DNA of 64,000 nucleotides from Pseudobutyrivibrio sp. Lineage in GTDB: Bacteria > Bacillota > Clostridia > Lachnospirales > Lachnospiraceae. Shown one piece after another: positions 1 to 64,000 of this stretch. The stretch spans positions 1 to 64,000 of the forward strand of contig JAILGH010000003.1 in the NCBI GenBank assembly GCA_024697025.1, read 5' to 3'. How positions within the stretch are numbered: the first letter of the stretch is position 1; every line of letters starts with the position of its first letter. The notes under the pieces are model-generated. The model was not told the DNA's origin. It ran no database searches and saw only the letters and a program-made list of their open reading frames with translations. Position numbers and translations under genes: made by a program.

Positions 1-97
1 CACCATATTCGTGTGGTTTATAAACACCTGTTAATTTATCTGCTATAGCCCAAATAAGGTCTGCTTTTTGGTCTATCTTTGCACTTCTTGTCGCCAT
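1..97 (-). CDS. hsdM: Type I restriction-modification methyltransferase HsdM, N-terminal fragment (runs off the window)
   Basis: Only the first 32 codons are present because the gene continues beyond position 1. Translation from the ATG at 97-95 gives MATRSAKIDQKADLIWAIAD followed by KLTGVYKPHEYG. The pattern LIWxIADxLxGxxKPHEYG is the characteristic start of HsdM, the DNA adenine methyltransferase subunit of type I restriction systems. A GGGAGG ribosome-binding site lies about ten bases upstream. It would methylate adenine in the site recognised by an HsdS partner, which should lie further left. Its position next to the recombinase operon suggests that it is cargo of the mobile element. Confidence 0.85.
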   Translation of the reverse strand, partial: MATRSAKIDQKADLIWAIADKLTGVYKPHEYG

Positions 98-190
98 ATT
101 ATTCAGCCTCCCTAAATGTTGTATATACGTAATTATTTTACTCTATTTTTCTGTTTGCTAAAAGTCATGATGTAAACCCTGGTAAATTGA

Positions 191-218
191 AAAAGACGCT
201 CATAACAGAACGTCTTTT
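191..218 (-). terminator. Rho-independent terminator of the recombinase operon
   Basis: On the minus strand, AAAGACG pairs with CGTCTTT across a 12-base loop and is followed by a T run. It lies 20 bp after the stop of the coiled-coil gene and separates that operon from hsdM. Confidence 0.75.
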
Positions 219-237
219 CCTCACATTAATAACCTTT

Positions 238-984
238 TTAAAAATCTAATAAATCATTCAAAATATCATTGTTCGGGTTGTCCTCGACTTGTAAATCACT
301 ATCATCTTCAAACACTTCATTCTTCTGATATTGACGTATAGCTTTATCAATATTAAACATTTCACTAATTTCAAGTCTGAGAGATTCATTGTATTTTATT
401 AAATCAAACGAACCTTCTTCAATTCCTATTTCAGCCAGTTTTTCTCTAAGTTCTTCCTCTGTATTGTTTTTTATTAACTTAGAAACTTTTTTATCAATCG
501 CATTTTGCTTAGCCTTAACATCCTTTACCAACTTTTCCAGTTCATTTATTTTATCTTCCGTTTCATTCTGAAGTTTACTAAGATAATTTGTTTTTTTTCT
601 AAGATATGAGTTCGTTTGACGATATTCCGCAACTATTTCCCTTGCTTGAACTACCTCATTACGCTGTTCACGGTCACTTAATTTAAAGAAATTGTCGATA
701 TTTATTGTGCTAAGTAACACATTCCTGCTTTCTCGTTTTCTGGTATCTCGAGAAACATTGTATGATTCTATTCTTTCAGTACATTGTTTCTTCTCAAGTT
801 TACCTGTCTTCAAATTCTTAACAGGTCTTGTAAAATGGTAGTCTTTAACCTCCTCTAAACCAGCTATATTTTTGCGAGCCCACTCAGCAAGTTCTGTTGC
901 TTTTATTATTCCTTTGTATATGTCAGCATATTGAACTACTGCATCTAACAAGAGATCGTCTGTAAATTTCGCTGTTCTAGCCAT
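238..984 (-). CDS. TnpC-like coiled-coil protein of the recombinase operon
   Basis: This 248-residue protein is predicted to be soluble. The N-terminal 60 residues (MARTAKFTDDLLLDAVVQYA and onward) look like a folded DNA-associated domain. Residues about 120-190 are rich in Lys, Glu, Leu and Asn with heptad spacing, typical of a coiled coil, and the C-terminus is acidic. The start is fixed by AAAAGGAGG directly upstream, inside the preceding recombinase gene, so translation is coupled (40 bp overlap). In Tn554 the third gene, tnpC, also encodes a small helical protein that helps set insertion orientation and frequency, and I infer a comparable accessory role. I recognise no catalytic motif. 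Confidence 0.6.
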   Translation of the reverse strand: MARTAKFTDDLLLDAVVQYADIYKGIIKATELAEWARKNIAGLEEVKDYHFTRPVKNLKTGKLEKKQCTERIESYNVSRDTRKRESRNVLLSTINIDNFFKLSDREQRNEVVQAREIVAEYRQTNSYLRKKTNYLSKLQNETEDKINELEKLVKDVKAKQNAIDKKVSKLIKNNTEEELREKLAEIGIEEGSFDLIKYNESLRLEISEMFNIDKAIRQYQKNEVFEDDSDLQVEDNPNNDILNDLLDF

Positions 985-2543
985 TCATTTGCCTCCTTTT
1001 CCGCTTTTAAATCGGTGCTTTCCTTGTATCTAGCACTTGCGGAATGAACCTTTAAGAACAATTCATCCATGTCTACATCTTTTCCCTTTATTTTATTTGT
1101 AGACTTCAAAACATTCTGCATCACCTTAACATTTTCTATAAATTTGCTTTTTCTCTCCTTCAAATGCTTTTGTATTTCCTCCTCTGTTGGGAAATAATAT
1201 TTACAGCCAAAACAATCTTGGTAATGTCCTTTGCAATCATCAATATTCTTATCATCATTTAATCTTTTCGGATTTGAACAATTGTATTTGTCAGTTATAA
1301 CCATATCATGAACCTGATAGTTTTCTTCCAAGTAATCCTTATTTATTTTTTTCTGCATTTTCATAATGGAAGAATAATATAGTGTTTCACTTACATTTGT
1401 ATAATATCCTTCGCTAGTGGTGACATTCATGTGATTTGCAAGTTGTCTACAAATATCTGCACCAGCATCTTGAAAAAATAGATTAGCCATAGCAATTGGT
1501 CTGCTGTCTCCTGCAGTCACATAATCAAATTCGTTTAACCCACATACATTCTTTGCAAATTCATATTTAGAATTACCTATTATTTTTTCATCTATAAATA
1601 CTTTAATAAGATTATTAAACCCAGCTAGTGACATCATATGATTCGAAAATGCCTCACCATAATCAAACAGAAATCTTCGTGAGTGTTCTTTAGTTAAATC
1701 CTTATAACGCTCGATATTTTCAAACACTTGTCTTTTTATTATATTATTCAAATGGTACGTAAAAATGTCATAATCCTTTTCAACATCATAATAGACTCTA
1801 TTTTTACCTCCCTTCAATTTTGAACGTCGAACCCTAAAAATAATTTCGTTTTCATACGTATCAACACAATCATAGGGCGTAACAAGCATTTCCGTAGCTC
1901 TTAAAGGCAATATGAAAGTCATATTTACCCAGAAATAAATTGGAAAATATGTAATAAACTCGTCATCATTCAGACCTCTATTAAACATATCATTTATCTC
2001 ATTTTCGATAACAAGGTAGTTTATAAGATTAGATAACTTTCTAACACTTCTTTTCTTAGATTTAACCTTTTTTATATTGGAAGACACTTCTGAAATCAAT
2101 TCATCTGGTGTATTTATAAATGCTAGAAAATCTTCTATCCTATAGATTTCGGCGTTTGTTAATGCCAGTCCTCCCTCTTGATATTCACAAATAAATCTTT
2201 TTAATAAATTTACAACTTCACGAGCTATAGTTCGAAAAATGTATTCGCCAGTACAATAGCATACATAGCACTTTATCATCAGTTGCATTGTTCCCACGCT
2301 TATTCCAAACAATTTACCAATATGATTTATATATGTCATATTATCAATTTTAAAATTCAATCCAAAGTGTTTTACTCCTGAATAACAAATCCATTCATCA
2401 TCTTCGAATTTACCAGCTATTATTCTTTTCATTTTGCACTTATCAAAGAATTTTTTGCATTCATTAATTACTTCTGCACTATAGCAAAAATCCTTATAGA
2501 CTATTACATTTTCTGATTCAATTATCCTTAATGTATTTACCAT
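945..2543 (-). CDS. Tyrosine recombinase/integrase, third of the trio
   Basis: A 532-residue recombinase-like protein. The catalytic-domain start is visible as LPLRATEML near residue 215, with the first catalytic Arg. The C-terminal half carries AGDSRP and ICRQLANHMN followed by SEGYYTN, which resemble the His/Arg box and the Tyr nucleophile region in divergent form. Beyond the catalytic domain is a Cys-rich tail (C at the start of CSNPKR, then DDCKGHYQDCFGCKYYF) that could bind a metal. The ATG follows TGTAGGAG and overlaps the end of the second recombinase by 26 bp. Role inferred: strand exchange together with the two upstream recombinases. Confidence 0.75.
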   Translation of the reverse strand: MVNTLRIIESENVIVYKDFCYSAEVINECKKFFDKCKMKRIIAGKFEDDEWICYSGVKHFGLNFKIDNMTYINHIGKLFGISVGTMQLMIKCYVCYCTGEYIFRTIAREVVNLLKRFICEYQEGGLALTNAEIYRIEDFLAFINTPDELISEVSSNIKKVKSKKRSVRKLSNLINYLVIENEINDMFNRGLNDDEFITYFPIYFWVNMTFILPLRATEMLVTPYDCVDTYENEIIFRVRRSKLKGGKNRVYYDVEKDYDIFTYHLNNIIKRQVFENIERYKDLTKEHSRRFLFDYGEAFSNHMMSLAGFNNLIKVFIDEKIIGNSKYEFAKNVCGLNEFDYVTAGDSRPIAMANLFFQDAGADICRQLANHMNVTTSEGYYTNVSETLYYSSIMKMQKKINKDYLEENYQVHDMVITDKYNCSNPKRLNDDKNIDDCKGHYQDCFGCKYYFPTEEEIQKHLKERKSKFIENVKVMQNVLKSTNKIKGKDVDMDELFLKVHSASARYKESTDLKAEKEANEWLEQRNLQTISC

Positions 2544-4545
2544 TATATTCTCCTACAGCTAGTCTTAGCGCTTCATATTCATTCGGATTCATTCTGTTTT
2601 TTATTCCAGTCATTATATCTTTATAAGCAGGCATAATAACCTTGTCTAATATCTGTATGTATTTTGGGTTGCGTGTCTCTTCTATCTTTTTCTTATAGGC
2701 ATATATTACTTGAATCAGGCTTTTAACACCCTCTTCCGTAAAAATAAGGTAAGGACAAACATTTGCAATACAGGAATCAAAGGTCGGATTTTCACAGGCT
2801 ATTCCCAATGCTCTTTTTTTACAATGGACACCTCGATCCTTTGCTTTTCCATATCCTTGAGACACTTCAAACATTTCACTTAATATCTCTAACGCCCTTT
2901 GTTTATTCCCTTCTGCAAATGAATCTTTTAACTTTTCAGCCTCAATCAAATCAGAACTCATTATTTCCAATTCATAAGCTGAAACATTACATTCAGCCAA
3001 AAATTTTGTTTGCTCTTTTGCTGTTAACTTTTCAAATGCATTTGGAAATGCAGCTAACAATTCGCTATAACGAATTGTTCCAAATACACCTCTATCTAAC
3101 ATCATCGCTAAAACAACTTCCGCAGTCTCACCATTTAGACCATGATCATATAGATAAATAGCTGTAGTATCTATATCTGAATGATTACGAGCATAAGATG
3201 CTATAGTATATGCTGCCATTGTGCCAGCACCATTTTGCCGCGCTCTTTCTTCCATACTTTGCAAATATGATTTGTTCAACCGTCTTGATTGTAAATTATG
3301 TCTTCCAAAAGTAAGGTATATTTCATCACCAAATAGTTCTCGAATTTTGACAAAATTCAAGTAGTCTCCAATTCGGTTTTCCTTTAAATTTCCTTCTCCT
3401 GAATTGTTACTATGATACGCTGCAATAAGTGCCATTCGGCCAAAGAAGATTTTCATCTCTTTTCCGATGGGTGCTAACAAATCGTTTGCTTTTCCTGTTT
3501 TATGGGGCTTAGTTGCGGATAATTCAACTTTTTTTTCAATGTATTTACCTATCTCGTAATATACAGTGTCACTTATATTCCCGTTTAAAATACTTTGCTT
3601 TATAAGATCAATATTTATCCCTAGACCTTCTAATAATCTATTATCAACATTTGGCCATTCATTACATATGTCAGCAGCTCTCCATCCACAAACAAAATGT
3701 GAGCAAATAAATAACCATTGTTCAAAGTAAAATGAACTCTCTAGACTCTTCTTTATCACATTGTTCTTATTTAATATGTCTTCATTAAATACATTCTTTG
3801 CAATTATGACATACTTTTTATAAGGGTAAGCTCCGTTGTCTTTGTTGGTAGTACGTTCTTTTCTGGTGTAATTTCCGAGTTTTAATCCAAGATGCTTCTT
3901 AGTAAAATCTATAAAGCTTATAAATAAATCACCACTCCCTTTATACGCCATACTTTCTACGTTTTTTATAACTTGCTTATCAGTCAATTTTGTTAACTCT
4001 ATCTGGGATGTCTTATATACAAACTCCGTGATAACTGGCGTATATGATTCTACTGTTCCGAGAAATAAATTGAGCATTTCAACAGTTTTTTTATAATTGC
4101 ATTCATCAAGAATGCACTGACATTTTTCTTCTTCATTAAGCCCAAAGTATCTAAAAAATATTTGAGTGTTCTCTTCGACAGTTGCTATATCCTTCTTCTT
4201 TAAATAAAAGCTTGCATTATTTTCATAAGAAAATTTCAAATCATCTGGATAAAAAATTTTCAATCCCCAAAAATTGTTTTCTTCTAAATAATCTATAAAT
4301 TTATTTCTGTTACTTACATACTTCGAATCAAATTTTTCATTTTCTACCCATTTTAAAAAGGTTTCAATCGAAATATATTCATCTATTTCAGACTTTATAA
4401 ATTCAACATCACTAATAAGTATTTTTCCATCTTGAACCTCAATTTTGTCCTCTTCTATCCAGCGTTCAATAGTTGCTTTTTTCACTCCAATTCTATTTGC
4501 CGCACCTTGAACTGTCGTACAATCCTTTTTCAGCCGCTTACTCAT
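2518..4545 (-). CDS. Tyrosine recombinase/integrase with N-terminal helix-turn-helix, second of the trio
   Basis: A 675-residue protein. Residues about 10-35 (QGAANRIGVKKATIERWIEE) form a MerR/excisionase-like helix-turn-helix. The catalytic domain begins near residue 280, with Arg289 in CGWRAAD. A later segment with ASYARNHSDIDTTAIYLYDH resembles the TnpB-type catalytic region. Near the C-terminus is a Cys cluster (GVHCKKRALGIAC and SCIANVCPYL) like that of the third recombinase, suggesting that the two are related. It overlaps the first recombinase by 8 bp and the third by 26 bp, so all three are probably made in fixed proportion. Length and architecture fit the TnpB-like class rather than phage integrases. 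Confidence 0.8.
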   Translation of the reverse strand: MSKRLKKDCTTVQGAANRIGVKKATIERWIEEDKIEVQDGKILISDVEFIKSEIDEYISIETFLKWVENEKFDSKYVSNRNKFIDYLEENNFWGLKIFYPDDLKFSYENNASFYLKKKDIATVEENTQIFFRYFGLNEEEKCQCILDECNYKKTVEMLNLFLGTVESYTPVITEFVYKTSQIELTKLTDKQVIKNVESMAYKGSGDLFISFIDFTKKHLGLKLGNYTRKERTTNKDNGAYPYKKYVIIAKNVFNEDILNKNNVIKKSLESSFYFEQWLFICSHFVCGWRAADICNEWPNVDNRLLEGLGINIDLIKQSILNGNISDTVYYEIGKYIEKKVELSATKPHKTGKANDLLAPIGKEMKIFFGRMALIAAYHSNNSGEGNLKENRIGDYLNFVKIRELFGDEIYLTFGRHNLQSRRLNKSYLQSMEERARQNGAGTMAAYTIASYARNHSDIDTTAIYLYDHGLNGETAEVVLAMMLDRGVFGTIRYSELLAAFPNAFEKLTAKEQTKFLAECNVSAYELEIMSSDLIEAEKLKDSFAEGNKQRALEILSEMFEVSQGYGKAKDRGVHCKKRALGIACENPTFDSCIANVCPYLIFTEEGVKSLIQVIYAYKKKIEETRNPKYIQILDKVIMPAYKDIMTGIKNRMNPNEYEALRLAVGEYNGKYIKDN

Positions 4546-5854
4546 ATATATCTTCTAATAATCCTTCCTGAAAGCTATATGCCGTTTTCTTGTATTCTTC
4601 AAGCAAATCATTATTTAAATGTATATATTCTTCATATGAATCACTGTCTGGTTCATCTCCTCGCCAATGTCTAACTAACTCTGGACGAAGTCTTTTTTTA
4701 GTAATTAAAAACATTGTAAACCAATGCCTAAACATATGTGCTCCAGGATATTCCTCCTCATATTTTTCAATGTGAGCGTACGTTTCACCCTCGTATATAG
4801 TATTCTCACTTGTTTCCTTTAGTACCCTGATAAAATGATTATAAAAGAGATCTCTTATCCTGCTTGTTAGAGTTTTTACCGACATTGGCTTCTTATGCTT
4901 GTTATAAAAAATAGCATTGCTTCCGTCATTAGGTAAACCTAATGATTCTAAATAGTCTTTATGAAACTCAATAGCTCTTGTAACTTCTTCCAAGAAATCG
5001 TCCTCTTCGTATACTTCTTGTTGTCTAATCTTTTTTATTACACCGGTATGTGACTTTCCAACCCTAAACTTATCACTCTCCTCTAAATGAATAACTATTT
5101 TTTCTACAGCACCTAATTTCCTTTTAATTTCAATATCATCGAAAGCCAAGTTAACAACTTCTCCCTCTCGAAGACCGGCATACGCCATCAACAACACTGC
5201 CAAATAAATCATTGGCTCATATTTTTTTGCTACATACAAGAACGTCTTTAAATGTCCATACATTATCACCCTGTTTCTTCGCTTATTATCTCTTTTCTTA
5301 GGAGCTTTAATATTTAGCATTTTGTATTCATTTACAACATGTCTTCTAATCCCCTTCTGTCTCTTTTCCTTTATAATCTTAGTTTCTAATATCTCATCAA
5401 TATTGTAACTAAACTCCACTTTATCTTTATTACACTTATAATAATTCTGTAAAAAAACAAAGATATCATATCTTATTCGGCCCCAAGAATCGCTTTTCAT
5501 TTCTTCACCATTGTCTTTAATTTTCTTTTTTAAAAGATATTCTCTAATAACATTTATATCTATTTCGCTTAAATTATTTACTTTGGTTTCATGTAATACA
5601 TAATTCAAGAATCCAATTACTCTAGATGTAGCTATTCTAAATCTTGACTCACTAAAAACATTTTTAGATAAATCTATTACATAACGTTCTAAGCCTGTGT
5701 ATGCAACAATATCATCGTTTTCTTTGGCAACCAAAACAACACAGCCATACGTCACTATCATTCCTTCCTCATTAGCTAATGCCACTTTTTTTTCTTTAAA
5801 GATATATCTGCTCCGATTTACTCTATATTTATCAATATCTGTAATCTGATTCAT
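4538..5854 (-). CDS. Tyrosine recombinase/integrase, first of the trio
   Basis: A 438-residue protein when started at the second Met, which has GGGAG at good spacing; a start four codons upstream would leave no ribosome-binding site. Residues about 60-190 form the SAM-like N-terminal domain. The catalytic domain shows AYAGLREGEV (first Arg, about residue 229), GAHMFRHWF (HxxR, about 373-376), VRHWRGD (third box, about 396) and the Tyr nucleophile in DSYEEYIHL (about 407-410). All core residues are present, so this member is likely active. It opens the operon next to the cpaF junction, the usual place for the recombinase gene of an integrated element. Confidence 0.9.
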   Translation of the reverse strand: MNQITDIDKYRVNRSRYIFKEKKVALANEEGMIVTYGCVVLVAKENDDIVAYTGLERYVIDLSKNVFSESRFRIATSRVIGFLNYVLHETKVNNLSEIDINVIREYLLKKKIKDNGEEMKSDSWGRIRYDIFVFLQNYYKCNKDKVEFSYNIDEILETKIIKEKRQKGIRRHVVNEYKMLNIKAPKKRDNKRRNRVIMYGHLKTFLYVAKKYEPMIYLAVLLMAYAGLREGEVVNLAFDDIEIKRKLGAVEKIVIHLEESDKFRVGKSHTGVIKKIRQQEVYEEDDFLEEVTRAIEFHKDYLESLGLPNDGSNAIFYNKHKKPMSVKTLTSRIRDLFYNHFIRVLKETSENTIYEGETYAHIEKYEEEYPGAHMFRHWFTMFLITKKRLRPELVRHWRGDEPDSDSYEEYIHLNNDLLEEYKKTAYSFQEGLLEDIYE

Positions 5855-5873
5855 TTTTTCTCCCATTAAAATA

Positions 5874-5908
5874 GACGATATAATAACATCTACAATTATT
5901 ATATCGTC
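5874..5908. repeat. Perfect 13-bp inverted repeat upstream of the recombinase operon
   Basis: GACGATATAATAA at 5874-5886 and its exact reverse complement at 5896-5908 flank a 9-bp spacer. It sits 20 bp upstream of the first recombinase ATG and about 110 bp from the cpaF break. It could be an autoregulatory operator, because it contains a TATAAT-like core, or a recombinase core or accessory site. The sequence alone cannot decide between these. Confidence 0.7.
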
Positions 5909-5997
5909 TTACATTTGACTCATCAACTTTATATTATATAATCCATATAATGGTTTATTTTCACGGCTGCTCGTTTCATTTTTATTATTGTTATATA

Positions 5998-6390
5998 TCA
6001 TCTATTTATTTTTCTTTCCTCATTTACTATTTTGTTAGTACTTGCCACAATATTTTGGATTATATCGTTTAATTTTTCTTCTGATGAAAATCTCTCATTT
6101 GACCTAATTACCTGGCCCGACTTTTCTATAAAAATTCTATCTGGACCGTTAATCATAATCTCGGTGATTTCCTCGTCTGCCAATAAATCTTCTAAAACAT
6201 CAAGTTTTCTTAAAGAGTTAAAGACGTGGCTTTCTATTTTCTGCCTTTCCAAAAGAGAAATTGGTTTGATTTTCGAATGATTTATTATGCTATTTTTTAT
6301 TATCTGAAGTATTTCTTCATCTGTCACATCGTAGGATAAATCTATTTGATTCATCACTTCTATGCGAATCTCTTCTTCTAAATTATCCAT
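5998..6390 (-). pseudogene. cpaF: cpaF/tadA secretion ATPase, truncated to its N-terminal 130 residues by an element insertion
   Basis: The reading frame from ATG 6390 matches the CpaF N-terminus: LEDLLADEEITEIMINGPDR, IFIEKSGQVIR and NIVASTNKIVNE. In intact CpaF the last motif continues NEASPIVDARL and then the ATPase core with Walker A and B. Here it switches to ERKINR and stops, so the whole nucleotide-binding domain is missing and the product cannot power pilus assembly. The start overlaps the cpaE stop by 8 bp, the normal coupled arrangement of tad operons. The missing 3' part is expected on the far side of the mobile element, outside this window. Length is 130 residues against roughly 400-500 for the family. 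Confidence 0.85.
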
Positions 6391-7363
6391 AATTTTCAAC
6401 CATCTTATCTTGTAAGAGCTTACGTACAAATACTCCTAAATTTCCTTGCAAAAGCTCCTCTAATTGGTAAGCTCCATCAGAAAGATTCCCTGCAGACATT
6501 GGTAGTAAAACATTCTCCAATTCTATTTCTGTGTTAGATCTTTCAATATAATCAAGAAAAAGCTCTTGAGACTTTCTAAAATAATCTCCAGGTTTACCTA
6601 AGACAAAGAGCTTATCCAATCTTTGAATATATTTATTGAACCCGTTTATTGCCCTTCCAAATAGAACAACTATGATTTCATAACCTGCTGTAGAAAGCAC
6701 ATCAAAAAATCTACTCCAAGTTTCTTCATCTATTTCTCCAATTTCAGTAGGGTTCATAAATGGTTCAATATAATCAAAGCCTAAATAGGATTTCACATAC
6801 TTTGATAAATCTATTTGCTCTTGACCTGTACTAATCTCATATAGATAATCCATGAGATTCCTTTCACAAAAACTACCTATAAGATTTGGCAGTATAGAAA
6901 TCTCCTCTAGATCTAAAAATAGAACTTTTTTATTAGTCCCATAGATTTGCGTTAATGTCATAGAAAACGGCAACTGCAATTCATGAGCAGCAGGAGAATA
7001 TACTCCCACCAATTTAGACGTGCCATCATTAGATTTTGTATTAGTATAGGTGGACCTAAGCTCTTTTATTTGGTCTAAGATTTTATCTGCTGACTGATAT
7101 TTATATATTTTGTCCTCAGACATATCTTCCTGGTTTTCACTCAGATAGTATTTATGCTTTACCATGCCCTTTGGCTTAAAATTTCCTACATCTGCAAATT
7201 CTTCCGAGAGCAATGCAACGTCATAATTATTCTCATCTGTAAAAAAACCTTCGGTACTCGTAAATATATGAAAGTTTGCATTAGCTCCTTCCATAAGGTA
7301 TGAAGCAAGCTTGATTATGTAATCTTCACATTGATCACATAAAGCTATCTGTATATTATTCAT
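6383..7363 (-). CDS. cpaE: CpaE/TadZ-like pilus-locus ATPase with degenerate P-loop
   Basis: A 326-residue soluble protein. Residues 1-110 resemble a receiver-like domain (IQIALCDQCEDY), and residues about 115-320 follow the ParA/MinD-like fold of CpaE/TadZ, which localises the Flp-pilus machinery. The P-loop is badly eroded: GVYSPAAHELQLPFS stands where GxKGGxGxT would be expected, so ATP hydrolysis is doubtful; such loss is common in clostridial TadZ-like proteins. ATG is preceded by GGAGG. It lies between cpaA and the truncated cpaF in one operon. Assignment rests on context and overall pattern more than on catalytic motifs. Confidence 0.65.
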   Translation of the reverse strand: MNNIQIALCDQCEDYIIKLASYLMEGANANFHIFTSTEGFFTDENNYDVALLSEEFADVGNFKPKGMVKHKYYLSENQEDMSEDKIYKYQSADKILDQIKELRSTYTNTKSNDGTSKLVGVYSPAAHELQLPFSMTLTQIYGTNKKVLFLDLEEISILPNLIGSFCERNLMDYLYEISTGQEQIDLSKYVKSYLGFDYIEPFMNPTEIGEIDEETWSRFFDVLSTAGYEIIVVLFGRAINGFNKYIQRLDKLFVLGKPGDYFRKSQELFLDYIERSNTEIELENVLLPMSAGNLSDGAYQLEELLQGNLGVFVRKLLQDKMVENYG

Positions 7364-7381
7364 TTAGTCATCCTCCATATT

Positions 7382-7810
7382 CTATGATTTAACCTGCAGC
7401 AAAAAAAACGCAGCCGTAATGTAAAAAGAATAATGGAGCTGTCTCTTTACGAATTGTCTTTCATATAAACATCGCAATATGATGATAATGCCAGCAAGCA
7501 TTACCGAGGTAACCATCAAATTTATTACCGCTTCTGTATCCAACATGGTTGATACGACACAAAAGAGTTTGACATCTCCCATTCCTATTGTCTTCCTACA
7601 CAATCTCAGCAGAAGCAGGAGCACAAAAGGCCAACTTGCTTTAATAATGAAATAAACAATTCCCGCTGTCCTGAATTCTATGAGGTTTACCAAAATTCCC
7701 GATAGAAAACCCAGTACAATTAGTTGATTTGGAATTTTGTAATACCTGGCATCAAAAATAGACGCTGCTACCAAAATACTCCAGATCAATATCGTCTTCG
7801 TTTTTTTCAC
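7382..7810 (-). CDS. cpaA: CpaA/TadV-type prepilin peptidase (A24 family)
   Basis: A 142-residue membrane aspartyl protease with about four to five transmembrane helices. The two catalytic Asp motifs are visible: SIFDARYYKIPN (about residue 20) and GMGDVKLF (GxGD, about residue 78). It would cleave the leader of Flp-type prepilins at the membrane. The length fits the short TadV/CpaA class, which lacks the methyltransferase domain. The assigned GTG start lies inside a GGAGGTG sequence, so the true start may be a few codons later. First gene of the cpaA-cpaE-cpaF' operon, which the element has cut short. Confidence 0.85.
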   Translation of the reverse strand: MKKTKTILIWSILVAASIFDARYYKIPNQLIVLGFLSGILVNLIEFRTAGIVYFIIKASWPFVLLLLLRLCRKTIGMGDVKLFCVVSTMLDTEAVINLMVTSVMLAGIIIILRCLYERQFVKRQLHYSFYITAAFFLLQVKS

Positions 7811-8030
7811 CTCCGTTTCGACAGCATTATAAAGATGGTCATTTGAATTTTGAATAGCATTTTTTGCTATAAAATTTTTACTACTGTTTTAAACTTTTTT
7901 AATTTCAGCGTTATATATAATGCGCCTGTAAATTTTCGTTCAGTATCTATAACTATTCCACAATGTATTTTTATTTTTTAGGTAAATAATTCCTCAATAT
8001 CAATTATCGAGTAATTTTACAACAAGCAAA

Positions 8031-8061
8031 AAAAGAGATTCCCACTACAGGAATCTCTTTT
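8031..8061 (-). terminator. Terminator after fliS
   Basis: An 11-bp perfect stem (AAAAGAGATTC with GAATCTCTTTT) with a 9-base loop and a run of T on the minus strand lies 20 bp past the fliS stop. The 220 bp between here and cpaA hold no further recognisable gene. Confidence 0.9.
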
Positions 8062-8081
8062 GCAATGTTCAATTTTAATTT

Positions 8082-8558
8082 TTATGCCCAAAAGCCTCTG
8101 CTCACATCATTTCCCATGAGACTTTCATTTAATGAGGCTTTGCCATAAGTAATGCCTGCCATTACATGTTGGGTGTTTTGCATTATCGGTGCGGAAGTAT
8201 CCTCCTTTGCTATCTGCGAGAACGCATCACCCAGTTCATCCATTACTCTTTTTGCTTCTAGTAATCCTTCGCCATTTGCCTTATATATGGATTTGGAAAC
8301 ATTTCGTTGTACATAATCGTACAACGCGTACAGATCTCTACTTACCTTGTATTCAAAATTTAAATCCTTCTGGAGGTGATTAACAACCTGGGCGCATTTT
8401 TGAAGAGCCTTGATTGCTTCATCCACTTGGCCAGCCTTAAAATTATCTAGCGCATCTGTTTCATATTCCTCGTAGATGTCGTAAAGGATAGATATAAGTC
8501 CACTTCCATTACTAGACGCTATTCTTAAGGTAAAAGCTGAAATCTTATCTTTGTTCAT
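8082..8558 (-). CDS. fliS: Flagellar export chaperone FliS
   Basis: A 158-residue, mostly helical cytosolic protein. The central part, with ILYDIYEEYETDALDNFKAG and a following helix ending in LQKDLNFEYKVSRDLYALYD, matches FliS, which binds the flagellin C-terminus and keeps it unpolymerised until export. It is slightly longer than the usual 125-135 residues because of a C-terminal tail ending SRGFWA. GGAG lies upstream of the ATG. It directly follows flagellin, 38 bp away, with no terminator between, so the two are probably co-transcribed from the flagellin promoter. Confidence 0.85.
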   Translation of the reverse strand: MNKDKISAFTLRIASSNGSGLISILYDIYEEYETDALDNFKAGQVDEAIKALQKCAQVVNHLQKDLNFEYKVSRDLYALYDYVQRNVSKSIYKANGEGLLEAKRVMDELGDAFSQIAKEDTSAPIMQNTQHVMAGITYGKASLNESLMGNDVSRGFWA

Positions 8559-8596
8559 ATTACTATTACTCCTATTAAGGCCAAACTTTGCTCAGA

Positions 8597-10183
8597 TTAC
8601 TGAAGAAGCTGTAATGCCAACTGTGGCAGCTCATTGGCCTGCGCAAGTGCTGATACACCTGCCTGCTCTAATACATTGAGCTTTGTATATTCAACCATAG
8701 TTGTTGCCATATCAGTATCTTCTATTCTAGAAATAGCCGATGTCATGTTTTCTTCTGTTGCGTCCAAAGATTTTGTTGTGTGATCAAGCCTGTTCTCGTA
8801 AGCACCTAACTGAGAACGCACAGCTGTTACATAATTAAGGGCAGTACCAAGAGCATCCATTGCATCCTCTGGTCCATCCATCTTGGTTACATCAACCTTG
8901 TCTATGTACATAAACTCAGTTGTTACTGCTGCAATTCTAACATCAATGGATTGTCCCTTATTTGCACCTACCTGAAGTGACATAGAACCTATGTCAGTTA
9001 CATTAAAGGTGATTCTTCCTTTATTTGTTGCTGATGTATCTGATTCTCTATCAAATCCTGCTTCAGCGTAGAACGATAACTCAAAACCTTTTGTATCTTT
9101 TACAGTAATGTGGTTACCATCGTAGTTTACTGTAGCTTGCTTTCCAAACAAAGATGGAACAACTGTCTGGTCATCTCTATAAAGATTAATCTCGGCGTCT
9201 GTACCTACTTTTTCAATGATAGGTCCGTTCTCACCTGCTGTAAAATCAGTTTCTGAAAATCCTAAAGCCTTGGCAAACTCTACGCTCGATAACTCAATCT
9301 TTAAGTTTGCATCAGCTCCAAATTTCTCTGATCGTATTTCAAGTTTCTCATTTGGATTTGAAATAATAACACCAGCTTTTTCACATGCGTCTCTAAGCTG
9401 CCCGTATACAGATTCGCTGCTAGCGCCCTGCATAAGCTGAATTCCATATCCATTTATAGTAATAGAGCCTGATATTCCAAGGCCGCTACCACTGGCTGTC
9501 TGTGTACCATTTTTTGTAACTGTCCAATCGGTGCCATCAATATAATCCATGAAATTTGCGTTACTTGGAACTGTAATTGATGTGACTGTAGTTTCATTCA
9601 AATAATCATTTGTCACTGTTTCTGTGAAGTTTCCACCAGTGCTTGCAGTTGCTGCTGCAGTACCTTGAGTCGCAGCTTTCGTAATATCTAACTGATAAAT
9701 TCCAGCTGGAACTTTATTAGATGACTGCATTCTTGTACAGTGGTCTGCATAAATTCGAGTATCCAAAGAACCATTTAACAAATTGATGCTGTTAAATTCT
9801 GTTGTATCAGCAACTCTATCTATTTCTTCTAATAATGAGTTGATTTCTTTTTGGATTGCTTCTTTTTCATCGTCAGAGTTTGTTCCGTTTGCAGCTTGAA
9901 CAGCAAGTTCTCTCATTCTTTGAATCATGCCTGTAACTTCATTGAGAGCGCCTTCTGCTGTCTGAAGTACTGAAATTCCGTCGGAACCGTTAGTAGATGC
10001 TTGGTCTAAGCCATCGATTTGTGCCTGCATTTTGGCAGCAATAGCTATGCCAGATGGGTTATCTGACGCATGATTAATGTTAAAACCTGAGCTTAACTTT
10101 TCCATTACATCTGAAAGGGAACTCTCAGTACCAAGAAGTTGGTTGTTAGTGATCACCGCTGACATGTTATTGTTAATTCTCAT
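8597..10183 (-). CDS. fliC: Flagellin
   Basis: A 528-residue filament protein. The conserved D0/D1 ends are clear: MRINNNMSAVITNN, KLSSGFNINHASDNPSG and GMIQRMRELAVQAANGT at the N-terminus, and EENMTSAISRIEDTDMA followed by QANELPQLALQLLQ at the C-terminus. Residues about 150-430 are the surface-exposed variable region, rich in Thr, Ala and Gly. There is no signal peptide, as expected for type III export. The gene is read from a SigD-type promoter about 85 bp upstream and has GGAGG before ATG. Partner chaperone fliS follows directly. Confidence 0.97.
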   Translation of the reverse strand: MRINNNMSAVITNNQLLGTESSLSDVMEKLSSGFNINHASDNPSGIAIAAKMQAQIDGLDQASTNGSDGISVLQTAEGALNEVTGMIQRMRELAVQAANGTNSDDEKEAIQKEINSLLEEIDRVADTTEFNSINLLNGSLDTRIYADHCTRMQSSNKVPAGIYQLDITKAATQGTAAATASTGGNFTETVTNDYLNETTVTSITVPSNANFMDYIDGTDWTVTKNGTQTASGSGLGISGSITINGYGIQLMQGASSESVYGQLRDACEKAGVIISNPNEKLEIRSEKFGADANLKIELSSVEFAKALGFSETDFTAGENGPIIEKVGTDAEINLYRDDQTVVPSLFGKQATVNYDGNHITVKDTKGFELSFYAEAGFDRESDTSATNKGRITFNVTDIGSMSLQVGANKGQSIDVRIAAVTTEFMYIDKVDVTKMDGPEDAMDALGTALNYVTAVRSQLGAYENRLDHTTKSLDATEENMTSAISRIEDTDMATTMVEYTKLNVLEQAGVSALAQANELPQLALQLLQ

Positions 10184-10267
10184 AGTGCCTCCTATAGCCG
10201 TAAAACAAATCTAGCATCCGTGCGGTGTTTAGTTTAAATAAAGATCATCCATGTCCTTACACTTTTT

Positions 10268-10294
10268 ATATCGGATGAAGCCCTCTAAACTTAA
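10268..10294 (-). promoter_or_regulatory. SigD (sigma-28) promoter of flagellin
   Basis: The minus strand reads TTAAGTTT, 11 bases, then TCCGATAT. This is close to the sigma-28 consensus TAAAGTTT-N11-GCCGATAA with exact spacing. It lies about 85 bp upstream of the flagellin ATG. Confidence 0.85.
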
Positions 10295-10325
10295 CCCAAT
10301 ATAATGATATTTTACCTTTAAAAAA

Positions 10326-10410
10326 GCACAAATCCTTGTATTTGTTGTGCCAACCGCCAAGCGTTAGCTTTTGGTCTAACTTTTGGTAGTCGGTGCCTTC
10401 GGACTTGTGC
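10326..10410 (-). terminator. Large branched hairpin ending in a T run, after the FliK-like gene
   Basis: On the minus strand GCACAAGTCC (10410-10401) pairs with GGATTTGTGC (10335-10326), closing an 85-base structure and followed by TTTTTT. Inside is a second stem, CCAAAAGTTAG against CTAACGCTTGG with a small internal loop, and further short complementary segments. It ends the upstream 967-codon gene and can act as a terminator, but it is far larger than needed and may be a structured RNA. Confidence 0.6.
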
Positions 10411-10448
10411 TCTTTTATTACATAGTATTTATTTTTCTATCCAAACAT

Positions 10449-13352
10449 TTAAAATAGCTCGCCAACAACCTTAATGTATCCTCGTGCGATTCCATATAAA
10501 GCCTGGGTCTGAATTTCATCGTCTTTTGCTTCATTTACCTGGAAGTTTCCAAGCTGCCAATTATATACATCGTTTACACTTACGCCTGATTCACGGGTAA
10601 ATGAGAAATCAAATTCAAATCCTGTCTCTGATTGCATTATTTCAGCTATTGTCTCTGCCTGGTTTGCAAACTGCTCTCTCATCTGAGCTGTCTCACATTC
10701 AACATTTGCAGAAACCTTTCCTGATTCATAATGGAAGGTTGTTGCAACAGTTCCTGTAGACTCTAAATACAGGGCCATCTTTATCAATCCTGATTGACCA
10801 TTTCCTCTTACAATTCTAAGGTTCATATTACCTGCTTCGTCAGCTATCATAATAGGAATATGGAAGGTCTCGCCGCTTGTAGCCATTTGCTGAATTGCCT
10901 TTGACTGTTGAATCACTAGTTTCATTCCATCCATATCAACAGTTCTTACATCTTCCATTTCAATCATGGTTTTCATGACATTTTCAGCTAAGACCCCAAG
11001 TGCCTCCTCTGCCTCTGCCATATCTTCTGGTGTGCGACAAGCCTCAGCAAATTTTTCATAGGCTTCATTTATTAATTCTTCTATACCAATATCCTGCTGC
11101 TTAGCTGCGCGACCATATAAGTCTTTTATGACATTTCCGTTGTTCTGAATAAGTGCTTCTAATGCACTAATCATATTTGCAGAAGATGGAATGTTAAACT
11201 GCTCTAAAATCTTTTCTACTGTTGGAGCAAAATTTAACGCTTCCTTTATCTGCTCTGTTACATAGCTTGTATAATCTAAAGCCATGTCATCAGATACCTC
11301 TTCCATAGCTTGAGCAAACTCATCCGGATTCATCTGAAGAATTGTATCCTCTCCAAGGGCTTGCATTTTAGCTGGAGTCATTGCTTCCTTGGCGTCGCGA
11401 CATCTGTTTGTTAGGAATACCTTTTCGATTTGCTGTGTTATTGAAAGGTCAGTAACAACCATCTCATCTAAAGCGCCAAACTTATCATTTATCTCATATT
11501 CACGACCTGTGTGCTTGCTTGAGCGTACCGCAGTCATAAGGTTTCTAAGAGTAACTTCTGTACCTTGACTTATCAACGCTCCAATAGCTGCACCATCTGA
11601 CTTATCCACCTGATGAAGAAGTCTGTACACACCTATATAAGCATCCCTCTCTGCCTCAGATATCTCTGTGGTATGTTCAGCCTTCCACAAGAATTTTGCA
11701 AAACTTTCTTCATCTGAAGTACTACCTAGTTCAGCCTTGATTTCCTCCGCCTTTTCCTTTAGGTCATTCATTGTCATATCAAGAGGATTATCACCTCTCT
11801 TTATCATCTCTGCCACAACTGCCGGTGTCATACTCTTAAATGTTCTTGCAACTAGCTCAGTTGATGCCTTGATGCTTGTAACTGATTCAGCATTTATTTC
11901 CATCTGATTGTATCCAAGAATACGAACTGCCGTCTGGCTAGACTCAGTTGATTCTATTCCAAGATCTGCAAGAATATCATCAACATTTTGGAATGCCTTT
12001 GCAATACTGTCCCCAAGGTCTCTTCTCACTTCTGTTCCAACTGCTTCGTATGTGCTTTCCATACGTGAATACTCTGCAGTAACAGAGACGCTGACTTCAT
12101 GAACATAAGAAAATTGCTCCATTCCAATATTTTGGAAGCGACCAAACATTGCTGCAGGGGCAGACTGTACCTCTGCCATTTCATTCATTACCTGCTTAAA
12201 GAGATTCACATTGCTGTCAGTTTTTTCTCCTGATTCTGCCTTAAGAAGAATCTGCAGTAAGCTTGTCTCTTGAAGCTTTAGCTTGTCCAATAAATCAGAT
12301 AAATCATTCGTATTTACGTTAATGCCATTTTTCATCATTGTGAAAGTGGCCTCAACTGTCATTGTTAGTTGAATTTCTGTGAGCTGTCTTTGAGCAGTAA
12401 TTGAAGGAAGAGCATTTACATCCATTCCCATCACTTCCTCAAAAGTTGCCTTTGCTTTATCCATGAGGGAATATCCCGGGATTAGATATGCATCCACTGG
12501 CTCTTTCCCCTCTGCAATTATATCTTCTATCGCTGTTTCAATCTGCTGCTCTGATGGCTTTTCATATTTGTCTAACTGCACCATGTACTCAAGATGCTCC
12601 TTTGTAATAGGAACATCTTGCTTCATCATGGTTGCCACCATATCTTTAAGTTCCATTGGTGACATAGGTCTTTGCGCAGACTCAGATTGTTCACTTTCTA
12701 TTTCAGAAATAAGTGAATCCAGCTTATCACCTAATTTTTCAAGAAGACTTACTATATCTTCATCACTTACTTCTTCTACCTGATTAGCAGGTGCAGAGTA
12801 AGTTGCATTATATATATTTGTAATTGTTGGTTCTAACTGATTTTTTACAAGATATGCCTGGGCTTCTATCGGCAATGTCTCTCCAAGACCCTTTGTCATT
12901 TCAACAGCTTGAGAAATAGAACCAGACATTGCTTCTATTTCTGCTTTTGATAGTCCACCCATTTTTGAAATGTCTGCCCCAGCTTTTGCTAGATTCATTT
13001 TGATTTGATCTACAACTGTTATCAATGTATGAGCATCCATATCCATAGGATTATGTCCATCCTCCGATACCTTTGCTGTAGCATCATCCGACCATGCTCG
13101 CTCCACATTTTTAACTGCCTCAACTGTAGATACACCAAGAGCTGATGCCTTTTCCACCTCACCGGCGAAATCCTCATCAGTCATCTTTCCTTTATTATCA
13201 TAGAATGCATTATCCACTGACAATGCTTTAAGTTCTTTATGGTTATTTGCTTTATTATCGTCCTTGATACCGCTGGTGCCTACGCCAAATCCTGGCTCTT
13301 TTGCACCTTCTGTTTTGATGTAATCCGTTACCTTGAGTCCTTCAATATTCAT
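10449..13352 (-). CDS. Large FliK/DUF6240-like flagellar protein
   Basis: A 967-residue protein without signal peptide or membrane segments. Most of it consists of imperfect helical repeats; phrases such as NPMDMDAHTLITVV, NPLDMTMNDLKEKAEEI and MNPDEFAQAMEEVSDDM recur and resemble the DUF6240 repeat proteins of Lachnospiraceae. The last 120 residues (NLRIVRGNGQSGLIKMALYL, then a segment with GKVSANVECETAQMREQF) resemble the C-terminal domain of FliK, the flagellar hook-length control protein. I infer a FliK-like ruler role or a filament-associated role; homology searches would be needed to decide. Good GGAGGG site before ATG. A SigD-like sequence upstream and flagellin downstream support a flagellar function. 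Confidence 0.6.
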   Translation of the reverse strand: MNIEGLKVTDYIKTEGAKEPGFGVGTSGIKDDNKANNHKELKALSVDNAFYDNKGKMTDEDFAGEVEKASALGVSTVEAVKNVERAWSDDATAKVSEDGHNPMDMDAHTLITVVDQIKMNLAKAGADISKMGGLSKAEIEAMSGSISQAVEMTKGLGETLPIEAQAYLVKNQLEPTITNIYNATYSAPANQVEEVSDEDIVSLLEKLGDKLDSLISEIESEQSESAQRPMSPMELKDMVATMMKQDVPITKEHLEYMVQLDKYEKPSEQQIETAIEDIIAEGKEPVDAYLIPGYSLMDKAKATFEEVMGMDVNALPSITAQRQLTEIQLTMTVEATFTMMKNGINVNTNDLSDLLDKLKLQETSLLQILLKAESGEKTDSNVNLFKQVMNEMAEVQSAPAAMFGRFQNIGMEQFSYVHEVSVSVTAEYSRMESTYEAVGTEVRRDLGDSIAKAFQNVDDILADLGIESTESSQTAVRILGYNQMEINAESVTSIKASTELVARTFKSMTPAVVAEMIKRGDNPLDMTMNDLKEKAEEIKAELGSTSDEESFAKFLWKAEHTTEISEAERDAYIGVYRLLHQVDKSDGAAIGALISQGTEVTLRNLMTAVRSSKHTGREYEINDKFGALDEMVVTDLSITQQIEKVFLTNRCRDAKEAMTPAKMQALGEDTILQMNPDEFAQAMEEVSDDMALDYTSYVTEQIKEALNFAPTVEKILEQFNIPSSANMISALEALIQNNGNVIKDLYGRAAKQQDIGIEELINEAYEKFAEACRTPEDMAEAEEALGVLAENVMKTMIEMEDVRTVDMDGMKLVIQQSKAIQQMATSGETFHIPIMIADEAGNMNLRIVRGNGQSGLIKMALYLESTGTVATTFHYESGKVSANVECETAQMREQFANQAETIAEIMQSETGFEFDFSFTRESGVSVNDVYNWQLGNFQVNEAKDDEIQTQALYGIARGYIKVVGELF

Positions 13353-13388
13353 CCAGTCCCTCCACGGTATATTACTTTTACATCTATT

Positions 13389-13416
13389 ATGTCGGACAAT
13401 ATTTTCATTTTCTTAA
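13389..13416 (-). promoter_or_regulatory. Possible SigD promoter of the FliK-like gene
   Basis: The minus strand reads TTAAGAAA, 12 bases, TCCGACAT, about 37 bp before the ATG. It resembles the flagellin promoter with one mismatch in the -10 and a spacer one base longer, so it is weaker evidence. Confidence 0.45.
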
Positions 13417-13575
13417 TCTAATTTTTCTTGCTAAATTTTTATACCTATAGTATTATCTCATTGCTTCTTTAAAATATTCTGAGAATCTATTCCTATATCC
13501 AACGTATTTCAACCTAATTATTTCTATAGGCAAGTCGCCTTCGTTTCACAATATGCAACTTGAAAGGAATAATTT

Positions 13576-14415
13576 ATGAATTCAACTACAATTAAATATC
13601 AAATTCCTGAATCAGGCGATTTATTTGTTCCAATGACAAATGATTATCTCTTTAAGATGATCTTACAAAGAAATAATCTAGTACTTAAGGAATTAGTTCA
13701 AGATTTACTACACATGGAGAGTGGTTCAATAAAATCAATTTCAATTACTAACCCTATTCATTATGGTGACACTATTAATGAAAAAACTGTTATTCTTGAT
13801 ATTGAAGCTATACTTAATGATACATCAATTGTGAATTTAGAAATCCAAGTAATTAACGAACATGATTGGGCTGAACGTTCTATCTACTATGCCTGTGAAG
13901 TTTATCAAAATCTCAATAAAGGAGATAGTTATCTTTGTGTAAAACCAATTCATCAGATTGGTATTTTAGATTTTACTTTATTTGAAGATAATCCATCCCT
14001 ACACTCTAAATATATGGTTATGAATACTAAAAGCCATAATGTTTATAGTGACAAATTCCAGATATACGTGTTAGACTTAAATCAAATAGAGTTGGCCACT
14101 GAAGAAGATAAAAAATTTAGAATCGACAAATGGGCTAAAGTATTTAAGTCAACAAAATGGGAGGAATTGCATATGTTAGCTAAAGATATGCCTATCATAG
14201 ATGAGGCCTCTAAAACTATATATGAATTAAGCGAAGAGAATCAAGCTCGTTTAGAAATGAGAGCAAGACAAGATGCTATTCGCAGAGCTAATGATCGCAT
14301 TATATATGAGCAAAGGCTCAAGGATAGTCTAGCTGAAAAAGAGGCTGCTCTCGCCGAGAAAGATGCACGAATAGCCGAACTAGAAAAACAAATTGCTGCT
14401 CTACAATCTAAATAA
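13576..14415 (+). CDS. Rpn-family (PD-(D/E)XK) recombination-promoting nuclease/putative transposase
   Basis: A 279-residue protein starting after GAAAGGAATAATTT. The motif order of the family is visible: PMTNDYLFKMIL near residue 20, then ILDIEAILND and VNLEIQVINEHDWAERSIYY near residues 75-105, which carry the nuclease Asp and Glu-x-Gln residues. The C-terminal 60 residues form a strongly charged coiled coil with repeated AEKEAALAEKDARIAELEK heptads. Rpn proteins are DNA endonucleases, often called PD-(D/E)XK nuclease family transposases, and are frequent in Lachnospiraceae. It is a lone plus-strand gene with its own terminator, consistent with horizontal spread. Confidence 0.8.
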   Translation: MNSTTIKYQIPESGDLFVPMTNDYLFKMILQRNNLVLKELVQDLLHMESGSIKSISITNPIHYGDTINEKTVILDIEAILNDTSIVNLEIQVINEHDWAERSIYYACEVYQNLNKGDSYLCVKPIHQIGILDFTLFEDNPSLHSKYMVMNTKSHNVYSDKFQIYVLDLNQIELATEEDKKFRIDKWAKVFKSTKWEELHMLAKDMPIIDEASKTIYELSEENQARLEMRARQDAIRRANDRIIYEQRLKDSLAEKEAALAEKDARIAELEKQIAALQSK

Positions 14416-14421
14416 ATTATT

Positions 14422-14445
14422 AAAGCCGAGGATTTCCTCGGCTTT
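14422..14445 (+). terminator. Terminator of the Rpn-type gene
   Basis: AAAGCCGAGG, loop ATTT, CCTCGGCTTT followed by TTTT; 7 bp past the stop. Confidence 0.95.
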
Positions 14446-14509
14446 TTTCTTATATCTTAATAAAAGTATAAAGAAAATTTTTTCTATACAAGGTTCTAGC
14501 AAAAAGAAA

Positions 14510-14531
14510 AAAGACCGGAAACCCGATCTTT
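14510..14531 (-). terminator. Terminator of the 88-residue membrane protein gene
   Basis: On the minus strand AAAGATCGG, loop GTTT, CCGGTCTTT and a T run, directly downstream of the stop. Confidence 0.9.
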
Positions 14532-14544
14532 AAATCTTGACTAA

Positions 14545-14811
14545 TTAATAGTACATTCCACTACCATGCATAACTGATGAGATAATAGATGCAAATACAG
14601 CAAAATAAAGTACTAATATGATTGCCATCATGATAAGCTGAGCAATCGCCCAATTCTTACGAGCTCTCTTCTCTACTGGATTGCCGCATGCCCAAACAAT
14701 AAGCATTACGATATTCACAAAAGGAATAATTCCTATAAGTAAAGTTACGAGCCATTGTCCTACTGTCATCTCGTCATTAGTATATACTGGTTGTACATTT
14801 TGATTATCCAT
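14545..14811 (-). CDS. Small membrane protein, two transmembrane helices
   Basis: An 88-residue protein of unknown function. After a polar N-terminus (MDNQNVQPVYTNDEMTVGQW) come a hydrophobic helix LLIGIIPFVNIVMLIVWACG, a basic loop VEKRARKNWAIAQ and a second helix. The IPFVNIVMLIVWA pattern is common in small uncharacterised Firmicute membrane proteins. It is monocistronic, with its own terminator. I assign no function. Confidence 0.7.
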   Translation of the reverse strand: MDNQNVQPVYTNDEMTVGQWLVTLLIGIIPFVNIVMLIVWACGNPVEKRARKNWAIAQLIMMAIILVLYFAVFASIISSVMHGSGMYY

Positions 14812-14911
14812 TAATAAAGTCCTCCCTTTCTTTTATGCTATTATAATAGCATACTAATAATTAGTTGGCAACTACTTTATTAATAAATTTTTAATACTTT
14901 TATGAATTTTT

Positions 14912-15511
14912 TTATAATTCTGTCCTACCGTCTAGAGCACGAAGCAAAGTTACTTCATCAATGTATTCTAGGTTTCCTCCTACTGGAACGCCTGAAGCTA
15001 TACGGCTAACCTTTATACCGGTTGGCTTGATTAGCTTGCTGATATATGCAGCTGTGGTTTCGCCTTCAAGGGAAGAATTGGTAGCTATAATAACCTCTTT
15101 AACGTCATTTTGTTGCAAACGTACCATGAGTTCTTTTAGCTTGATATCTCCTGGTCCAATACCTGCCATTGGGGAAATAGCGCCATGTAACACATGATAA
15201 ACACCGTCAAATTTGCCAGTTTTTTCATAGGCTGCTAAATCTCTTGTATCCTCAACAACCATAATAATGCTCTTGTTACGCTTTGGGTTTGAACAGATAG
15301 GACAGAGCTCGTCGTCTGTGAGAGTATAGCACTCCTTGCAGTAACGAACATTTTTCCTCGCTTGAATAATGGAATTAGCCAAGTCGTTAACCTTTTCCTC
15401 ATCCATACCTAAAATATGGAAAGCCAGCCTCTGGGCTGACTTACTTCCAATACTAGGCAAATCACTTAGCTCTGCTATTAAGTTGCTAATTTCTTTGCTG
15501 TAATATTCCAT
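14912..15511 (-). CDS. recR: Recombination mediator RecR
   Basis: A 199-residue protein of standard length. It has the N-terminal helix-hairpin-helix ([17 protein letters not shown]), the four-Cys zinc finger ([16 protein letters not shown], residues about 57-72) and the Toprim domain ([17 protein letters not shown]), and ends with [11 protein letters not shown]. RecR works with RecF and RecO to load RecA on gapped DNA. It follows ybaB by 3 bp in the conserved dnaX-ybaB-recR order. Confidence 0.98.
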
Positions 15512-15514
15512 TGA

Positions 15515-15853
15515 TTATAATCCAAATCCACCTGTAAACTTAGACATAGAAGCTGCGCTTACTTCATCAACCTTGCGAAGCGCCTCGTTTGCTGCCGCCA
15601 TAACAAGATCCTCTAGCATCTCAACATCCTCTGGATCTACTGCTTCTGGATCTATAGTAATCTTTGTGATTTCCTTCTTACCTGAAACTGTAACCTCAAC
15701 AACACCGCCACCAGCTGTACCAGTCATTTCGGTCTCTTCAAGCTGTGCCTGAGCTTCTTCCATCTGACGCTGCATACGCTGTGCTTGCTTCATAAGCTGT
15801 CCCATGTTGCCTGGCATACCGCCGCCTGGAAATCCACCTCTACCTTTACCCAT
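15515..15853 (-). CDS. YbaB/EbfC nucleoid-associated protein
   Basis: A 112-residue protein with a Gly/Met-rich start (MGKGRGGFPGGGMPGNMGQL), a long charged helix (AQRMQRQMEEAQAQLEE) and the beta region GGGVVEVTVSGKKEITKITI typical of YbaB. It forms tweezer-like dimers that bind DNA. AAGGAGG lies before the ATG. It sits between dnaX and recR, a nearly universal context that supports a role in replication-linked DNA repair. Confidence 0.95.
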   Translation of the reverse strand: MGKGRGGFPGGGMPGNMGQLMKQAQRMQRQMEEAQAQLEETEMTGTAGGGVVEVTVSGKKEITKITIDPEAVDPEDVEMLEDLVMAAANEALRKVDEVSAASMSKFTGGFGL

Positions 15854-15936
15854 TTTATAAGTCCTCCTTGCTTTTGCTATCTAATTATTTATTCAAATAA
15901 ATCTGTAATCTCATCATAATCTCTCAAAATAGCAGC

Positions 15937-17526
15937 CTAATCTTCCTGCTCTACCTCTATACCTAAATTTGCGAAATAATCTCTTGCATCTGTTCTAGTG
16001 TTTTGAGAGCTGATTCCACTTGAATTTATCTCCACCTTTACCTTAACAGTCTTGTGAATAATCTCCTCTATTGCCTTTTCTATTTCTTCGATAACCTCTG
16101 ACCTATTGACGAAATCTCCCGCCATTCGCTCCGAGCCGTCAGGCTGATCAAATATAAGCAACAACTCACCTGCATCGCTCACAGTAACAGTTGTCACCTC
16201 TCGTAAATACATCTTGATATTCTGTGGAACCCTACCAAGAACAGTACTCCACCTTCCAGAAATCTGCTGTACCTCCTCTGGAACTGCCGCAGGAAGCGGC
16301 TCTTTTTTAACAGGCGTCGCTACACTGGGGGTTGAACTAACCGCTCCTACCGGCGCTGCCATAACAGATACGCCCTCTTCAATCTTTTTTTCAAGATTGC
16401 CTATTCTGTTGTTTAAAGCAGAAATATCCTGCTCCATCTGTGGCTTACATAACTTTATTAGTGCAATCTCTATAAGTACTCTCTTTTGACTAGCATATTT
16501 AATATCATTAGAAAGGGCTGACAGGACTTGAATGTAACGCATTAATATTCCTGTGTCAACCATCTGTGCCTCTTCTTTTAAAAGAGCAAGATTGTCTGAT
16601 GACATCTCAAGGACATCTTCCATATCATCAGAACTCTTTATAAGCATAAGATTGCGCAAATACCATGTAAAATCATTTACAAATTGGTTAAGATCTCTTC
16701 CTTGAGTAATAATCTCTTCAAGAATGCCTATTGCCTCTGTAATCTGCCCCGCTATAATGTGACGAAGTAATCTTGAAAACACCTCAGTATCAATAGCTCC
16801 AAGAACCTTTAGCACATTGTCATATGTGAGCTTTTGTCCTATGTAAAATGCTATACATTGATCCAAAAGGCTTAGACCGTCACGCATGGAACCATCAGCA
16901 GCCTTGGCTATATATCTGATAGCTTTTTCCTCTACCTCTATTCCCTCCTTATCCATCAGCTCCTGCAATCGTAAAGCGATGGTGTCGATAGAAATACGAT
17001 GAAAATCATATCTTTGACAACGACTCAAAATAGTAATTGGAATCTTATGCACCTCTGTTGTAGCCAAAATGAACACAACATAAGAAGGTGGCTCCTCTAA
17101 AGTCTTGAGCAAGGCATTAAAAGCACCCACTGATAACATGTGGACCTCATCAATGATATATACCTTGTATTTGCCCTCTGTAGGAGGATATGCCACCTCC
17201 TCTACAATCTGCCTAATGCTGTCTACGCCGTTATTTGACGCAGCATCCATTTCAATTACATTCATGGAGTTACCGGCTGTGATAGACTTACACATCTGAC
17301 ACTCCATACAAGGACAGCCATCTACTGGATTCTCGCAGTTTATAGTGCGAGCGAGAATCTTGGCAATAGTTGTCTTACCTGTACCGCGGGTACCTGTAAA
17401 AAGATACGCATGTCCTATACGGTCGCTTTTTATTTGATTTTGTAATGTAGTAACAATATGGTCCTGACCTTTAACGTCCTCAAATGTCTGAGGTCTGAAC
17501 TTTCTGTAAAGTGCCATATAAGACAT
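15937..17526 (-). CDS. dnaX: DNA polymerase III subunits gamma/tau
   Basis: A 529-residue clamp-loader ATPase. Visible motifs: Walker A GTRGTGKTTIAK (about residue 45), a four-Cys zinc module (CENPVDGCPCMECQMC), Walker B and sensor KVYIIDEVHMLS, and the arginine-finger SRC motif ILSRCQRYDFHRI. Residues about 370-410 form a Pro/Ala/Val-rich linker and the rest is the tau-type tail. No clear slippery A run suggests a separate gamma product. It lies 18 bp after pfkA and heads the dnaX-ybaB-recR group. Confidence 0.97.
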   Translation of the reverse strand: MSYMALYRKFRPQTFEDVKGQDHIVTTLQNQIKSDRIGHAYLFTGTRGTGKTTIAKILARTINCENPVDGCPCMECQMCKSITAGNSMNVIEMDAASNNGVDSIRQIVEEVAYPPTEGKYKVYIIDEVHMLSVGAFNALLKTLEEPPSYVVFILATTEVHKIPITILSRCQRYDFHRISIDTIALRLQELMDKEGIEVEEKAIRYIAKAADGSMRDGLSLLDQCIAFYIGQKLTYDNVLKVLGAIDTEVFSRLLRHIIAGQITEAIGILEEIITQGRDLNQFVNDFTWYLRNLMLIKSSDDMEDVLEMSSDNLALLKEEAQMVDTGILMRYIQVLSALSNDIKYASQKRVLIEIALIKLCKPQMEQDISALNNRIGNLEKKIEEGVSVMAAPVGAVSSTPSVATPVKKEPLPAAVPEEVQQISGRWSTVLGRVPQNIKMYLREVTTVTVSDAGELLLIFDQPDGSERMAGDFVNRSEVIEEIEKAIEEIIHKTVKVKVEINSSGISSQNTRTDARDYFANLGIEVEQED

Positions 17527-17543
17527 AACAATTTACCTACCCT

Positions 17544-18620
17544 TTATTTATCACCGAAACTAATACCTATTCGCTTAGCCTCTTCTATAATCTGGCAATC
17601 AGGCTCTACAACCTTTAACTTACCAGCTACCTTTTCAAGTGGAATTCGCTTTGTCTTGCCATCTACCATGGCAATCATCTTTCCATAATCTCCATCCATA
17701 ATAGCCTGAGCTGCTGCAGAACCTAAGCGAGTGCAAAGGAATCTATCATATGGATCTGGGCTTCCGCCTCGCTGCATGTGTCCTGGAACTGTGACACGTA
17801 CCTCAATGCCAGTTTCCTTTTGGATTCGCTCTGCTATTTCGTAAGAAACAGAAGGATACTTGGAATTCTCAAGTTTTTTCTTATACTCCTTCTTTGAAAG
17901 CTTGGCGTCCTCTTTAGAGATAGCTCCCTCGGCTACAGCTAAAATGGTAAATCCCTTGCCTTCCTCAGCACGATGATTGATGGCCTTTATAACCTTTTTG
18001 ATATCGTATGGAATCTCTGGAAGGAGAATGATATCCGCACCTGATGCAATACCTGCATAAAGTGTAAGCCAGCCAACTTTGTGACCCATTACCTCAATGA
18101 TAAACACACGGCTGTGGGAAGAAGCTGTTGTATGAATACAATCGATAGTGTTGCATGCAATATCAATAGCACTCTGGAAACCAAAGGTAACATCTGTGCC
18201 AAAAATATCGTTATCTATTGTCTTTGGCAAATGAATAATATTTAATCCCTCTTCTCTGAGGAGATTTGCTGTCTTTTGGGTTCCATTTCCGCCAAGAATA
18301 ACAAGACACTGCAGATTGAGCTTGTAGTAGTTGGACTTCATAGCCTCAACCTTGTCCAAACCATTTTCATCTGGCTCTCTCATGAGCTTGAATGGCTGAC
18401 GACTAGAACCTAAGATTGTACCACCACGAGTAAGGATACCTGAAAAATCCTGGCTGGTAAGAAGCCTGTAGTCTCCGTAAATCAAGCCTTTGTATCCATT
18501 AAAGAATCCGTATACTTCAAGATCCTTCACGTTTGCTGCAAGTCCCTTAACTACACCGCGCATTGCCGCATTAAGGGCCTGACAGTCTCCACCACTAGTA
18601 AGCATTCCGATTCTAAACAT
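17544..18620 (-). CDS. pfkA: 6-phosphofructokinase (group III-like)
   Basis: A 358-residue cytosolic glycolytic kinase that phosphorylates fructose-6-phosphate. It starts MFRIGMLTSGGDCQALNAAM, the phosphate-donor loop. The second donor motif is GGNGTQKTA where classical ATP enzymes have GGDGS, and the catalytic motif is PKTIDND, as in PPi-dependent or mixed-type enzymes, rather than PGTIDND. HMQRGGSPDPYDR is the substrate-binding segment. The cofactor therefore cannot be settled by eye; ATP and PPi are both possible. GGAAGGAG lies upstream. Probably co-transcribed with pepD upstream (29 bp gap) and dnaX downstream. Confidence 0.92.
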   Translation of the reverse strand: MFRIGMLTSGGDCQALNAAMRGVVKGLAANVKDLEVYGFFNGYKGLIYGDYRLLTSQDFSGILTRGGTILGSSRQPFKLMREPDENGLDKVEAMKSNYYKLNLQCLVILGGNGTQKTANLLREEGLNIIHLPKTIDNDIFGTDVTFGFQSAIDIACNTIDCIHTTASSHSRVFIIEVMGHKVGWLTLYAGIASGADIILLPEIPYDIKKVIKAINHRAEEGKGFTILAVAEGAISKEDAKLSKKEYKKKLENSKYPSVSYEIAERIQKETGIEVRVTVPGHMQRGGSPDPYDRFLCTRLGSAAAQAIMDGDYGKMIAMVDGKTKRIPLEKVAGKLKVVEPDCQIIEEAKRIGISFGDK

Positions 18621-18649
18621 AACTCGTCTCCTTCCTCTGTGAAAACCCT

Positions 18650-20086
18650 TTATTTTCTAGTTTCAATAACTTTTCTAACGAAATTATAAATTCTCTCTGT
18701 AGAAGCAATTGATAAACGCTCCTTTGGAGTATGAATATCAAGCATGTCTGGACCAATTGAAACAGCTTCTAATCCTTGAAGCTTATTTGCAAGAATGCCG
18801 CACTCTACTCCCGCATGCATTGTCTCAATAATTGCCTTATTTCCTGTCATATCCTCATACATCTTGACCAACTCGTCACGATAATCTGAGTTGCGTTTAA
18901 ACTCCCATGCCGGATATACTCCGCGAACTGAAACCTGACAACCAAAAGCTTTTGCTATCATCTCCACTCTACGCATAAGAGATGTCATTGCTGTAGCAAC
19001 TGAGCTTCTAAGAGCACAAGCATAGGTAATATTATCTTCGTTTAAATTAAGAATACCAAGGTTAAGAGATGTCTCTACCAAACCCTCGATATCATGACTC
19101 ATAGTCTGAACACCATCTGGTGTTGCAAGAATCAATTGAACAATCTTCTTGGAATCCTCTGTATTAACTGCCGCTACACTAGCATTTCCCTCATTGACTA
19201 TATCAATCTTCATCTGTGGATCTGTAACAGCATATTCGTTTAAAATGGCCTTTGCCTCTGCCTCCATAGCCTTTACAGCCTCATCAGATGTAACAAGTTT
19301 GACACTGGTACTTCTAGGAATTGCATTGTCCTTGGTGCCACCAACATAATCAACTAAATTAATATCAGCAACCTCAACCGCTGCTGCAAGCACACGGTTT
19401 GCAATATGACTAGCATTAGCTCTTCCCTTATCAATCTCTGCGCCAGAATGTCCTCCGGTACAGTCCTTTACATCAACTAAAATAAGATTGCCGGAAATCT
19501 GCTGCTTTTTAAATGGGTAAGATATATCCATTCTGCATCCACCTGCGCAACCGGAAAGGAAATGTCCTTCCTCCTCAGAATCGAGGTTCAAAAGCTTGCG
19601 CCCCTTTAACATTGATACATCAAGGGCTGTAGCACCCTCCATACCAACTTCTTCACATACTGTAATAATGACCTCAAGTCTAGGATGCTTTATTTCTTCA
19701 TCCTCCAAGATTGCAAGAATCATAGCAACAGCCACGCCATCATCTCCACCAAGGGTTGTACCCTTTGCAGTAACATAGCCATCTACCACTTCTATGTCCA
19801 GGCCCTCTTTTAACATGTCCTTTTTGCAATCTGGCTCCTGCTCGGCAACCATATCCATGTGGCCCTGAAGAATCAATGGCTCCACATTTTCCATTCCGGC
19901 AGATGCCTCTTTAATCATGATAACGTTGTATACTTCATCCTGATAATACTCAAGATTATGTGCTTTCGCGAACTCTACAAGGTATGCACTTATCTGCTCC
20001 TCGTGATAAGAAGGATGTGGAATGCCACATATCTCCTCAAAATAATGAAATACTCTCTCTGGCTTACAATTACTTAAAACTGCCAT
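18650..20086 (-). CDS. pepD: Aminoacyl-histidine dipeptidase PepD (M20 family)
   Basis: A 478-residue zinc metallopeptidase that cleaves small dipeptides. Metal and catalytic motifs are in order: LILQGHMDMVAEQ (His, Asp), TTLGGDDGVAVAM (bridging Asp), VCEEVGMEGA (Glu-Glu) and the dimerisation-domain motif GGHSGAEIDKGRANA. Length and the C-terminal MHAGVECGIL fit PepD. AAGGAG lies 11 bp before the ATG. No signal peptide, so it is cytosolic and serves peptide nutrition. Confidence 0.95.
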   Translation of the reverse strand: MAVLSNCKPERVFHYFEEICGIPHPSYHEEQISAYLVEFAKAHNLEYYQDEVYNVIMIKEASAGMENVEPLILQGHMDMVAEQEPDCKKDMLKEGLDIEVVDGYVTAKGTTLGGDDGVAVAMILAILEDEEIKHPRLEVIITVCEEVGMEGATALDVSMLKGRKLLNLDSEEEGHFLSGCAGGCRMDISYPFKKQQISGNLILVDVKDCTGGHSGAEIDKGRANASHIANRVLAAAVEVADINLVDYVGGTKDNAIPRSTSVKLVTSDEAVKAMEAEAKAILNEYAVTDPQMKIDIVNEGNASVAAVNTEDSKKIVQLILATPDGVQTMSHDIEGLVETSLNLGILNLNEDNITYACALRSSVATAMTSLMRRVEMIAKAFGCQVSVRGVYPAWEFKRNSDYRDELVKMYEDMTGNKAIIETMHAGVECGILANKLQGLEAVSIGPDMLDIHTPKERLSIASTERIYNFVRKVIETRK

Positions 20087-20277
20087 AAAAAATTTACTCT
20101 CCTTAAATCCCTTATTACTTATATTTCTACCTAATTACTATATCATTTTCAGGGGGCAAATTCTATGTATTTATCTATTAAGCTTTAGGCTGTTTGAAGC
20201 GTCTATGTTATTCACATTTCCTCCCTCCACTGTATTGTGTTAAAATGATTTGAAACAAGTATTATTTGGAGGTTATT

Positions 20278-20781
20278 ATGGGCGAAAGACTCACACAAGG
20301 TGATATTGATAAAATACAAGCAGAAATAGATGAAAGAAAATTGGTTATTCGACCAAAGCTTTTGGAGGAAGTTAAAGAGACTAGAGCACAAGGCGATCTT
20401 TCTGAAAACTTTGAATATCACGAAGCGAAGCGTGCAAAGAATATGAACGACAGCCGTATCCGCTATCTGGAAAAAATGCTTCGCTATGCAGAGGTTGTTG
20501 ACGATAGTAGTGCTGACGATGAGGTAGGCATCAATAACACTGTTACCATCTATATTCCAGAGGATGACTGCGAAGAAACTTACAAACTTGTTACTTCCAT
20601 TCGCGGCAATTCCTTAAAAGGTCTTATCTCCATCGAATCCCCTCTGGGCGCCGCAATCCGTGGCAAACACGTAGGCGATAAAGTTATGGTTCAAGTTAAT
20701 GCAGATTATTCATACGAGGTAGAAATCCGCGCAATTGATAAGTCTACCACTGATGAAGATGATAGAATAAAAAGATACTAG
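20278..20781 (+). CDS. greA: Transcription elongation factor GreA
   Basis: A 167-residue protein from ATG 20278, chosen because TTGGAGG lies 6 bp upstream; a start four codons earlier would put that site inside the gene. The N-terminal coiled-coil finger (KETRAQGDLSENFEYHEAK) carries the acidic tip residues that stimulate RNA cleavage in backtracked RNA polymerase. The C-terminal FKBP-like domain contains SPLGAAIRGKHVGDKVMV. Its position is isolated on the plus strand with a terminator after it. Confidence 0.95.
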   Translation: MGERLTQGDIDKIQAEIDERKLVIRPKLLEEVKETRAQGDLSENFEYHEAKRAKNMNDSRIRYLEKMLRYAEVVDDSSADDEVGINNTVTIYIPEDDCEETYKLVTSIRGNSLKGLISIESPLGAAIRGKHVGDKVMVQVNADYSYEVEIRAIDKSTTDEDDRIKRY

Positions 20782-20800
20782 TCAAATTTGATTAATTAAA

Positions 20801-20832
20801 AAAGGTTGTTCACCAAGCTGGGAACAACCTTT
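20801..20832. terminator. Bidirectional terminator between greA and the 71-residue membrane protein
   Basis: AAAGGTTGTTC pairs with GAACAACCTTT across a 10-base loop; T runs on both strands serve the two convergent genes. Confidence 0.9.
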
Positions 20833-20847
20833 TCTTTAACTATTCTA

Positions 20848-21063
20848 TTAGTTTTCTTTTTTACTTGCTCCATTTTTTGCCAAAACACATACTCCTACCA
20901 ATTCAGAAATAGCTGCCATCCCTAATAATACTCCTGAAATAACATCTTTTACGTTACTTCCATTTACTCGATTATGAATAATAAAAAGCCCAAATCCTAA
21001 CAATATAAATAGTAATCCTGCGGCCATCTCATTCTTCTTTTCTGTCTTCTTGTTTTGTTCCAT
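20848..21063 (-). CDS. Small membrane protein, two transmembrane helices
   Basis: A 71-residue protein. After a Lys-rich start (MEQNKKTEKKNE) come a helix LLFILLGFGLFIIH, a short polar loop and a second helix VLLGMAAISELVGVCVLA, with a Lys-rich C-terminus. No family recognised. It sits at the edge of the small-peptide-rich island that begins here, and a link to it is only positional. Confidence 0.6.
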   Translation of the reverse strand: MEQNKKTEKKNEMAAGLLFILLGFGLFIIHNRVNGSNVKDVISGVLLGMAAISELVGVCVLAKNGASKKEN

Positions 21064-21178
21064 TTTTTATAGAACCCTCCTTATTTATTTCTTCATATTG
21101 TACACATTCTAGCATAACGGTATTTATACGTCACCATTATTTCTACGTCTTTTATTTTGCTCTGTTTGGCATAAAACA

Positions 21179-21212
21179 AAGAGGTTATTAATATAAATAT
21201 TAACAACCTCTT
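21179..21212 (-). terminator. Terminator after the 16-codon ORF
   Basis: AGAGGTTGTTAATA and TATTAATAACCTCT form a long hairpin with a short loop, followed on the minus strand by TTTGTTTT. It lies 23 bp past the small ORF. Confidence 0.8.
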
Positions 21213-21234
21213 ATCTTTCTTTTTTATTTTGTAT

Positions 21235-21285
21235 TTAGCACACACATACTGTTGCCATAATTAATGCTACAATAACATCATTCAT
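21235..21285 (-). CDS. Putative 16-residue hydrophobic peptide
   Basis: ATG at 21285 follows AAAGGAGAGGGAACG, a good ribosome-binding site, and encodes MNDVIVALIMATVCVC before a stop and a strong terminator. The product is one short hydrophobic segment with two C-terminal Cys. The site, length and terminator suggest a translated micropeptide or leader peptide. Its function is unknown, and it is too short to be judged by composition alone. Confidence 0.4.
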   Translation of the reverse strand: MNDVIVALIMATVCVC

Positions 21286-21424
21286 CGTTCCCTCTCCTTT
21301 CAATATTCGGTTTATATATTTCTTTATATAAATAATAAACCCTTACACTTCATAGATAATCACAATAGATTAATCAGGCAGTTTTCGGGAACAAACAACT
21401 GATTTTTATAAATATTTTTTCCAA

Positions 21425-21598
21425 TTATACTTCTTTAGTTACTACAGGCTTTCCTTCTTCATTCACCAACACAGTCAATCCACCAGCATATCCATCGCGG
21501 TGAAACATGTAATTAACACCTGTTTGCTTGTCTACCCAAATTTCTACACTACTGGTTCTTCCTTGACTATAAATCTTCTCAAATCTTTCTTCTTTCAT
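21425..21598 (-). CDS. DUF6440-like small protein
   Basis: A 57-residue protein from ATG 21598, which has AAGGAG at good spacing. The sequence ERFEKIYSQG, then VDKQTGVNYMFHRDGYAGGL and a C-terminus with NEEGKPVV matches the pattern of DUF6440 proteins (a ligand-independent beta-rich fold with a Gly-Tyr-Ala-Gly-Gly-Leu motif), common in Firmicutes and of unknown role. Monocistronic. Confidence 0.6.
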   Translation of the reverse strand: MKEERFEKIYSQGRTSSVEIWVDKQTGVNYMFHRDGYAGGLTVLVNEEGKPVVTKEV

Positions 21599-21652
21599 TT
21601 TGTTATTCTCCTTATGTAATTTACTTAGAAACAATATTATTTTACCTCATTA

Positions 21653-21680
21653 AAAGAGGTGCCACAAACGACACCTCTTT
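21653..21680 (-). terminator. Terminator after the 26-codon ORF
   Basis: AAAGAGGTG pairs with CACCTCTTT, followed by TTTAATG on the minus strand; it lies 3 bp after the ORF stop. Confidence 0.75.
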
Positions 21681-21683
21681 CTC

Positions 21684-21764
21684 TTACTGATTCTTCTTGC
21701 TTTTTTTTGTTAAATATAATGCTAGCATTGATAAAACAAAAGCTATAATTATTGCACGGCTCAT
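21684..21764 (-). CDS. Putative 26-residue membrane micropeptide
   Basis: ATG at 21764 follows AGGAGGTGGAATT, a very strong site. The product begins MSRAIIIAFVLSMLALYLT and ends in a Lys-rich tail (KKSKKNQ): one membrane helix with positive-inside tail. Such peptides can be type I toxins, regulators of membrane proteins or bacteriocin accessories. It is immediately followed by a terminator. It resembles in design the 32-residue peptide about 240 bp upstream, although the sequences differ. Confidence 0.5.
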   Translation of the reverse strand: MSRAIIIAFVLSMLALYLTKKSKKNQ

Positions 21765-21853
21765 AATTCCACCTCCTGCTCCCAAACAACAATTGTCGTT
21801 ACTTAATTTTATGGTATCACGATTTTCTCTACGCTATTGATTTAGTCGTAAAC

Positions 21854-21919
21854 GGTGAATTTTTGACAACATTGGTTTGTTTTTTCATTGCTAGAATCCA
21901 TTCACTCTAAAAATTCACC
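21854..21919. repeat. Inverted repeat between two micropeptide genes
   Basis: GGTGAATTTTT at 21854-21864 is repeated inverted as AAAAATTCACC at 21909-21919, with a 44-base spacer. It lies in the 240-bp interval upstream of the 26-codon gene. It may be a regulatory site or an RNA structure. Confidence 0.4.
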
Positions 21920-21955
21920 TTTTTACTCCGTTATATTGTTCTTGTCTATACAAAG

Positions 21956-21980
21956 AATCCAGTGCTGTACACACTGGATT
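21956..21980 (-). terminator. Terminator at the end of the daptide-like operon
   Basis: AATCCAGTG and CACTGGATT with a 7-base loop, then TTCTTTGT on the minus strand. It lies 24 bp past the 32-codon ORF that follows the M50 protease gene. Confidence 0.7.
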
Positions 21981-22003
21981 TCTAAGAATTCTTTATATTG
22001 CTC

Positions 22004-22102
22004 TTACTTTCTCTTTTGAAGCTTTCTTCTTTGATGTCTCATCCTAACAAGAATAATTGAGCTAATTGCAACTACTGCTGCTACTATTCTAATGTAATCC
22101 AT
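22004..22102 (-). CDS. Putative 32-residue membrane micropeptide, last gene of the daptide-like operon
   Basis: ATG at 22102 follows AGGAGG and lies 14 bp after the M50 protease stop. The product starts MDYIRIVAAVVAISSIILV and ends with a strongly basic tail containing RHQRRK and QKRK. One transmembrane helix with a cytosolic basic tail is likely. It lacks the Thr C-terminus and the leader motif of the precursor peptides, so an immunity or accessory role is more likely than a product role. The function is inferred only from its place in the operon. Confidence 0.5.
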   Translation of the reverse strand: MDYIRIVAAVVAISSIILVRMRHQRRKLQKRK

Positions 22103-22115
22103 AGAATCCTCCTTA

Positions 22116-23267
22116 CTATATCATGCTTAACACTCTATTTCTTTGATTTATATACATGTCTATATATCTCTTTAATAGTGTTACAATGTCCTTTATTACA
22201 GCTATTAATACAAATCCAACTACAAATCCGCAAGCACTATCCATATTTTTAGATGCCAGAAATGCACAAGCTGAATGAACACTTATTACCCAGAAAAATG
22301 GTCTAAATGCTAAAATGATAAATCCATAAATAAAGAGCATCATCTTTTTTTGTGGATTGCAATCAATATCTTTCAATTCTTTGTGACTGAATAATCCAGT
22401 TAAAAACATAAGAATGCTTTTATCCATTAGATTATCTACCCCAAACAAAGCTGTTGCTATCCAATATCCATCCAACTTAACAAATGGAATTAGATTAAAT
22501 GCTACAAAGCCTATATTAGCATAATAATAGAACAACAATAGTGGAACATCATATCCTAACATTTTTAGAACGAAGTATGCCAAAAAGCCTAACGTTCCAA
22601 AGGCATAATTTACTGAAATACCTGCGACCGCGACACTAAAACTCTTTGTTCTATTATTAAACAAATAAATATCACTCACGTCGCAAAAGAAACATGGTAC
22701 AAAGAAAAATAGCATTAATCCCATCGATGTGATCTTACCACCATGTCTATAACATGTTATCGCATGTCCGAATTCATGAAACATGGTAGTAATAATCATC
22801 ATCACATAAAAAACTACATAATTAACAATAGAAAGATGCATACAATCTAACGTACCCTGATATAACATCTCAGTATTCTTAAACATAATAGTAAAAGTAC
22901 TGATTGTTAATGCTAATAGCAGTAATGCTCCTTTGAAAGAAAACAACTCTCTAATAACCATTGGAACTTTTTGCAATGATTCATTTGGATTAAAATTACA
23001 TATCGTAATTTTTGTTATATCTTTTCGCTTGTTTTCGTCGGCATCAGCATTCAGAAATCCCCATTCTTCAAATTTTCCGTATATTTCAACCTTTTCCTGG
23101 GTGTTTAACTCTTCGACGCTTTCATCTACTTCTTCCTCTAAGCCTAAGCACGAAAACAAGTAATTTGTTTCTCTCGTTCCTAACTTAACATAACACTTAT
23201 TGTTTGTGTTCTTTACTGTGTAGATTTCTGCATCTAATTTTATAATTTCTAAATGATTGTACTGCAT
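22116..23267 (-). CDS. M50-family intramembrane zinc protease (daptide-cluster type)
   Basis: A 383-residue integral membrane protein. Residues 1-90 are soluble and PqqD-like (VKLGTRETNYLF, then KFEEWGFL), suggesting substrate-peptide binding. From residue 110 there are about six helices with the zinc site HEFGH (164-168) and the third ligand in PFVKLDGYW (Asp266). Proteases of this kind process or export leader-bearing RiPPs, and one is a standard member of daptide clusters. The ATG follows GGAGGAAAT and lies only 16 bp past the first precursor-like gene. Role inferred: removal of the leader from the peptides encoded directly upstream. Confidence 0.85.
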   Translation of the reverse strand: MQYNHLEIIKLDAEIYTVKNTNNKCYVKLGTRETNYLFSCLGLEEEVDESVEELNTQEKVEIYGKFEEWGFLNADADENKRKDITKITICNFNPNESLQKVPMVIRELFSFKGALLLLALTISTFTIMFKNTEMLYQGTLDCMHLSIVNYVVFYVMMIITTMFHEFGHAITCYRHGGKITSMGLMLFFFVPCFFCDVSDIYLFNNRTKSFSVAVAGISVNYAFGTLGFLAYFVLKMLGYDVPLLLFYYYANIGFVAFNLIPFVKLDGYWIATALFGVDNLMDKSILMFLTGLFSHKELKDIDCNPQKKMMLFIYGFIILAFRPFFWVISVHSACAFLASKNMDSACGFVVGFVLIAVIKDIVTLLKRYIDMYINQRNRVLSMI

Positions 23268-23282
23268 ATTTCCTCCACAATA

Positions 23283-23432
23283 TTAGGTGAGCACAACTAC
23301 TCCAACTGCTACACCTGCACCAACCGCTACACCTGCGATAAATGCGCCATCTCCAAACTCTTCAGCTGCTTCCATTTCCTCAAACTTTGTGTTTGTATCC
23401 TTATTTGGATTGTTTTTCTTCTTATCAAACAT
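23283..23432 (-). CDS. Daptide-like precursor peptide 1 (49 residues, C-terminal Thr)
   Basis: ATG 23432 follows AAAAGGAGAAAACAAATT. The leader is Lys/Asn-rich and contains KFEEMEAAEEFGDG, a motif shared with the next two peptides. From about residue 30 the sequence is Gly/Ala/Val-rich and helical (FIAGVAVGAGVAVG) and it ends VVVLT. There is no Cys or Ser in the core, so lanthionine or sactionine chemistry is excluded. A hydrophobic core ending in Thr is the hallmark of daptide precursors, whose terminal Thr is oxidatively decarboxylated, aminated and dimethylated. Confidence 0.85.
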   Translation of the reverse strand: MFDKKKNNPNKDTNTKFEEMEAAEEFGDGAFIAGVAVGAGVAVGVVVLT

Positions 23433-23486
23433 AATTTGTTTTCTCCTTTTTTGATTTGATTTTATTGATTGATGTTTTAATTACTC

Positions 23487-23633
23487 TTAGGTTAAAGCTA
23501 CTACTCCACCTACGATGGCTACGCCTACAGCTACTCCTTCTACGAAGTCTCTGCCGTTACCATACTCCTCTACCTGCTCCATCTCTTCGAACTTTGTCTG
23601 TGTCTTCTGCTCTTCTAAATTTTTGTTTTCCAT
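23487..23633 (-). CDS. Daptide-like precursor peptide 2 (48 residues, C-terminal Thr)
   Basis: ATG 23633 follows GAAAGG. The leader carries TKFEEMEQVEEYGNG, closely matching precursors 1 and 3. The core region DFVEGVAVGVAIVGG is hydrophobic and the C-terminus is VVALT. It has no Cys. Related but non-identical to its neighbours, it looks like one of a family of co-produced helical peptides, as in the known daptide locus of Microbacterium, where several precursors share one set of enzymes. Confidence 0.85.
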   Translation of the reverse strand: MENKNLEEQKTQTKFEEMEQVEEYGNGRDFVEGVAVGVAIVGGVVALT

Positions 23634-23657
23634 GTTTTTCTTTTTCCTTTCTATTTT

Positions 23658-23813
23658 TTAAGTTAAAATTACAATTGATCCTACAACCGCCCCAGCTGCT
23701 GCACCTTTTACAAAATCTGCAGTTCCATACTCTGATGCCTGTTCCATTTCTTCAAACTTCACATCATTATTTGAGTCACTGCCTTCTAAAAGTTCTTCTT
23801 CTCTCTCTGACAT
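23658..23813 (-). CDS. Daptide-like precursor peptide 3 (51 residues, C-terminal Thr)
   Basis: ATG 23813 follows AAGGAGGAAATAA. The acidic leader (MSEREEELLEGSDSNND) leads into the shared motif VKFEEMEQASEYGTADF, then a hydrophobic segment VKGAAAGAVVGS and a C-terminus IVILT. The three peptides align at FEEME, at the aromatic-Gly that follows, and at the final Leu-Thr; the leader N-termini differ. It is not visible to gene callers with a high length cutoff. Confidence 0.85.
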   Translation of the reverse strand: MSEREEELLEGSDSNNDVKFEEMEQASEYGTADFVKGAAAGAVVGSIVILT

Positions 23814-23851
23814 TTATTTCCTCCTTTCTTACTCTTTTTATATTTAATGCC

Positions 23852-24001
23852 CTATAACAGATGCACTAAAAGCATTACACCAGCTACTAACGCAGAGCTT
23901 ATTACAGTTGTTACACCTAAAGCTCCAAAGCTAAACTCTTCTGATTTCTCAAGTTCTTCATACTTGAGGTTTGTAGTATTTGTTGAACCAGTTTCTTTCA
24001 T
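23852..24001 (-). CDS. Daptide-like precursor paralogue 4 (49 residues, no C-terminal Thr)
   Basis: ATG 24001 follows AAAAGGAGGAAG, 12 bp past the aminotransferase stop. The leader motif is a variant of the other three (LKYEELEKSEEFSFGA), followed by a hydrophobic region GVTTVISSALVAGVMLL, but the peptide ends VHLL, not LT. It cannot undergo the C-terminal Thr chemistry. It may be an unmodified partner peptide, an immunity peptide, or a precursor that has lost its modifiable residue. Confidence 0.75.
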   Translation of the reverse strand: MKETGSTNTTNLKYEELEKSEEFSFGALGVTTVISSALVAGVMLLVHLL

Positions 24002-24012
24002 TCTTCCTCCTT

Positions 24013-25317
24013 TTAATTGATTATCCTTAATAATGATTTTTTTATTCTCTTTATTACCTCATACATCTCTACATCTGTAATTACGTATGGTAAAAGCATT
24101 ACTAAACAAGTGGATAACCCATCTATACAACTCCATTCTGAAATTACACCATTCTTTTTTATTAATTCAACCAACTTAATCAAATCGTAGAATGGTAATG
24201 TTTCATTTCCTTCTTTATCTCTTAACTCAACAGCAAACATCATTCCCTCTGAACGTAAATCATATACTTGAGAAAATTCATTTCCAATCTCGTCATTAAA
24301 TAATTCTTTAAAAAACTTGCTTTTTTCCTTTACCGTATTTACGTAATCACCGTCAATCAGTTCTTTTATAGTGGCCTGTGCTGTTGCACAACACAACGCA
24401 TTAGCATTTTGAGTAGAAAGATGAAATAAAAACTTGTCGCTGAATTCTTTAGTAATTTTCCTACCGACGGCTATTGCAGCCAACGGTAACGTTCCGTTGT
24501 TAATTCCCTTAGACATTGTTATGATGTCTGGTTTAATACCATATTCTTCATATGCAAACATACTTCCTGTCCGGCAAAACCCTGTGGCAATCTCATCACA
24601 TACGATAATTACATCATTTTCTCGAGCAAACTCATCTATCTTATCTATGTACCATTTTGGTAGTCTGATAACCCCAGCTGATCCCAAAATAGGCTCAAAT
24701 ATAATTCCGGAAATCTTGCCTTTAAGATTTTCTAACTCTAATTCTAGTTCCTTTTCCTGATTAATTTTCCAATCTTCAGAATGAGAAGTTTTGATATAGT
24801 CTTTTTCAAATGGAAGCTTTAATTCATAAATACCGCTTAGTAAAGGACCATATCCCTCGCGTTCAGTTCCATCATAGTTGCTGCATGACATAGAGCCATA
24901 ATAACTTCCATGATATGAGTGCTGTAAAACAGCAATTCCATTGGCGTTACTTTTTCGCTTTAAATCCGAGTATTTTCTTATAAGCTTTATTGCTATCTCT
25001 ATTGCCTCTGAACCCGAGCAAGCATATATAATCTTATCTATATCTTCATGTAATAAACCTTTTAATAGATTTCCCAACTCTTCTGAGGCTTCCGATTCAC
25101 ACTCGCACGGATTAACATAGCTAAATTTTTCAACCTGAGTATATAAAGCCTTTTTTATGGCTTCATTACTATATCCCAATGGCACATTCCACAATCCACT
25201 ATTTGCGTCTATATACTCTTTTTGACGTTTATCGAATAGATGTATTCCTTCTGCTCTATCAATCTTAATCTTATCTTCTTCTGGTGTGCTTAGTGGATAC
25301 CATACCGCCTTACTCAT
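24013..25317 (-). CDS. Class III PLP-dependent aminotransferase (daptide-cluster type)
   Basis: A 434-residue enzyme. Class III motifs: ACSGSEAIEIAIKL (cofactor phosphate site), HSYHGSYYGSMSCS, IFEPILGSAG, VCDEIATGFCRTG with the PLP-ring Asp, and TMSKGINNGTLPLAA with the PLP-binding Lys. Family members use omega-amino or ketone substrates. In daptide biosynthesis such an enzyme aminates the ketone left after oxidative decarboxylation of the terminal Thr. The start overlaps the methyltransferase stop as TAATG, so the two are translationally coupled. Substrate assignment is inferred from the cluster. Confidence 0.85.
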   Translation of the reverse strand: MSKAVWYPLSTPEEDKIKIDRAEGIHLFDKRQKEYIDANSGLWNVPLGYSNEAIKKALYTQVEKFSYVNPCECESEASEELGNLLKGLLHEDIDKIIYACSGSEAIEIAIKLIRKYSDLKRKSNANGIAVLQHSYHGSYYGSMSCSNYDGTEREGYGPLLSGIYELKLPFEKDYIKTSHSEDWKINQEKELELELENLKGKISGIIFEPILGSAGVIRLPKWYIDKIDEFARENDVIIVCDEIATGFCRTGSMFAYEEYGIKPDIITMSKGINNGTLPLAAIAVGRKITKEFSDKFLFHLSTQNANALCCATAQATIKELIDGDYVNTVKEKSKFFKELFNDEIGNEFSQVYDLRSEGMMFAVELRDKEGNETLPFYDLIKLVELIKKNGVISEWSCIDGLSTCLVMLLPYVITDVEMYEVIKRIKKSLLRIIN

Positions 25318-26117
25318 TATGCTGCTTCCTCTTTTTTATATACACAAACCTTCATGGTTATTTCATCTTCATTAACATCATAAGCATGATGCATTTTAAA
25401 AGATGTCTGTCCAATAACAGATTCTATAAAATCGTCTGTTATTATTTTCTTTTCAGAACTAGCCAAATACTTGCTTCCATCTGCAGTTTCAACATACATA
25501 TTTACAACTGCTTTATCTGGAATAAAATTATTAAACTCTTGAAATACAAAATAATATTTCTCATCCAAATTTATATTAGTTAGAATATTTGATGCATATA
25601 CCGTCTCTGTTACTTGATCAGTTCTATAGTCAAACATCAACCTTCCATTTGGATTCAACCAGCTATAAATCTTTTCAAATAAGCTTTTTAATCTATCTTC
25701 GTCATCCGACAATAAACAAATTGTTGTTGAAGGAATCGTTATCAAATCATATTTTTTATCTGTTTCATATTCAAAAACATCAGCCTGTATAATGTTCAAA
25801 CGCTTCTTTATCCTCTGTGGAAGCTTGCTAACATTTTCATTAAATCTAGCAATCATAGATTCTGATATTTCTACCCCATCAACATTGAATCCCTTCTGTG
25901 CCAAAGGAATCATGTAATTGCTACCATCCCCAGCTGCTATCTCCAAAATATTTTTACCTACGTAAAAACCATTTTCTGCATATAATTCTTTTATTTCATT
26001 ATTACCAGCCAAGGCATTATATACATTTGAAAAAATATCATCATACAACCCGCATTCTTTAATTTTTCCATCATATAATTTCCTTAACTCTGAGAAAAAC
26101 CCAAAATACTTATTCAA
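25317..26117 (-). CDS. Class I SAM-dependent methyltransferase (daptide-cluster type)
   Basis: A 266-residue soluble enzyme. Motif I is ILEIAAGDGSNYMIPLA (about residues 57-73), followed by the acidic end of strand 2 (VDGVEIS) and motif IV YDLITIPSTT. The C-terminal half, rich in beta strands, probably binds the substrate. In the daptide pathway a SAM methyltransferase dimethylates the new C-terminal amine, and I infer that role here from the neighbours. It overlaps the upstream gene by 8 bp and the aminotransferase by 1 bp. Confidence 0.8.
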   Translation of the reverse strand: MNKYFGFFSELRKLYDGKIKECGLYDDIFSNVYNALAGNNEIKELYAENGFYVGKNILEIAAGDGSNYMIPLAQKGFNVDGVEISESMIARFNENVSKLPQRIKKRLNIIQADVFEYETDKKYDLITIPSTTICLLSDDEDRLKSLFEKIYSWLNPNGRLMFDYRTDQVTETVYASNILTNINLDEKYYFVFQEFNNFIPDKAVVNMYVETADGSKYLASSEKKIITDDFIESVIGQTSFKMHHAYDVNEDEITMKVCVYKKEEAA

Positions 26118-27618
26118 TCATTCCACCCGCTTTCAATGTCTTCATACCTTGATTAACAACTTCCTTTGCAACAACATTTTCGACAGACAAGTAATTTGCC
26201 ATCTCCTCTACTATTGCATTTTCTGTCTCTCCATTAGCATGTGCTTCCATTAGGAATACATACTTTGATTCCAACTTCAGTAGTTTTCCTGTTCTTATAT
26301 CAAAATAATAATAATTGCCATTTATATTAAATACATTGATTGATTTTTTACTTGCTTTTGACCTAGGATAAACTAATCGTCTATCTCCAGTTGAAAATCT
26401 CACGCTAGAAACATCTTTGCATGTCTTTCCATTTTTCTTAATATAACAAGTAAGTTGATTTTGAAAAATATAATCAGAAACCATAGGATATTTTTCCATA
26501 AAGTCAATGTAATCTTCCTTTGTAATTCCTTCAGGAAGACAGGCGCAATTGGCATTTCTACCTGTTTCTGATAATGCTCTATCATACAATCTGTTTGCTT
26601 CAATTATTCTCTTTTCTGGTTCCATTTTCACTGAGCCAATTGATACATTTGAAGTCAAACAAGGATATATTTCTTCATTCTCAATTCTAAATCTCAACAG
26701 CTTTTTCAACCCGCAATTAGATGTCCATCTGCATGAATCTACAATTTTTTTGTCGTAGATATCAACTAATCCCGTCTTTATATATTCATCTAAATCGCTA
26801 GAAAATGCGGTTAAATCTTCTTGGTTTTCTATTTTTAAATAATATGTAATGTCTTCTTTTAGTTGATTATTTCTTTTTAAATAAACGAAATCTTTATATG
26901 AACAAATACGATGTTTTAAATCAATATTATCTGAGTCAATCATTACGCAATCTTCATAGATTGTATGTACATGCTGTATTGTTTCTTTAGTTGTCTTGTT
27001 TTCATTTGGGCAAATCACTGCTCCATTCATGTCAACATACTGATTAATGTCATCTGGACACTTATCATTTAATAACACATGCTTTGCCAATGTATTATCT
27101 ATGCCACCTGGATAAGTTCCTGTCATGAATGCAACAAATCCATTTTTCATTGCATTTTTGTATTCATAATCTATCTCAATCCTTGACTCATATAAGTCAT
27201 CAAATATAGTCTCTAAATCTGCTTCTTCGATTTCATCTAAAACTCTTAATTGATCTCCATGTTTGATAACTACTATTCCTGCCCCTTCTTGTATAAAGCC
27301 TTTTGGCTCTGCTTCCTCATCTTGAATAAACACTGTTTTTTGATATTCATCCATAAGAACTTTGGCCAAACTCTCTATAAGCTTTAAATTTCCTGGATGA
27401 TGTGGCATATAGATATACTTGTCATCTTCATCTCCAATAGTTTCTACCAATTCTTCGAAGGAGTTTTCTGAATAATAAAATGGGACATTTACCATTATTT
27501 CTTCGGGAATATCCGGAAAAGATTTTGGATTATCAAAAGAATACAATCCGCTTTTATAGTTAATATTTACATATAATACTTCATCTACTTTTTCTGCCAC
27601 TTTTAACATATAGTCCAT
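26110..27618 (-). CDS. Candidate RiPP-recognition protein with PqqD-like C-terminal domain and Cys cluster
   Basis: A 502-residue protein of no family I can name with certainty. Residues about 430-500 follow the PqqD/RRE pattern (IRTGKLLKLESKYVFLMEAH, then an acidic helix and a final helix ending in GGMIE), a fold that binds RiPP leaders. Residues 296-360 carry five Cys (296, 302, 320, 358, 360) in a SPASM-like or zinc-binding arrangement. The N-terminal 290 residues are uncharacterised; there is no CxxxCxxC, so it is not a radical SAM enzyme. Daptide loci contain a large recognition protein of this kind, and I infer leader binding and possibly a part in Thr decarboxylation. Confidence 0.6.
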   Translation of the reverse strand: MDYMLKVAEKVDEVLYVNINYKSGLYSFDNPKSFPDIPEEIMVNVPFYYSENSFEELVETIGDEDDKYIYMPHHPGNLKLIESLAKVLMDEYQKTVFIQDEEAEPKGFIQEGAGIVVIKHGDQLRVLDEIEEADLETIFDDLYESRIEIDYEYKNAMKNGFVAFMTGTYPGGIDNTLAKHVLLNDKCPDDINQYVDMNGAVICPNENKTTKETIQHVHTIYEDCVMIDSDNIDLKHRICSYKDFVYLKRNNQLKEDITYYLKIENQEDLTAFSSDLDEYIKTGLVDIYDKKIVDSCRWTSNCGLKKLLRFRIENEEIYPCLTSNVSIGSVKMEPEKRIIEANRLYDRALSETGRNANCACLPEGITKEDYIDFMEKYPMVSDYIFQNQLTCYIKKNGKTCKDVSSVRFSTGDRRLVYPRSKASKKSINVFNINGNYYYFDIRTGKLLKLESKYVFLMEAHANGETENAIVEEMANYLSVENVVAKEVVNQGMKTLKAGGMIE

Positions 27619-28382
27619 CCCCCATCTAGGATAATATTTTGTCCTGTTATAATTGATGCTTCATCTGATTCTAAATACATAATTGCATTACAAACATCAA
27701 TTGGTTTAGCGTATTCTCTAAGTGGAATTTTTGATAAGTATTCCTTTTTTCCTTTAGAGCTCTCCAATATTTCATTGTTCTTTTCAGATTTAATAAACGT
27801 TGGGGAAACTATATTCACTCGAATTTTATATTTCGCCCATTCTAACGCTAATTCTTTCGCAAGATGAATTAATCCCGCTTTGCTAGCACAATAAGGTGCC
27901 CTATCTATATTTGCAACAACCCCATGCTGTGAAGCTACTCCTAAAATACTTCCACCACTACTATCTAGCATTTTTTTTGCAATGATTTTAGCTGTCATAA
28001 AGAAACCTTTAAGATTTATATCCATGATTAAATCCCATTTCTCTTCATCTACCTCTAAGGCAGGCAGTAAAATATTAACGCCCGCCAGGTAGATATAAGA
28101 AGTAATAGATCTTTTTTCCAGCTTCTTTGAAAACTCTTCCAAGCTTTCTTTTTTTAACACATCCAATTCAACACATTCATAGTTTACTGATGGATACTCT
28201 ATCTTTAATTTCTCAACCAAATTTTTTAATAACTCAAAGTTCTTACCTGATTCAGTTACCACTATGTCAGAATATTTTTCCGATAATAACGGTATTAATT
28301 CTATTCCTATGGTGCTGTTAGCTCCTACAACAACTGCACTACTCTGTTCTGACCTTCCAGAGTTTTCTCTTCTTGATTCCAT
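27603..28382 (-). CDS. Short-chain dehydrogenase/reductase (daptide-cluster oxidoreductase)
   Basis: A 259-residue Rossmann enzyme. The cofactor loop is VVVGANSTIGIE, the NAG-type motif is LAGVN, and the catalytic triad is visible as Ser in VASQHG and Tyr/Lys in YCASKAGL. The C-terminal ITGQNIILDGGW is typical of classical SDRs. In this cluster it most likely oxidises the beta-hydroxyl of the C-terminal Thr, which would prompt decarboxylation to a ketone; this is inference from the daptide model. It overlaps the permease gene by 44 bp and the downstream gene by 16 bp. Confidence 0.8.
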   Translation of the reverse strand: MESRRENSGRSEQSSAVVVGANSTIGIELIPLLSEKYSDIVVTESGKNFELLKNLVEKLKIEYPSVNYECVELDVLKKESLEEFSKKLEKRSITSYIYLAGVNILLPALEVDEEKWDLIMDINLKGFFMTAKIIAKKMLDSSGGSILGVASQHGVVANIDRAPYCASKAGLIHLAKELALEWAKYKIRVNIVSPTFIKSEKNNEILESSKGKKEYLSKIPLREYAKPIDVCNAIMYLESDEASIITGQNIILDGGWTIC

Positions 28383-29211
28383 AGCTTACAACGCCTCTTC
28401 TATAAATACGGCTGCAAATGATACTGATTACCACTACTTCTGCAATTTGAATTAATACTAAAACAACCGCTGTGCTCATTGATATTGTCTGCAAATCATT
28501 AACTGATACTCCAAGAATTGGTAAAGCAAAAGGCATGTATGTGATAACTGTAAGAACTGGACTTGATGCACCTCTCATCATTGCTAACCCAATGAAATAG
28601 ACCACCATAATCACTAGCACTACAGGCATCATTAACTGAGTTGAGTCCTGTGCGTTGTCTGTATATGATGCAAGTGCTGCAAAAGCAAAAGCATACATCA
28701 TGAATCCAAACACTATCGAGCCAACTATCAATACCATCGCTGAACCACTAATTAAATCAGATACATTAACAGCATTTTTCGATTGCTTAACAAATAATGA
28801 ACCGATTGCTCTGACTACACCCCATATAGCCAACTGTTGAACAACTGCTACCATATAACCTACTATTTTGCCTGCAAGGAGTTCCATCGGTTTTACGTAG
28901 CATAACAGCGTCTCTATTATTCTTGCGCTTTTCTCTTCTACTACCGAATTTGAAATGCTAGCCCCATAAATCATGATTAGCAAAAACAGTATTACAACCA
29001 CTATTAACGGAACAATAGAATGTAACTCGCCCTGAGAAATCATCTGCTGTTTACTTATGCTATCTTCTCCTAAAAATCTCTTTAAAATACTGTCCAAATT
29101 CAGTGATGCAATTACCCCAATTATTCCTACTATTGTCGAAATCAAATACCATCTTGCAGTAAGAATTTGGTTGTATGTAAATCTTGTTACCTTTAAAATC
29201 TTATTATTCAT
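28339..29211 (-). CDS. ABC-2 type transporter permease (NatB-like)
   Basis: A 290-residue membrane protein with about six helices, starting at ATG 29211 (AAGGAG 10 bp upstream, overlapping the ATPase stop); an upstream TTG is possible but unsupported. It carries the NatB/YhaP-type signature region NSVVEEKSARIIETLL before the second helix. Together with the ATPase it should export the peptide product or protect the producer from it. It is located at the head of the biosynthetic operon. Confidence 0.85.
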   Translation of the reverse strand: MNNKILKVTRFTYNQILTARWYLISTIVGIIGVIASLNLDSILKRFLGEDSISKQQMISQGELHSIVPLIVVVILFLLIMIYGASISNSVVEEKSARIIETLLCYVKPMELLAGKIVGYMVAVVQQLAIWGVVRAIGSLFVKQSKNAVNVSDLISGSAMVLIVGSIVFGFMMYAFAFAALASYTDNAQDSTQLMMPVVLVIMVVYFIGLAMMRGASSPVLTVITYMPFALPILGVSVNDLQTISMSTAVVLVLIQIAEVVVISIICSRIYRRGVVSYGIKKRKLWKVRTE

Positions 29212-30115
29212 TATCACCAAGCTCCTTTAAGAAAATTGTCTGCATATCGGCTTTTTTATTTGTAATTTTTTCCACCTCAAGTCCCTGCTCTAAGATGTCA
29301 CGATATAGTGCATTTAAATCTTCTTTATCTTCGAATCTGACTGTATAAGTACCAAAATCGATTGATACAACCTTCAAATTGTTCTTCTCAATCAAATCTT
29401 CAATGTTTCCATCTGTCTTGATTTCTACTTCATCATCTCTTGAGTATTTTTTTATTAATCCATCGATTGTATCGTTTTCAATAACTTCGCCTTCTTTTAT
29501 CATTACGATATAATCGCAAAGTTCTTCAACATCTTCCATTCTGTGGCTTGAAAATAAAATAGTTGTTCCTTCGTCTCGAAGCCTTTTTACAACCCCTTTA
29601 AATAATTCTATATTTACTGGGTCAAGTCCACTAAATGGTTCATCCAAAATAACAATCTTTGGTCTATGAAGAATTGCACTTATAAGCTGAATCTTCTGTT
29701 TGTTCCCTTTAGATAATGATTTTACCTTCCTTGTGGAATAGGAAGAGATTCCAAACTCATTCAGTCTCTTACATATTTCCTTAGTAGCTTCTCTTTTTGA
29801 CATTCCATTTAATGTTCCAAAGTATAGAAGCTGATCTTTTACTCTTGAATTAAGATAAAGTCCTCTCTCTTCAGGAAGGTATCCAATCTTAACTCCAGAT
29901 TTTTTCAGCTCTTTTCCGTCATAGGTAATTGTGCCTTCGTCCGGTTCAATGATTCCCATGATACTTTTAATCGTTGTTGTCTTCCCTGCCCCATTTCGAC
30001 CAAGGATTCCTAATATTTTTCCTTCAGCTGCTTCAAAATCAATATTATTAACAGCTTTTTTCTCTCCATAAGTTTTTGATATTCCTGAAATTTTTAAACT
30101 CATATTTCTCTCCAT
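29204..30115 (-). CDS. ABC transporter ATPase (NatA-like)
   Basis: A 303-residue ATPase. Walker A GILGRNGAGKTTTIKS, signature VKSLSKGNKQKIQLI, Walker B VILDEPFSGLDPVN and the H-loop FSSHRMEDVEEL are all intact. The C-terminal 80 residues are the regulatory domain of the NatA type. It is the first gene of the biosynthetic operon, following a terminator at 30219-30244, so its own promoter should lie in the 100 bp upstream. Role inferred: peptide export or self-immunity. Confidence 0.9.
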   Translation of the reverse strand: MERNMSLKISGISKTYGEKKAVNNIDFEAAEGKILGILGRNGAGKTTTIKSIMGIIEPDEGTITYDGKELKKSGVKIGYLPEERGLYLNSRVKDQLLYFGTLNGMSKREATKEICKRLNEFGISSYSTRKVKSLSKGNKQKIQLISAILHRPKIVILDEPFSGLDPVNIELFKGVVKRLRDEGTTILFSSHRMEDVEELCDYIVMIKEGEVIENDTIDGLIKKYSRDDEVEIKTDGNIEDLIEKNNLKVVSIDFGTYTVRFEDKEDLNALYRDILEQGLEVEKITNKKADMQTIFLKELGDNE

Positions 30116-30218
30116 ATAGACTAGGTTTTTGTTTACAGTGATATACTACATCCACTATCCTGCCTTTTTTCTATAATCGATTAATAGGTGTTGTTTGGAG
30201 AGTAAACTGCATAAAAAA

Positions 30219-30244
30219 ATGGAGTGAATTTTCATTCACTCCAT
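30219..30244 (-). terminator. Terminator between the regulator gene and the daptide-like operon
   Basis: ATGGAGTGAA and TTCACTCCAT form a 10-bp perfect stem with a 6-base loop, followed by TTTTTTT on the minus strand. It separates the two-component genes from the biosynthetic operon. Confidence 0.9.
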
Positions 30245-30259
30245 TAAACACATTTCTAT

Positions 30260-30970
30260 TTACACTCTTGATAAGTATTCTGCATAAGCATTTTTAAATA
30301 ATTTGTATCGCTGTCTACTTATAGCCACCATCTCATCATCCTGAAGTACAAGATCATTATGCGTATAAGAATCAACGTACTTCATATTAATTAAAAACGA
30401 CTTATGGCATCTAAAAAAGTTTTTAGAATTTATTTTTTCTTCCACCGCAGCAAGAGTTTCAATACACTCAATTACATTCTTTTTATTTATCAAATGTATT
30501 ATGCAATATTTCCCATCACCCTCAATGTACGATATCTGGTTTTCTTTTATAAAGTGATTCTCTCCACCAGATTTAACACATATAGTTTTTTCATTCTTAA
30601 GACTATCCATAAACGCATCCATGGCGTTATATAACTTTTCTTCATCAAGTGGCTTTGGCAAAAATCTAAAAGTGGCTACCTCAAATGTTTCATATACAAT
30701 ATTTGTATAGCTTGATAAAAATATAATTGTTATATCGGCATTCTTCTTGCGAATGGCTTTGGCAATCACCATTCCATCTGCGCCTTTATCTTCAAATTGA
30801 TAATCTAGAAAAACTAAGTTGAAATCATCTACTTCTTCTAATAGGCTCTCGCCATTTTCAAATTGCTTTATCTTACAATCAATATCTTTTTGTATAGTAT
30901 ACTTTACTAATAAATCTTCGTTCTTTTTTCTAATATATTCAGAATCATCGCAAATTGCTATTTTTATCAT
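30260..30970 (-). CDS. LytTR-family (AgrA-like) response regulator
   Basis: A 236-residue regulator. The receiver domain has IAICDDSEYI, the phospho-acceptor Asp in LVFLDYQF (about residue 56) and KPLDEEKL. The LytTR DNA-binding domain follows, with ISYIEGDGKYCIIH and FFRCHKSFLINM. Regulators of this type bind repeats upstream of peptide-related operons. It is paired with the AgrC-like kinase immediately upstream and lies just upstream of the biosynthetic operon, its likely target. Confidence 0.9.
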   Translation of the reverse strand: MIKIAICDDSEYIRKKNEDLLVKYTIQKDIDCKIKQFENGESLLEEVDDFNLVFLDYQFEDKGADGMVIAKAIRKKNADITIIFLSSYTNIVYETFEVATFRFLPKPLDEEKLYNAMDAFMDSLKNEKTICVKSGGENHFIKENQISYIEGDGKYCIIHLINKKNVIECIETLAAVEEKINSKNFFRCHKSFLINMKYVDSYTHNDLVLQDDEMVAISRQRYKLFKNAYAEYLSRV

Positions 30971-30993
30971 TCAGCCACACTCCCTAATTCCCT

Positions 30994-32307
30994 CTAATCT
31001 AACATAAATGAAATAATAGATTTAAAAACGCCCTCTTCATAAGATAGTTGCATTTGACCATCATATCTCTTTGCCGCTCGTTCAATGTTTGCTAATCCAA
31101 AGCCATGTATTTCTTTTTCTTCTTTAGTTGTTTCTATATAATTAGCCTTTATTGATATTTCTTCGCTGGGGTTCTCAGTTTTTAATATCCAAGCGTTCTT
31201 TCTAAGTATAGAAGAAATATTTATAACCTTCTGTCCATCTAGCTTTGCACAAGCCTCAATTGCATTATCCAATACATTGGATAACACAATAACCATGTCC
31301 GTATCTTTTACCCGTTCTGCAGGTATAAAGCCTTCAAATTCAATTTTGGTGTTATAATGCTGAGCTTTGGTCTGCTTTGTACTCAAAATAGCGTCTGCTA
31401 TAAAATTCCCTGAATCGTATTTTACCTTTGATTGATTGCATACTTCTTGCAAATCTTCAATATAACTTAAAGCTTTTTCCCTTTGATCATTCTCAATCAT
31501 ACTGTGCAAGGCAAGAAGCAAATTTTTAATATCATGTCTAAATTTTTTTGATTCATTCTCTTTTTCAATCAACTGATTATAATACTCAGTCAACTGTTGC
31601 ATTTGCTCCTCTAAAAGGCCTTTTATATTTTCTAAAGAACTCTTACTTCTAGTAATTATTATTGTTCGTATAATTGTAATTACTACGCATATAACGATGA
31701 TGTTAACATAATTTTTATAGGTTGAAGACATAGTTTCTTCTATACATATGTATGTCTCCCAAGGTGCCAACGCATATAACAATAGAATAAAAACTATAAA
31801 ATCAAATGCTTCTAGTTCTGCAATCCACAGTTTAATAATGCTCCGTTTTCTGAGAATCTGCAAAATCATTATCAACGTTAATAAAATTAACTCCCCGGCA
31901 ATTTCAGATAAGTAGGCGCCTATCCAATTAATTGACCAGTTAAAGCCCAGCCTCAATAGTATTAGTGCCGTGTTAGTACCTGTAAATGAAACTAACTCAA
32001 CAAAAAATGCAATAAACGCAACATGCCTAAGTTTCAATTTGTAAAAACCAGACATAACTATCGAAGATTTAAGAAAAATAAATAAAGTTAGAATATTTCT
32101 CCAGACGACATTATAATTCCATGTAGCATATCCATAGATGGCCAATATACCAAAGAATATCAAAAATCTTATTATACAATCACTTTTTTTGAACTCTTTT
32201 TTAGGCAATACTAAAAATTGACTCAATAGTATCTTTACATTCAATAATTCTAAGAGCCCCCAAATAGCAATTATAGTATAAAACAATGCATAGTCGTTCT
32301 TTAACAT
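30994..32307 (-). CDS. AgrC-like (HPK10) sensor histidine kinase
   Basis: A 437-residue membrane kinase. The N-terminal 210 residues form six to seven helices as a sensor domain of the peptide-pheromone class. A coiled-coil linker leads to the phospho-acceptor in FRHDIKNLLLALH (His about residue 257). The N-box is NVLDNAIEAC and the G-box is HGFGLANIERA. I found no agrD-like gene beside it, so the signal may be the operon's own peptide product or a pheromone made elsewhere. GAGGAATA precedes ATG. Confidence 0.9.
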   Translation of the reverse strand: MLKNDYALFYTIIAIWGLLELLNVKILLSQFLVLPKKEFKKSDCIIRFLIFFGILAIYGYATWNYNVVWRNILTLFIFLKSSIVMSGFYKLKLRHVAFIAFFVELVSFTGTNTALILLRLGFNWSINWIGAYLSEIAGELILLTLIMILQILRKRSIIKLWIAELEAFDFIVFILLLYALAPWETYICIEETMSSTYKNYVNIIVICVVITIIRTIIITRSKSSLENIKGLLEEQMQQLTEYYNQLIEKENESKKFRHDIKNLLLALHSMIENDQREKALSYIEDLQEVCNQSKVKYDSGNFIADAILSTKQTKAQHYNTKIEFEGFIPAERVKDTDMVIVLSNVLDNAIEACAKLDGQKVINISSILRKNAWILKTENPSEEISIKANYIETTKEEKEIHGFGLANIERAAKRYDGQMQLSYEEGVFKSIISFMLD

Positions 32308-32400
32308 TATTCCTCTACTATCCCTTCGCGTTTATTATTGTTACTATACCATAATTTTGCCCTTTTTTATATAAAAAATACATCTCGTATAATATATTAT

Positions 32401-32436
32401 AAAAAGTCTTCCGCCCCATGTGGCAGAAGACTTTTT
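32401..32436 (-). terminator. Terminator after the 150-residue protein gene
   Basis: AAAAAGTCTTC and GAAGACTTTTT with an inner GCC/GGC pairing; it overlaps the stop codon at 32435 and has T runs on both strands. Confidence 0.8.
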
Positions 32437-32887
32437 ATAGTTTTTCTTTTCTCGCAAAAACATCAATTATCAAATAATCATCCTGGGTTATTACTTGTTT
32501 TACGTCACAATACTTTTCTCCATTATTCTTATATCCCTTATTTGATATATAACAGTCTAATTCGTCTATTCTTTCCTTTATTTCAGCCCATCCTGCTTCT
32601 ATCCTGGTACGAAACGCTGGCCACACTTTTATAGCTTTATAATTATCCTCCGCTTCGTCACAATAATAAAGTTGATATAAATCCTGATTAATTACAACTA
32701 ATATTTTTTGCTCAACGTCTTTTTTTAGACCTGTCAATTTTTCATACAGCAAATCTTTCTCGATAGTTTCTTTTTTATTGTATTTAAAAATTAACTCTTC
32801 TTGCTCAGCTACTTTAATCGCGAGCACCTCCAATCTTTTAGTGGCCTCCGCCAATACCGATGATGAATCCGCCCAATCCCATAGCAT
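32435..32887 (-). CDS. Coiled-coil protein of unknown function, possibly frameshifted at its start
   Basis: A 150-residue reading frame from ATG 32887. Residues about 10-65 form a charged coiled coil (EVLAIKVAEQEELIF and KDLLYEKLTGLKKDVEQ); the C-terminal part is mixed alpha/beta with no known motif. The ATG has GGAGG only 3 bases upstream, poor spacing. A second ATG 5 bases on, in another frame, has ideal spacing and opens a 14-codon hydrophobic ORF ending inside this gene. The annotated N-terminus may therefore be wrong. It neighbours three micropeptide genes, and no function is assigned. Confidence 0.55.
   Translation of the reverse strand: MLWDWADSSSVLAEATKRLEVLAIKVAEQEELIFKYNKKETIEKDLLYEKLTGLKKDVEQKILVVINQDLYQLYYCDEAEDNYKAIKVWPAFRTRIEAGWAEIKERIDELDCYISNKGYKNNGEKYCDVKQVITQDDYLIIDVFARKEKL
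32838..32882 (-). CDS. Overlapping 14-residue Gly/Ile-rich ORF
   Basis: ATG 32882 lies 8 bp after AAAGGAGG, the same spacing as in the three micropeptide genes upstream. It encodes MGLGGFIIGIGGGH in a frame different from the 150-residue protein, which it overlaps. It is either a real micropeptide or the true N-terminus of the larger protein, joined by a frameshift. Confidence 0.35.
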   Translation of the reverse strand: MGLGGFIIGIGGGH

Positions 32888-33006
32888 TTTCCTCCTTTTC
32901 TCTACATCTTGATAATATGATACCAATCTTTTTTTCTACTATTTTTTATTGGAGTAAATGGTAGTTTTTTGGGAGTGTTTGGTATTTTTACATAAGAATA
33001 TTCAAA

Positions 33007-33042
33007 AAATAAATGACACCATATAATTGGTGCCATTTATTT
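33007..33042 (-). terminator. Hairpin after the micropeptide genes
   Basis: AAATAAATGACACC and GGTGCCATTTATTT pair with one mismatch; a T run follows on the minus strand. It lies 28 bp past the last of three micropeptide genes. Confidence 0.8.
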
Positions 33043-33069
33043 CTCTTATCAAAACTCTCTTTTTACTTA

Positions 33070-33171
33070 TTAGTATAATACTGGTGATGGTATTCCAATA
33101 ACTATTGGACCTGGAAAAGTAGGTCCTGTAATGATAGGTCCTGGATTACCGATTGGTGCATAACAACCCAT
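33070..33171 (-). CDS. Putative 33-residue Pro/Gly/Ile-rich micropeptide
   Basis: ATG 33171 follows AAAGGAGGAAAAAGCT. The product begins MGCYAPIGNPGPIITGP and ends GIPSPVLY, with one Cys at residue 3, eight Pro and six Gly and no charged residue. Repeated GPI and GPT units give it a repetitive look. It is last of three such ORFs before a terminator. Composition is unlike any signal peptide or toxin I know; it may be a secreted or modified peptide. Confidence 0.5.
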   Translation of the reverse strand: MGCYAPIGNPGPIITGPTFPGPIVIGIPSPVLY

Positions 33172-33196
33172 AGCTTTTTCCTCCTTTACATTTATA

Positions 33197-33280
33197 CTAA
33201 ACTAATATATATGGAATCGTTGGTGGTAAAGTTGGTGGCTCCACTGGCTTTACAATAATAAATGGTAAAATGCAAATCAT
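33197..33280 (-). CDS. Putative 27-residue Pro/Ile-rich micropeptide
   Basis: ATG 33280 follows AAAGGAGGAAAAAGCT, identical to the site of the next gene over 16 bases. It encodes MICILPFIIVKPVEPP and ends in PYILV, with Cys at residue 3. Pro-rich and almost uncharged. The identical upstream sequence indicates duplication of the gene start with divergent bodies, and supports real translation. Confidence 0.5.
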   Translation of the reverse strand: MICILPFIIVKPVEPPTLPPTIPYILV

Positions 33281-33312
33281 AGCTTTTTCCTCCTTTATTT
33301 TTAAATATTATA

Positions 33313-33384
33313 TTAGTTTCCTTTTATACTGTTGCCTATAATTGAAATAATAATAGGTCCAACTACTACATCATATGCTCCCAT
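33313..33384 (-). CDS. Putative 23-residue Ile/Gly-rich micropeptide
   Basis: ATG 33384 follows GAAGGAGGAGAAACAA. The product starts MGAYDVVVGPIIISIIG and ends IKGN. It has no Cys, shares the GPII element with the 33-residue peptide, and is first of the three in transcription order. A promoter should lie in the 140 bp upstream, after the ATP-synthase terminator. Confidence 0.45.
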   Translation of the reverse strand: MGAYDVVVGPIIISIIGNSIKGN

Positions 33385-33530
33385 TTGTTTCTCCTCCTTC
33401 ATATAAATAATTAACTTGTAAATATATTATGTACTATTATTTTGCTTTTATTTTTTTATGGAGTCATTAACACCTTTTATGTAACATTAAGTACTTTTTC
33501 TTTTATCCTTAAACCTTTCATAGAAAAAAA

Positions 33531-33550
33531 GGCACCGCCTAAGCGGTGCC
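33531..33550 (-). terminator. Terminator of the ATP synthase operon
   Basis: GGCACCGC, loop, GCGGTGCC followed on the minus strand by TTTTTTT; 22 bp past the last gene. Confidence 0.95.
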
Positions 33551-33572
33551 ATAATCATTACATATCCGATCT

Positions 33573-33806
33573 TTATTTGTTATCTGAAGACTTTGCCTTA
33601 TTGCCATGACGTTGCTGATAGACCATAGCCAACATGTCCTGTTGATACTTATCGTCATTACTTAACGCTTTGAGCTTGTCGCTTATCTCTCTTTTACGTG
33701 CACGGCACACCTCTAGCTCTCTAAGTAATTGAGCCTCGTCGTCCTCATAACTTTTTAATTGTCTTTTGAGATCTTCGATATCTCTCCTTGTATCAGCATC
33801 TATCAT
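33573..33806 (-). CDS. Coiled-coil protein of unknown function, last gene of the atp operon
   Basis: A 77-residue protein, charged throughout, with heptads over residues 5-55 (RRDIEDLKRQLKSYEDDE and LLRELEVCRARKREISDKL). No family recognised. It lies 44 bp after atpC and before the terminator, so it is co-transcribed with ATP synthase; a role in the complex is unproven. Confidence 0.65.
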   Translation of the reverse strand: MIDADTRRDIEDLKRQLKSYEDDEAQLLRELEVCRARKREISDKLKALSNDDKYQQDMLAMVYQQRHGNKAKSSDNK

Positions 33807-33850
33807 AGTTTCATCCTTTCAAAAAAGATTGAGCAACCTCTAATAGATCA

Positions 33851-34252
33851 TTAGGCCTTTATGTCTTGTCGAACTAAAGCTTTCTTGAGAGCTATTTCTG
33901 CTCTTAGCACGTCTATGTTTTCGTCCTTACTTGCCAAGCGCTCCCTAGCTCTATCCTCTGCACTACGGGCTCTATCTACATCAATCTCATCCGGCCACTC
34001 TGCAATCTCCGCTAAAAGAGTAACCTGATCCGGCATTACTGTTGCAAGTCCAGCATGTATCGCTGCCTTTTTTTCAGTCTCTGCTTCGTGGATTGTGCAG
34101 ATTCCCGGTGCAATAACTGTTGTCAAAGGAATGTGCTTCGGATACACACCAATCTCGCCTTCGACAGTATTAAATTCAACCATAGTAGCCTCACCCTCAT
34201 AGAATGTTCTCTCAGGTGTAATGATTGAAACTTTAAAGGTGTTATCTGCCAT
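33851..34252 (-). CDS. atpC: ATP synthase F1 subunit epsilon
   Basis: A 133-residue subunit of the central stalk. The N-terminal beta sandwich (VSIITPERTFYEGEATMVEF, GEIGVYPKHIPL) and the C-terminal helical hairpin (RARSAEDRARERLASK) are both present, so it can inhibit ATP hydrolysis. 10 bp after atpD. Confidence 0.97.
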   Translation of the reverse strand: MADNTFKVSIITPERTFYEGEATMVEFNTVEGEIGVYPKHIPLTTVIAPGICTIHEAETEKKAAIHAGLATVMPDQVTLLAEIAEWPDEIDVDRARSAEDRARERLASKDENIDVLRAEIALKKALVRQDIKA

Positions 34253-34262
34253 AAGCCACCTC

Positions 34263-35672
<1,410 letters not shown>

Positions 35673-35688
35673 TTAATTTTATCGGGAA

Positions 35689-35771
35689 AGCACATCATTA
35701 TAATTGCCTTCGGCAATGGGATGTGCTGTGGCAAGCAGGCTCTTCCCTCTTTGCGGGTCCCTCCTACTTGC
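35689..35771 (-). other. Two hairpins between atpG and atpD
   Basis: On the minus strand GCAAGTAGG pairs with CCTGCTTGC (35771-35731), and AGCACATC pairs with GATGTGCT (35727-35689) around an inner ATTGCC/GGCAAT stem. No T run follows, so these are probably not terminators. They may set the relative expression or stability of the atp message. Confidence 0.6.
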
Positions 35772-35773
35772 TT

Positions 35774-36640
35774 TTAACTTAATGCTTCCGCACCAGCGAT
35801 AATCTCAGTCAATTCCTGAGTGATTGATCCCTGGCGGGCACGATTGTATTTTAATGATAGATCACTAATGATATCCTCTGCATTATTTGTTGCTGAATCC
35901 ATCGCCTGCATTCTGGCACCATTTTCTGAAGCAACTGCCTCAACTAACGCACCATATACTAAAGATGTAACGTACTTTGGAATGATAAGCTCCAAGGCTT
36001 CTTCCTCGTTTGGCTCAAAATTCATAAGAGCCTCTGCGTTTGAAGTCTTTGCTGACTCAACATCCGCTTCGTCAATCTCTGCTGGAAGCAACTTCATAAG
36101 CTTTGGAATCTGGCTAACTGTATTTTTGAAGTGTGTATATACAAGGTAAATCTGACCTATCTCTCCGCTTGCATAAGCTTCAAGAACGTCTTCGCATATT
36201 ACCATTGCATCTGGATAGGTTGGTGCCTCCATCACTGGAGAATAATCCTTTACCACCTCGTAACCTTTGTGTGTAAGGCTCTCACCACCCTTGTGTCCAA
36301 TTACATAAAGCTTCACATCCTCGGGCTTCATATCAGCACCAGTAATCATTTTTACAATGTTTGAATTGTAACCACCTGCAAGACCACGGTTAGATGAAAT
36401 GACGATTACGCCAATTTTATTTGAACCGTTATCAGAAAGGTATTTATTGTTTACTGAGCCTGCCTTTGCAAGCATTCCACAAATTGTATTGTACATTGCG
36501 TTGAAATACGGCGTGGTCTGCTCTGCCTTGGCACGAGCCTTCTGGAGCTTTACTGTAGATACAAGCTTCATGGCCTTAGTGATCTGCTGAGTGCTAGTTA
36601 CACTCTGTTTTCTTCTTTTTATGTCTCTCATTGAGGCCAT
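35774..36640 (-). CDS. atpG: ATP synthase F1 subunit gamma
   Basis: A 288-residue rotor subunit. Typical ends: MASMRDIKRRKQSVTSTQQI and YNRARQGSITQELTEIIAGA; the central Rossmann-like part contains VIVISSNRGLAGGYNSNI. GGAGGG lies before the ATG. 15 bp after atpA. Confidence 0.98.
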   Translation of the reverse strand: MASMRDIKRRKQSVTSTQQITKAMKLVSTVKLQKARAKAEQTTPYFNAMYNTICGMLAKAGSVNNKYLSDNGSNKIGVIVISSNRGLAGGYNSNIVKMITGADMKPEDVKLYVIGHKGGESLTHKGYEVVKDYSPVMEAPTYPDAMVICEDVLEAYASGEIGQIYLVYTHFKNTVSQIPKLMKLLPAEIDEADVESAKTSNAEALMNFEPNEEEALELIIPKYVTSLVYGALVEAVASENGARMQAMDSATNNAEDIISDLSLKYNRARQGSITQELTEIIAGAEALS

Positions 36641-36655
36641 AACAGATCACCCTCC

Positions 36656-38161
36656 TTATTTGTAGCTTGTTTTACACTCCTCGATAGCCTTAATTAGCTT
36701 CTGTTCCATATCATCCTCGAGAACCTTAGTAGACTTAATAGCCTCTGGGATTTCTGGATACTTGGTATCAACAAGATCAAACAATGCCTTTTCGAAAGCC
36801 TGAATATCTGCTGTTGGAATATCAAGCAAGTATTTCTTGGTAGCAGCATAGATAATCATAATCTGATACTCTACTGGCATTGGAGCATACTGTGGTTGTT
36901 TAAGCATCTCTTTGATTCTTTCACCTTGAGCGAGCTTTTCAGCTGTATCTGCATCAAGCTCTGAACCAAACTGCGCAAAAGCTGCCAGCTCTCTGTACTG
37001 GGCGAGCTCTACACGGATAGGAGCTGCAATTTTCTTCATAGCCTTAATCTGAGCAGAACCACCTACACGGGATACTGAAAGACCTGCGTTAACCGCTGGT
37101 CTGAAACCTGCGTTAAAGGCCTCTGTCTCAAGATAAATCTGACCATCAGTAATTGAGATAACGTTTGTAGGGATGTAAGCAGATACATCGCCTGCCTGTG
37201 TCTCAATAATAGGAAGAGCTGTAAGTGAACCTCCCCCAAGCTTATCTGAAAGTCTAGCTGCACGCTCAAGAAGTCTTGAGTGCAGGTAGAATACATCACC
37301 TGGGTAAGCCTCACGTCCTGGTGGACGACGAAGAAGCAATGACAGTGTACGATATGCCGTAGCATGTTTACTCAAATCGTCATAGATAATAAGTACGTCC
37401 TGTCCGTTCTCCATCCACTCCTCGCCGATAGCACATCCTGAGTATGGAGCGATATACTGCAAAGGAGCAAGCTCTGATGCTGTAGCGGCAACTACTGTTG
37501 TCCACGCCATAGCACCGTATTCTTCTAATGTTTTAACAAGGGCTGCAACTGTCGATGCCTTCTGGCCAATTGCTACGTAAATGCACTTTACGCCCTGCCC
37601 CTTCTGATTGATAATTGTATCGATAGCGATAGCAGTCTTACCTGTCTGTCTATCACCGATAATAAGCTCACGCTGTCCACGTCCGATAGGAATCATGGAG
37701 TCGATAGCTTTAATACCTGTCTGCAACGGAGTATCTACGGATTTACGAGAGATAACGCCTGAAGCAACACGCTCGATTGGACGGAACTTTGTAGTCTCGA
37801 TTGGTCCCTTGCCATCGATTGGCTGACCAAGGGCATTTACTACACGTCCAAGCATTGCGTCACCAACTGGAACCTCAACAACACGTCCTGTTGTCTTTAC
37901 CTGGTCGCCTTCGTTGATATTCTTATCGTTACCAAGAAGAACACAACCTACATTGTCTTCCTCAAGGTTTAAGACCATGCCGTAAACTTCGCCAGGAAAC
38001 TCAAGGAGCTCACCCTGCATAGCGTTCTGTAATCCGTGAATACGTGCAATTCCATCGGCAACCTGAATAACAGTACCTACGTCTGCCACATCAAGCTGCG
38101 CTGCATAGCGTTTCATTTGCTCTTTAATAACCGAGCTAATTTCTTCTGGTTTTAAATTCAT
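36656..38161 (-). CDS. atpA: ATP synthase F1 subunit alpha
   Basis: A 501-residue regulatory nucleotide-binding subunit with Walker [29 protein letters not shown] and the alpha-type segment [20 protein letters not shown]. Start taken at ATG 38161, whose ATGA overlaps the atpH stop; a Met three codons upstream is less likely. Confidence 0.98.
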
Positions 38162-38724
38162 GGAGCGCATTCACCTACTTTCAATTGAATATTTGATAAC
38201 TCGTGTGATAATTTACTAATCTGAGTTTTGATTGAACTATCAACAACTCTGTCTTTGATGCGAATTACCATACCCCCGATTAACTCAGGGTCTACCTTAT
38301 ATGTCATAACAAATGATTCATACTCGGTAGTTTCTAATAAACGCTTCTCGACATCAGATTTTTGCTTGTCTGTAAGCTCTAATGGAGTGGAAACTGTTGC
38401 TCGTCCAATTTTTTTGTATTCGTAAACCTTCTCTACAAAATAATCCAGTACTGCAACAATATCCTTGGTGTGGTCCTTCTCCTCAAGCATACGAAGGAGT
38501 CCAACCATTTCATCACTTACTCTACCTTTAAAAACCTGGTCGATTATCTGAAGCTTCTCTTCTTTATTGATTTTTGGATGATTCATCATCTGAGAAAAGC
38601 CGTCGTTATTTTTTACAACATCCTTTACGCCGTCCGCTTCCTTAAGGAAGTCTTCGACTTTTCCTGTTTCCACAGCTAACTCAAACAACGCATCACCGTA
38701 TACGTTTGAGACTAATTTAGCCAT
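38158..38724 (-). CDS. atpH: ATP synthase F1 subunit delta
   Basis: A 188-residue peripheral-stalk subunit. The N-terminal helical domain starts [18 protein letters not shown] and the C-terminal domain ends with the family pattern [20 protein letters not shown]. It overlaps atpF by 13 bp and atpA by 4 bp. Confidence 0.97.
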
Positions 38725-39227
38725 GTTTTATCACCCATTTCCTTAAGCGTTTGCTCTACCAAAGTGTTTTGAATAGTTGTGTCCATATTTGCAGCAACCA
38801 CCTTCTGAGCCATGACAGCGGCAACAGAAATCATTTCCTGCTTAATATCATCAGCAACCTTCTTCTTTTCAAGCTCTGCCTCTTCGTTAGCTCGCGCTAC
38901 GATGGCTGAGGCCTCTTCCTTGGCGTCGCTTACAATCTTGGTTTCATTTTTCAAGGCCTTTTGTCTTGCCTCGCTTAAGATTGCATCCTTTTCTTTGTAG
39001 ATGTCCTTAAGCTTTGCTTCGTACTCTGCCTTTAGCTTTTCTGCCTCTTCCTTATCTTTCTTTGCATCTGCAATGTCCCTTGCAATGCCCTCTTTTCTCT
39101 GCTGGAGTAACTTTCTAGCAGGATTGAATAAAAGATTTGACATTATAAGGAATAGGAAGAATACTGCAATGGCTAAAAGTACAGCATCGTTAAGCAATTG
39201 TAAGTCCAAGTCAAACAGTCTTTCCAA
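38712..39227 (-). CDS. atpF: ATP synthase F0 subunit b
   Basis: A 171-residue stalk subunit: one N-terminal helix (LLAIAVFFLFLIMSNLL) followed by a long charged coiled coil with many Ala, Lys and Glu. The start is TTG at 39227, supported by GGAGGG at 7-8 bp. Separated from atpE by a 170-bp hairpin-rich gap. Confidence 0.95.
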   Translation of the reverse strand: MERLFDLDLQLLNDAVLLAIAVFFLFLIMSNLLFNPARKLLQQRKEGIARDIADAKKDKEEAEKLKAEYEAKLKDIYKEKDAILSEARQKALKNETKIVSDAKEEASAIVARANEEAELEKKKVADDIKQEMISVAAVMAQKVVAANMDTTIQNTLVEQTLKEMGDKTWLN

Positions 39228-39271
39228 CTTTTAGCCCTCCTTTTTTCCTGATTTTCTTTTATTATGCTGGG

Positions 39272-39669
<398 letters not shown>

Positions 39670-39685
39670 CTAAAAGTAATAATTT

Positions 39686-40414
39686 TTAAGAATCTCCGTA
39701 GCTTTGTGTTATGTATGTCATGGTCAACATACAGAATACATAAGTCTGAATTGCGCCTGAGAAAATATCAAAGTATACATGCAATGCTGCAGGCCATACT
39801 ATGGCGAATTTTCCAAGCAATCCATATACAAGACCCATAATAATTGTTCCTGAAAGAACGTTTGCAAACAAACGAAGTGACATTGATATAGGCACTGCAA
39901 TATCCGATATCACATTGATTGGTAGCCAGATTGGCAACCAAGGTGGTAGTGGTGAACACTTGTCTATCCAAATGTCCTTGGCACTCTGATGCCTTACCTT
40001 TACTACGTGAATGCAAACAAAGGTAATTAATGCAAGAGCCAGTGTTGTACCATAATCTGCGGTTGGTGGTCTTAAGCCAACCAAACCAGATAGGTTCGAT
40101 ACTAAGATGAAACAGAATATCGTACAAATCCAGTTTGCAAACACTGGTGCGTGCTTACCCATACTTCCCTCCACTATCGTATCCAAGAGTCCTACAATCA
40201 ACTCAATAATACTTTGGAAGGTATCAGGAACTTCAGTGGCATGTTTCAACTTTCGATTGGCTATTATTGAGAAAATAACCAGTGAAAGCCAAACAATTGC
40301 AATACAAACATGGGATGTGGTAATCCAGACTGTTTGTCCAAATAGTTCATAGCTAAACAGACCTTTTATCATGTCCACAGTATCGCTTGAGGCCAGCAAA
40401 ATTCCTTCTGTCAC
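39686..40414 (-). CDS. atpB: ATP synthase F0 subunit a
   Basis: A 242-residue membrane subunit with about five to six helices. The essential Arg lies in SMSLRLFANVLSGTII, the strongest signature of subunit a. GTG start at 40414 with AAAAGGAGGTGAAA upstream. It forms the ion half-channels with the c ring. Confidence 0.98.
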   Translation of the reverse strand: MTEGILLASSDTVDMIKGLFSYELFGQTVWITTSHVCIAIVWLSLVIFSIIANRKLKHATEVPDTFQSIIELIVGLLDTIVEGSMGKHAPVFANWICTIFCFILVSNLSGLVGLRPPTADYGTTLALALITFVCIHVVKVRHQSAKDIWIDKCSPLPPWLPIWLPINVISDIAVPISMSLRLFANVLSGTIIMGLVYGLLGKFAIVWPAALHVYFDIFSGAIQTYVFCMLTMTYITQSYGDS

Positions 40415-40467
40415 ACTTTCACCTCCTTTTATTAATCTATTCCAAGCTAGAGAAACTCCCCGTGAAT

Positions 40468-40866
40468 CTATTGAATAGATTTATTTTTTTGAAATTTATT
40501 AAGCAAAGGCTGTGCATAAGCACTGACCTTGAGCCCTAAAACACCGATAATGGCCGTAAACATATTTCCCAGTTTGAAAAATGACATGGTTATCATGATT
40601 GCACATAAAACCAGATAACGCATGACTGATTTAAAGGAAAGATATTTTTCGTGGCCCTTTCCAATCCTTACGGATTCTTCAATAATCATTGCTATATGAA
40701 TTGCCATGCCTACGGCACAACCAATTCCTATTAATAACCCAGTTGAATATCTGAGCTTGTCACTAACAAACCAAACTCCAACTAGCTCAATAATCACTCC
40801 ATATAAGAGAATTCCTAACACAAGCCCCGGCAGAGCCTGATTTAATCGTTTCATCCAATTAATCAT
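40468..40866 (-). CDS. atpI: ATP synthase subunit I-like membrane protein (AtpI)
   Basis: A 132-residue protein with four helices in the order and spacing of AtpI (ALPGLVLGILLYGVIIE, LLIGIGCAVGMAIHIAMI). AtpI helps assemble the c ring. It overlaps the atpZ-like gene by 8 bp and precedes atpB. Confidence 0.75.
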   Translation of the reverse strand: MINWMKRLNQALPGLVLGILLYGVIIELVGVWFVSDKLRYSTGLLIGIGCAVGMAIHIAMIIEESVRIGKGHEKYLSFKSVMRYLVLCAIMITMSFFKLGNMFTAIIGVLGLKVSAYAQPLLNKFQKNKSIQ

Positions 40867-41146
40867 CTTTACTATGGGCCCCTTCTCTTTTTGCTTCCTC
40901 TTCTAATCTTCTTGCACGTTGGCCAGGAGATTCTTCATTTTTTAGATACTTCTTTACTGAGCGGTAAGCTCCGTTAAACGCTGCAATTATTCCTATCAAT
41001 ATTCCACCAATTGCAAACCACTTTGAACCATAAGCCTTTGTCAAAGCATTACCTATTATGGTGCATAGAATGATGGGCACGATAGCATTAATTCCAAACT
41101 GGAGCACCATCACTAAAGAATTCATTACTTCTTTTTGTTTTTTCAT
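40859..41146 (-). CDS. AtpZ/AtpI-family protein
   Basis: A 95-residue protein with two helices (LQFGINAIVPIILCTIIG and WFAIGGILIGIIAAFNGAYR) and a charged tail with RARRLEEEAKREG. The fold matches AtpZ, which with AtpI has been proposed as a cation channel or assembly helper of ATP synthase. Start overlaps the dCMP deaminase stop region. Confidence 0.75.
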   Translation of the reverse strand: MKKQKEVMNSLVMVLQFGINAIVPIILCTIIGNALTKAYGSKWFAIGGILIGIIAAFNGAYRSVKKYLKNEESPGQRARRLEEEAKREGAHSKDD

Positions 41147-41147
41147 C

Positions 41148-41633
41148 TTATAGTGTCATCGAAATTTCTCTACCAGTGTGCTTGTACTGATAGAACTCTA
41201 CTCCTGCTGCCTTAAGCATTCTCTTTGAAGCTATAACAGAAGGTGTGTTTTCGTACTTGTCGCTGTCATATATAATTGTCTTGATGCCTGCTTGAATGAT
41301 AGCTTTGGCACATTCGTTACATGGGAAAAGTGATACATACAACTTTGAGCCTTCTAATGAACCACCGCGATAATTTAAAATCGCGTTAAGCTCGCTGTGT
41401 GTGGTATAGAAATATTTATTTTCCAGAGGGTCTCCTGTTCTCGCCCAAGGAAACTCGTCATCTGAACAACCGTTAGGAAAACCATTGTAGCCCATAGAAA
41501 GAATTTTATTATCCTGGCTAACTATACATGCTCCCACCTGTGTATTTGGGTCTTTAGATCTCATACCCGACAATGCTGCAACGCCCATAAAGTATTCATC
41601 CCAGCTAATATAATCAAGTCTCTTGTCACTCAT
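41148..41633 (-). CDS. dCMP deaminase
   Basis: A 161-residue zinc enzyme from ATG 41633 (GGAGGATTGACC upstream). Zinc ligands: His and catalytic Glu in TTHSELNAILNY, two Cys in FPCNECAKAII. NTQVGACIVSQDNKILSMGY is the family start. It converts dCMP to dUMP for dTMP synthesis; the same family includes ComEB. Confidence 0.93.
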   Translation of the reverse strand: MSDKRLDYISWDEYFMGVAALSGMRSKDPNTQVGACIVSQDNKILSMGYNGFPNGCSDDEFPWARTGDPLENKYFYTTHSELNAILNYRGGSLEGSKLYVSLFPCNECAKAIIQAGIKTIIYDSDKYENTPSVIASKRMLKAAGVEFYQYKHTGREISMTL

Positions 41634-41662
41634 GGTCAATCCTCCAATACAAATGCTATGCT

Positions 41663-42112
41663 TTACGCCTCTATAACCCTCATTAACTTTTCAATCGATG
41701 CCTTAAGTACCTCATAACAAAGGCCATATGATTGCATCGATCCGCCGTAAGGATCCATCACTTCCAGCTCATCCCCAACAAGCTCATTTAAAAGTCTTGT
41801 GTTCTCCTCAGTGGCGTTTGTATATTCACTTAATATCTTTTGCCTCTGGGTCTCTTCCATTGTGATTACCAATGTATTCTCAACAAAATCAGAATCCATT
41901 AGCTGCTTTGAGGAATAATCCTTCAGCTCAATTCCGTTGCTTATAAGTACCGCTTCAACCTTTTGGTTAAGCGGCTCTGGAAACTGAACTATCAACCCTC
42001 TTGCCTCACAGACAATAGGTCTGCTGTGCTCGGTGGCATGAAAAATTGCTGTAGCCATCGGGGCTCTAGAAGTTCCACTTCCAGAAGCAAAAATAACTCT
42101 ATTTATTTTCAT
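41663..42112 (-). CDS. Low-molecular-weight phosphotyrosine phosphatase homologue lacking the catalytic Cys
   Basis: A 149-residue protein with the overall pattern of LMW phosphatases, including the general-acid motif VMDPYGGSMQSY near residue 117. The P-loop, however, reads FASGSGTSRAPMA where active enzymes have VCxGNxCRSPMA: both Cys are Ser, while the Arg is kept. Normal phosphatase turnover through a Cys-phosphate is therefore not possible. It may bind phosphotyrosine or phospho-arginine as a pseudophosphatase. It follows tsaC in a conserved pairing often seen with the tsaC-ptp-rpiB genes of Firmicutes. Confidence 0.8.
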   Translation of the reverse strand: MKINRVIFASGSGTSRAPMATAIFHATEHSRPIVCEARGLIVQFPEPLNQKVEAVLISNGIELKDYSSKQLMDSDFVENTLVITMEETQRQKILSEYTNATEENTRLLNELVGDELEVMDPYGGSMQSYGLCYEVLKASIEKLMRVIEA

Positions 42113-42162
42113 CTCATTATCTCCTTTAGGGTGTGAATTATACCTATATAATTCGAAACGAG

Positions 42163-43224
42163 CTAAACCTTAAGGGTCTTTTGCCCTGCTGCCTTAAGTA
42201 GTCTGTTCATGATCGCCTGCCCCATCTTTGGAGTAGCAAAGCTCTCAGAATAGATTACATCTACATCAAGCTCATCAAACTGCCTAAGAATATCGTATAA
42301 ATTGTGGGCAATACTCTGCTCGTCTGCCCTATCACCTATGATTAAAACCTTAGCGTCATTATATCTGCCCGCTGTTGCAGATGTTGCTATGACACCTACC
42401 CTTTTACCCTTTGCTGTAGCTTCTTTAGAAAGCTGATTGATGGTGGTAATAACCTTGTCCTCAGAACCATCAACTATAGTTAAATCCGCCTTTGGCGCAT
42501 AATGCTTATAGCGCATTCCCGGAGCTTTTGGCTTGGCTCCCTCAGTAGTTCCCTTGTCGTTGTAAACAATACCTGGGTCCATACGAACCTCGCCAACAAC
42601 CTCACTTAGCATATCCATGTTGATATAGCCCGGCCTAAGAATAGTAACTACATCCTCTGTCAAATCCACTATAGTGGACTCCAAACCGATATCAACTGGC
42701 CCTCCATCTAGAATTGCCTCTATCTTTCCAGACAAATCCTCATATACATGACTGGCCTTTGTTGGACTAGGTCTGCCCGAGGTGTTTGCACTTGGCGCTG
42801 CTATCATGCAACCACTCTCATTAATTAGAGCAAGTGCAACTGGATTGTTTGGCATGCGAACTGCCACTGTATCGAGACCTCCTGTGGTCTCATAAGGAAT
42901 AACCTGATTTTTATTAACCACCATGGTAAGTGGCCCTGGCCAAAAGGCATCTGCCAACAACTTGGCCGTCTTAGGTAAATCTTTTGAAATCTGTTGTAAT
43001 TGTTCAAACTTAGCTATATGTACAATTAAAGGGTTGTCCGATGGACGACCCTTTGCTGCATATATCTTGCAAGAGGCCTCCTTGTCCGTCGCATCTCCTC
43101 CCAGTCCGTAAACTGTTTCCGTTGGAAATGCAACCAACCCACCGTTTTTAAGAATCTCGGAAGCCTGTCTGATATATTCAATATTTATTGGCTCCTCAGA
43201 AACATCCAAAATCTTAGTAATCAT
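42163..43224 (-). CDS. Threonylcarbamoyl-AMP synthase (Sua5/TsaC)
   Basis: A 353-residue enzyme from ATG 43224. The YrdC domain shows AFPTETVYGLGGDATDKEA, KGRPSDNPLIVHI and SANTSGRPSPTKASHV; residues about 215-350 are the additional Sua5 domain. It makes the threonylcarbamoyl-AMP used for t6A37 in tRNA. It heads the operon leading into the atp genes. Confidence 0.96.
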   Translation of the reverse strand: MITKILDVSEEPINIEYIRQASEILKNGGLVAFPTETVYGLGGDATDKEASCKIYAAKGRPSDNPLIVHIAKFEQLQQISKDLPKTAKLLADAFWPGPLTMVVNKNQVIPYETTGGLDTVAVRMPNNPVALALINESGCMIAAPSANTSGRPSPTKASHVYEDLSGKIEAILDGGPVDIGLESTIVDLTEDVVTILRPGYINMDMLSEVVGEVRMDPGIVYNDKGTTEGAKPKAPGMRYKHYAPKADLTIVDGSEDKVITTINQLSKEATAKGKRVGVIATSATAGRYNDAKVLIIGDRADEQSIAHNLYDILRQFDELDVDVIYSESFATPKMGQAIMNRLLKAAGQKTLKV

Positions 43225-43337
43225 ACTCAAAATTATATCACTTTTCCTTTAGAACACAATCTTTTTAACTATGTGTAAAGCCCATAAACGCGGCTATTTT
43301 TATGATTTTTTTGTGTTTTGTTTAGTACAAAATAATC

Positions 43338-45107
43338 TTATAAATATTTTGCAATTACATTCCAAATACCTTCATTGTCAAATCCCTTTTTCCAGAAGGC
43401 TCCACCAGCCAATCCGTAGCTATCCATTATCTTGAGTTTTTCTTCTAGGGATTTCTCATCTTCCACCCAAATGTAGTAGGTTGTATTAACCTTGGTAAAC
43501 TCTGCATAATACTGACCAAGCGCATCGTCCCATGTTGCAGAAACACCATTTGTCTTCATGTAAGACTGGATTGCACTTAATCCGTAATGCTTGCTACTAA
43601 GAGCACCATCTTCTCCAATCTCCCAAACTCTACAATAGAATGGCATGCCAAGAATTACCTGTTCAGCAGGAACTTCTTCTAATGTATCTTTAACACCTTG
43701 CTCAACCCATCCCTTGGATGCAACAGAGCCTGGCTCTTCACTGCCTGAATAGTGCTCATCATATCCCATGATAATCACATAGTCCGCATAGTTTGCCTGT
43801 TGCCTTCTGTTGTAGAATGTGTTGAAGTTAGCAGGCACATAGTCATCTACCGAAAGAATAATATCGTTCTTTTCGCACTTAATTGAAAGTTCTTTGATGA
43901 ACTGAACATATCCATCTGCCGCCTCAACCTTAAGCTGCTCAAAGTCTACATTGATACCATCGAGACCATAAGTAATAGCCTGCGCAATAAGATTATTAAC
44001 TAGCGCATCTCTCTTAGATGTTGTATTTAAAACTGCAGTGGAGTCAACCTCCGTATTTTCCAAGTTGCTAACTAGACCCCAAACCTGGATATTATTTGAG
44101 TGACAATAATTTACGTAATCTGTACTTGCAAATGATGCAATTCCACCATTGTTGTCATTTAAGTAAAACCATGTAGGTGACATAACGTTTACATTACCAG
44201 AGGTTGCTATAACATTTGCAATTTCTGCGTTCGAGCCGACATTCTTTAATTGATGCCAAAGGAGGTTAACCTCTTTTCCAAGAGAAATATGATTATAAAC
44301 TCTATCTGGTAAATTAGCCTTAACCGCCTCTTTTTCTACATCTGAAAAACCATTGTTTTTCATGTAACCAATGACACCTTTTTCAGAAACAACAACGCTC
44401 CAGTCCTTGTCATTAGACACTCTGACTACGTTAAGCTTCTCGCCCTTTTTCACATCCTCAAGGATAGGGCTCTTAACGCCGTTACTTTTTCTGATTTCAG
44501 TATCCTTCTTTGCAGTGGTAACTTCCTTGTCGTAATCCTTTGTCTCAATTACCACACGGTCTGGCTCAGAAAAAGCTGTTATCTGAAAATCTGTAAGCAA
44601 CTGCATATATTCTGTGGATATAAAAAATCCATCGTTTTGTGCAACCAATACAGGCGAAGAAAGTGTATTATTTGACTTGTCTATTGAATAATCTGCACTT
44701 CCAAGAGTCGCTGTGTATACTTCCTTGTCTGTTGCATATCTAAGAGTTATTTCTGCTGGATCGTATACATACCCTGAATCGATATTTTCCTTTACAAATC
44801 CAAGTTCAAGGTACACCTTTCCATCATTCATTATGGCACTAGGAAGAGGTGTGTCCTGCAAATATTTTCCATTTAAAATAACTGCACATTCATTGTCAAA
44901 GCGAGCAGCATAGTAGTCTGTCAAAGAAACATGCTCTTTAGTAGGTGCGTATCTTTTTAATACGAAAAATCCGCCTGCTACCAAAAAAGCCACAATAATA
45001 AATGTGGTTATATAAACATACCCTCTAGGGATATAGCTTTTCTTCTTCCTTCTTCTATGATTATGGTGAATATTTTGACGTCTATAGTTATTGTTTCGAT
45101 TATTCAT
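43338..45107 (-). CDS. Membrane-anchored GH18 glycosidase with SH3 domain
   Basis: A 589-residue protein. Residues 1-25 are basic and Asn/His/Arg-rich, residues 31-50 are a membrane helix, 72-190 resemble the copper-amine-oxidase-like N-terminal domain, and about 203-255 form a bacterial SH3 domain (VKKGEKLNVVRVSNDKDW). The GH18 barrel from about 270 to the end contains DGINVDFE, with the catalytic Glu at 390. It resembles spore-cortex or wall enzymes of the YaaH type. It would act outside the cell on peptidoglycan or chitin-like glycans. Single gene with AAGGAG before ATG. Confidence 0.9.
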   Translation of the reverse strand: MNNRNNNYRRQNIHHNHRRRKKKSYIPRGYVYITTFIIVAFLVAGGFFVLKRYAPTKEHVSLTDYYAARFDNECAVILNGKYLQDTPLPSAIMNDGKVYLELGFVKENIDSGYVYDPAEITLRYATDKEVYTATLGSADYSIDKSNNTLSSPVLVAQNDGFFISTEYMQLLTDFQITAFSEPDRVVIETKDYDKEVTTAKKDTEIRKSNGVKSPILEDVKKGEKLNVVRVSNDKDWSVVVSEKGVIGYMKNNGFSDVEKEAVKANLPDRVYNHISLGKEVNLLWHQLKNVGSNAEIANVIATSGNVNVMSPTWFYLNDNNGGIASFASTDYVNYCHSNNIQVWGLVSNLENTEVDSTAVLNTTSKRDALVNNLIAQAITYGLDGINVDFEQLKVEAADGYVQFIKELSIKCEKNDIILSVDDYVPANFNTFYNRRQQANYADYVIIMGYDEHYSGSEEPGSVASKGWVEQGVKDTLEEVPAEQVILGMPFYCRVWEIGEDGALSSKHYGLSAIQSYMKTNGVSATWDDALGQYYAEFTKVNTTYYIWVEDEKSLEEKLKIMDSYGLAGGAFWKKGFDNEGIWNVIAKYL

Positions 45108-45217
45108 AACAAGGTCTCCTTAAAACAATTATCCTGTAAAGTATAGCAAAATAGCGCCTTAAATTCCATTGACATTATAAAAACACGCCCAACTATTTTA
45201 ATATTTTAACAAAAAAT

Positions 45218-45242
45218 AAGAGAGCGAACTAGCCGCTCTCTT
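45218..45242 (-). terminator. Terminator of the kinase-ATPase operon
   Basis: AAGAGAGCG and CGCTCTCTT with a 7-base loop, followed by TATTTTTTG on the minus strand. Confidence 0.9.
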
Positions 45243-45355
45243 GGTTGGTATATAACAAATTCTTTATTACTATCTTTTCTTCTTTTATTATCTTTTTTCT
45301 TATATACCTTATGATACTAGATTAATCTTTTTACAGTACCGTCTCCTTTCCGCAG

Positions 45356-45979
45356 CTACATTATCATTTCTCTTAGTGCTTCAAAATTCTTTTCTTTTAA
45401 TGAAAATGGGTCTTCAACATATGGTAAAGTCTGCAACGGTTGTTTAGTTATCTGGCTAAACTCTTTCGTTTTTCGTTTATTTTTATATGTATCATAGAAT
45501 TTAATATTATTTAAATTCATCCTGATATCATTAGTTCTTAGCCTTTCATAGTAATATTTGCGTTTCCACGGTTGCGTTGACCCTATCATAATCTTGGTTT
45601 CACATTGGAAATATATAGCCTTTGAATCGTCTTCGATGTTAGAGACATCTACAACTATCCATCCGTTGGCTTGAGCTATCACAGCCTTGGCCTTTTGAAT
45701 ATCACATCCACAAACATAGTTGACCCCCTTATACTTATATCCCTCGACTCCTGCAATATCTACGACCTTGTCGCCGACAGCACCTATTAATTGGCTTCTA
45801 TCCCTTAACTCAACATAGGTGACATTTTTCTTCAGGACCGAATGTATAAAGTTTGCCAAACTTATGCTGATATGGGTAACTCCATAGTTGCTTGACACTC
45901 CAGCTATACCAATTGTCTTTTTATTTTTTCGAATTATGTTGTTTTTATTCCAATTGTTAAACCTTAAAAACCTTTTCAT
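45356..45979 (-). CDS. Degenerate ParA/CpaE-like P-loop protein
   Basis: A 207-residue soluble protein. GIAGVSSNYGVTHISISLA (about residues 25-43) takes the place of the deviant Walker A of ParA/MinD proteins, but the Lys and the Gly-Lys-Gly core are lost, so ATP hydrolysis is doubtful. It ends with LREMIM. It overlaps the kinase gene by 23 bp and shares with that protein's C-terminal domain the GVTHI/GTTHI element, suggesting a duplicated and diverged pair. Probably works with the kinase. Confidence 0.6.
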   Translation of the reverse strand: MKRFLRFNNWNKNNIIRKNKKTIGIAGVSSNYGVTHISISLANFIHSVLKKNVTYVELRDRSQLIGAVGDKVVDIAGVEGYKYKGVNYVCGCDIQKAKAVIAQANGWIVVDVSNIEDDSKAIYFQCETKIMIGSTQPWKRKYYYERLRTNDIRMNLNNIKFYDTYKNKRKTKEFSQITKQPLQTLPYVEDPFSLKEKNFEALREMIM

Positions 45980-47246
45980 TTTTAAAAATCGCTTTAAAGA
46001 AACCTTCCTCTTCCTTTGTTAAACCTAATCTTTTGTTTACCAGTGGATATCTATATACCTTTTTACCCAAAGCCTTTGCCTCTAGATAAGATGTGATTTT
46101 ATCAGAAAAATTATTGATTATCAAAACCTCTTGGTCCTCAATCCATTTCGGATAAAGACGCATATTCCAAGGCGCCGAGCCTATGACATAGATTATTAAA
46201 TCTACATCTGTAGGTATATCAATATCAGTTCCACAATCTAGAATGTATAACCCGTTAGGAGGTGTGTAATGCTCTACGGCCTCTCCATAATTTAAGAGTC
46301 CTCTAAAGTCTTTGTGATATAAAACACTTTCCTTTATCCTAGCTCCTTTTAGGTTTTCCCATAGTCTGTGGACAGTATCTTTTTTAATATCTTTGTAATA
46401 GGAATCGATGTGACGTCTGTTGAAAAACCTGTTTAATCCAACTGCTATATGGGTTGTTCCAACCCCATGATCTGCCCCTATTACCGCGATTTTCTTCGCG
46501 AGACATCTTCCTTTATTATTGTTATCTATTTTTGCTAATGCTTCTAACTGTTCTTTTACTTCTCCAATAGTTTTTGTTCGCTTGGACAAATCAGCTTCTG
46601 TAGCCTCTGCAACTATCTTTTTAAGCCTAATATCCTCGCTCACATAACTATTTTCTTGCATAAACTCTATTACTTTTCCAACACTGTAAATATCACAGCG
46701 GGCGTCAATATGAGAACCTTCTATCTGTTCTTTTGCTGCCCATCCAGGCGTCCCTACAGATTTAGCGCTTCTAGCTTCGGACTGCCTTACAGCAATCCCA
46801 AAATCTATAAGCTTTAAACCTTCATTTTGCAAGATAATATGCTCTGGCTTCATGTCTCTGTATATAATCGGGTCGTTTCCCGCAGTGTGTAAACACTCAA
46901 CCACTTTACATATATCAATTGCTATTTTCAGTAGTTCGTCTTTTTGTAATTTTGTTTTATACAAATAATCTCGAAGCGATATGCCTTCAACATATTCTTC
47001 TGTAAAATAAATCATTTCTTTCGTATTATCTACGTCGTAAATGGTGGGTATTTGGGATGATTTAATCCCTTGTAAAAGATGTGCTTCGGATAGGATGCTG
47101 TCTGCATCAGGACTAGCCTTGTGAATAGCTTTAAGAATCCTAAATGCTCCTATCGGTTTGTATTTGACAAGTAAAACTGCCGTAGCTGCTGATTCTTGCA
47201 GTATTCGAATAATCTCGTACTTGTCATCTATACCTGTTGGTATCAA
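45957..47246 (-). CDS. Ser/Thr protein kinase fused to a ParA-like ATPase domain
   Basis: A 429-residue fusion. I chose TTG 47246, with AAGGAG 8 bp upstream; a TTG 12 codons earlier lacks a site. Residues about 8-245 form a Hanks-type kinase: ATP Lys in FRILKAIHK, catalytic loop IIYRDMKPEHIIL, LIDFGIAVRQ, and activation-segment end GTPGWAAKEQ. From about residue 250 a P-loop domain starts with IAVIGADHGVGTTHIAVGL and continues as a CpaE-like ATPase. No membrane helix or PASTA domain, so this is not the usual PrkC. Partner gene follows with overlap. Function unknown; links to pilus or cell-pole organisation are speculative. Confidence 0.8.
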   Translation of the reverse strand: MIPTGIDDKYEIIRILQESAATAVLLVKYKPIGAFRILKAIHKASPDADSILSEAHLLQGIKSSQIPTIYDVDNTKEMIYFTEEYVEGISLRDYLYKTKLQKDELLKIAIDICKVVECLHTAGNDPIIYRDMKPEHIILQNEGLKLIDFGIAVRQSEARSAKSVGTPGWAAKEQIEGSHIDARCDIYSVGKVIEFMQENSYVSEDIRLKKIVAEATEADLSKRTKTIGEVKEQLEALAKIDNNNKGRCLAKKIAVIGADHGVGTTHIAVGLNRFFNRRHIDSYYKDIKKDTVHRLWENLKGARIKESVLYHKDFRGLLNYGEAVEHYTPPNGLYILDCGTDIDIPTDVDLIIYVIGSAPWNMRLYPKWIEDQEVLIINNFSDKITSYLEAKALGKKVYRYPLVNKRLGLTKEEEGFFKAIFKNEKVFKV

Positions 47247-47480
47247 ACTATCAGCTCCTTCCTGATGGAAGAGCTCTCGCAAATAAGTTTATATCATACA
47301 ATAAATTATATTGCAAGTGTAAAATTTTTGCCACGAATGTTTTGTAACGTCTCACTTAATAAAAATTTAATAAAAATATCATGTTTTTTTATAGTATGTC
47401 GCCTTTACTTTCCGATATAATATATATATAATTCGAATAAGAATTGCGACTAAACGCATCTTATTTCGGGAGGTGATTTT

Positions 47481-48227
47481 ATGAAGATTGAAAGAATCAA
47501 CGAGAACCAAATCAGATGCACTCTTTCTAGAGAAGACTTAATTAGCCGTCATATCAAGCTTTCTGAATTAGCATACGGCTCATCTAAGGCCCGCGAATTA
47601 TTTAGAGAACTTATGGAACAGGCTTCCTTCCAGTACGGTTTTGAAGCCGAAGACATTCCACTTATGATAGAAGCTATACCACTTTCTTCAGAATCAATTA
47701 TCCTCCTTGTCACAAAGGTAGATAACCCAGACGAATTAGACACTAGATTTTCAAGATTCTCCGAAGACGAGGATGATTACGATGATGACGATACAGTTGC
47801 AGAGGCACCAGTTAAACCATTTAATGATGCAGCTGCAGACGATGTCCTTAATCTTTTCAAGAATTTACTTGAAAAGGCAAAGGATGTTATAACTGACAAT
47901 CCAGAACAGGCAGCAGCCGAAGGATTACCAGTTGATATTACCAAGATGTTTGTCTTTGATGACATCGAGGAAGTTATGAGATTAGCTAATATTTTAGCTC
48001 CATTTTATTCAGGCAAGAATTCTCTATACAAGAGTCCGTTTGATGACCGTTACTATCTTATAGTCAGCAAATCAGAACAATCAGCTGAAACTTATAACAA
48101 GGTATGTAACATACTTTCTGAGTATAGTGACCAGCAAAATTTCGTAGTTGGTACAGCTCAGTATATGTCTGAACATTACGAGACAATTATTAACGACCAA
48201 GCAGTACAGACATTAGCGTTAATTTAA
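47481..48227 (+). CDS. mecA: Adaptor protein MecA
   Basis: A 248-residue protein. The N-terminal domain (MKIERINENQIRCTLSREDL) recognises substrates, an acidic linker (SEDEDDYDDDDTVAE, about residues 94-110) follows, and the C-terminal domain (VMRLANILAPFYSGKNSLYK) docks on ClpC. MecA delivers regulators to ClpCP. Preceded by GGGAGG and a TATAAT-like -10, followed by a strong terminator. Confidence 0.93.
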   Translation: MKIERINENQIRCTLSREDLISRHIKLSELAYGSSKARELFRELMEQASFQYGFEAEDIPLMIEAIPLSSESIILLVTKVDNPDELDTRFSRFSEDEDDYDDDDTVAEAPVKPFNDAAADDVLNLFKNLLEKAKDVITDNPEQAAAEGLPVDITKMFVFDDIEEVMRLANILAPFYSGKNSLYKSPFDDRYYLIVSKSEQSAETYNKVCNILSEYSDQQNFVVGTAQYMSEHYETIINDQAVQTLALI

Positions 48228-48245
48228 AATGTTTAGTGGCACTAA

Positions 48246-48273
48246 AAAAGAGCTAGTATCTACTAGCTCTTTT
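48246..48273. terminator. Bidirectional terminator between mecA and the DUF1858 gene
   Basis: AAAAGAGCTAGTA and TACTAGCTCTTTT form a 13-bp inverted repeat, with T runs on both strands between two convergent genes. Confidence 0.9.
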
Positions 48274-48282
48274 GTTATGCTC

Positions 48283-48489
48283 TTAAGCCTTTGAATCAAG
48301 GAATGTGTTGATTTCTTCTACAAGATCATCAGCGTCGATTCCATGAACCATAGCAGCCTCCTCGATTGTCTCCATCTGTGATGATGGGCATCCAAGACAG
48401 TGCATGCCAATATTAAGTAAAATAGGAGCGATTTCAGAATCAATCTGAAGAAGCTCACCAATCATAGTAGCTTTTGTAACTCTTGCCAT
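48283..48489 (-). CDS. DUF1858-domain protein
   Basis: A 68-residue protein matching DUF1858 (MIGELLQIDSEIAPILLNIG, then MHCLGCPSS with the two conserved Cys). The family occurs alone or fused to redox and hybrid-cluster proteins and is thought to bind metal or sense redox state. It lies divergently from the ferredoxin gene, a suggestive redox pairing. AAGGAAGGG precedes the ATG. Confidence 0.85.
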   Translation of the reverse strand: MARVTKATMIGELLQIDSEIAPILLNIGMHCLGCPSSQMETIEEAAMVHGIDADDLVEEINTFLDSKA

Positions 48490-48812
48490 TGCTAAACCCT
48501 TCCTTTCTAAGATTTTACCTCTCAGAATAATATCATGGATAATCTAAATTAGCAATGACATATCAATCTTGTTGGTGATTAAGTACAATTTGATTACGCG
48601 CAATCATTCCAGAAGTTGTGTACACAATTTAAACTTTTGTTAGCCCGAATCAACGAGGGTTAGTTCGCTCAAACATTATAATCCCCCATTTTTAGCAGTA
48701 TTTTAAAAAATACAATTTTGTTCTTGATTTAGACACAATTTAGTTGTATTATATCTTCATCGGTTAGATTTTGATAATTTATATCAATAAGATTTTAAGG
48801 AGGATTTTAATT
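48490..48812. other. Intergenic region between the DUF1858 and ferredoxin genes
   Basis: About 320 bp between two divergent genes. It holds the ferredoxin promoter at 48724-48752 and a long AT-rich stretch. I see no ORF with a ribosome-binding site other than those of the flanking genes and no stable hairpin. CTAACCCTCG-like sequence near 48650-48665 has no known meaning to me. Confidence 0.6.
48724..48752 (+). promoter_or_regulatory. Sigma-A promoter of ferredoxin
   Basis: TTGATT (48724-48729), a 17-bp spacer and TATTAT (48747-48752); the ATG is 60 bp downstream of the -10. Confidence 0.75.
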
Positions 48813-48983
48813 ATGGCATACGTTATTTCTGATTCATGCGTATCTTGTGGCACATGTGAGCCAGAGTGTCCAGTAGGCGCTATCTCACAGGGCGATTCAC
48901 AGTTCCAGATTGATGCAGGTGCTTGCGTTGACTGTGGTACATGTGCAGGTGTTTGCCCAACAGGTGCTATTTCTCAGGGTTAA
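48813..48983 (+). CDS. 2[4Fe-4S] ferredoxin
   Basis: A 56-residue clostridial ferredoxin started at ATG 48813, which has AAGGAGG upstream. Two cluster motifs: CVSCGTCEPECP and CVDCGTCAGVCP, both CxxCxxCxxxCP. It carries low-potential electrons for hydrogenases, pyruvate:ferredoxin oxidoreductase and Rnf-type complexes. Monocistronic with strong promoter and terminator, consistent with high expression. Confidence 0.98.
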   Translation: MAYVISDSCVSCGTCEPECPVGAISQGDSQFQIDAGACVDCGTCAGVCPTGAISQG

Positions 48984-49009
48984 TTTTAACTTCAAGAAAT
49001 CCGGTTTTA

Positions 49010-49034
49010 AAGCCATCGCTTAATGCGGTGGCTT
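49010..49034. terminator. Bidirectional terminator between ferredoxin and agrD
   Basis: AAGCCATCGC, loop TTAAT, GCGGTGGCTT with T runs on both sides; it ends ferredoxin on the plus strand and the agrD transcript on the minus strand. Confidence 0.9.
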
Positions 49035-49040
49035 TTTTAG

Positions 49041-49181
49041 TTACTTGCAAAATTTTCTAATACCTTCTGGCATTTTTGGCTGATGAATCATAAACATGCA
49101 GCGAGAATCTGCTTGCATTTTTACTGATGTTCTAGCCACCTTTTCCAACAATTTTGCTGCTACATTATTTGATTTTTTCAT
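49041..49181 (-). CDS. agrD: AgrD-like cyclic-lactone autoinducer prepeptide
   Basis: A 46-residue peptide from ATG 49181 (GGGAGGTTTTGAA upstream). It has the three AgrD parts: an amphipathic N-terminal helix (NNVAAKLLEKVARTSVKM), a core with the ring Cys28 (ADSRCMFMI) and a C-terminal recognition tail (HQPKMPEGIRKFCK) with the conserved P-x-x-P-E pattern of clostridial AgrD. AgrB should cleave near Ile32 and close a five-residue thiolactone, giving a secreted pheromone. It follows the AgrC-like kinase gene. The AgrB gene is 12 kb away on the other side of the lanthipeptide cluster. Confidence 0.85.
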   Translation of the reverse strand: MKKSNNVAAKLLEKVARTSVKMQADSRCMFMIHQPKMPEGIRKFCK

Positions 49182-49271
49182 TTCAAAACCTCCCTCAACG
49201 TGATGATATCATTATATTACTTGTTGAATAATTAATTACCTTCATGTTGATAATACGAGTTTGCTTGTAAT

Positions 49272-50567
49272 TTATTCCGTCTCATATAAAACAGCAACAG
49301 CTATAAACTCTGTCTTTTCATCCTTAAACATCACATCTCCATCATATATGTTCGCCGCTTGCTTCATGGATAATATCCCCATTCCATGATTAGCTTTATC
49401 ACTTTTTGTTGTACTTATCGTCCCTCCGATTATTTCCCTCTTTTCATCTATGCAACTATTTTTTACACATATATGTAGCATAGATTTTTCATAGTTAATT
49501 TCAAGGTTAATAAATCTTCTATCCCTACTAACTTTTTTACAGGCCTCTATAGCATTTTCTAATAGATTACCTATAATAATCACCAGATTCTCATTTTTAA
49601 ATGGCAATTTGTTTGGAATAAAAATATTTGAGTTGAATTCTATATCATTCATTTTTGCAATTGCATATTTATTATTAACCAATGCATCTACCACTACATG
49701 CCCGCTCTTTGATACTTCCTGCGATTGAGTAATCATACCTCCATCTACAAGCTGTTCTATATAATCATGAGCTTCTTCAACTCTTTTTGAATCAATCATT
49801 GCAAGTATTCCTGCCAAATGATTCTTCATATCATGACGCATACGTCTCAGTTCATTATACATCGCCTCTTGTTCAGCAGTTTGCCTACTACACATTTCCA
49901 ACTGCTGAGTAAAAAGCTTATTATTTGCCTTAAGCTGTGCTTCCTTTCTCAACCAATCATACACATCAAATATTACATAGTTGATTAACAAAAGGATGCC
50001 ACTTGTTATCCCCGCAAATCCATCATATTCAGGATATTTGGTTGCAATCTCTATAATTTCCTTTATAAAATATATGCTTACTAGCGGAATCATAGATAAA
50101 AGTAAAAATCCTCGTATAGAAATATCTATTAAATACGTTTTCCTTTTGAACTTTTCGAGTACTACTAAACCAATAATGATAATCATCTTGGACAAAAAAC
50201 TTGCTATGCCCACTGGTCCTTCTCCTTGTACGTGAAAAGCTTGTATTATGAGCACAGTTATTACCTCTACAAGTAATAACACAGAACTCATTATTAAAGA
50301 AAATGCAATCTTGATTTTTAGTGGCGCAGTCCTGGTGCCTATTGCTAACAAGGACATAAAAAGTATGTTTCCTACCAAACGTAAATCGTTTGACATTTCT
50401 TGATTGTAATTTGATACTACACTAAACAAAAAAAAGCATGTCCATAATACATAACTCTTAAAATCCCTCTCCCCGGTCCCCAACAACACCCGCATGGCCT
50501 TGCTTACAATCAATACGTGCAAAGCTGCCAGCAGTATTGTTGATATTAAAGTCACATATTCAGGCAT
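49272..50567 (-). CDS. agrC: AgrC-like (HPK10) sensor histidine kinase
   Basis: A 431-residue membrane kinase. The first 205 residues form about six helices, the pheromone-sensing domain of AgrC. A coiled-coil linker leads to MRHDMKNHLAGILAMI with the phospho-acceptor His; the N-box is GNLLENAIEACKK and the G-box HGMGILSMKQA. Its gene sits between a LytTR regulator and agrD, so the AgrD pheromone is its likely ligand. AGGAGG lies 13 bp from the ATG, somewhat far. Confidence 0.9.
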   Translation of the reverse strand: MPEYVTLISTILLAALHVLIVSKAMRVLLGTGERDFKSYVLWTCFFLFSVVSNYNQEMSNDLRLVGNILFMSLLAIGTRTAPLKIKIAFSLIMSSVLLLVEVITVLIIQAFHVQGEGPVGIASFLSKMIIIIGLVVLEKFKRKTYLIDISIRGFLLLSMIPLVSIYFIKEIIEIATKYPEYDGFAGITSGILLLINYVIFDVYDWLRKEAQLKANNKLFTQQLEMCSRQTAEQEAMYNELRRMRHDMKNHLAGILAMIDSKRVEEAHDYIEQLVDGGMITQSQEVSKSGHVVVDALVNNKYAIAKMNDIEFNSNIFIPNKLPFKNENLVIIIGNLLENAIEACKKVSRDRRFINLEINYEKSMLHICVKNSCIDEKREIIGGTISTTKSDKANHGMGILSMKQAANIYDGDVMFKDEKTEFIAVAVLYETE

Positions 50568-50652
50568 GAAAAATAATAAACCTCCTACAATTATTTTTTG
50601 ATTTTATGATGTATATAAGTTTATCAAAAAAACCAAATTAGAGGAATAATAT

Positions 50653-51393
50653 TTATGACTCATTAGTCTTACTTGCTGCTATTTTGCATATGCTATTTCT
50701 TACTTTACTTTTTCTATCCTCGCTTATACCTAAGCACAGTTCTTGGCCTTTTTTAACCAATACTACCTCAGAAAACGTAACCTTCTTTACATAATAATAA
50801 TTAATGAGATATGACTGATGAATACGTATAAACGAATTATTATCTTTAAGCTCTTCCTTTTCAAGCTTGTTTAATTTTCCATAAAACTTTCTTTCACTTC
50901 CGTCATTGAGATGAATTGTTATAATGCGATTATTGCTCTCAAAATATACTATGTCCTTGAGTGCAACTCTACTTTCTTCTCCATTAAAAGTATATTTTAT
51001 ATAGTTTTCATTTTTGCTTATTTCATGAATTGCCTCCATAAAATACTTTTTAAATTTATCTATAGCTAATGGCTTCGATATGTATCTAAAAGGCTCTACT
51101 TCGAATAGCTCCTTTAAATAGCTGTCATATCCCGAGATATAGATTATAAGCACAGATTTGTCTATTTGACGTATGGCTTTTGCCGCCATTATTCCATCAA
51201 CTTTTTTCATTTCAATATCCATTAAAATCAGGCTATATCTTTCTCCAAAAGACATAGCCTTAACTAATGAATCGCCATCAAAAAATATATCAATCTCTGC
51301 TTTTGTTTCTACCGCATTTAATTCTTTTAATAGTAATTCTTCAACTTTTGATGTGAAACTTATATCATCGTCACAAATAGCAATTCTCATCAT
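50653..51393 (-). CDS. LytTR-family (AgrA-like) response regulator, left copy
   Basis: A 246-residue regulator: receiver domain with IAICDDDISF, phospho-acceptor Asp in LILMDIEMKKVDG and SKPLAIDKFK, then a LytTR DNA-binding domain (IVYFESNNRIITIHLNDG, FIRIHQSYLINY). It is closely paralogous to the regulator at 62095-62835; both share YLKELFEVEPFR and IVYFESNNR segments. It lies 30 bp after lanT and before agrC, so it is probably on the lanthipeptide transcript and may control it in a feedback loop. Confidence 0.92.
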   Translation of the reverse strand: MMRIAICDDDISFTSKVEELLLKELNAVETKAEIDIFFDGDSLVKAMSFGERYSLILMDIEMKKVDGIMAAKAIRQIDKSVLIIYISGYDSYLKELFEVEPFRYISKPLAIDKFKKYFMEAIHEISKNENYIKYTFNGEESRVALKDIVYFESNNRIITIHLNDGSERKFYGKLNKLEKEELKDNNSFIRIHQSYLINYYYVKKVTFSEVVLVKKGQELCLGISEDRKSKVRNSICKIAASKTNES

Positions 51394-51422
51394 AATTTAA
51401 ATTTTCCGCCTTGATTTTTTAT

Positions 51423-53519
51423 TTATCCGACCAGCTCTGTTAATTCTTCACCAGTCAGATTAATTTGCAAATCGTTTTTTTGGAACAACTCCCTATAGGC
51501 TTGGTTATTATGTAACAATTCCTCTTGTGTTCCCGTATATACTTTCCCATTATCAATAAATATTATCTCATCAACATAACTAATTAAACTAAGCTTGTGT
51601 GTTGAAATGAAAACGGTTTTTCCATCTAAGATACCACCACTTGTTAGCAAATTATTAATTATAGCTTCTTCGTCGATGACATCTATATTGCTGGTTGCCT
51701 CGTCCAACAAATATATGTCGGATTCTTTCAGCAAACATCTTCCCAGACACACTCTCTGTTCTTGTCCTCTAGAAAGATTTTTTCCTTTTGCTATTTCAGT
51801 TTGCCACTTCAATGGCTGATTTTCTATTATCGTATCTAACCCTATAGCCTTTGCCATTTGATCAATTCGTTCTGGTGAAATGTCTTTTTGGCCAAAAATA
51901 ATATTCTCCATAATCGAACCATCAATTATAGTGGTATCTTGATCCATATAAATTGGTGTACCATCTACATTTTTATCAAATACAACTTCTCCTTGATAAT
52001 CACATAATAGGTTTGCAACTACCTTTAAAAATGTGGACTTTCCACTTCCAGATCTACCTATTACAGCATATCGTTTTCCTTTTTTTATGTTAAGATTAAC
52101 ATCTTTAAAAATCTGCTTGCTACCATAATGATACGACAAATCTCTTATACTAATTAGATTTTCGGCATTTTCTTCATACATTCTTTGTCTATCTTGCATG
52201 TAGCCCTCGTCAATTAGCTCCTTTGTCTTATCGATTATTGGAAGAGTCGAATAAACTGAATTAAAGGCTTGACCTATTACAGTTATGTTTTGAATTACCA
52301 AATACAAAAGTGGTAATAGCGCCATTTGTTTCACAAAATCTTGCTCTTTCCATATGCTTCCGATTACTATAGTTGCTATTGGAACAATATATAAAAATAT
52401 ATTAGATATAACATTTTGCAGGCTCTGTAATAAAACAAGTATTCCATACTCTTTTGTCTGTGCTTCATTTTCATTGTGCCACTTTTCAGTAAAACTTTTT
52501 TGAACGCCTAATACCTTTATTGTCAAAACAGCTCTAATGATATTTTCACTTGTCGTATTTAGCTTTATTATCTTTTGCGTATATTTGTTACTTGCCGCAT
52601 AAATGCTTAATCCAATTAATACGTATAAAATAATATACATCAAAGAAAATATCGTAAAAACGAATCCAATGACACTATTCTTTAAAAATAGCATTATCTG
52701 TACAAGAATAATTGTACACAACGCTATTATCGAAGGAACCAGCTTTAATAACAATGTATCCTTAATTGTTCCTCTAGCGTTGATTCTATATAACAAATCA
52801 CCGTTACTTCTAAAGGAAAAGAACTTATAATTCTTTGCAACAATTTGATCAACTAAATTGTTTCCAAATACTTTTTCAAATACAATATTAAACTTATTTG
52901 TTAATATACCTTGTATCAAGCTTCCTAAGCACAATACTATTATTGCTGCTATCAGAATAATGAATACTTTTTTATTTGGAGAATCATCTATCAAAGATTG
53001 ATATATATATGAGTAACTCATCGCAACAATCTGCGTTGTAACTGCTGCAAACATCATTCCTACAAGGAGTTTTCCTAGCCCTGAATTTTTGAATCGGCCG
53101 ATAGCCAGTGTTGTCTTATTCTTAAGACACTTCTTTTCGGTTTGAAACATCTTAATTATTACACCACTATATATCTCATTAAATTCTTCAATTGTATATT
53201 TAATTTTACCTATGGCTGGATCAATACCTTCAATTGATTTACTCTTAACCTTTGTTATGACAATGAAGTGGTTATTATTTACATACGCTATTGCCGGCAA
53301 TATATCATTTGTCTCTATCTTTTCTACTTTATATCCATCTACTCCAAAACCAAATTCTCTTAACGCTTCTCTAAGTTGAAGTACATTGCTCCCCGCTTTT
53401 GATAATTCTATTTTCTCTGCCAAAACGTATGCTGGAATATTACTACCAAAACTACTCATTATCATTGTCGCACAGGCTATTAAACAATCAGATTGGCTTG
53501 TTTGTAATACAATTTTCAA
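51423..53519 (-). CDS. lanT: Lanthipeptide transporter/leader protease LanT (C39-ABC exporter)
   Basis: A 698-residue bifunctional protein. The N-terminal C39 peptidase has Cys12 in QTSQSDCLIAC, His84 in NNNHFIVITK and Asp100 in GIDPAIG, and would cut the precursor after its Gly-Gly site. Five to six helices span about 155-420. The ATPase domain has Walker A VIGRSGSGKSTFLK, signature LSRGQEQRVCLGR and Walker B IYLLDEATSNID. It lies 11 bp after lanM. The product is exported as it is cleaved. Confidence 0.96.
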   Translation of the reverse strand: MKIVLQTSQSDCLIACATMIMSSFGSNIPAYVLAEKIELSKAGSNVLQLREALREFGFGVDGYKVEKIETNDILPAIAYVNNNHFIVITKVKSKSIEGIDPAIGKIKYTIEEFNEIYSGVIIKMFQTEKKCLKNKTTLAIGRFKNSGLGKLLVGMMFAAVTTQIVAMSYSYIYQSLIDDSPNKKVFIILIAAIIVLCLGSLIQGILTNKFNIVFEKVFGNNLVDQIVAKNYKFFSFRSNGDLLYRINARGTIKDTLLLKLVPSIIALCTIILVQIMLFLKNSVIGFVFTIFSLMYIILYVLIGLSIYAASNKYTQKIIKLNTTSENIIRAVLTIKVLGVQKSFTEKWHNENEAQTKEYGILVLLQSLQNVISNIFLYIVPIATIVIGSIWKEQDFVKQMALLPLLYLVIQNITVIGQAFNSVYSTLPIIDKTKELIDEGYMQDRQRMYEENAENLISIRDLSYHYGSKQIFKDVNLNIKKGKRYAVIGRSGSGKSTFLKVVANLLCDYQGEVVFDKNVDGTPIYMDQDTTIIDGSIMENIIFGQKDISPERIDQMAKAIGLDTIIENQPLKWQTEIAKGKNLSRGQEQRVCLGRCLLKESDIYLLDEATSNIDVIDEEAIINNLLTSGGILDGKTVFISTHKLSLISYVDEIIFIDNGKVYTGTQEELLHNNQAYRELFQKNDLQINLTGEELTELVG

Positions 53520-53529
53520 ATTTAACCTC

Positions 53530-56259
53530 CTAAATTGCTTCCATAGCTAAAACAGACTTTAATGAAGTTTGCTCTTTTCTATCTAATAAGTACTCTATAC
53601 CTGCTTCTCCCACCATAAAGCCCAACGCATTTATTGCTCCTGGTGCACCTATACAGCTATAACCGTTTGCCTTAGCCTTTTCGCTTAGGCTCCTCCAATA
53701 ATCATCCTCTACTCTTTCGCCCAAAACTGCTTCATAAGAAATAAGAAAATCTATAAAGGAAAAGTTTCCATGACATAAAGAATAATTTTTTGTATCATAT
53801 TTTCCTTTTAATATATTTTCCTTATATTTTCTCAACAAATTCTTTATATCTTCTTCAGATTCTTTAAGAATACCTTCCTTTAAAAATCCATACTTAAGCC
53901 ATATTAATCTTGATGTCATAATTCCAAGAGAGCCATGACACCAAAAGTGTGAACTTCCTATTTCTTCACGGCGCTTATCTATCCAGTTGTAATCCGATAA
54001 CCTCAATGATTTTTCAAAACAATATAAATCCTTTATTATCCTTACGAAATCATTATTAGGCGATACTTTATTTAGACAAAACAGTGCTGTCATTACACCC
54101 GAATATCCATGGGCAAAGCTTGCGTAGTTGAAACTTTTTTGCATTTCTTCGATTTTAAAATTTTCCAGGAAATGCTTGCCAATATTATCAAGTACTTCTT
54201 TTCTAAAATCGCTGTTGTCATCATTTGTATAAAAATAAATTACGGCGGAATTTATACCTGATAATGTATCGTAACAGTTTGTATATTTGATATTTTCCTT
54301 TATTAATAGCTCAAGTTTTTCTTTTAATCCGTTTAAGTTGATTTCTGGTATCTTTCCTATCTTTGAAACAAAGCTATATATTCCTGTTAATCCTTTAAAA
54401 TATGAGATGTCAAAACTTGAAAACTTTCCCATTTCATATTCTTTATTTAACGTATTTACGATACCCTGTATCGCCTTTAATGCGCTTTCATCCTTAAATC
54501 TATTCCATTCAGCATAATACATTAAGCCTATACCAATAAGTCCTGAATATAGTGAACTATCAATCAAAGCGTATTCCAGTTGCTCCTGATCATTTACCAT
54601 AAGACCTATCCAGGCCACCGTACCATCTTTTCCAAGAATAATGTTTTTATCAATGTTTTCTCTTAAAACCGATTGCTTAGCACTATCATTATCCTCTATG
54701 GATAGATTCAAATCCTCACCTTTAAAATTTAACCGAAGTACAATGCTTGATAATATCGAGTTATAAATTAAATTTCTCTGTTCTTGAATCTCGAACTCAT
54801 CTGTTTGATAATCAATAATCTCCTTAATTACCGTCTCATCAAAAGATTCTACCTCCATTATTCGCTCTCTTTGATTACTTTCGTTACCAAATACACATTT
54901 TTCTTCCGCATTCCAGTAAAAACTTGGGATATTTCCGTTACAAAGTTCCTTGACTTCATGTTCAAATACTCTTTGATTAAATTGATTGTTTCTCTTTAAC
55001 CTCATCAGTAACTGCTCGAATTTTTCTGGATTCATTCTATAATTAACATCATTTTTTATCCTCAAAATTTTTGCATAGGCTTTCGTCATGTTCAAAATTA
55101 TTCTTGATTCAATTTTCTTATAATTACTTTGAACATATTTATATATGTCACCTTTTTCTTCCTTAAATATTTCATTTGCTTTATCGAATCCTTTAATAAT
55201 ATCTGAACCATATTCCAACGGATTGATTTTTGAACAAGGTAAATGTGTATCACTTGATATCATTTCTTCCTTTACCTGAATGCTCATATCATCTCTGTAC
55301 TCATTCTTTAATTTCTCAACATTTATTTTAAAACCAGTATTTGACAAACAACTCACATCTCCCCCGAAGTACTCAGACATTGTGAATATTGGCACTAATC
55401 CTGTCGCTGTTGTCCCGTATAATAATTTTTTAACTCCTTTATATTGTGCATCATACCCAAAGCTATGCGTTCCAAAAAATAAATACGATGAAAAAATAGT
55501 TTCAACATCTGTTATAACCGGATATTTTCCATTTGCGATTACATTTTCATAATGCATATCATTTATTCCTAAAATGTATGTCATGAAAATAAGCTTTCCG
55601 TAGTTATAATAAAACTCCTTGATATCATCATTATTTTCCAGAGTTCTATGCTCTACAAATTTCACCCATGTGCCTTTATCGGTCATGTATGCACCATAGT
55701 TAGAGCTGTATTCATCATCAAAAAAGAAACGTGAAATTCCTTTAAGAAAATCTATGTTTCCACCTTTTGTAGGTTTAAAAACAACTTTTCCACCTTTACT
55801 GCATTCAAAAATTACTACACATTTATCGTTGTGCCAATCTCCACCAAGATTAATATCTACAATATCTTGTTCCTCATCCATCAATTGTCTGCATATCTCT
55901 TCTTTGTTTGCTAAATAATCTTCTACCACCTCTATTAAATATAATAGTTTCCCTTTTATTTCTTTTCTGATTTGCATAGTCATTTTTGGAAAACTATTAT
56001 TCATGTTCTCTATAATAACGTCTTTTTCTTCACAAAAATAAATGTATCTCTCCTCAGCTGTTGAACCTTTAAGCTTTCCCTCTACTCTTGCCACATTCAA
56101 ACAATATAGTAATGATTTAAAGCATTTTTGAAATATTATTTTTTCTATACTGTACTTTATTTTATCCATCTGCTGTTCAGGCAGACTGTTGCTTTTTACA
56201 TCATCACTTATATTTTCAAAAATATAATCAATATATTTCTTTCCAAAGCTTTTTACCAT
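53530..56259 (-). CDS. lanM: Class II lanthipeptide synthetase LanM
   Basis: A 909-residue enzyme from ATG 56259, which has GGGTGG upstream; an in-frame Met ten codons earlier lacks a site. Residues about 80-530 are the DUF4135 dehydratase (LGGDWHNDKC, LGINDMHYENVIA, PVITDVETIFSS), which phosphorylates and eliminates Ser/Thr water. The C-terminal LanC-like cyclase has SFAHGYSGVM and the zinc ligands Cys774 (FWCHGSLG), Cys829 and His830 (LCHGNFSF), which add Cys thiols to form lanthionine. It lies 211 bp after lanA behind an attenuating hairpin, in the order lanA-M-T of the lacticin 481 group. Confidence 0.97.
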   Translation of the reverse strand: MVKSFGKKYIDYIFENISDDVKSNSLPEQQMDKIKYSIEKIIFQKCFKSLLYCLNVARVEGKLKGSTAEERYIYFCEEKDVIIENMNNSFPKMTMQIRKEIKGKLLYLIEVVEDYLANKEEICRQLMDEEQDIVDINLGGDWHNDKCVVIFECSKGGKVVFKPTKGGNIDFLKGISRFFFDDEYSSNYGAYMTDKGTWVKFVEHRTLENNDDIKEFYYNYGKLIFMTYILGINDMHYENVIANGKYPVITDVETIFSSYLFFGTHSFGYDAQYKGVKKLLYGTTATGLVPIFTMSEYFGGDVSCLSNTGFKINVEKLKNEYRDDMSIQVKEEMISSDTHLPCSKINPLEYGSDIIKGFDKANEIFKEEKGDIYKYVQSNYKKIESRIILNMTKAYAKILRIKNDVNYRMNPEKFEQLLMRLKRNNQFNQRVFEHEVKELCNGNIPSFYWNAEEKCVFGNESNQRERIMEVESFDETVIKEIIDYQTDEFEIQEQRNLIYNSILSSIVLRLNFKGEDLNLSIEDNDSAKQSVLRENIDKNIILGKDGTVAWIGLMVNDQEQLEYALIDSSLYSGLIGIGLMYYAEWNRFKDESALKAIQGIVNTLNKEYEMGKFSSFDISYFKGLTGIYSFVSKIGKIPEINLNGLKEKLELLIKENIKYTNCYDTLSGINSAVIYFYTNDDNSDFRKEVLDNIGKHFLENFKIEEMQKSFNYASFAHGYSGVMTALFCLNKVSPNNDFVRIIKDLYCFEKSLRLSDYNWIDKRREEIGSSHFWCHGSLGIMTSRLIWLKYGFLKEGILKESEEDIKNLLRKYKENILKGKYDTKNYSLCHGNFSFIDFLISYEAVLGERVEDDYWRSLSEKAKANGYSCIGAPGAINALGFMVGEAGIEYLLDRKEQTSLKSVLAMEAI

Positions 56260-56353
56260 GATTAATCCACCCTTTTCCTTCTCTTGCATTGCCTAAACAC
56301 ATTTTTAAAAATCTCTTTTCCTAATTAAGAAGAAATATTCTTAGAAAGAAAAA

Positions 56354-56386
56354 CTAAGCCGCCTAGGAATAATCCAAGCGGCTTAG
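56354..56386 (-). terminator. Attenuator between lanA and lanM
   Basis: CTAAGCCGC and GCGGCTTAG pair across a 15-base loop, followed by TTTTT on the minus strand. Partial read-through would give much more precursor than synthetase message, as in other lantibiotic operons. Confidence 0.85.
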
Positions 56387-56470
56387 AAAAATCCTATCCG
56401 AGAAATCAAAAATAATTATTAGTTTCTTAGTTGTTAAAGTTTCTTAAAAAATATTTGATTTTGATGTTGC

Positions 56471-56617
56471 TTATGAGCAGCATGTAAAAATGAACTGCCA
56501 TGTGTTCATGTTACACTCGTGGCTGATTGTAGGAATAACTCCGCCGCCACCGCCTAAAATCTGCTCAAGTTCCTTTTCCTCGATAGGGTTTGTAAGTGCG
56601 TTAATTTCTTTGTTCAT
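56471..56617 (-). CDS. lanA: Class II lanthipeptide precursor, lacticin 481 group (butyrivibriocin OR79-like)
   Basis: A 48-residue prepeptide from ATG 56617 (TTGGAGGACTATT upstream). The acidic leader (MNKEINALTNPIEEKELEQI) ends in LGG, and the core GVIPTISHECNMNTWQ then FIFTCCS is a typical lacticin-481-group sequence. Expected rings by analogy: Thr30-Cys35, Ser32-Cys46 and Thr39-Cys47, with Thr45 dehydrated to Dhb. The third ring donor is Thr rather than the Ser of lacticin 481. The run LGGGGG makes the exact cleavage point uncertain. It likely acts on Gram-positive competitors by binding lipid II. Confidence 0.95.
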   Translation of the reverse strand: MNKEINALTNPIEEKELEQILGGGGGVIPTISHECNMNTWQFIFTCCS

Positions 56618-56730
56618 AATAGTCCTCCAATTCCTTCTCAAATAAGATTATGATTGGATGTTATCACAAAGATTTTTAACTTCTTAGCTCTTGTAATTTT
56701 TCCCCCATTTGCTTGTTGTTTTTCCAAAAA

Positions 56731-57024
56731 CTATTTAACATTTGCAACTACGGCAACTAATACTATTCCTGCCAATAGCAGTACCCATAAGACGCTTATG
56801 CAGATTGAAACAATGTTTACAATATTCTTTTGTGACTTCATTCTTACTGTCACTATTGTTAACACTATTCCAATAACCACCAGAATCACGTTGATAAATC
56901 CCCATGCGCCCTGAATTCCTGAAGACAATTTCATATTTAACAAGCCAGGCAGTAGAGCAACTACTGGCAATATATTTGCAATTAAACCTGCGTTTTCCAT
57001 TGTTTTAATTTTCTTATTTTCCAT
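56731..57024 (-). CDS. Small membrane protein of the lanthipeptide immunity operon
   Basis: A 97-residue protein with three predicted helices (ANILPVVALLPGLLN, GFINVILVVIGIVLTIV and SISVLWVLLLAGIVLVAV near the C-terminus). No family recognised with certainty. AAGGAG precedes the ATG, 3 bp after lanG, so it belongs to the lanFEG transcript. An accessory immunity role (LanH-like) is inferred from position. The next gene downstream is lanA, about 110 bp away with its own promoter region. Confidence 0.6.
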   Translation of the reverse strand: MENKKIKTMENAGLIANILPVVALLPGLLNMKLSSGIQGAWGFINVILVVIGIVLTIVTVRMKSQKNIVNIVSICISVLWVLLLAGIVLVAVVANVK

Positions 57025-57026
57025 TT

Positions 57027-57776
57027 TTAAGACATCTCCTTTTTTCCAAATCTTACTACTGATATAGTTAATGCTAAAATAAATAGGACTGTTGCATATA
57101 TTGCAAATGGGAACGGCTGAAATACTGATGTGTTTGCTTCTGTTGTATACTTATAGAGCGAACATGTAACCAAATATCCACTATAGCAATATGGATAACA
57201 AAGCCATGCACTGGTATTAGCCACTAGTACACCTGGTATTACCAGTAATAGATTTAATCCAATAGATAATAGCGGCTTCTCAAAGAGTACTGTTATTGCC
57301 CACATAAATGCTGTGGCAGGTAGCATAGTAATAAACAGTTTTGCACAACAGCTTAGCAAGTATCCCAACGGCAATGCTTCCTCTACATTATTCGTTTTTG
57401 TCGCTATAATTCCTGCTATAACAAAAGCTACAAAGAATACTAGTATTTCCATTAGCAAAAAGAACACTATCACCGCAAACTTGCATAGTGACATTTTTTG
57501 TCTACTTACTGGCAAAGCAAGCATTTTTAAAATACCATTGTTTTGTGTTTCTCTAGCTGATATCATTACGCATACTATTATCATGCTAAGTGGTAACAGA
57601 TAATATGAATAAACTAGCGCACTTTGTATAAACATTGCTGGCCAAGCACTGGTGTATTCTGGAGTCAGATATCTACTTAAACTTGCTACTCCTGTTGCCA
57701 CTACCAATATAGGTGCTATAAATAATAAAGGAACAATCCATGATCTTTTTATTTTGCTAAATTCTATCGATAACAT
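57027..57776 (-). CDS. lanG: Lanthipeptide immunity ABC permease LanG
   Basis: A 249-residue ABC-2 permease with six helices. It starts MLSIEFSKIKRSWIVPLLFI, the common beginning of MutG/LanG-type subunits, and contains ISARETQNNGILKMLALPVS, the elbow motif before helix 2. With LanE and LanF it expels the lantibiotic from the producer membrane. 9 bp after lanE. Confidence 0.85.
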   Translation of the reverse strand: MLSIEFSKIKRSWIVPLLFIAPILVVATGVASLSRYLTPEYTSAWPAMFIQSALVYSYYLLPLSMIIVCVMISARETQNNGILKMLALPVSRQKMSLCKFAVIVFFLLMEILVFFVAFVIAGIIATKTNNVEEALPLGYLLSCCAKLFITMLPATAFMWAITVLFEKPLLSIGLNLLLVIPGVLVANTSAWLCYPYCYSGYLVTCSLYKYTTEANTSVFQPFPFAIYATVLFILALTISVVRFGKKEMS

Positions 57777-57785
57777 ATTTCCTCC

Positions 57786-58505
57786 TTATTCAACCTTTTT
57801 CTTTTCTGAAATTATTATTCCTAATGCAAGAAATACTATTGTTTCAACAAGCGCTACTATTATCGTATTTACGTTAGTTTGTGCCGTCATTTCAATTGCC
57901 GGTTTAAACATCACTATAAATGGATGTATTAATTTGACGTTACTTCCTGCTGTTGCAAAGGCCATACCACTTAAAAATCCCGCTACGCCTATTCCAAGCG
58001 TCACCCATATATTTTCAAAAAATGACGATATCATTAACATAAAACTAAGCACTGGAAGTGATGTTATAAACGTATATACGGAATAATTTACAAGTTCACC
58101 CACTTCAAATTGGCCTTGTGGTAACTTAGTTGAGCCAATCCACGCTAATGCCACGTTTTGAAGCAATATCGCAACAAAAAGCATGGTTACTATAATTAAG
58201 AATTTCGCCAAATATATTTTCCACATTTTCACAGGTAACACGTACATTTTTTTTATTGCTGTTCCTGTAAATTCCATTGAATAAGCTATACTTGTAGTAA
58301 CTATCAATGCAAACATGTTTAATATCATTATCATTCCATATAATTGCGTCAGCAAAATATCCATAGGATCCAATGGCATATTTAGTAGTGTTTCACCTCT
58401 AATTTTAAAATTTAGCAACACATACAAAGCTCCCAGGATTCCAGTGAGAAATAGTATTAGTGTAATTCCTGTTCTCTTTTCCTTTTTAAATTCTAAAGCA
58501 ATCAT
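57786..58505 (-). CDS. lanE: Lanthipeptide immunity ABC permease LanE
   Basis: A 239-residue ABC-2 permease with six helices, beginning MIALEFKKEKRTGITLILFL and containing AYSMEFTGTAIKKMYVLPVK, as in MutE/SpaE-type subunits. Its start overlaps the lanF stop by 4 bp. It is similar in layout to LanG, with which it forms the membrane heterodimer. Confidence 0.85.
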   Translation of the reverse strand: MIALEFKKEKRTGITLILFLTGILGALYVLLNFKIRGETLLNMPLDPMDILLTQLYGMIMILNMFALIVTTSIAYSMEFTGTAIKKMYVLPVKMWKIYLAKFLIIVTMLFVAILLQNVALAWIGSTKLPQGQFEVGELVNYSVYTFITSLPVLSFMLMISSFFENIWVTLGIGVAGFLSGMAFATAGSNVKLIHPFIVMFKPAIEMTAQTNVNTIIVALVETIVFLALGIIISEKKKVE

Positions 58506-59266
58506 AGAACTGCCCTCTGCTTTCTTGCATCGTTATCTGCATCAATCATAGAAAGGAACATATCCTCTAAATTGTCATCATTGTATCCTTGCTTCCTTGC
58601 CTCTCGTCTAAGTTCATCCATGGAACCCTCAAAGAGTAACTTACCGTGATTCAATATTCCTATATCATCTGCCATAAGCTCTATTTCCGAAAGCATATGA
58701 GATGAAATCATTATTGTGCAATCAAATTTTTTTGGAAGAGATTTTATAAGATTTCTTATTTCATGAATTCCTGCAGGATCTAATCCATTGGTAGGTTCAT
58801 CTAAAATTAGAATAGGTGGTTTTCCAATTAATGCTCCAGCAAGTCCTAATCTTTGCTTCATTCCTAGAGAATACTTTTTAACCAGTCTGTCACCAAACTC
58901 CGTTAAACCAACTAATTCCAAAGCGTCTTCAACATCTCTTTTGTTTAGTCCTAGTATCTTTCTGATAATATCCAGATTTTCACGTCCTGTAAGATTTGGA
59001 TAGTATGCAGGAGATTCGATAAAAGATCCTATCTCCTTTAAAATTTCAATCCTATCTTCAGGCATCTTTTTCCCATCAATTCTGAATTTTCCACTTGTAG
59101 GATTTGTCATTCCAAGAAGCATTTTCATTGTTGTGGATTTTCCTGCTCCGTTAGGTCCTAAAAATCCATATATAGAACCTCTTTTAATATTGATGTTCAA
59201 GTTATTTACTGAAATAAAATTTTTGTATTTTTTTGTTAATCCTCTTGTACTAATAATGTTCTCCAT
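58502..59266 (-). CDS. lanF: Lanthipeptide immunity ABC ATPase LanF
   Basis: A 254-residue ATPase from ATG 59266 (GGGAGGTAAACAA upstream). Walker A GFLGPNGAGKSTTMKM, signature KYSLGMKQRLGLAGALI, Walker B ILILDEPTNGLDPAG and H-loop ISSHMLSE are intact; the E-loop characteristic of lantibiotic immunity ATPases would lie at EIGSFIESPAYYPNLTG. It begins the immunity operon, divergent from lanR, with tandem repeats in the shared promoter region. Confidence 0.92.
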   Translation of the reverse strand: MENIISTRGLTKKYKNFISVNNLNINIKRGSIYGFLGPNGAGKSTTMKMLLGMTNPTSGKFRIDGKKMPEDRIEILKEIGSFIESPAYYPNLTGRENLDIIRKILGLNKRDVEDALELVGLTEFGDRLVKKYSLGMKQRLGLAGALIGKPPILILDEPTNGLDPAGIHEIRNLIKSLPKKFDCTIMISSHMLSEIELMADDIGILNHGKLLFEGSMDELRREARKQGYNDDNLEDMFLSMIDADNDARKQRAVL

Positions 59267-59336
59267 TTGTTTACCTCCCATTTTTTCTTGTTTACAATTA
59301 CATCTTAAAACTTCGTTCTGACTTTAACTTTTCATC

Positions 59337-59358
59337 TACCTTACTTTTACCTTACTTT
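59337..59358. promoter_or_regulatory. Tandem direct repeats in the lanF-lanR intergenic region
   Basis: TACCTTACTTT occurs twice head to tail (59337-59347 and 59348-59358). The 11-bp spacing equals one DNA turn, as expected for an OmpR-type regulator dimer, so this is a candidate LanR operator for the immunity operon. Confidence 0.55.
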
Positions 59359-59370
59359 TTTTCTTTCTAA

Positions 59371-59390
59371 GGAAAATACTGATATTTTCC
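59371..59390. promoter_or_regulatory. Palindrome upstream of lanR
   Basis: GGAAAATA, CTGA, TATTTTCC, extended on both sides by an imperfect CTA/TAG match. It lies 42 bp before the lanR ATG next to a TATACT -10-like hexamer, so it may be an operator for lanRK. Confidence 0.45.
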
Positions 59391-59431
59391 TAGACAAATA
59401 TGCTATACTCTTATCGAAAGGTAACAATATT

Positions 59432-60130
59432 ATGAATACGTTTATTTTTTCAAAAAAAATCTTAATAGTTGATGACGAACCAGAACTTCTAAACCTTGTT
59501 AAATCTATATTGGAAGAAGCTGGTTTTACTAATATTCTTACGGCTTCTTCGATACGAGACGCACTAGACACCTGCAATCATTCCTTTCCTGAATTAGCCG
59601 TTTTAGATGTAATGCTTCCAGACGGAGATGGTTTTACACTTTACAATCAAATTCAAAGCATACACAAAATTCCTATTATTTTTTTAACTGCAAAGGACGC
59701 TTCTGATTCCAAATTGATGGGCCTTGGATTAGGCGCTGATGATTATATCGTGAAGCCTTTTTTGCCTCAGGAGTTGGTTCTTAGAATTAGTGCTGTCCTT
59801 CGTAGATGCTACAAAGAGGATTCCCCTATTATCAAACTTGATGGATGCGACATAGACTTCGATCGTGCAGAGGTAATTAAAGGCTCTGAAATTATTCCTC
59901 TTACTGCAAAAGAACACTTACTTCTAAAGACCCTCGCAGATAATTCCGGTAGAATCGTTACCGTTGATAATTTATGCGAAGCACTTTGGGGTGATAATCC
60001 ATATGGATATGAAAACAGTTTGAATGCTCATGTTAGAAGAATCAGAGAAAAAATTGAAATTAATCCATCGACCCCAAATTCACTTATTACAATAAAGGGC
60101 TTAGGTTATCGATTGATTACGAGGAATTAA
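59432..60130 (+). CDS. lanR: OmpR-family response regulator LanR
   Basis: A 232-residue regulator. The receiver has ILIVDDEPELLNLV, the phospho-acceptor Asp in AVLDVMLPDGDGF and DDYIVKPFLPQELV. The winged-helix domain contains LTAKEHLLLKTLADNSGRIV and ENSLNAHVRRIREKI. It is transcribed divergently from lanFEG and followed 5 bp later by its kinase. Known relatives sense the lantibiotic or membrane stress and induce immunity genes. Confidence 0.93.
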   Translation: MNTFIFSKKILIVDDEPELLNLVKSILEEAGFTNILTASSIRDALDTCNHSFPELAVLDVMLPDGDGFTLYNQIQSIHKIPIIFLTAKDASDSKLMGLGLGADDYIVKPFLPQELVLRISAVLRRCYKEDSPIIKLDGCDIDFDRAEVIKGSEIIPLTAKEHLLLKTLADNSGRIVTVDNLCEALWGDNPYGYENSLNAHVRRIREKIEINPSTPNSLITIKGLGYRLITRN

Positions 60131-60135
60131 TAGAT

Positions 60136-61497
60136 ATGAAATCATATTTAAAATTTGTTTCTAAACATCTTTCTTCATTAATATTTTTAATATTGGCACT
60201 TATTATGCTTAATATTTTTATTTTTATTGTTACCTTCTTTGGTGTTGTTTCAAAAGATTATGGTGCCATATCCCCTAGACATATGCTTTCCTTTGTCTCT
60301 GAAAACTCAACAAAGGATTCCATTTCTGATGCAGCTTGCGATAAGCTTCGTTCTAATAATATCTGGGCTGCTTTTATCGACAATTCTGGTATCCCTACTT
60401 GGACTATGGATGAACCTAAAAATTTTCCTTCATCCTTTTCTATGACTGATGTTGCCATATTTTCTAAGGGTTATCTTCTTGACTATCCAGTTTTCATCGA
60501 AGCTAACGACGATGGTCTTTTAATCTTAGGTTATCCAAAGGACAGCTATTTTAAGATTATAAACAATTCTTTTTCTACTTCGGCTCTTAGAAAAATTCCT
60601 CTCTTTTGCTTGATTGTTCTTTTTGTCGATTGTCTTTTTATTTTTCTGATTTACTATCGTTCTAAGGGACGATTGACAAAAAACATTGAACCTATTTTAG
60701 ATGGAATAGAAAATCTCTCTAAAGGCGAGCCTGCTTTTGTTAATGTTGGGGGAGATTTAAAAAATATTTCTGAAAGTATAAACCAGGCTTCAAATATTAT
60801 TTCACGCCAAAATACTGCACGAGCAAATTGGATTTCTGGCGTGTCTCATGATATACGAACACCTCTATCTATTATTCTAGGTTACTCAGACAAGATAAAA
60901 ACTGATACAAATGTTGATTCGTATATACGAAATTACTCAGAAGCTATTGAAACCAATTGTTTAAAAATCAAGCAATTAGTTTCTGATTTAAATTTAGTTT
61001 CTATGTTAGAATACGATATGCAACCACTTCAAATCTCTTCTGTACGCTTCTCAAAGCTATTACGTAGCTTTGTTGCAGATACCTTAAACAGTGGCATTTC
61101 TGATTCATATTCCATAGAACTAAGTATTTCTGAAGATGTGGAGTCATCTCTTATAGAATGTGATAGTCGACTTATAACACGAGCCTTGTCAAACTTAGTA
61201 AACAATAGTATTAATCATAACACTAATGGCTGCAATATTTTTATAAGTTTAACAAAGGCAAATAACACTTTTAAACTTGTTGTATCAGATGATGGAGTGG
61301 GAATATCTGAAGATAAGCGCAAAGAGCTAGAAAAGCCTCACTATATGAAAGCTTTAGATGATAGATTAGATTTACGTCATGGACTAGGCACATTGATAGT
61401 AAAACAAATCATTGAAGCCCACCAAGGGCATGTTGAGATTCCTACCATAGAAAAAGGATATATGACTATTCTGTATTTAAATATAAAACAGGATTAA
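60136..61497 (+). CDS. lanK: Sensor histidine kinase LanK
   Basis: A 453-residue kinase with two membrane helices (about residues 12-35 and 155-175) enclosing a 120-residue extracellular domain. HisKA motif WISGVSHDIRTPLSIILGYS carries the phospho-acceptor His; LSNLVNNSINHN is the N-box and LVVSDDGVGISED the G1 box. The gene's last 4 bp overlap the convergent agrB gene. It should respond to the lantibiotic itself or to cell-envelope stress. Confidence 0.92.
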   Translation: MKSYLKFVSKHLSSLIFLILALIMLNIFIFIVTFFGVVSKDYGAISPRHMLSFVSENSTKDSISDAACDKLRSNNIWAAFIDNSGIPTWTMDEPKNFPSSFSMTDVAIFSKGYLLDYPVFIEANDDGLLILGYPKDSYFKIINNSFSTSALRKIPLFCLIVLFVDCLFIFLIYYRSKGRLTKNIEPILDGIENLSKGEPAFVNVGGDLKNISESINQASNIISRQNTARANWISGVSHDIRTPLSIILGYSDKIKTDTNVDSYIRNYSEAIETNCLKIKQLVSDLNLVSMLEYDMQPLQISSVRFSKLLRSFVADTLNSGISDSYSIELSISEDVESSLIECDSRLITRALSNLVNNSINHNTNGCNIFISLTKANNTFKLVVSDDGVGISEDKRKELEKPHYMKALDDRLDLRHGLGTLIVKQIIEAHQGHVEIPTIEKGYMTILYLNIKQD

Positions 61498-62075
61498 TCT
61501 AATATCTGCTTTTTCCTTTGTTGAAACTTAACAAGTACTGCCGTACTCAACAAAAACATAAATACTATTGCTTCCAAAAATAGAAATTTACTATTCTTTA
61601 AAAACAATAATATAAATGAAATTATTATACTAAGTGCTAATGTAATATTTGTTCTTTTAATAAAAATAGCGTTTTCTTCCTTTGTCACATCTCTGTTTGC
61701 ATGATTGATAGGCCCAATAATATACAAAGAAATTACTCCTACTATAATCATTAGCATTGAAGCCCAAGTTGGAAGTGTAACATATTTTACCAGTAAAAGT
61801 GACACTGTTAGTACTGCACATGAAACTATATAACATTGCCAGTATTTATCCATATGTATACCTCCACCAAATGATCTCAGTGGTATAAAAAGAAGGAAGA
61901 AGAATAAACATTCTAAAAACATTCCTAGATATAACGAAATCACCACACTGGTTAATGTGCTTAGTGCCAACTCAATAAAACAAACAAAGCCATATTTATA
62001 TATTTCAAAGTTTTCTTTTGAAATAATATCTTTTTTAAGAATATATTCTGTGATTTTTGTTGCTATTGTATCCAT
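61494..62075 (-). CDS. agrB: AgrB-like pheromone-processing membrane protease
   Basis: A 193-residue membrane protein with four to six helices. The catalytic motif is PLRSFGGGIHMDKYWQC with His74 and Cys81, matching the AgrB pattern RxxxGGxHxxxxxxC. It should remove the AgrD C-terminal tail and form the thiolactone. The only AgrD-like gene I found is at 49041-49181, 12 kb away. It lies 19 bp after a LytTR regulator gene and overlaps lanK by 4 bp at its end. Confidence 0.92.
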   Translation of the reverse strand: MDTIATKITEYILKKDIISKENFEIYKYGFVCFIELALSTLTSVVISLYLGMFLECLFFFLLFIPLRSFGGGIHMDKYWQCYIVSCAVLTVSLLLVKYVTLPTWASMLMIIVGVISLYIIGPINHANRDVTKEENAIFIKRTNITLALSIIISFILLFLKNSKFLFLEAIVFMFLLSTAVLVKFQQRKKQILD

Positions 62076-62094
62076 TTTTCCCCCTTATAATATC

Positions 62095-62835
62095 CTAAAC
62101 TGTCATTTTATTTTCTGCCAAATCGAATATAGTATTTCTTACCAGCTTTTGTCGGTCTTCACTAATCTTTAAATCAACTTCATCGTTATTCCAATTTACA
62201 GTTAAAAATGAATAATTCATCTTAGATACGTAGTTATAATTTACATAAAATGACTGGTGAATTCTCAAAAACAAATGACCACTATTCTTTAATTCATTTT
62301 CAACCTCATTTAATTTTCCATAAAAATATGCATCTGTTCCATCTTCCAGATAAACTGTTATTGCGCGATTATTACTTTCAAAATATACAATATCTTTTAG
62401 GGGAATTCTTTGAATCTCTTTGTTAAATGAAAATTGAAAAAAACCTTCGTTCTTGTTAAAAAACCTTTGGCAGGCTTCAGTAAAATACTGCTTTAACTTT
62501 TTTTCGTCTATGGGCTTAGAAATAAACCGAAATGGTTCCACCTCGAATAATTCCTTTAAATATGCATCATAACTAGAAACATATATAAGAATTGAAGAAT
62601 GATTAATCTCTCGAATTTTACGTGCAGTATCAATGCCATCCATTTTCTGCATTTCAATATCCAGGAAAACAATATTATAATTATTTCCCTGTTCAAAGCT
62701 CTTAAGCAAATAATATCCGTCAGAAAAAACTTCTATTTCTGCTCTTATACCCTGTGCAATACATTCTGGTTTGACAAAGGCCTCTATATAGCTAGATACA
62801 TTTTTATCATCATCACAAATAGCAATCTTTAACAT
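62095..62835 (-). CDS. LytTR-family (AgrA-like) response regulator, right copy
   Basis: A 246-residue regulator with the same architecture as the one at 50653-51393: IAICDDDKNV, Asp in IVFLDIEMQKMDG, YLKELFEVEPFRFISKP, then the LytTR domain (IVYFESNNRAITVYLEDG, FLRIHQSFYVNY). It has no kinase beside it, so it probably shares AgrC with the left copy or is phosphorylated by another kinase. It heads a two-gene operon with agrB and probably regulates its own operon or the lanthipeptide genes. Confidence 0.9.
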   Translation of the reverse strand: MLKIAICDDDKNVSSYIEAFVKPECIAQGIRAEIEVFSDGYYLLKSFEQGNNYNIVFLDIEMQKMDGIDTARKIREINHSSILIYVSSYDAYLKELFEVEPFRFISKPIDEKKLKQYFTEACQRFFNKNEGFFQFSFNKEIQRIPLKDIVYFESNNRAITVYLEDGTDAYFYGKLNEVENELKNSGHLFLRIHQSFYVNYNYVSKMNYSFLTVNWNNDEVDLKISEDRQKLVRNTIFDLAENKMTV

Positions 62836-62988
62836 AATCCCCCCCTGTTGTCACATAGTTTAATATAGATTCATTGATAAACTATTAATTAACTTATATT
62901 AACATCACTTTTTTAAGTATATCATAATTAAATTATAAAATGTGTGGTCAAATAAATTTTATCGTATATACGAATTAACCCAAACAAA

Positions 62989-63018
62989 AAAGCCATAGCT
63001 AAAATTAGCTATGGCTTT
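62989..63018 (-). terminator. Terminator of dnaB
   Basis: AAAGCCATAGCTAA and TTAGCTATGGCTTT form a 13-14-bp stem with a 2-base centre, followed by TTTGTTTGG on the minus strand; 5 bp past the dnaB stop. Confidence 0.9.
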
Positions 63019-63022
63019 AATT

Positions 63023-64000
63023 TTACTCTTCGTGATTTGCGTACTGGCTACGGTCGCGGTTGGCGAAACGCGTGTACTCTGGGAGCCAGGTAAGCTCTAT
63101 GGTTCCGATAGGACCGTTACGCTGTTTAGCAACGATGATTTCTGAAACGTTCTTGAGCTCGGTGTCGTGGTTGTAGTAATCATCACGGTAGATGAACATT
63201 ACTACGTCGGCATCCTGCTCGATAGCTCCGGACTCACGCAAGTCGGAAAGCATTGGTCTGTGATCAGGACGCTGCTCTACCGCACGGGATAACTGTGAAA
63301 GTGCAATAACCGGAACGTTAAGCTCTCTGGCCAAAGCTTTAAGTGAACGAGAAATCTCGGAAATTTCCTGCTGTCTACTTTCAGATTTGCCATTACCTGA
63401 CATCAACTGTAAGTAGTCGATGATGATGATTGAAAGTCCCATCTCCATCTTGTATTTACGGCATTTGCTTCGAAGCTGACTGATTGAAATACCAGGAGTA
63501 TCATCAATGATAAGCTTTGAGTTACCGATTTTACCAGCACCCTCTATGAGGTTTTCCCAGTCTGCCTCTTGAAGGTTACCTGTTCTAAGCTTTTGAGCAT
63601 CTACTCTGGATTCAAGGGCGAACAGACGGTTAACCAACTGTTCCTTTGACATTTCCAAAGAGAATATGGCTGCGCACAAGTGCTCGTGGATTGTAATATG
63701 CTGAGCAAGGTTAAGCACGAAGGCCGTCTTACCCATTGAAGGACGAGCTGCTATAAGGATTAAATCCGAAGGCTGCAATCCTGCTGTCTGCCTATCTAAA
63801 TCGATAAAACCTGTTGGAATACCAGTTACAGCACCCTTTTGTTTAGATGCCTGTTCAATCTTGGCGATGGCATTCATAACAACCTGTCTTATAGGTACAT
63901 AATCTGTCTCACCACGATTTTGAACTAGAGAGAAAATATCCTTCTCAGTCTGATTAAGAATATCATCAACCTCTTCTGTACCCTCAAAGCACATGTTTTC
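63023..64000 (-). CDS. dnaB: Replicative DNA helicase DnaB, C-terminal part (gene continues past the window)
   Basis: 325 codons of an open frame that runs off the right edge, so the N-terminal domain is missing from view. The RecA-like domain is complete: GIPTGFIDLDRQTAGLQPSD, Walker A AARPSMGKTAFVLNLA, FSLEMSKEQLVNRL, Walker B LSIIIIDYLQLM and the late motif LSQLSRAVEQRPDHRP. DnaB forms the hexameric replicative helicase. The Met at 63994 is internal, not the start. Confidence 0.97.
   Translation of the reverse strand, partial: ENMCFEGTEEVDDILNQTEKDIFSLVQNRGETDYVPIRQVVMNAIAKIEQASKQKGAVTGIPTGFIDLDRQTAGLQPSDLILIAARPSMGKTAFVLNLAQHITIHEHLCAAIFSLEMSKEQLVNRLFALESRVDAQKLRTGNLQEADWENLIEGAGKIGNSKLIIDDTPGISISQLRSKCRKYKMEMGLSIIIIDYLQLMSGNGKSESRQQEISEISRSLKALARELNVPVIALSQLSRAVEQRPDHRPMLSDLRESGAIEQDADVVMFIYRDDYYNHDTELKNVSEIIVAKQRNGPIGTIELTWLPEYTRFANRDRSQYANHEE

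What the first reader, a model, noticed from the sequence alone, without database searches (positions are those of the whole stretch)
22004..30115. Daptide-like RiPP cluster in a Lachnospiraceae genome
The sequence shows one operon with an ABC exporter, a short-chain dehydrogenase, a 502-residue protein with a PqqD-like C-terminus, a SAM methyltransferase, a class III aminotransferase, small hydrophobic peptides ending in Leu-Thr and an M50 intramembrane protease. Daptides, first characterised from the actinomycete Microbacterium paraoxydans, need this set: oxidative decarboxylation of a C-terminal Thr, transamination and dimethylation. The peptides have no Cys, which excludes lanthionine and sactionine classes. 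A rumen-type Firmicute producer with its own AgrC/AgrA-like control would extend the class; I do not know whether this exact locus has been described.
Basis: partly seen in the sequence, partly recalled or inferred. Interest (0 to 1): 0.92.

Follow-up and report, generated by a model that had tools for sequence, protein, structure and literature searches.

The report
Daptide gene cluster in Pseudobutyrivibrio relative
A bacterium of the Pseudobutyrivibrio genus carries a full set of genes for daptides, small peptides whose tail end is turned into an amine; the class was already known, but here one of the four peptides lacks the amino acid the enzymes need, and the genes sit in a spot where two related species carry other peptide factories.

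Summary
The observation mostly holds. A minus-strand operon (22004-30115, plus a sensor/regulator pair up to 32307) encodes exporter, SDR (DapC), RRE-bearing accessory protein (DapB), methyltransferase (DapM), aminotransferase (DapD), four leader/core peptides and an M50 protease (DapP). The best NCBIfam hits of DapD, DapM and DapP are the daptide families, all below cutoff. DapD lies in a supported branch with nine other daptide DapDs (and one outsider). Peptides A3 and A4 match precursors of a daptide locus in another genome of the phylum. The operon recurs in Pseudobutyrivibrio sp. UBA1225. Bacillota daptide clusters with this oxidoreductase type are in print (2023), so the class is not extended to a new phylum.

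Unusual here: (1) precursor A1 ends in Leu-Leu (Ile-Phe in UBA1225), not Thr, yet is conserved, so it is probably not modified; (2) Phe/Tyr stands where the known cleavage-site Pro should be; (3) relatives of DapB carry a SPASM-like Cys region ahead of the RRE; (4) the operon fills a variable site between atpC and a peptidase gene, where two congeners hold the same sensor/regulator head before radical-SAM peptide genes. Chemistry, activity and the roles of A1 and the small peptides are untested.

The parts
30994..32307 (-). GHKL sensor histidine kinase (AgrC-like)
   Evidence: PF14501 1.4e-23
30260..30970 (-). LytTR response regulator (AgrA-like)
   Evidence: PF04397 2.1e-18, PF00072 1.6e-11
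30218..30245 (-). terminator-like hairpin between regulator and exporter genes; a similar stem is in L015 and L111
   Evidence: inverted repeat; alignment; comparison
29204..30115 (-). ABC exporter ATPase
   Evidence: PF00005 1.5e-30; 87% identical in L015
28339..29220 (-). ABC-2 type permease
   Evidence: PF12698 9.7e-20
27603..28382 (-). DapC-type short-chain dehydrogenase, proposed oxidative decarboxylase of C-terminal Thr
   Evidence: PF13561 1.2e-43; SQ[HN]G motif in 9 of 9 daptide-locus SDRs and 0 of 27 other SDRs; tree
26110..27618 (-). DapB-type accessory protein: part of a SPASM-like Cys region (about residues 296-360) and a C-terminal RRE (about 429-497)
25317..26117 (-). DapM-type N-methyltransferase
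   Evidence: NF041820 4.1e-34, 118 bits of 175 cutoff; next family 6e-10
24013..25317 (-). DapD-type PLP aminotransferase
   Evidence: NF041821 8.1e-95, 318 bits of 450 cutoff; tree
23852..24001 (-). precursor A1, leader YEELE, core ends VHLL (no Thr)
   Evidence: translation; conserved in L015, dN/dS 0.15
23658..23813 (-). precursor A2, leader FEEME, core ends ILT
23487..23633 (-). precursor A3, leader FEEME, core ends ALT
   Evidence: matches an L039 precursor, score 100, 0 of 200 shuffles
23283..23432 (-). precursor A4, leader FEEME, core ends VLT
   Evidence: matches an L039 precursor, score 92, 0 of 200 shuffles
22116..23267 (-). DapP-type M50 intramembrane leader peptidase (HEFGH at 164-168)
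   Evidence: NF041824 4.5e-62, 210 bits of 300 cutoff; alignment
22004..22102 (-). 32-aa one-helix peptide with cationic tail; candidate immunity peptide (a guess)
   Evidence: 47% identical in L015, dN/dS 0.59, so weakly constrained
21684..21764 (-). 26-aa one-helix peptide with cationic tail behind an AGGAGGTGG stretch; candidate immunity peptide (a guess)
32435..32926 (-). DUF5975 protein, first gene of the shared regulatory head
   Evidence: PF19400 9.2e-6; homologues at the same site in L111, L112 and L124

Best explanation
This is a Bacillota-type daptide biosynthetic operon. The GHKL/LytTR pair switches it on. The leader motif [FY]EE[ML]E of A1-A4 is bound by the RRE of DapB. DapB presents the C-terminal Thr of A2, A3 and A4 to the SDR DapC, which oxidatively decarboxylates it to a ketone; DapD transaminates it and DapM dimethylates it, giving a C-terminal Dmp amine. 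DapP removes the leader, probably after Phe/Tyr at the E[F/Y]-[G/S] junction, and the ABC exporter releases hydrophobic peptides. A1 cannot follow this route because it has no Thr; it is probably cleaved and exported unmodified, as a partner or a signal. Shown here: gene content, homology, conservation, RRE-like domain, DapD and DapC grouping. Inferred from characterised homologues: all chemistry, leader binding, cleavage, export. Inferred with little support: the role of A1, immunity by the small cationic-tail peptides, and what the kinase senses.
For: Best NCBIfam hits of DapD, DapM and DapP are the daptide families NF041821, NF041820 and NF041824. DapD: 10 of 10 daptide-locus DapDs, Streptomyces MpaD included, lie on one branch at SH-aLRT 97 with 1 of 27 others inside it (same). 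DapC: the 9 daptide-locus SDRs are one side of a branch at support 85 against 27 others, and SQ[HN]G is in 9 of 9 against 0 of 27. RRE-like domain in DapB. The operon from kinase to 32-aa peptide is repeated in UBA1225. Pathway chemistry: PMC10036551 and passages of PMC12670281.
Against: All three NCBIfam daptide hits are below the curated cutoffs, and DapB has no NCBIfam hit. One of four precursors lacks Thr. The Pro at the known cleavage site is absent. The trees are quick ones with long branches (MpaD, L042, L041), support for DapC is only 85, and a non-daptide-context aminotransferase (L044) sits inside the DapD branch. The structure model outside the RRE is unreliable. No product data.
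Confidence: 0.92

Rival explanations
1. The enzymes make a different end group: the pathway stops at the ketone or primary amine, or the methyltransferase acts at the N-terminus.
For: DapM has the lowest ratio of score to cutoff of the three named enzymes (118/175 = 0.67, against 0.70 and 0.71). Hominicin, a Bacillota daptide, also has a dimethylated N-terminus, linked to a second methyltransferase (PMC10036551 passage).
Against: Full B, C, D, M set, with B-M-D adjacent as in L006, L018, L042 and L043; only one methyltransferase gene in the operon; daptide_MTase is the clear best family (next 6e-10).
Confidence: 0.06
2. A1 is a decaying precursor that lost its Thr and has no function of its own.
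For: 18 of 21 leader-bearing ORFs in seven loci end in Thr, so loss from a Thr ancestor is simple; the Thr-less A1 is known from only two species.
Against: A1 is the most conserved of the four precursors between the two species (69% against 58-64%), core included, with dN/dS 0.15, and both species lack Thr in the same way.
Confidence: 0.15
3. A1 is the autoinducer of the adjacent GHKL/LytTR pair rather than a partner of the modified peptides.
For: A1 differs in core from A2-A4 and lies in the operon that the pair precedes; no other pheromone was recognised, but agrB/agrD were not searched for.
Against: Homologues of the pair precede radical-SAM genes in L111 and L112, where no A1-like ORF is among those listed (one strand, parts of each locus), so A1 would not be a signal common to the head.
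Confidence: 0.2
4. The cluster is a degenerate, silent remnant.
For: The genome is a 110-contig assembly, 91% complete; no expression data exist here.
Against: All operon genes are open, and dN/dS against UBA1225 is 0.03-0.19 for the genes and precursors whose synonymous sites are not saturated; the 32-aa peptide, at 0.59, is the exception.
Confidence: 0.03

Closest known systems
Bacillota-type daptide BGCs (described in PMC10036551; likely examples here: L039, and the Priestia megaterium plasmid locus L042)
   Same: SDR-type DapC, DapB-type protein, class III aminotransferase, methyltransferase, M50 protease, ABC exporter, several peptides ending in Thr; A3 and A4 homologous to L039 precursors
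   Different: one conserved precursor without Thr; Phe/Tyr in place of the Pro that L039 has before the core; a GHKL/LytTR pair directly upstream; DapB 502 aa against 815 (L039) and 409 (L042)
Actinobacterial daptides (Microbacterium paraoxydans mpa, by paper; Streptomyces virginiae L043, annotated as daptide)
   Same: same gene set for the pathway; DapD on one branch with L043 MpaD; DapD, DapM and DapP best hits are the NCBIfam daptide families
   Different: SDR instead of the Fe-dependent alcohol dehydrogenase (PMC10036551); window DapB has no NF041823 hit and has Cys residues where L043 MpaB has none
Pseudobutyrivibrio sp. UBA1225 locus (L015 = L124)
   Same: operon in the same order, four precursors including the Thr-less A1, the 32-aa and 26-aa-type peptides
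   Different: 47% (32-aa peptide) to 87% (ABC ATPase) identity; extra regulator and kinase genes upstream
Radical SAM/SPASM peptide maturases
   Same: some DapB relatives (L006, L019 and two more of 11) hit the SPASM model TIGR04085
   Different: CxxxCxxC is in 0 of 11 DapB-type proteins, so radical SAM catalysis is not expected

Membership tests
[quoted passage not shown]
   leader in 4 of 4; Thr in 3 of 4, A1 ends VHLL
daptides | DUF-RRE accessory protein (DapB) | tested here: met
   C-terminal RRE by profile and fold match; aligns with L018 DapB, which hits NF041823 at 4.2e-5. No NCBIfam hit of its own
daptides | NAD(P)-dependent oxidoreductase (PF13561 in Bacillota) | tested here: met
   PF13561 1.2e-43; SQ[HN]G motif and tree
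daptides | daptide-type aminotransferase | tested here: met
   best family NF041821 but under its cutoff; on one branch with nine other daptide DapDs and one outsider, 97
daptides | daptide-type methyltransferase | tested here: met
   best family NF041820, under its cutoff
daptides | intramembrane protease with N-terminal RRE | tested here: met
   NF041824 matched over residues 12-358, under its cutoff; the RRE part was not tested separately
daptides | Pro before the core at the leader cleavage site | tested here: not met
   Phe, Tyr, Tyr, Phe at the aligned position in A1-A4. The paper shows cleavage after the conserved Pro for actinobacterial MpaA1-A3 and does not make it class-defining
daptides | Dmp at the C-terminus of the product (class-defining) | not testable with these tools
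   needs mass spectrometry or NMR
radical SAM/SPASM proteins (DapB) | CxxxCxxC radical SAM motif | tested here: not met
   0 of 11 DapB-type proteins, window included
radical SAM/SPASM proteins (DapB) | SPASM-like Cys domain | tested here: inconclusive
   TIGR04085 matched by 4 of 11 DapB-type proteins at E up to 1, best 8.3e-4, all below the domain cutoff where seen (19.5 and 19.7 of 27 bits); window DapB has no hit and keeps only part of the Cys set

The most novel reading that the evidence does not exclude
The locus is an exchangeable RiPP cassette: in Pseudobutyrivibrio a site between atpC and a conserved M20 peptidase gene carries a DUF5975-kinase-regulator head behind which quite different peptide factories (daptide or radical-SAM type) are swapped. 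The daptide version makes a mixed product of three amine-ended peptides plus one deliberately unmodified, Thr-less peptide, and its DapB is a dead relative of radical SAM/SPASM maturases reused as a substrate carrier.
Probability: 0.35. Interest if true: 0.62.

Novelty: new variant of a known kind. Interest (0 to 1): 0.48.

Why it matters
It places a daptide operon in an anaerobic Lachnospiraceae genus and raises three testable points that I did not find in the parts of the two daptide papers that I saw or searched: a conserved co-encoded peptide that the known enzymes should not be able to modify, a possible origin of the DapB domain of unknown function, and a genomic site where one sensor head fronts different peptide factories.

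Tried and rejected
Rfam scan of the window: 0 matches at gathering score. LytTR operator search by repeats and by comparing four upstream regions: only the terminator-like stem GGAGTGAAT...TCAC recurs (window, L015, L111), no operator. AlphaFold of full DapB with four rows: only the RRE is fairly confident; in Foldseek PLP enzymes and a cobalamin-domain chain rank above the RREs by E-value and no match is under 0.001, so no fold is claimed for the rest. Plasmid search with DapB: no match. Weak DapB hits (E about 1e-5 to 1e-3; L012-L014, L028-L032, L035-L038 among them) were not counted as DapB; of the two that I looked at, L021 is a radical SAM/SPASM protein by Pfam and L022 reads like one (not scanned); the rest were not examined, and G953 (L027/L040) was only read as ORFs. 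In one search the rows 'sp26' and 'duf' used wrong coordinates and are dropped. In one search two hits (window 60258, L019 10280) are dropped as chance.

My first trees each held one wrong-frame row (L061, L100), and one search left out L054, L057 and L045; one search replaced both rows and rebuilt. The DapD result did not change (97); the DapC result improved from two changes to one branch at 85. L045 (same gene as L020) stays out, two aminotransferase and two SDR loci gave no usable ORF, and rows under 300 (DapD) or 200 aa (DapC) were barred.

The 2023 paper states that equivalent enzymes of the two phyla are not phylogenetically close; my DapD branch joins Streptomyces MpaD to them, but on a quick tree with a long MpaD branch, and does not overturn that.

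Papers: PMC10036551, parts 1-3 of 8 plus passages; PMC12338566, part 1 of 7; PMC12670281, passages; all others as search listings. Supplements were not readable. In print or not: the held library has 12 papers with 'daptide' (8 listed); 'daptide' with 'Lachnospir', with 'Firmicutes' and with 'rumen' gives 0 each, 'daptides' with 'Bacillota' gives 1, PMC10036551. One search asked for any 2 of 6 terms and says nothing either way. Supplementary lists of the 483 and 1,034 published BGCs are outside this search. Recalled, from no call: PLP lysine, SPASM Cys pattern, AgrC/AgrA domain make-up, the names greA and pepD.
Full report
WHAT IS THERE. On the minus strand, reading 32307 to 22004: GHKL kinase, LytTR regulator, a terminator-like hairpin, ABC ATPase, ABC-2 permease, SDR, 502-aa protein, methyltransferase, class III aminotransferase, four small ORFs, M50 protease, and a 32-aa one-helix peptide. 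A 26-aa peptide follows at 21684-21764. The stretches upstream of the four small ORFs are purine-rich, with GGAGG before A1 and A2. None of the four contains Cys.

FAMILY EVIDENCE. In NCBIfam the aminotransferase's best hit is daptide_amino (8.1e-95; bioA next at 4e-81), the methyltransferase's is daptide_MTase (4.1e-34; next 6e-10), and the protease's is daptide_HExxH (4.5e-62; next 3.2e-11). All three lie under the curated cutoffs, and the 502-aa protein has no hit. Low scores fit the published divergence between the two phyla (PMC10036551), but that is an argument, not a test.

RELATIVES. A scan of the named genome collection with three DapB-type sequences found three loci: L015 from Pseudobutyrivibrio sp. 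UBA1225 (62% identical DapB), L016 from Anaerocolumna aminovalerica and L017 from Shuttleworthella satelles. L016 and L017 encode the same DapB as L006 and L007. Counts of genomes with a DapB-type match at E up to 0.001, the window's own included: 3 of 397 in the family (single-protein query), 2 of 29 in the genus, 7 of 391 in the class, 7 of 398 in the phylum, 1 of 11 and 6 of 146 in two other families. Several of the class, phylum and last-family matches are weak and at least one is a radical SAM/SPASM protein, so these are upper bounds. L015 repeats the operon gene for gene, with identities from 47% (32-aa peptide) and 56% (kinase) to 87% (ABC ATPase).

TREES. After replacing one wrong-frame row in each first tree: DapD, 10 daptide-locus sequences and 27 others; the 10 lie on one branch with SH-aLRT 97 together with one aminotransferase (L044) from a locus that, read from its ORFs only, has no daptide set. 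DapC, 9 daptide SDRs and 27 others; the 9 are one side of a branch at 85. The active-site stretch SQ[HN]G is in 9 of 9 daptide SDRs and 0 of 27 others. Both are quick trees with long branches.

PRECURSORS. A leader motif [LIVMFYA][EQKSR]E[MLIV]E followed by a hydrophobic core was searched in the window and eight other loci. After dropping two chance hits, 21 ORFs remain in seven of the nine (window, L015, L006, L007, L018, L020, L039; none in L041, and none kept in L019); three of the L039 ones are identical copies. 18 of 21 end in Thr; the three that do not are A1 of the window, A1 of L015 and one L007 ORF ending in Cys. One further L039 peptide and the three L042 and four L043 peptides, which the filter missed or was not run on, all end in Thr. 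A3 and A4 align across leader and core with two L039 precursors (scores 100 and 92, 0 of 200 shuffles each). L039 has TAP or AAP before the core; the window has EEF (A1, A4), SEY (A2) and EEY (A3). The predicted cut after Phe/Tyr is an inference from this alignment.

A1. It shares the leader (YEELE) but its core, from SFGALG on, ends in Leu-Leu, and in L015 in Ile-Phe. It is the best conserved of the four (69%), with dN/dS 0.15. Against peptides of other loci its best alignment (L018) runs over leader and early core only. The published enzymes need a C-terminal Thr: seven replacements and an appended Ala gave no mass change (PMC10036551), and PMC12670281 calls Thr the only strict requirement. 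A1 should therefore stay unmodified. Published daptides act together as haemolysins in some combinations, so an unmodified partner is one idea; a signal is another.

DapB. The C-terminal domain has three strands (429-449) and three helices (451-497), block pLDDT about 53-90, and matches TbiB1 and TfuB1 with probability near 1 and target TM about 0.7. Before it, the long and short clostridial relatives share a Cys pattern ending in a CxxC...CxxC-like stretch; the window and L015 proteins keep C296, C302, C320 and C358 but not the full set. TIGR04085 (SPASM) is matched by 4 of 11 DapB-type proteins at E up to 1, best 8.3e-4; radical SAM maturase and PqqD-chaperone models also appear. CxxxCxxC is in 0 of 11. 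In Streptomyces MpaB (L043) the aligned stretch looks like the same segment without Cys. I read this as a SPASM-like relic; the evidence is sequence only and weak for the window's own protein. The word SPASM is absent from the main texts of PMC10036551 and PMC12670281.

GENOMIC SITE. atpC (ATP synthase epsilon by Pfam) and an M20 peptidase gene (called pepD by recall) flank the operon. In 24 of 29 genomes of the genus both are on one contig, 1.1 kb (G785) to 45.7 kb (G792) apart, median 5.5 kb; in the other five the contig breaks or atpC was not found. In G785 only a 77-aa ORF and a 167-aa ORF (greA-like by eye) of at least 60 aa lie between. I fetched the 23 other intervals (G782 lacking about 0.7 kb, G792 about 7.6 kb) and searched them with window proteins at E up to 1e-4: the DUF5975-kinase-regulator head is present in G784 (UBA1225), G780 and G787, so in 4 of 24 with the window (regulator 58-69%, kinase 44-56%, DUF5975 29-57% identical). 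In G780 (L111) three radical SAM proteins, a PqqD-like protein and ABC genes follow; in G787 (L112) two radical SAM proteins (one nearest the PapB ranthipeptide maturases, 3.4e-59, 201 bits of 340), Cys-bearing small ORFs, a subtilisin-like protease and ABC genes. G779, G798 and a second set in G784 have only remote (about 30%) kinase/regulator matches. Four cases are few: transfer, swapping and common regulation are inferences.

SMALL CATIONIC-TAIL PEPTIDES. Short one-helix ORFs with a positive tail occur in 6 of 9 daptide loci at the thresholds used; L006, L020 and L039 have none. Immunity is a guess.

VERDICT. A genuine daptide cluster of the already described Bacillota type, in a genus for which I found no report in the held library, with unusual features that deserve a bench test.

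Noticed in passing
window 20086-33851; L110-L133: The interval between the M20 peptidase gene and atpC is a variable-cargo site in the genus (24 of 29 genomes measurable); the DUF5975-kinase-regulator head precedes daptide genes in two and radical-SAM peptide genes in two of these 24.
   Followed up: partly
L019 7850-11878: A 797-aa DapB-type protein (weak SPASM and PqqD hits) lies beside a radical-SAM-type ORF with CxxxCxxC and near a 986-aa ORF, with no aminotransferase recognised in the listed ORFs; DapB-type scaffolds may serve other RiPP classes. The neighbours were not scanned.
   Followed up: no
L006 6708-8012; L018 17026-18411; L020 16325-17629: Three other clostridial daptide loci carry a protein with CxxxCxxC (B12-binding and radical SAM domains confirmed for L006 and L018; L020 not scanned); none was seen in the window's operon.
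   Followed up: partly
L073 8782-10092 (= L044): Aminotransferase 43% identical to window DapD in a locus with no daptide set recognised among its ORFs; sits inside the daptide DapD branch.
   Followed up: partly
L007 11423-16231: The Shuttleworthella satelles daptide-type locus has extra 633-aa and 472-aa ORFs, a second M50-like ORF and a leader-bearing peptide ending in Cys.
   Followed up: no
window 21235-21285: Very short ORF (MNDVIVALIMATVCVC, 16 aa) behind an AAGGAGAGG stretch and before an inverted repeat, downstream of a DUF6440 gene.
   Followed up: no
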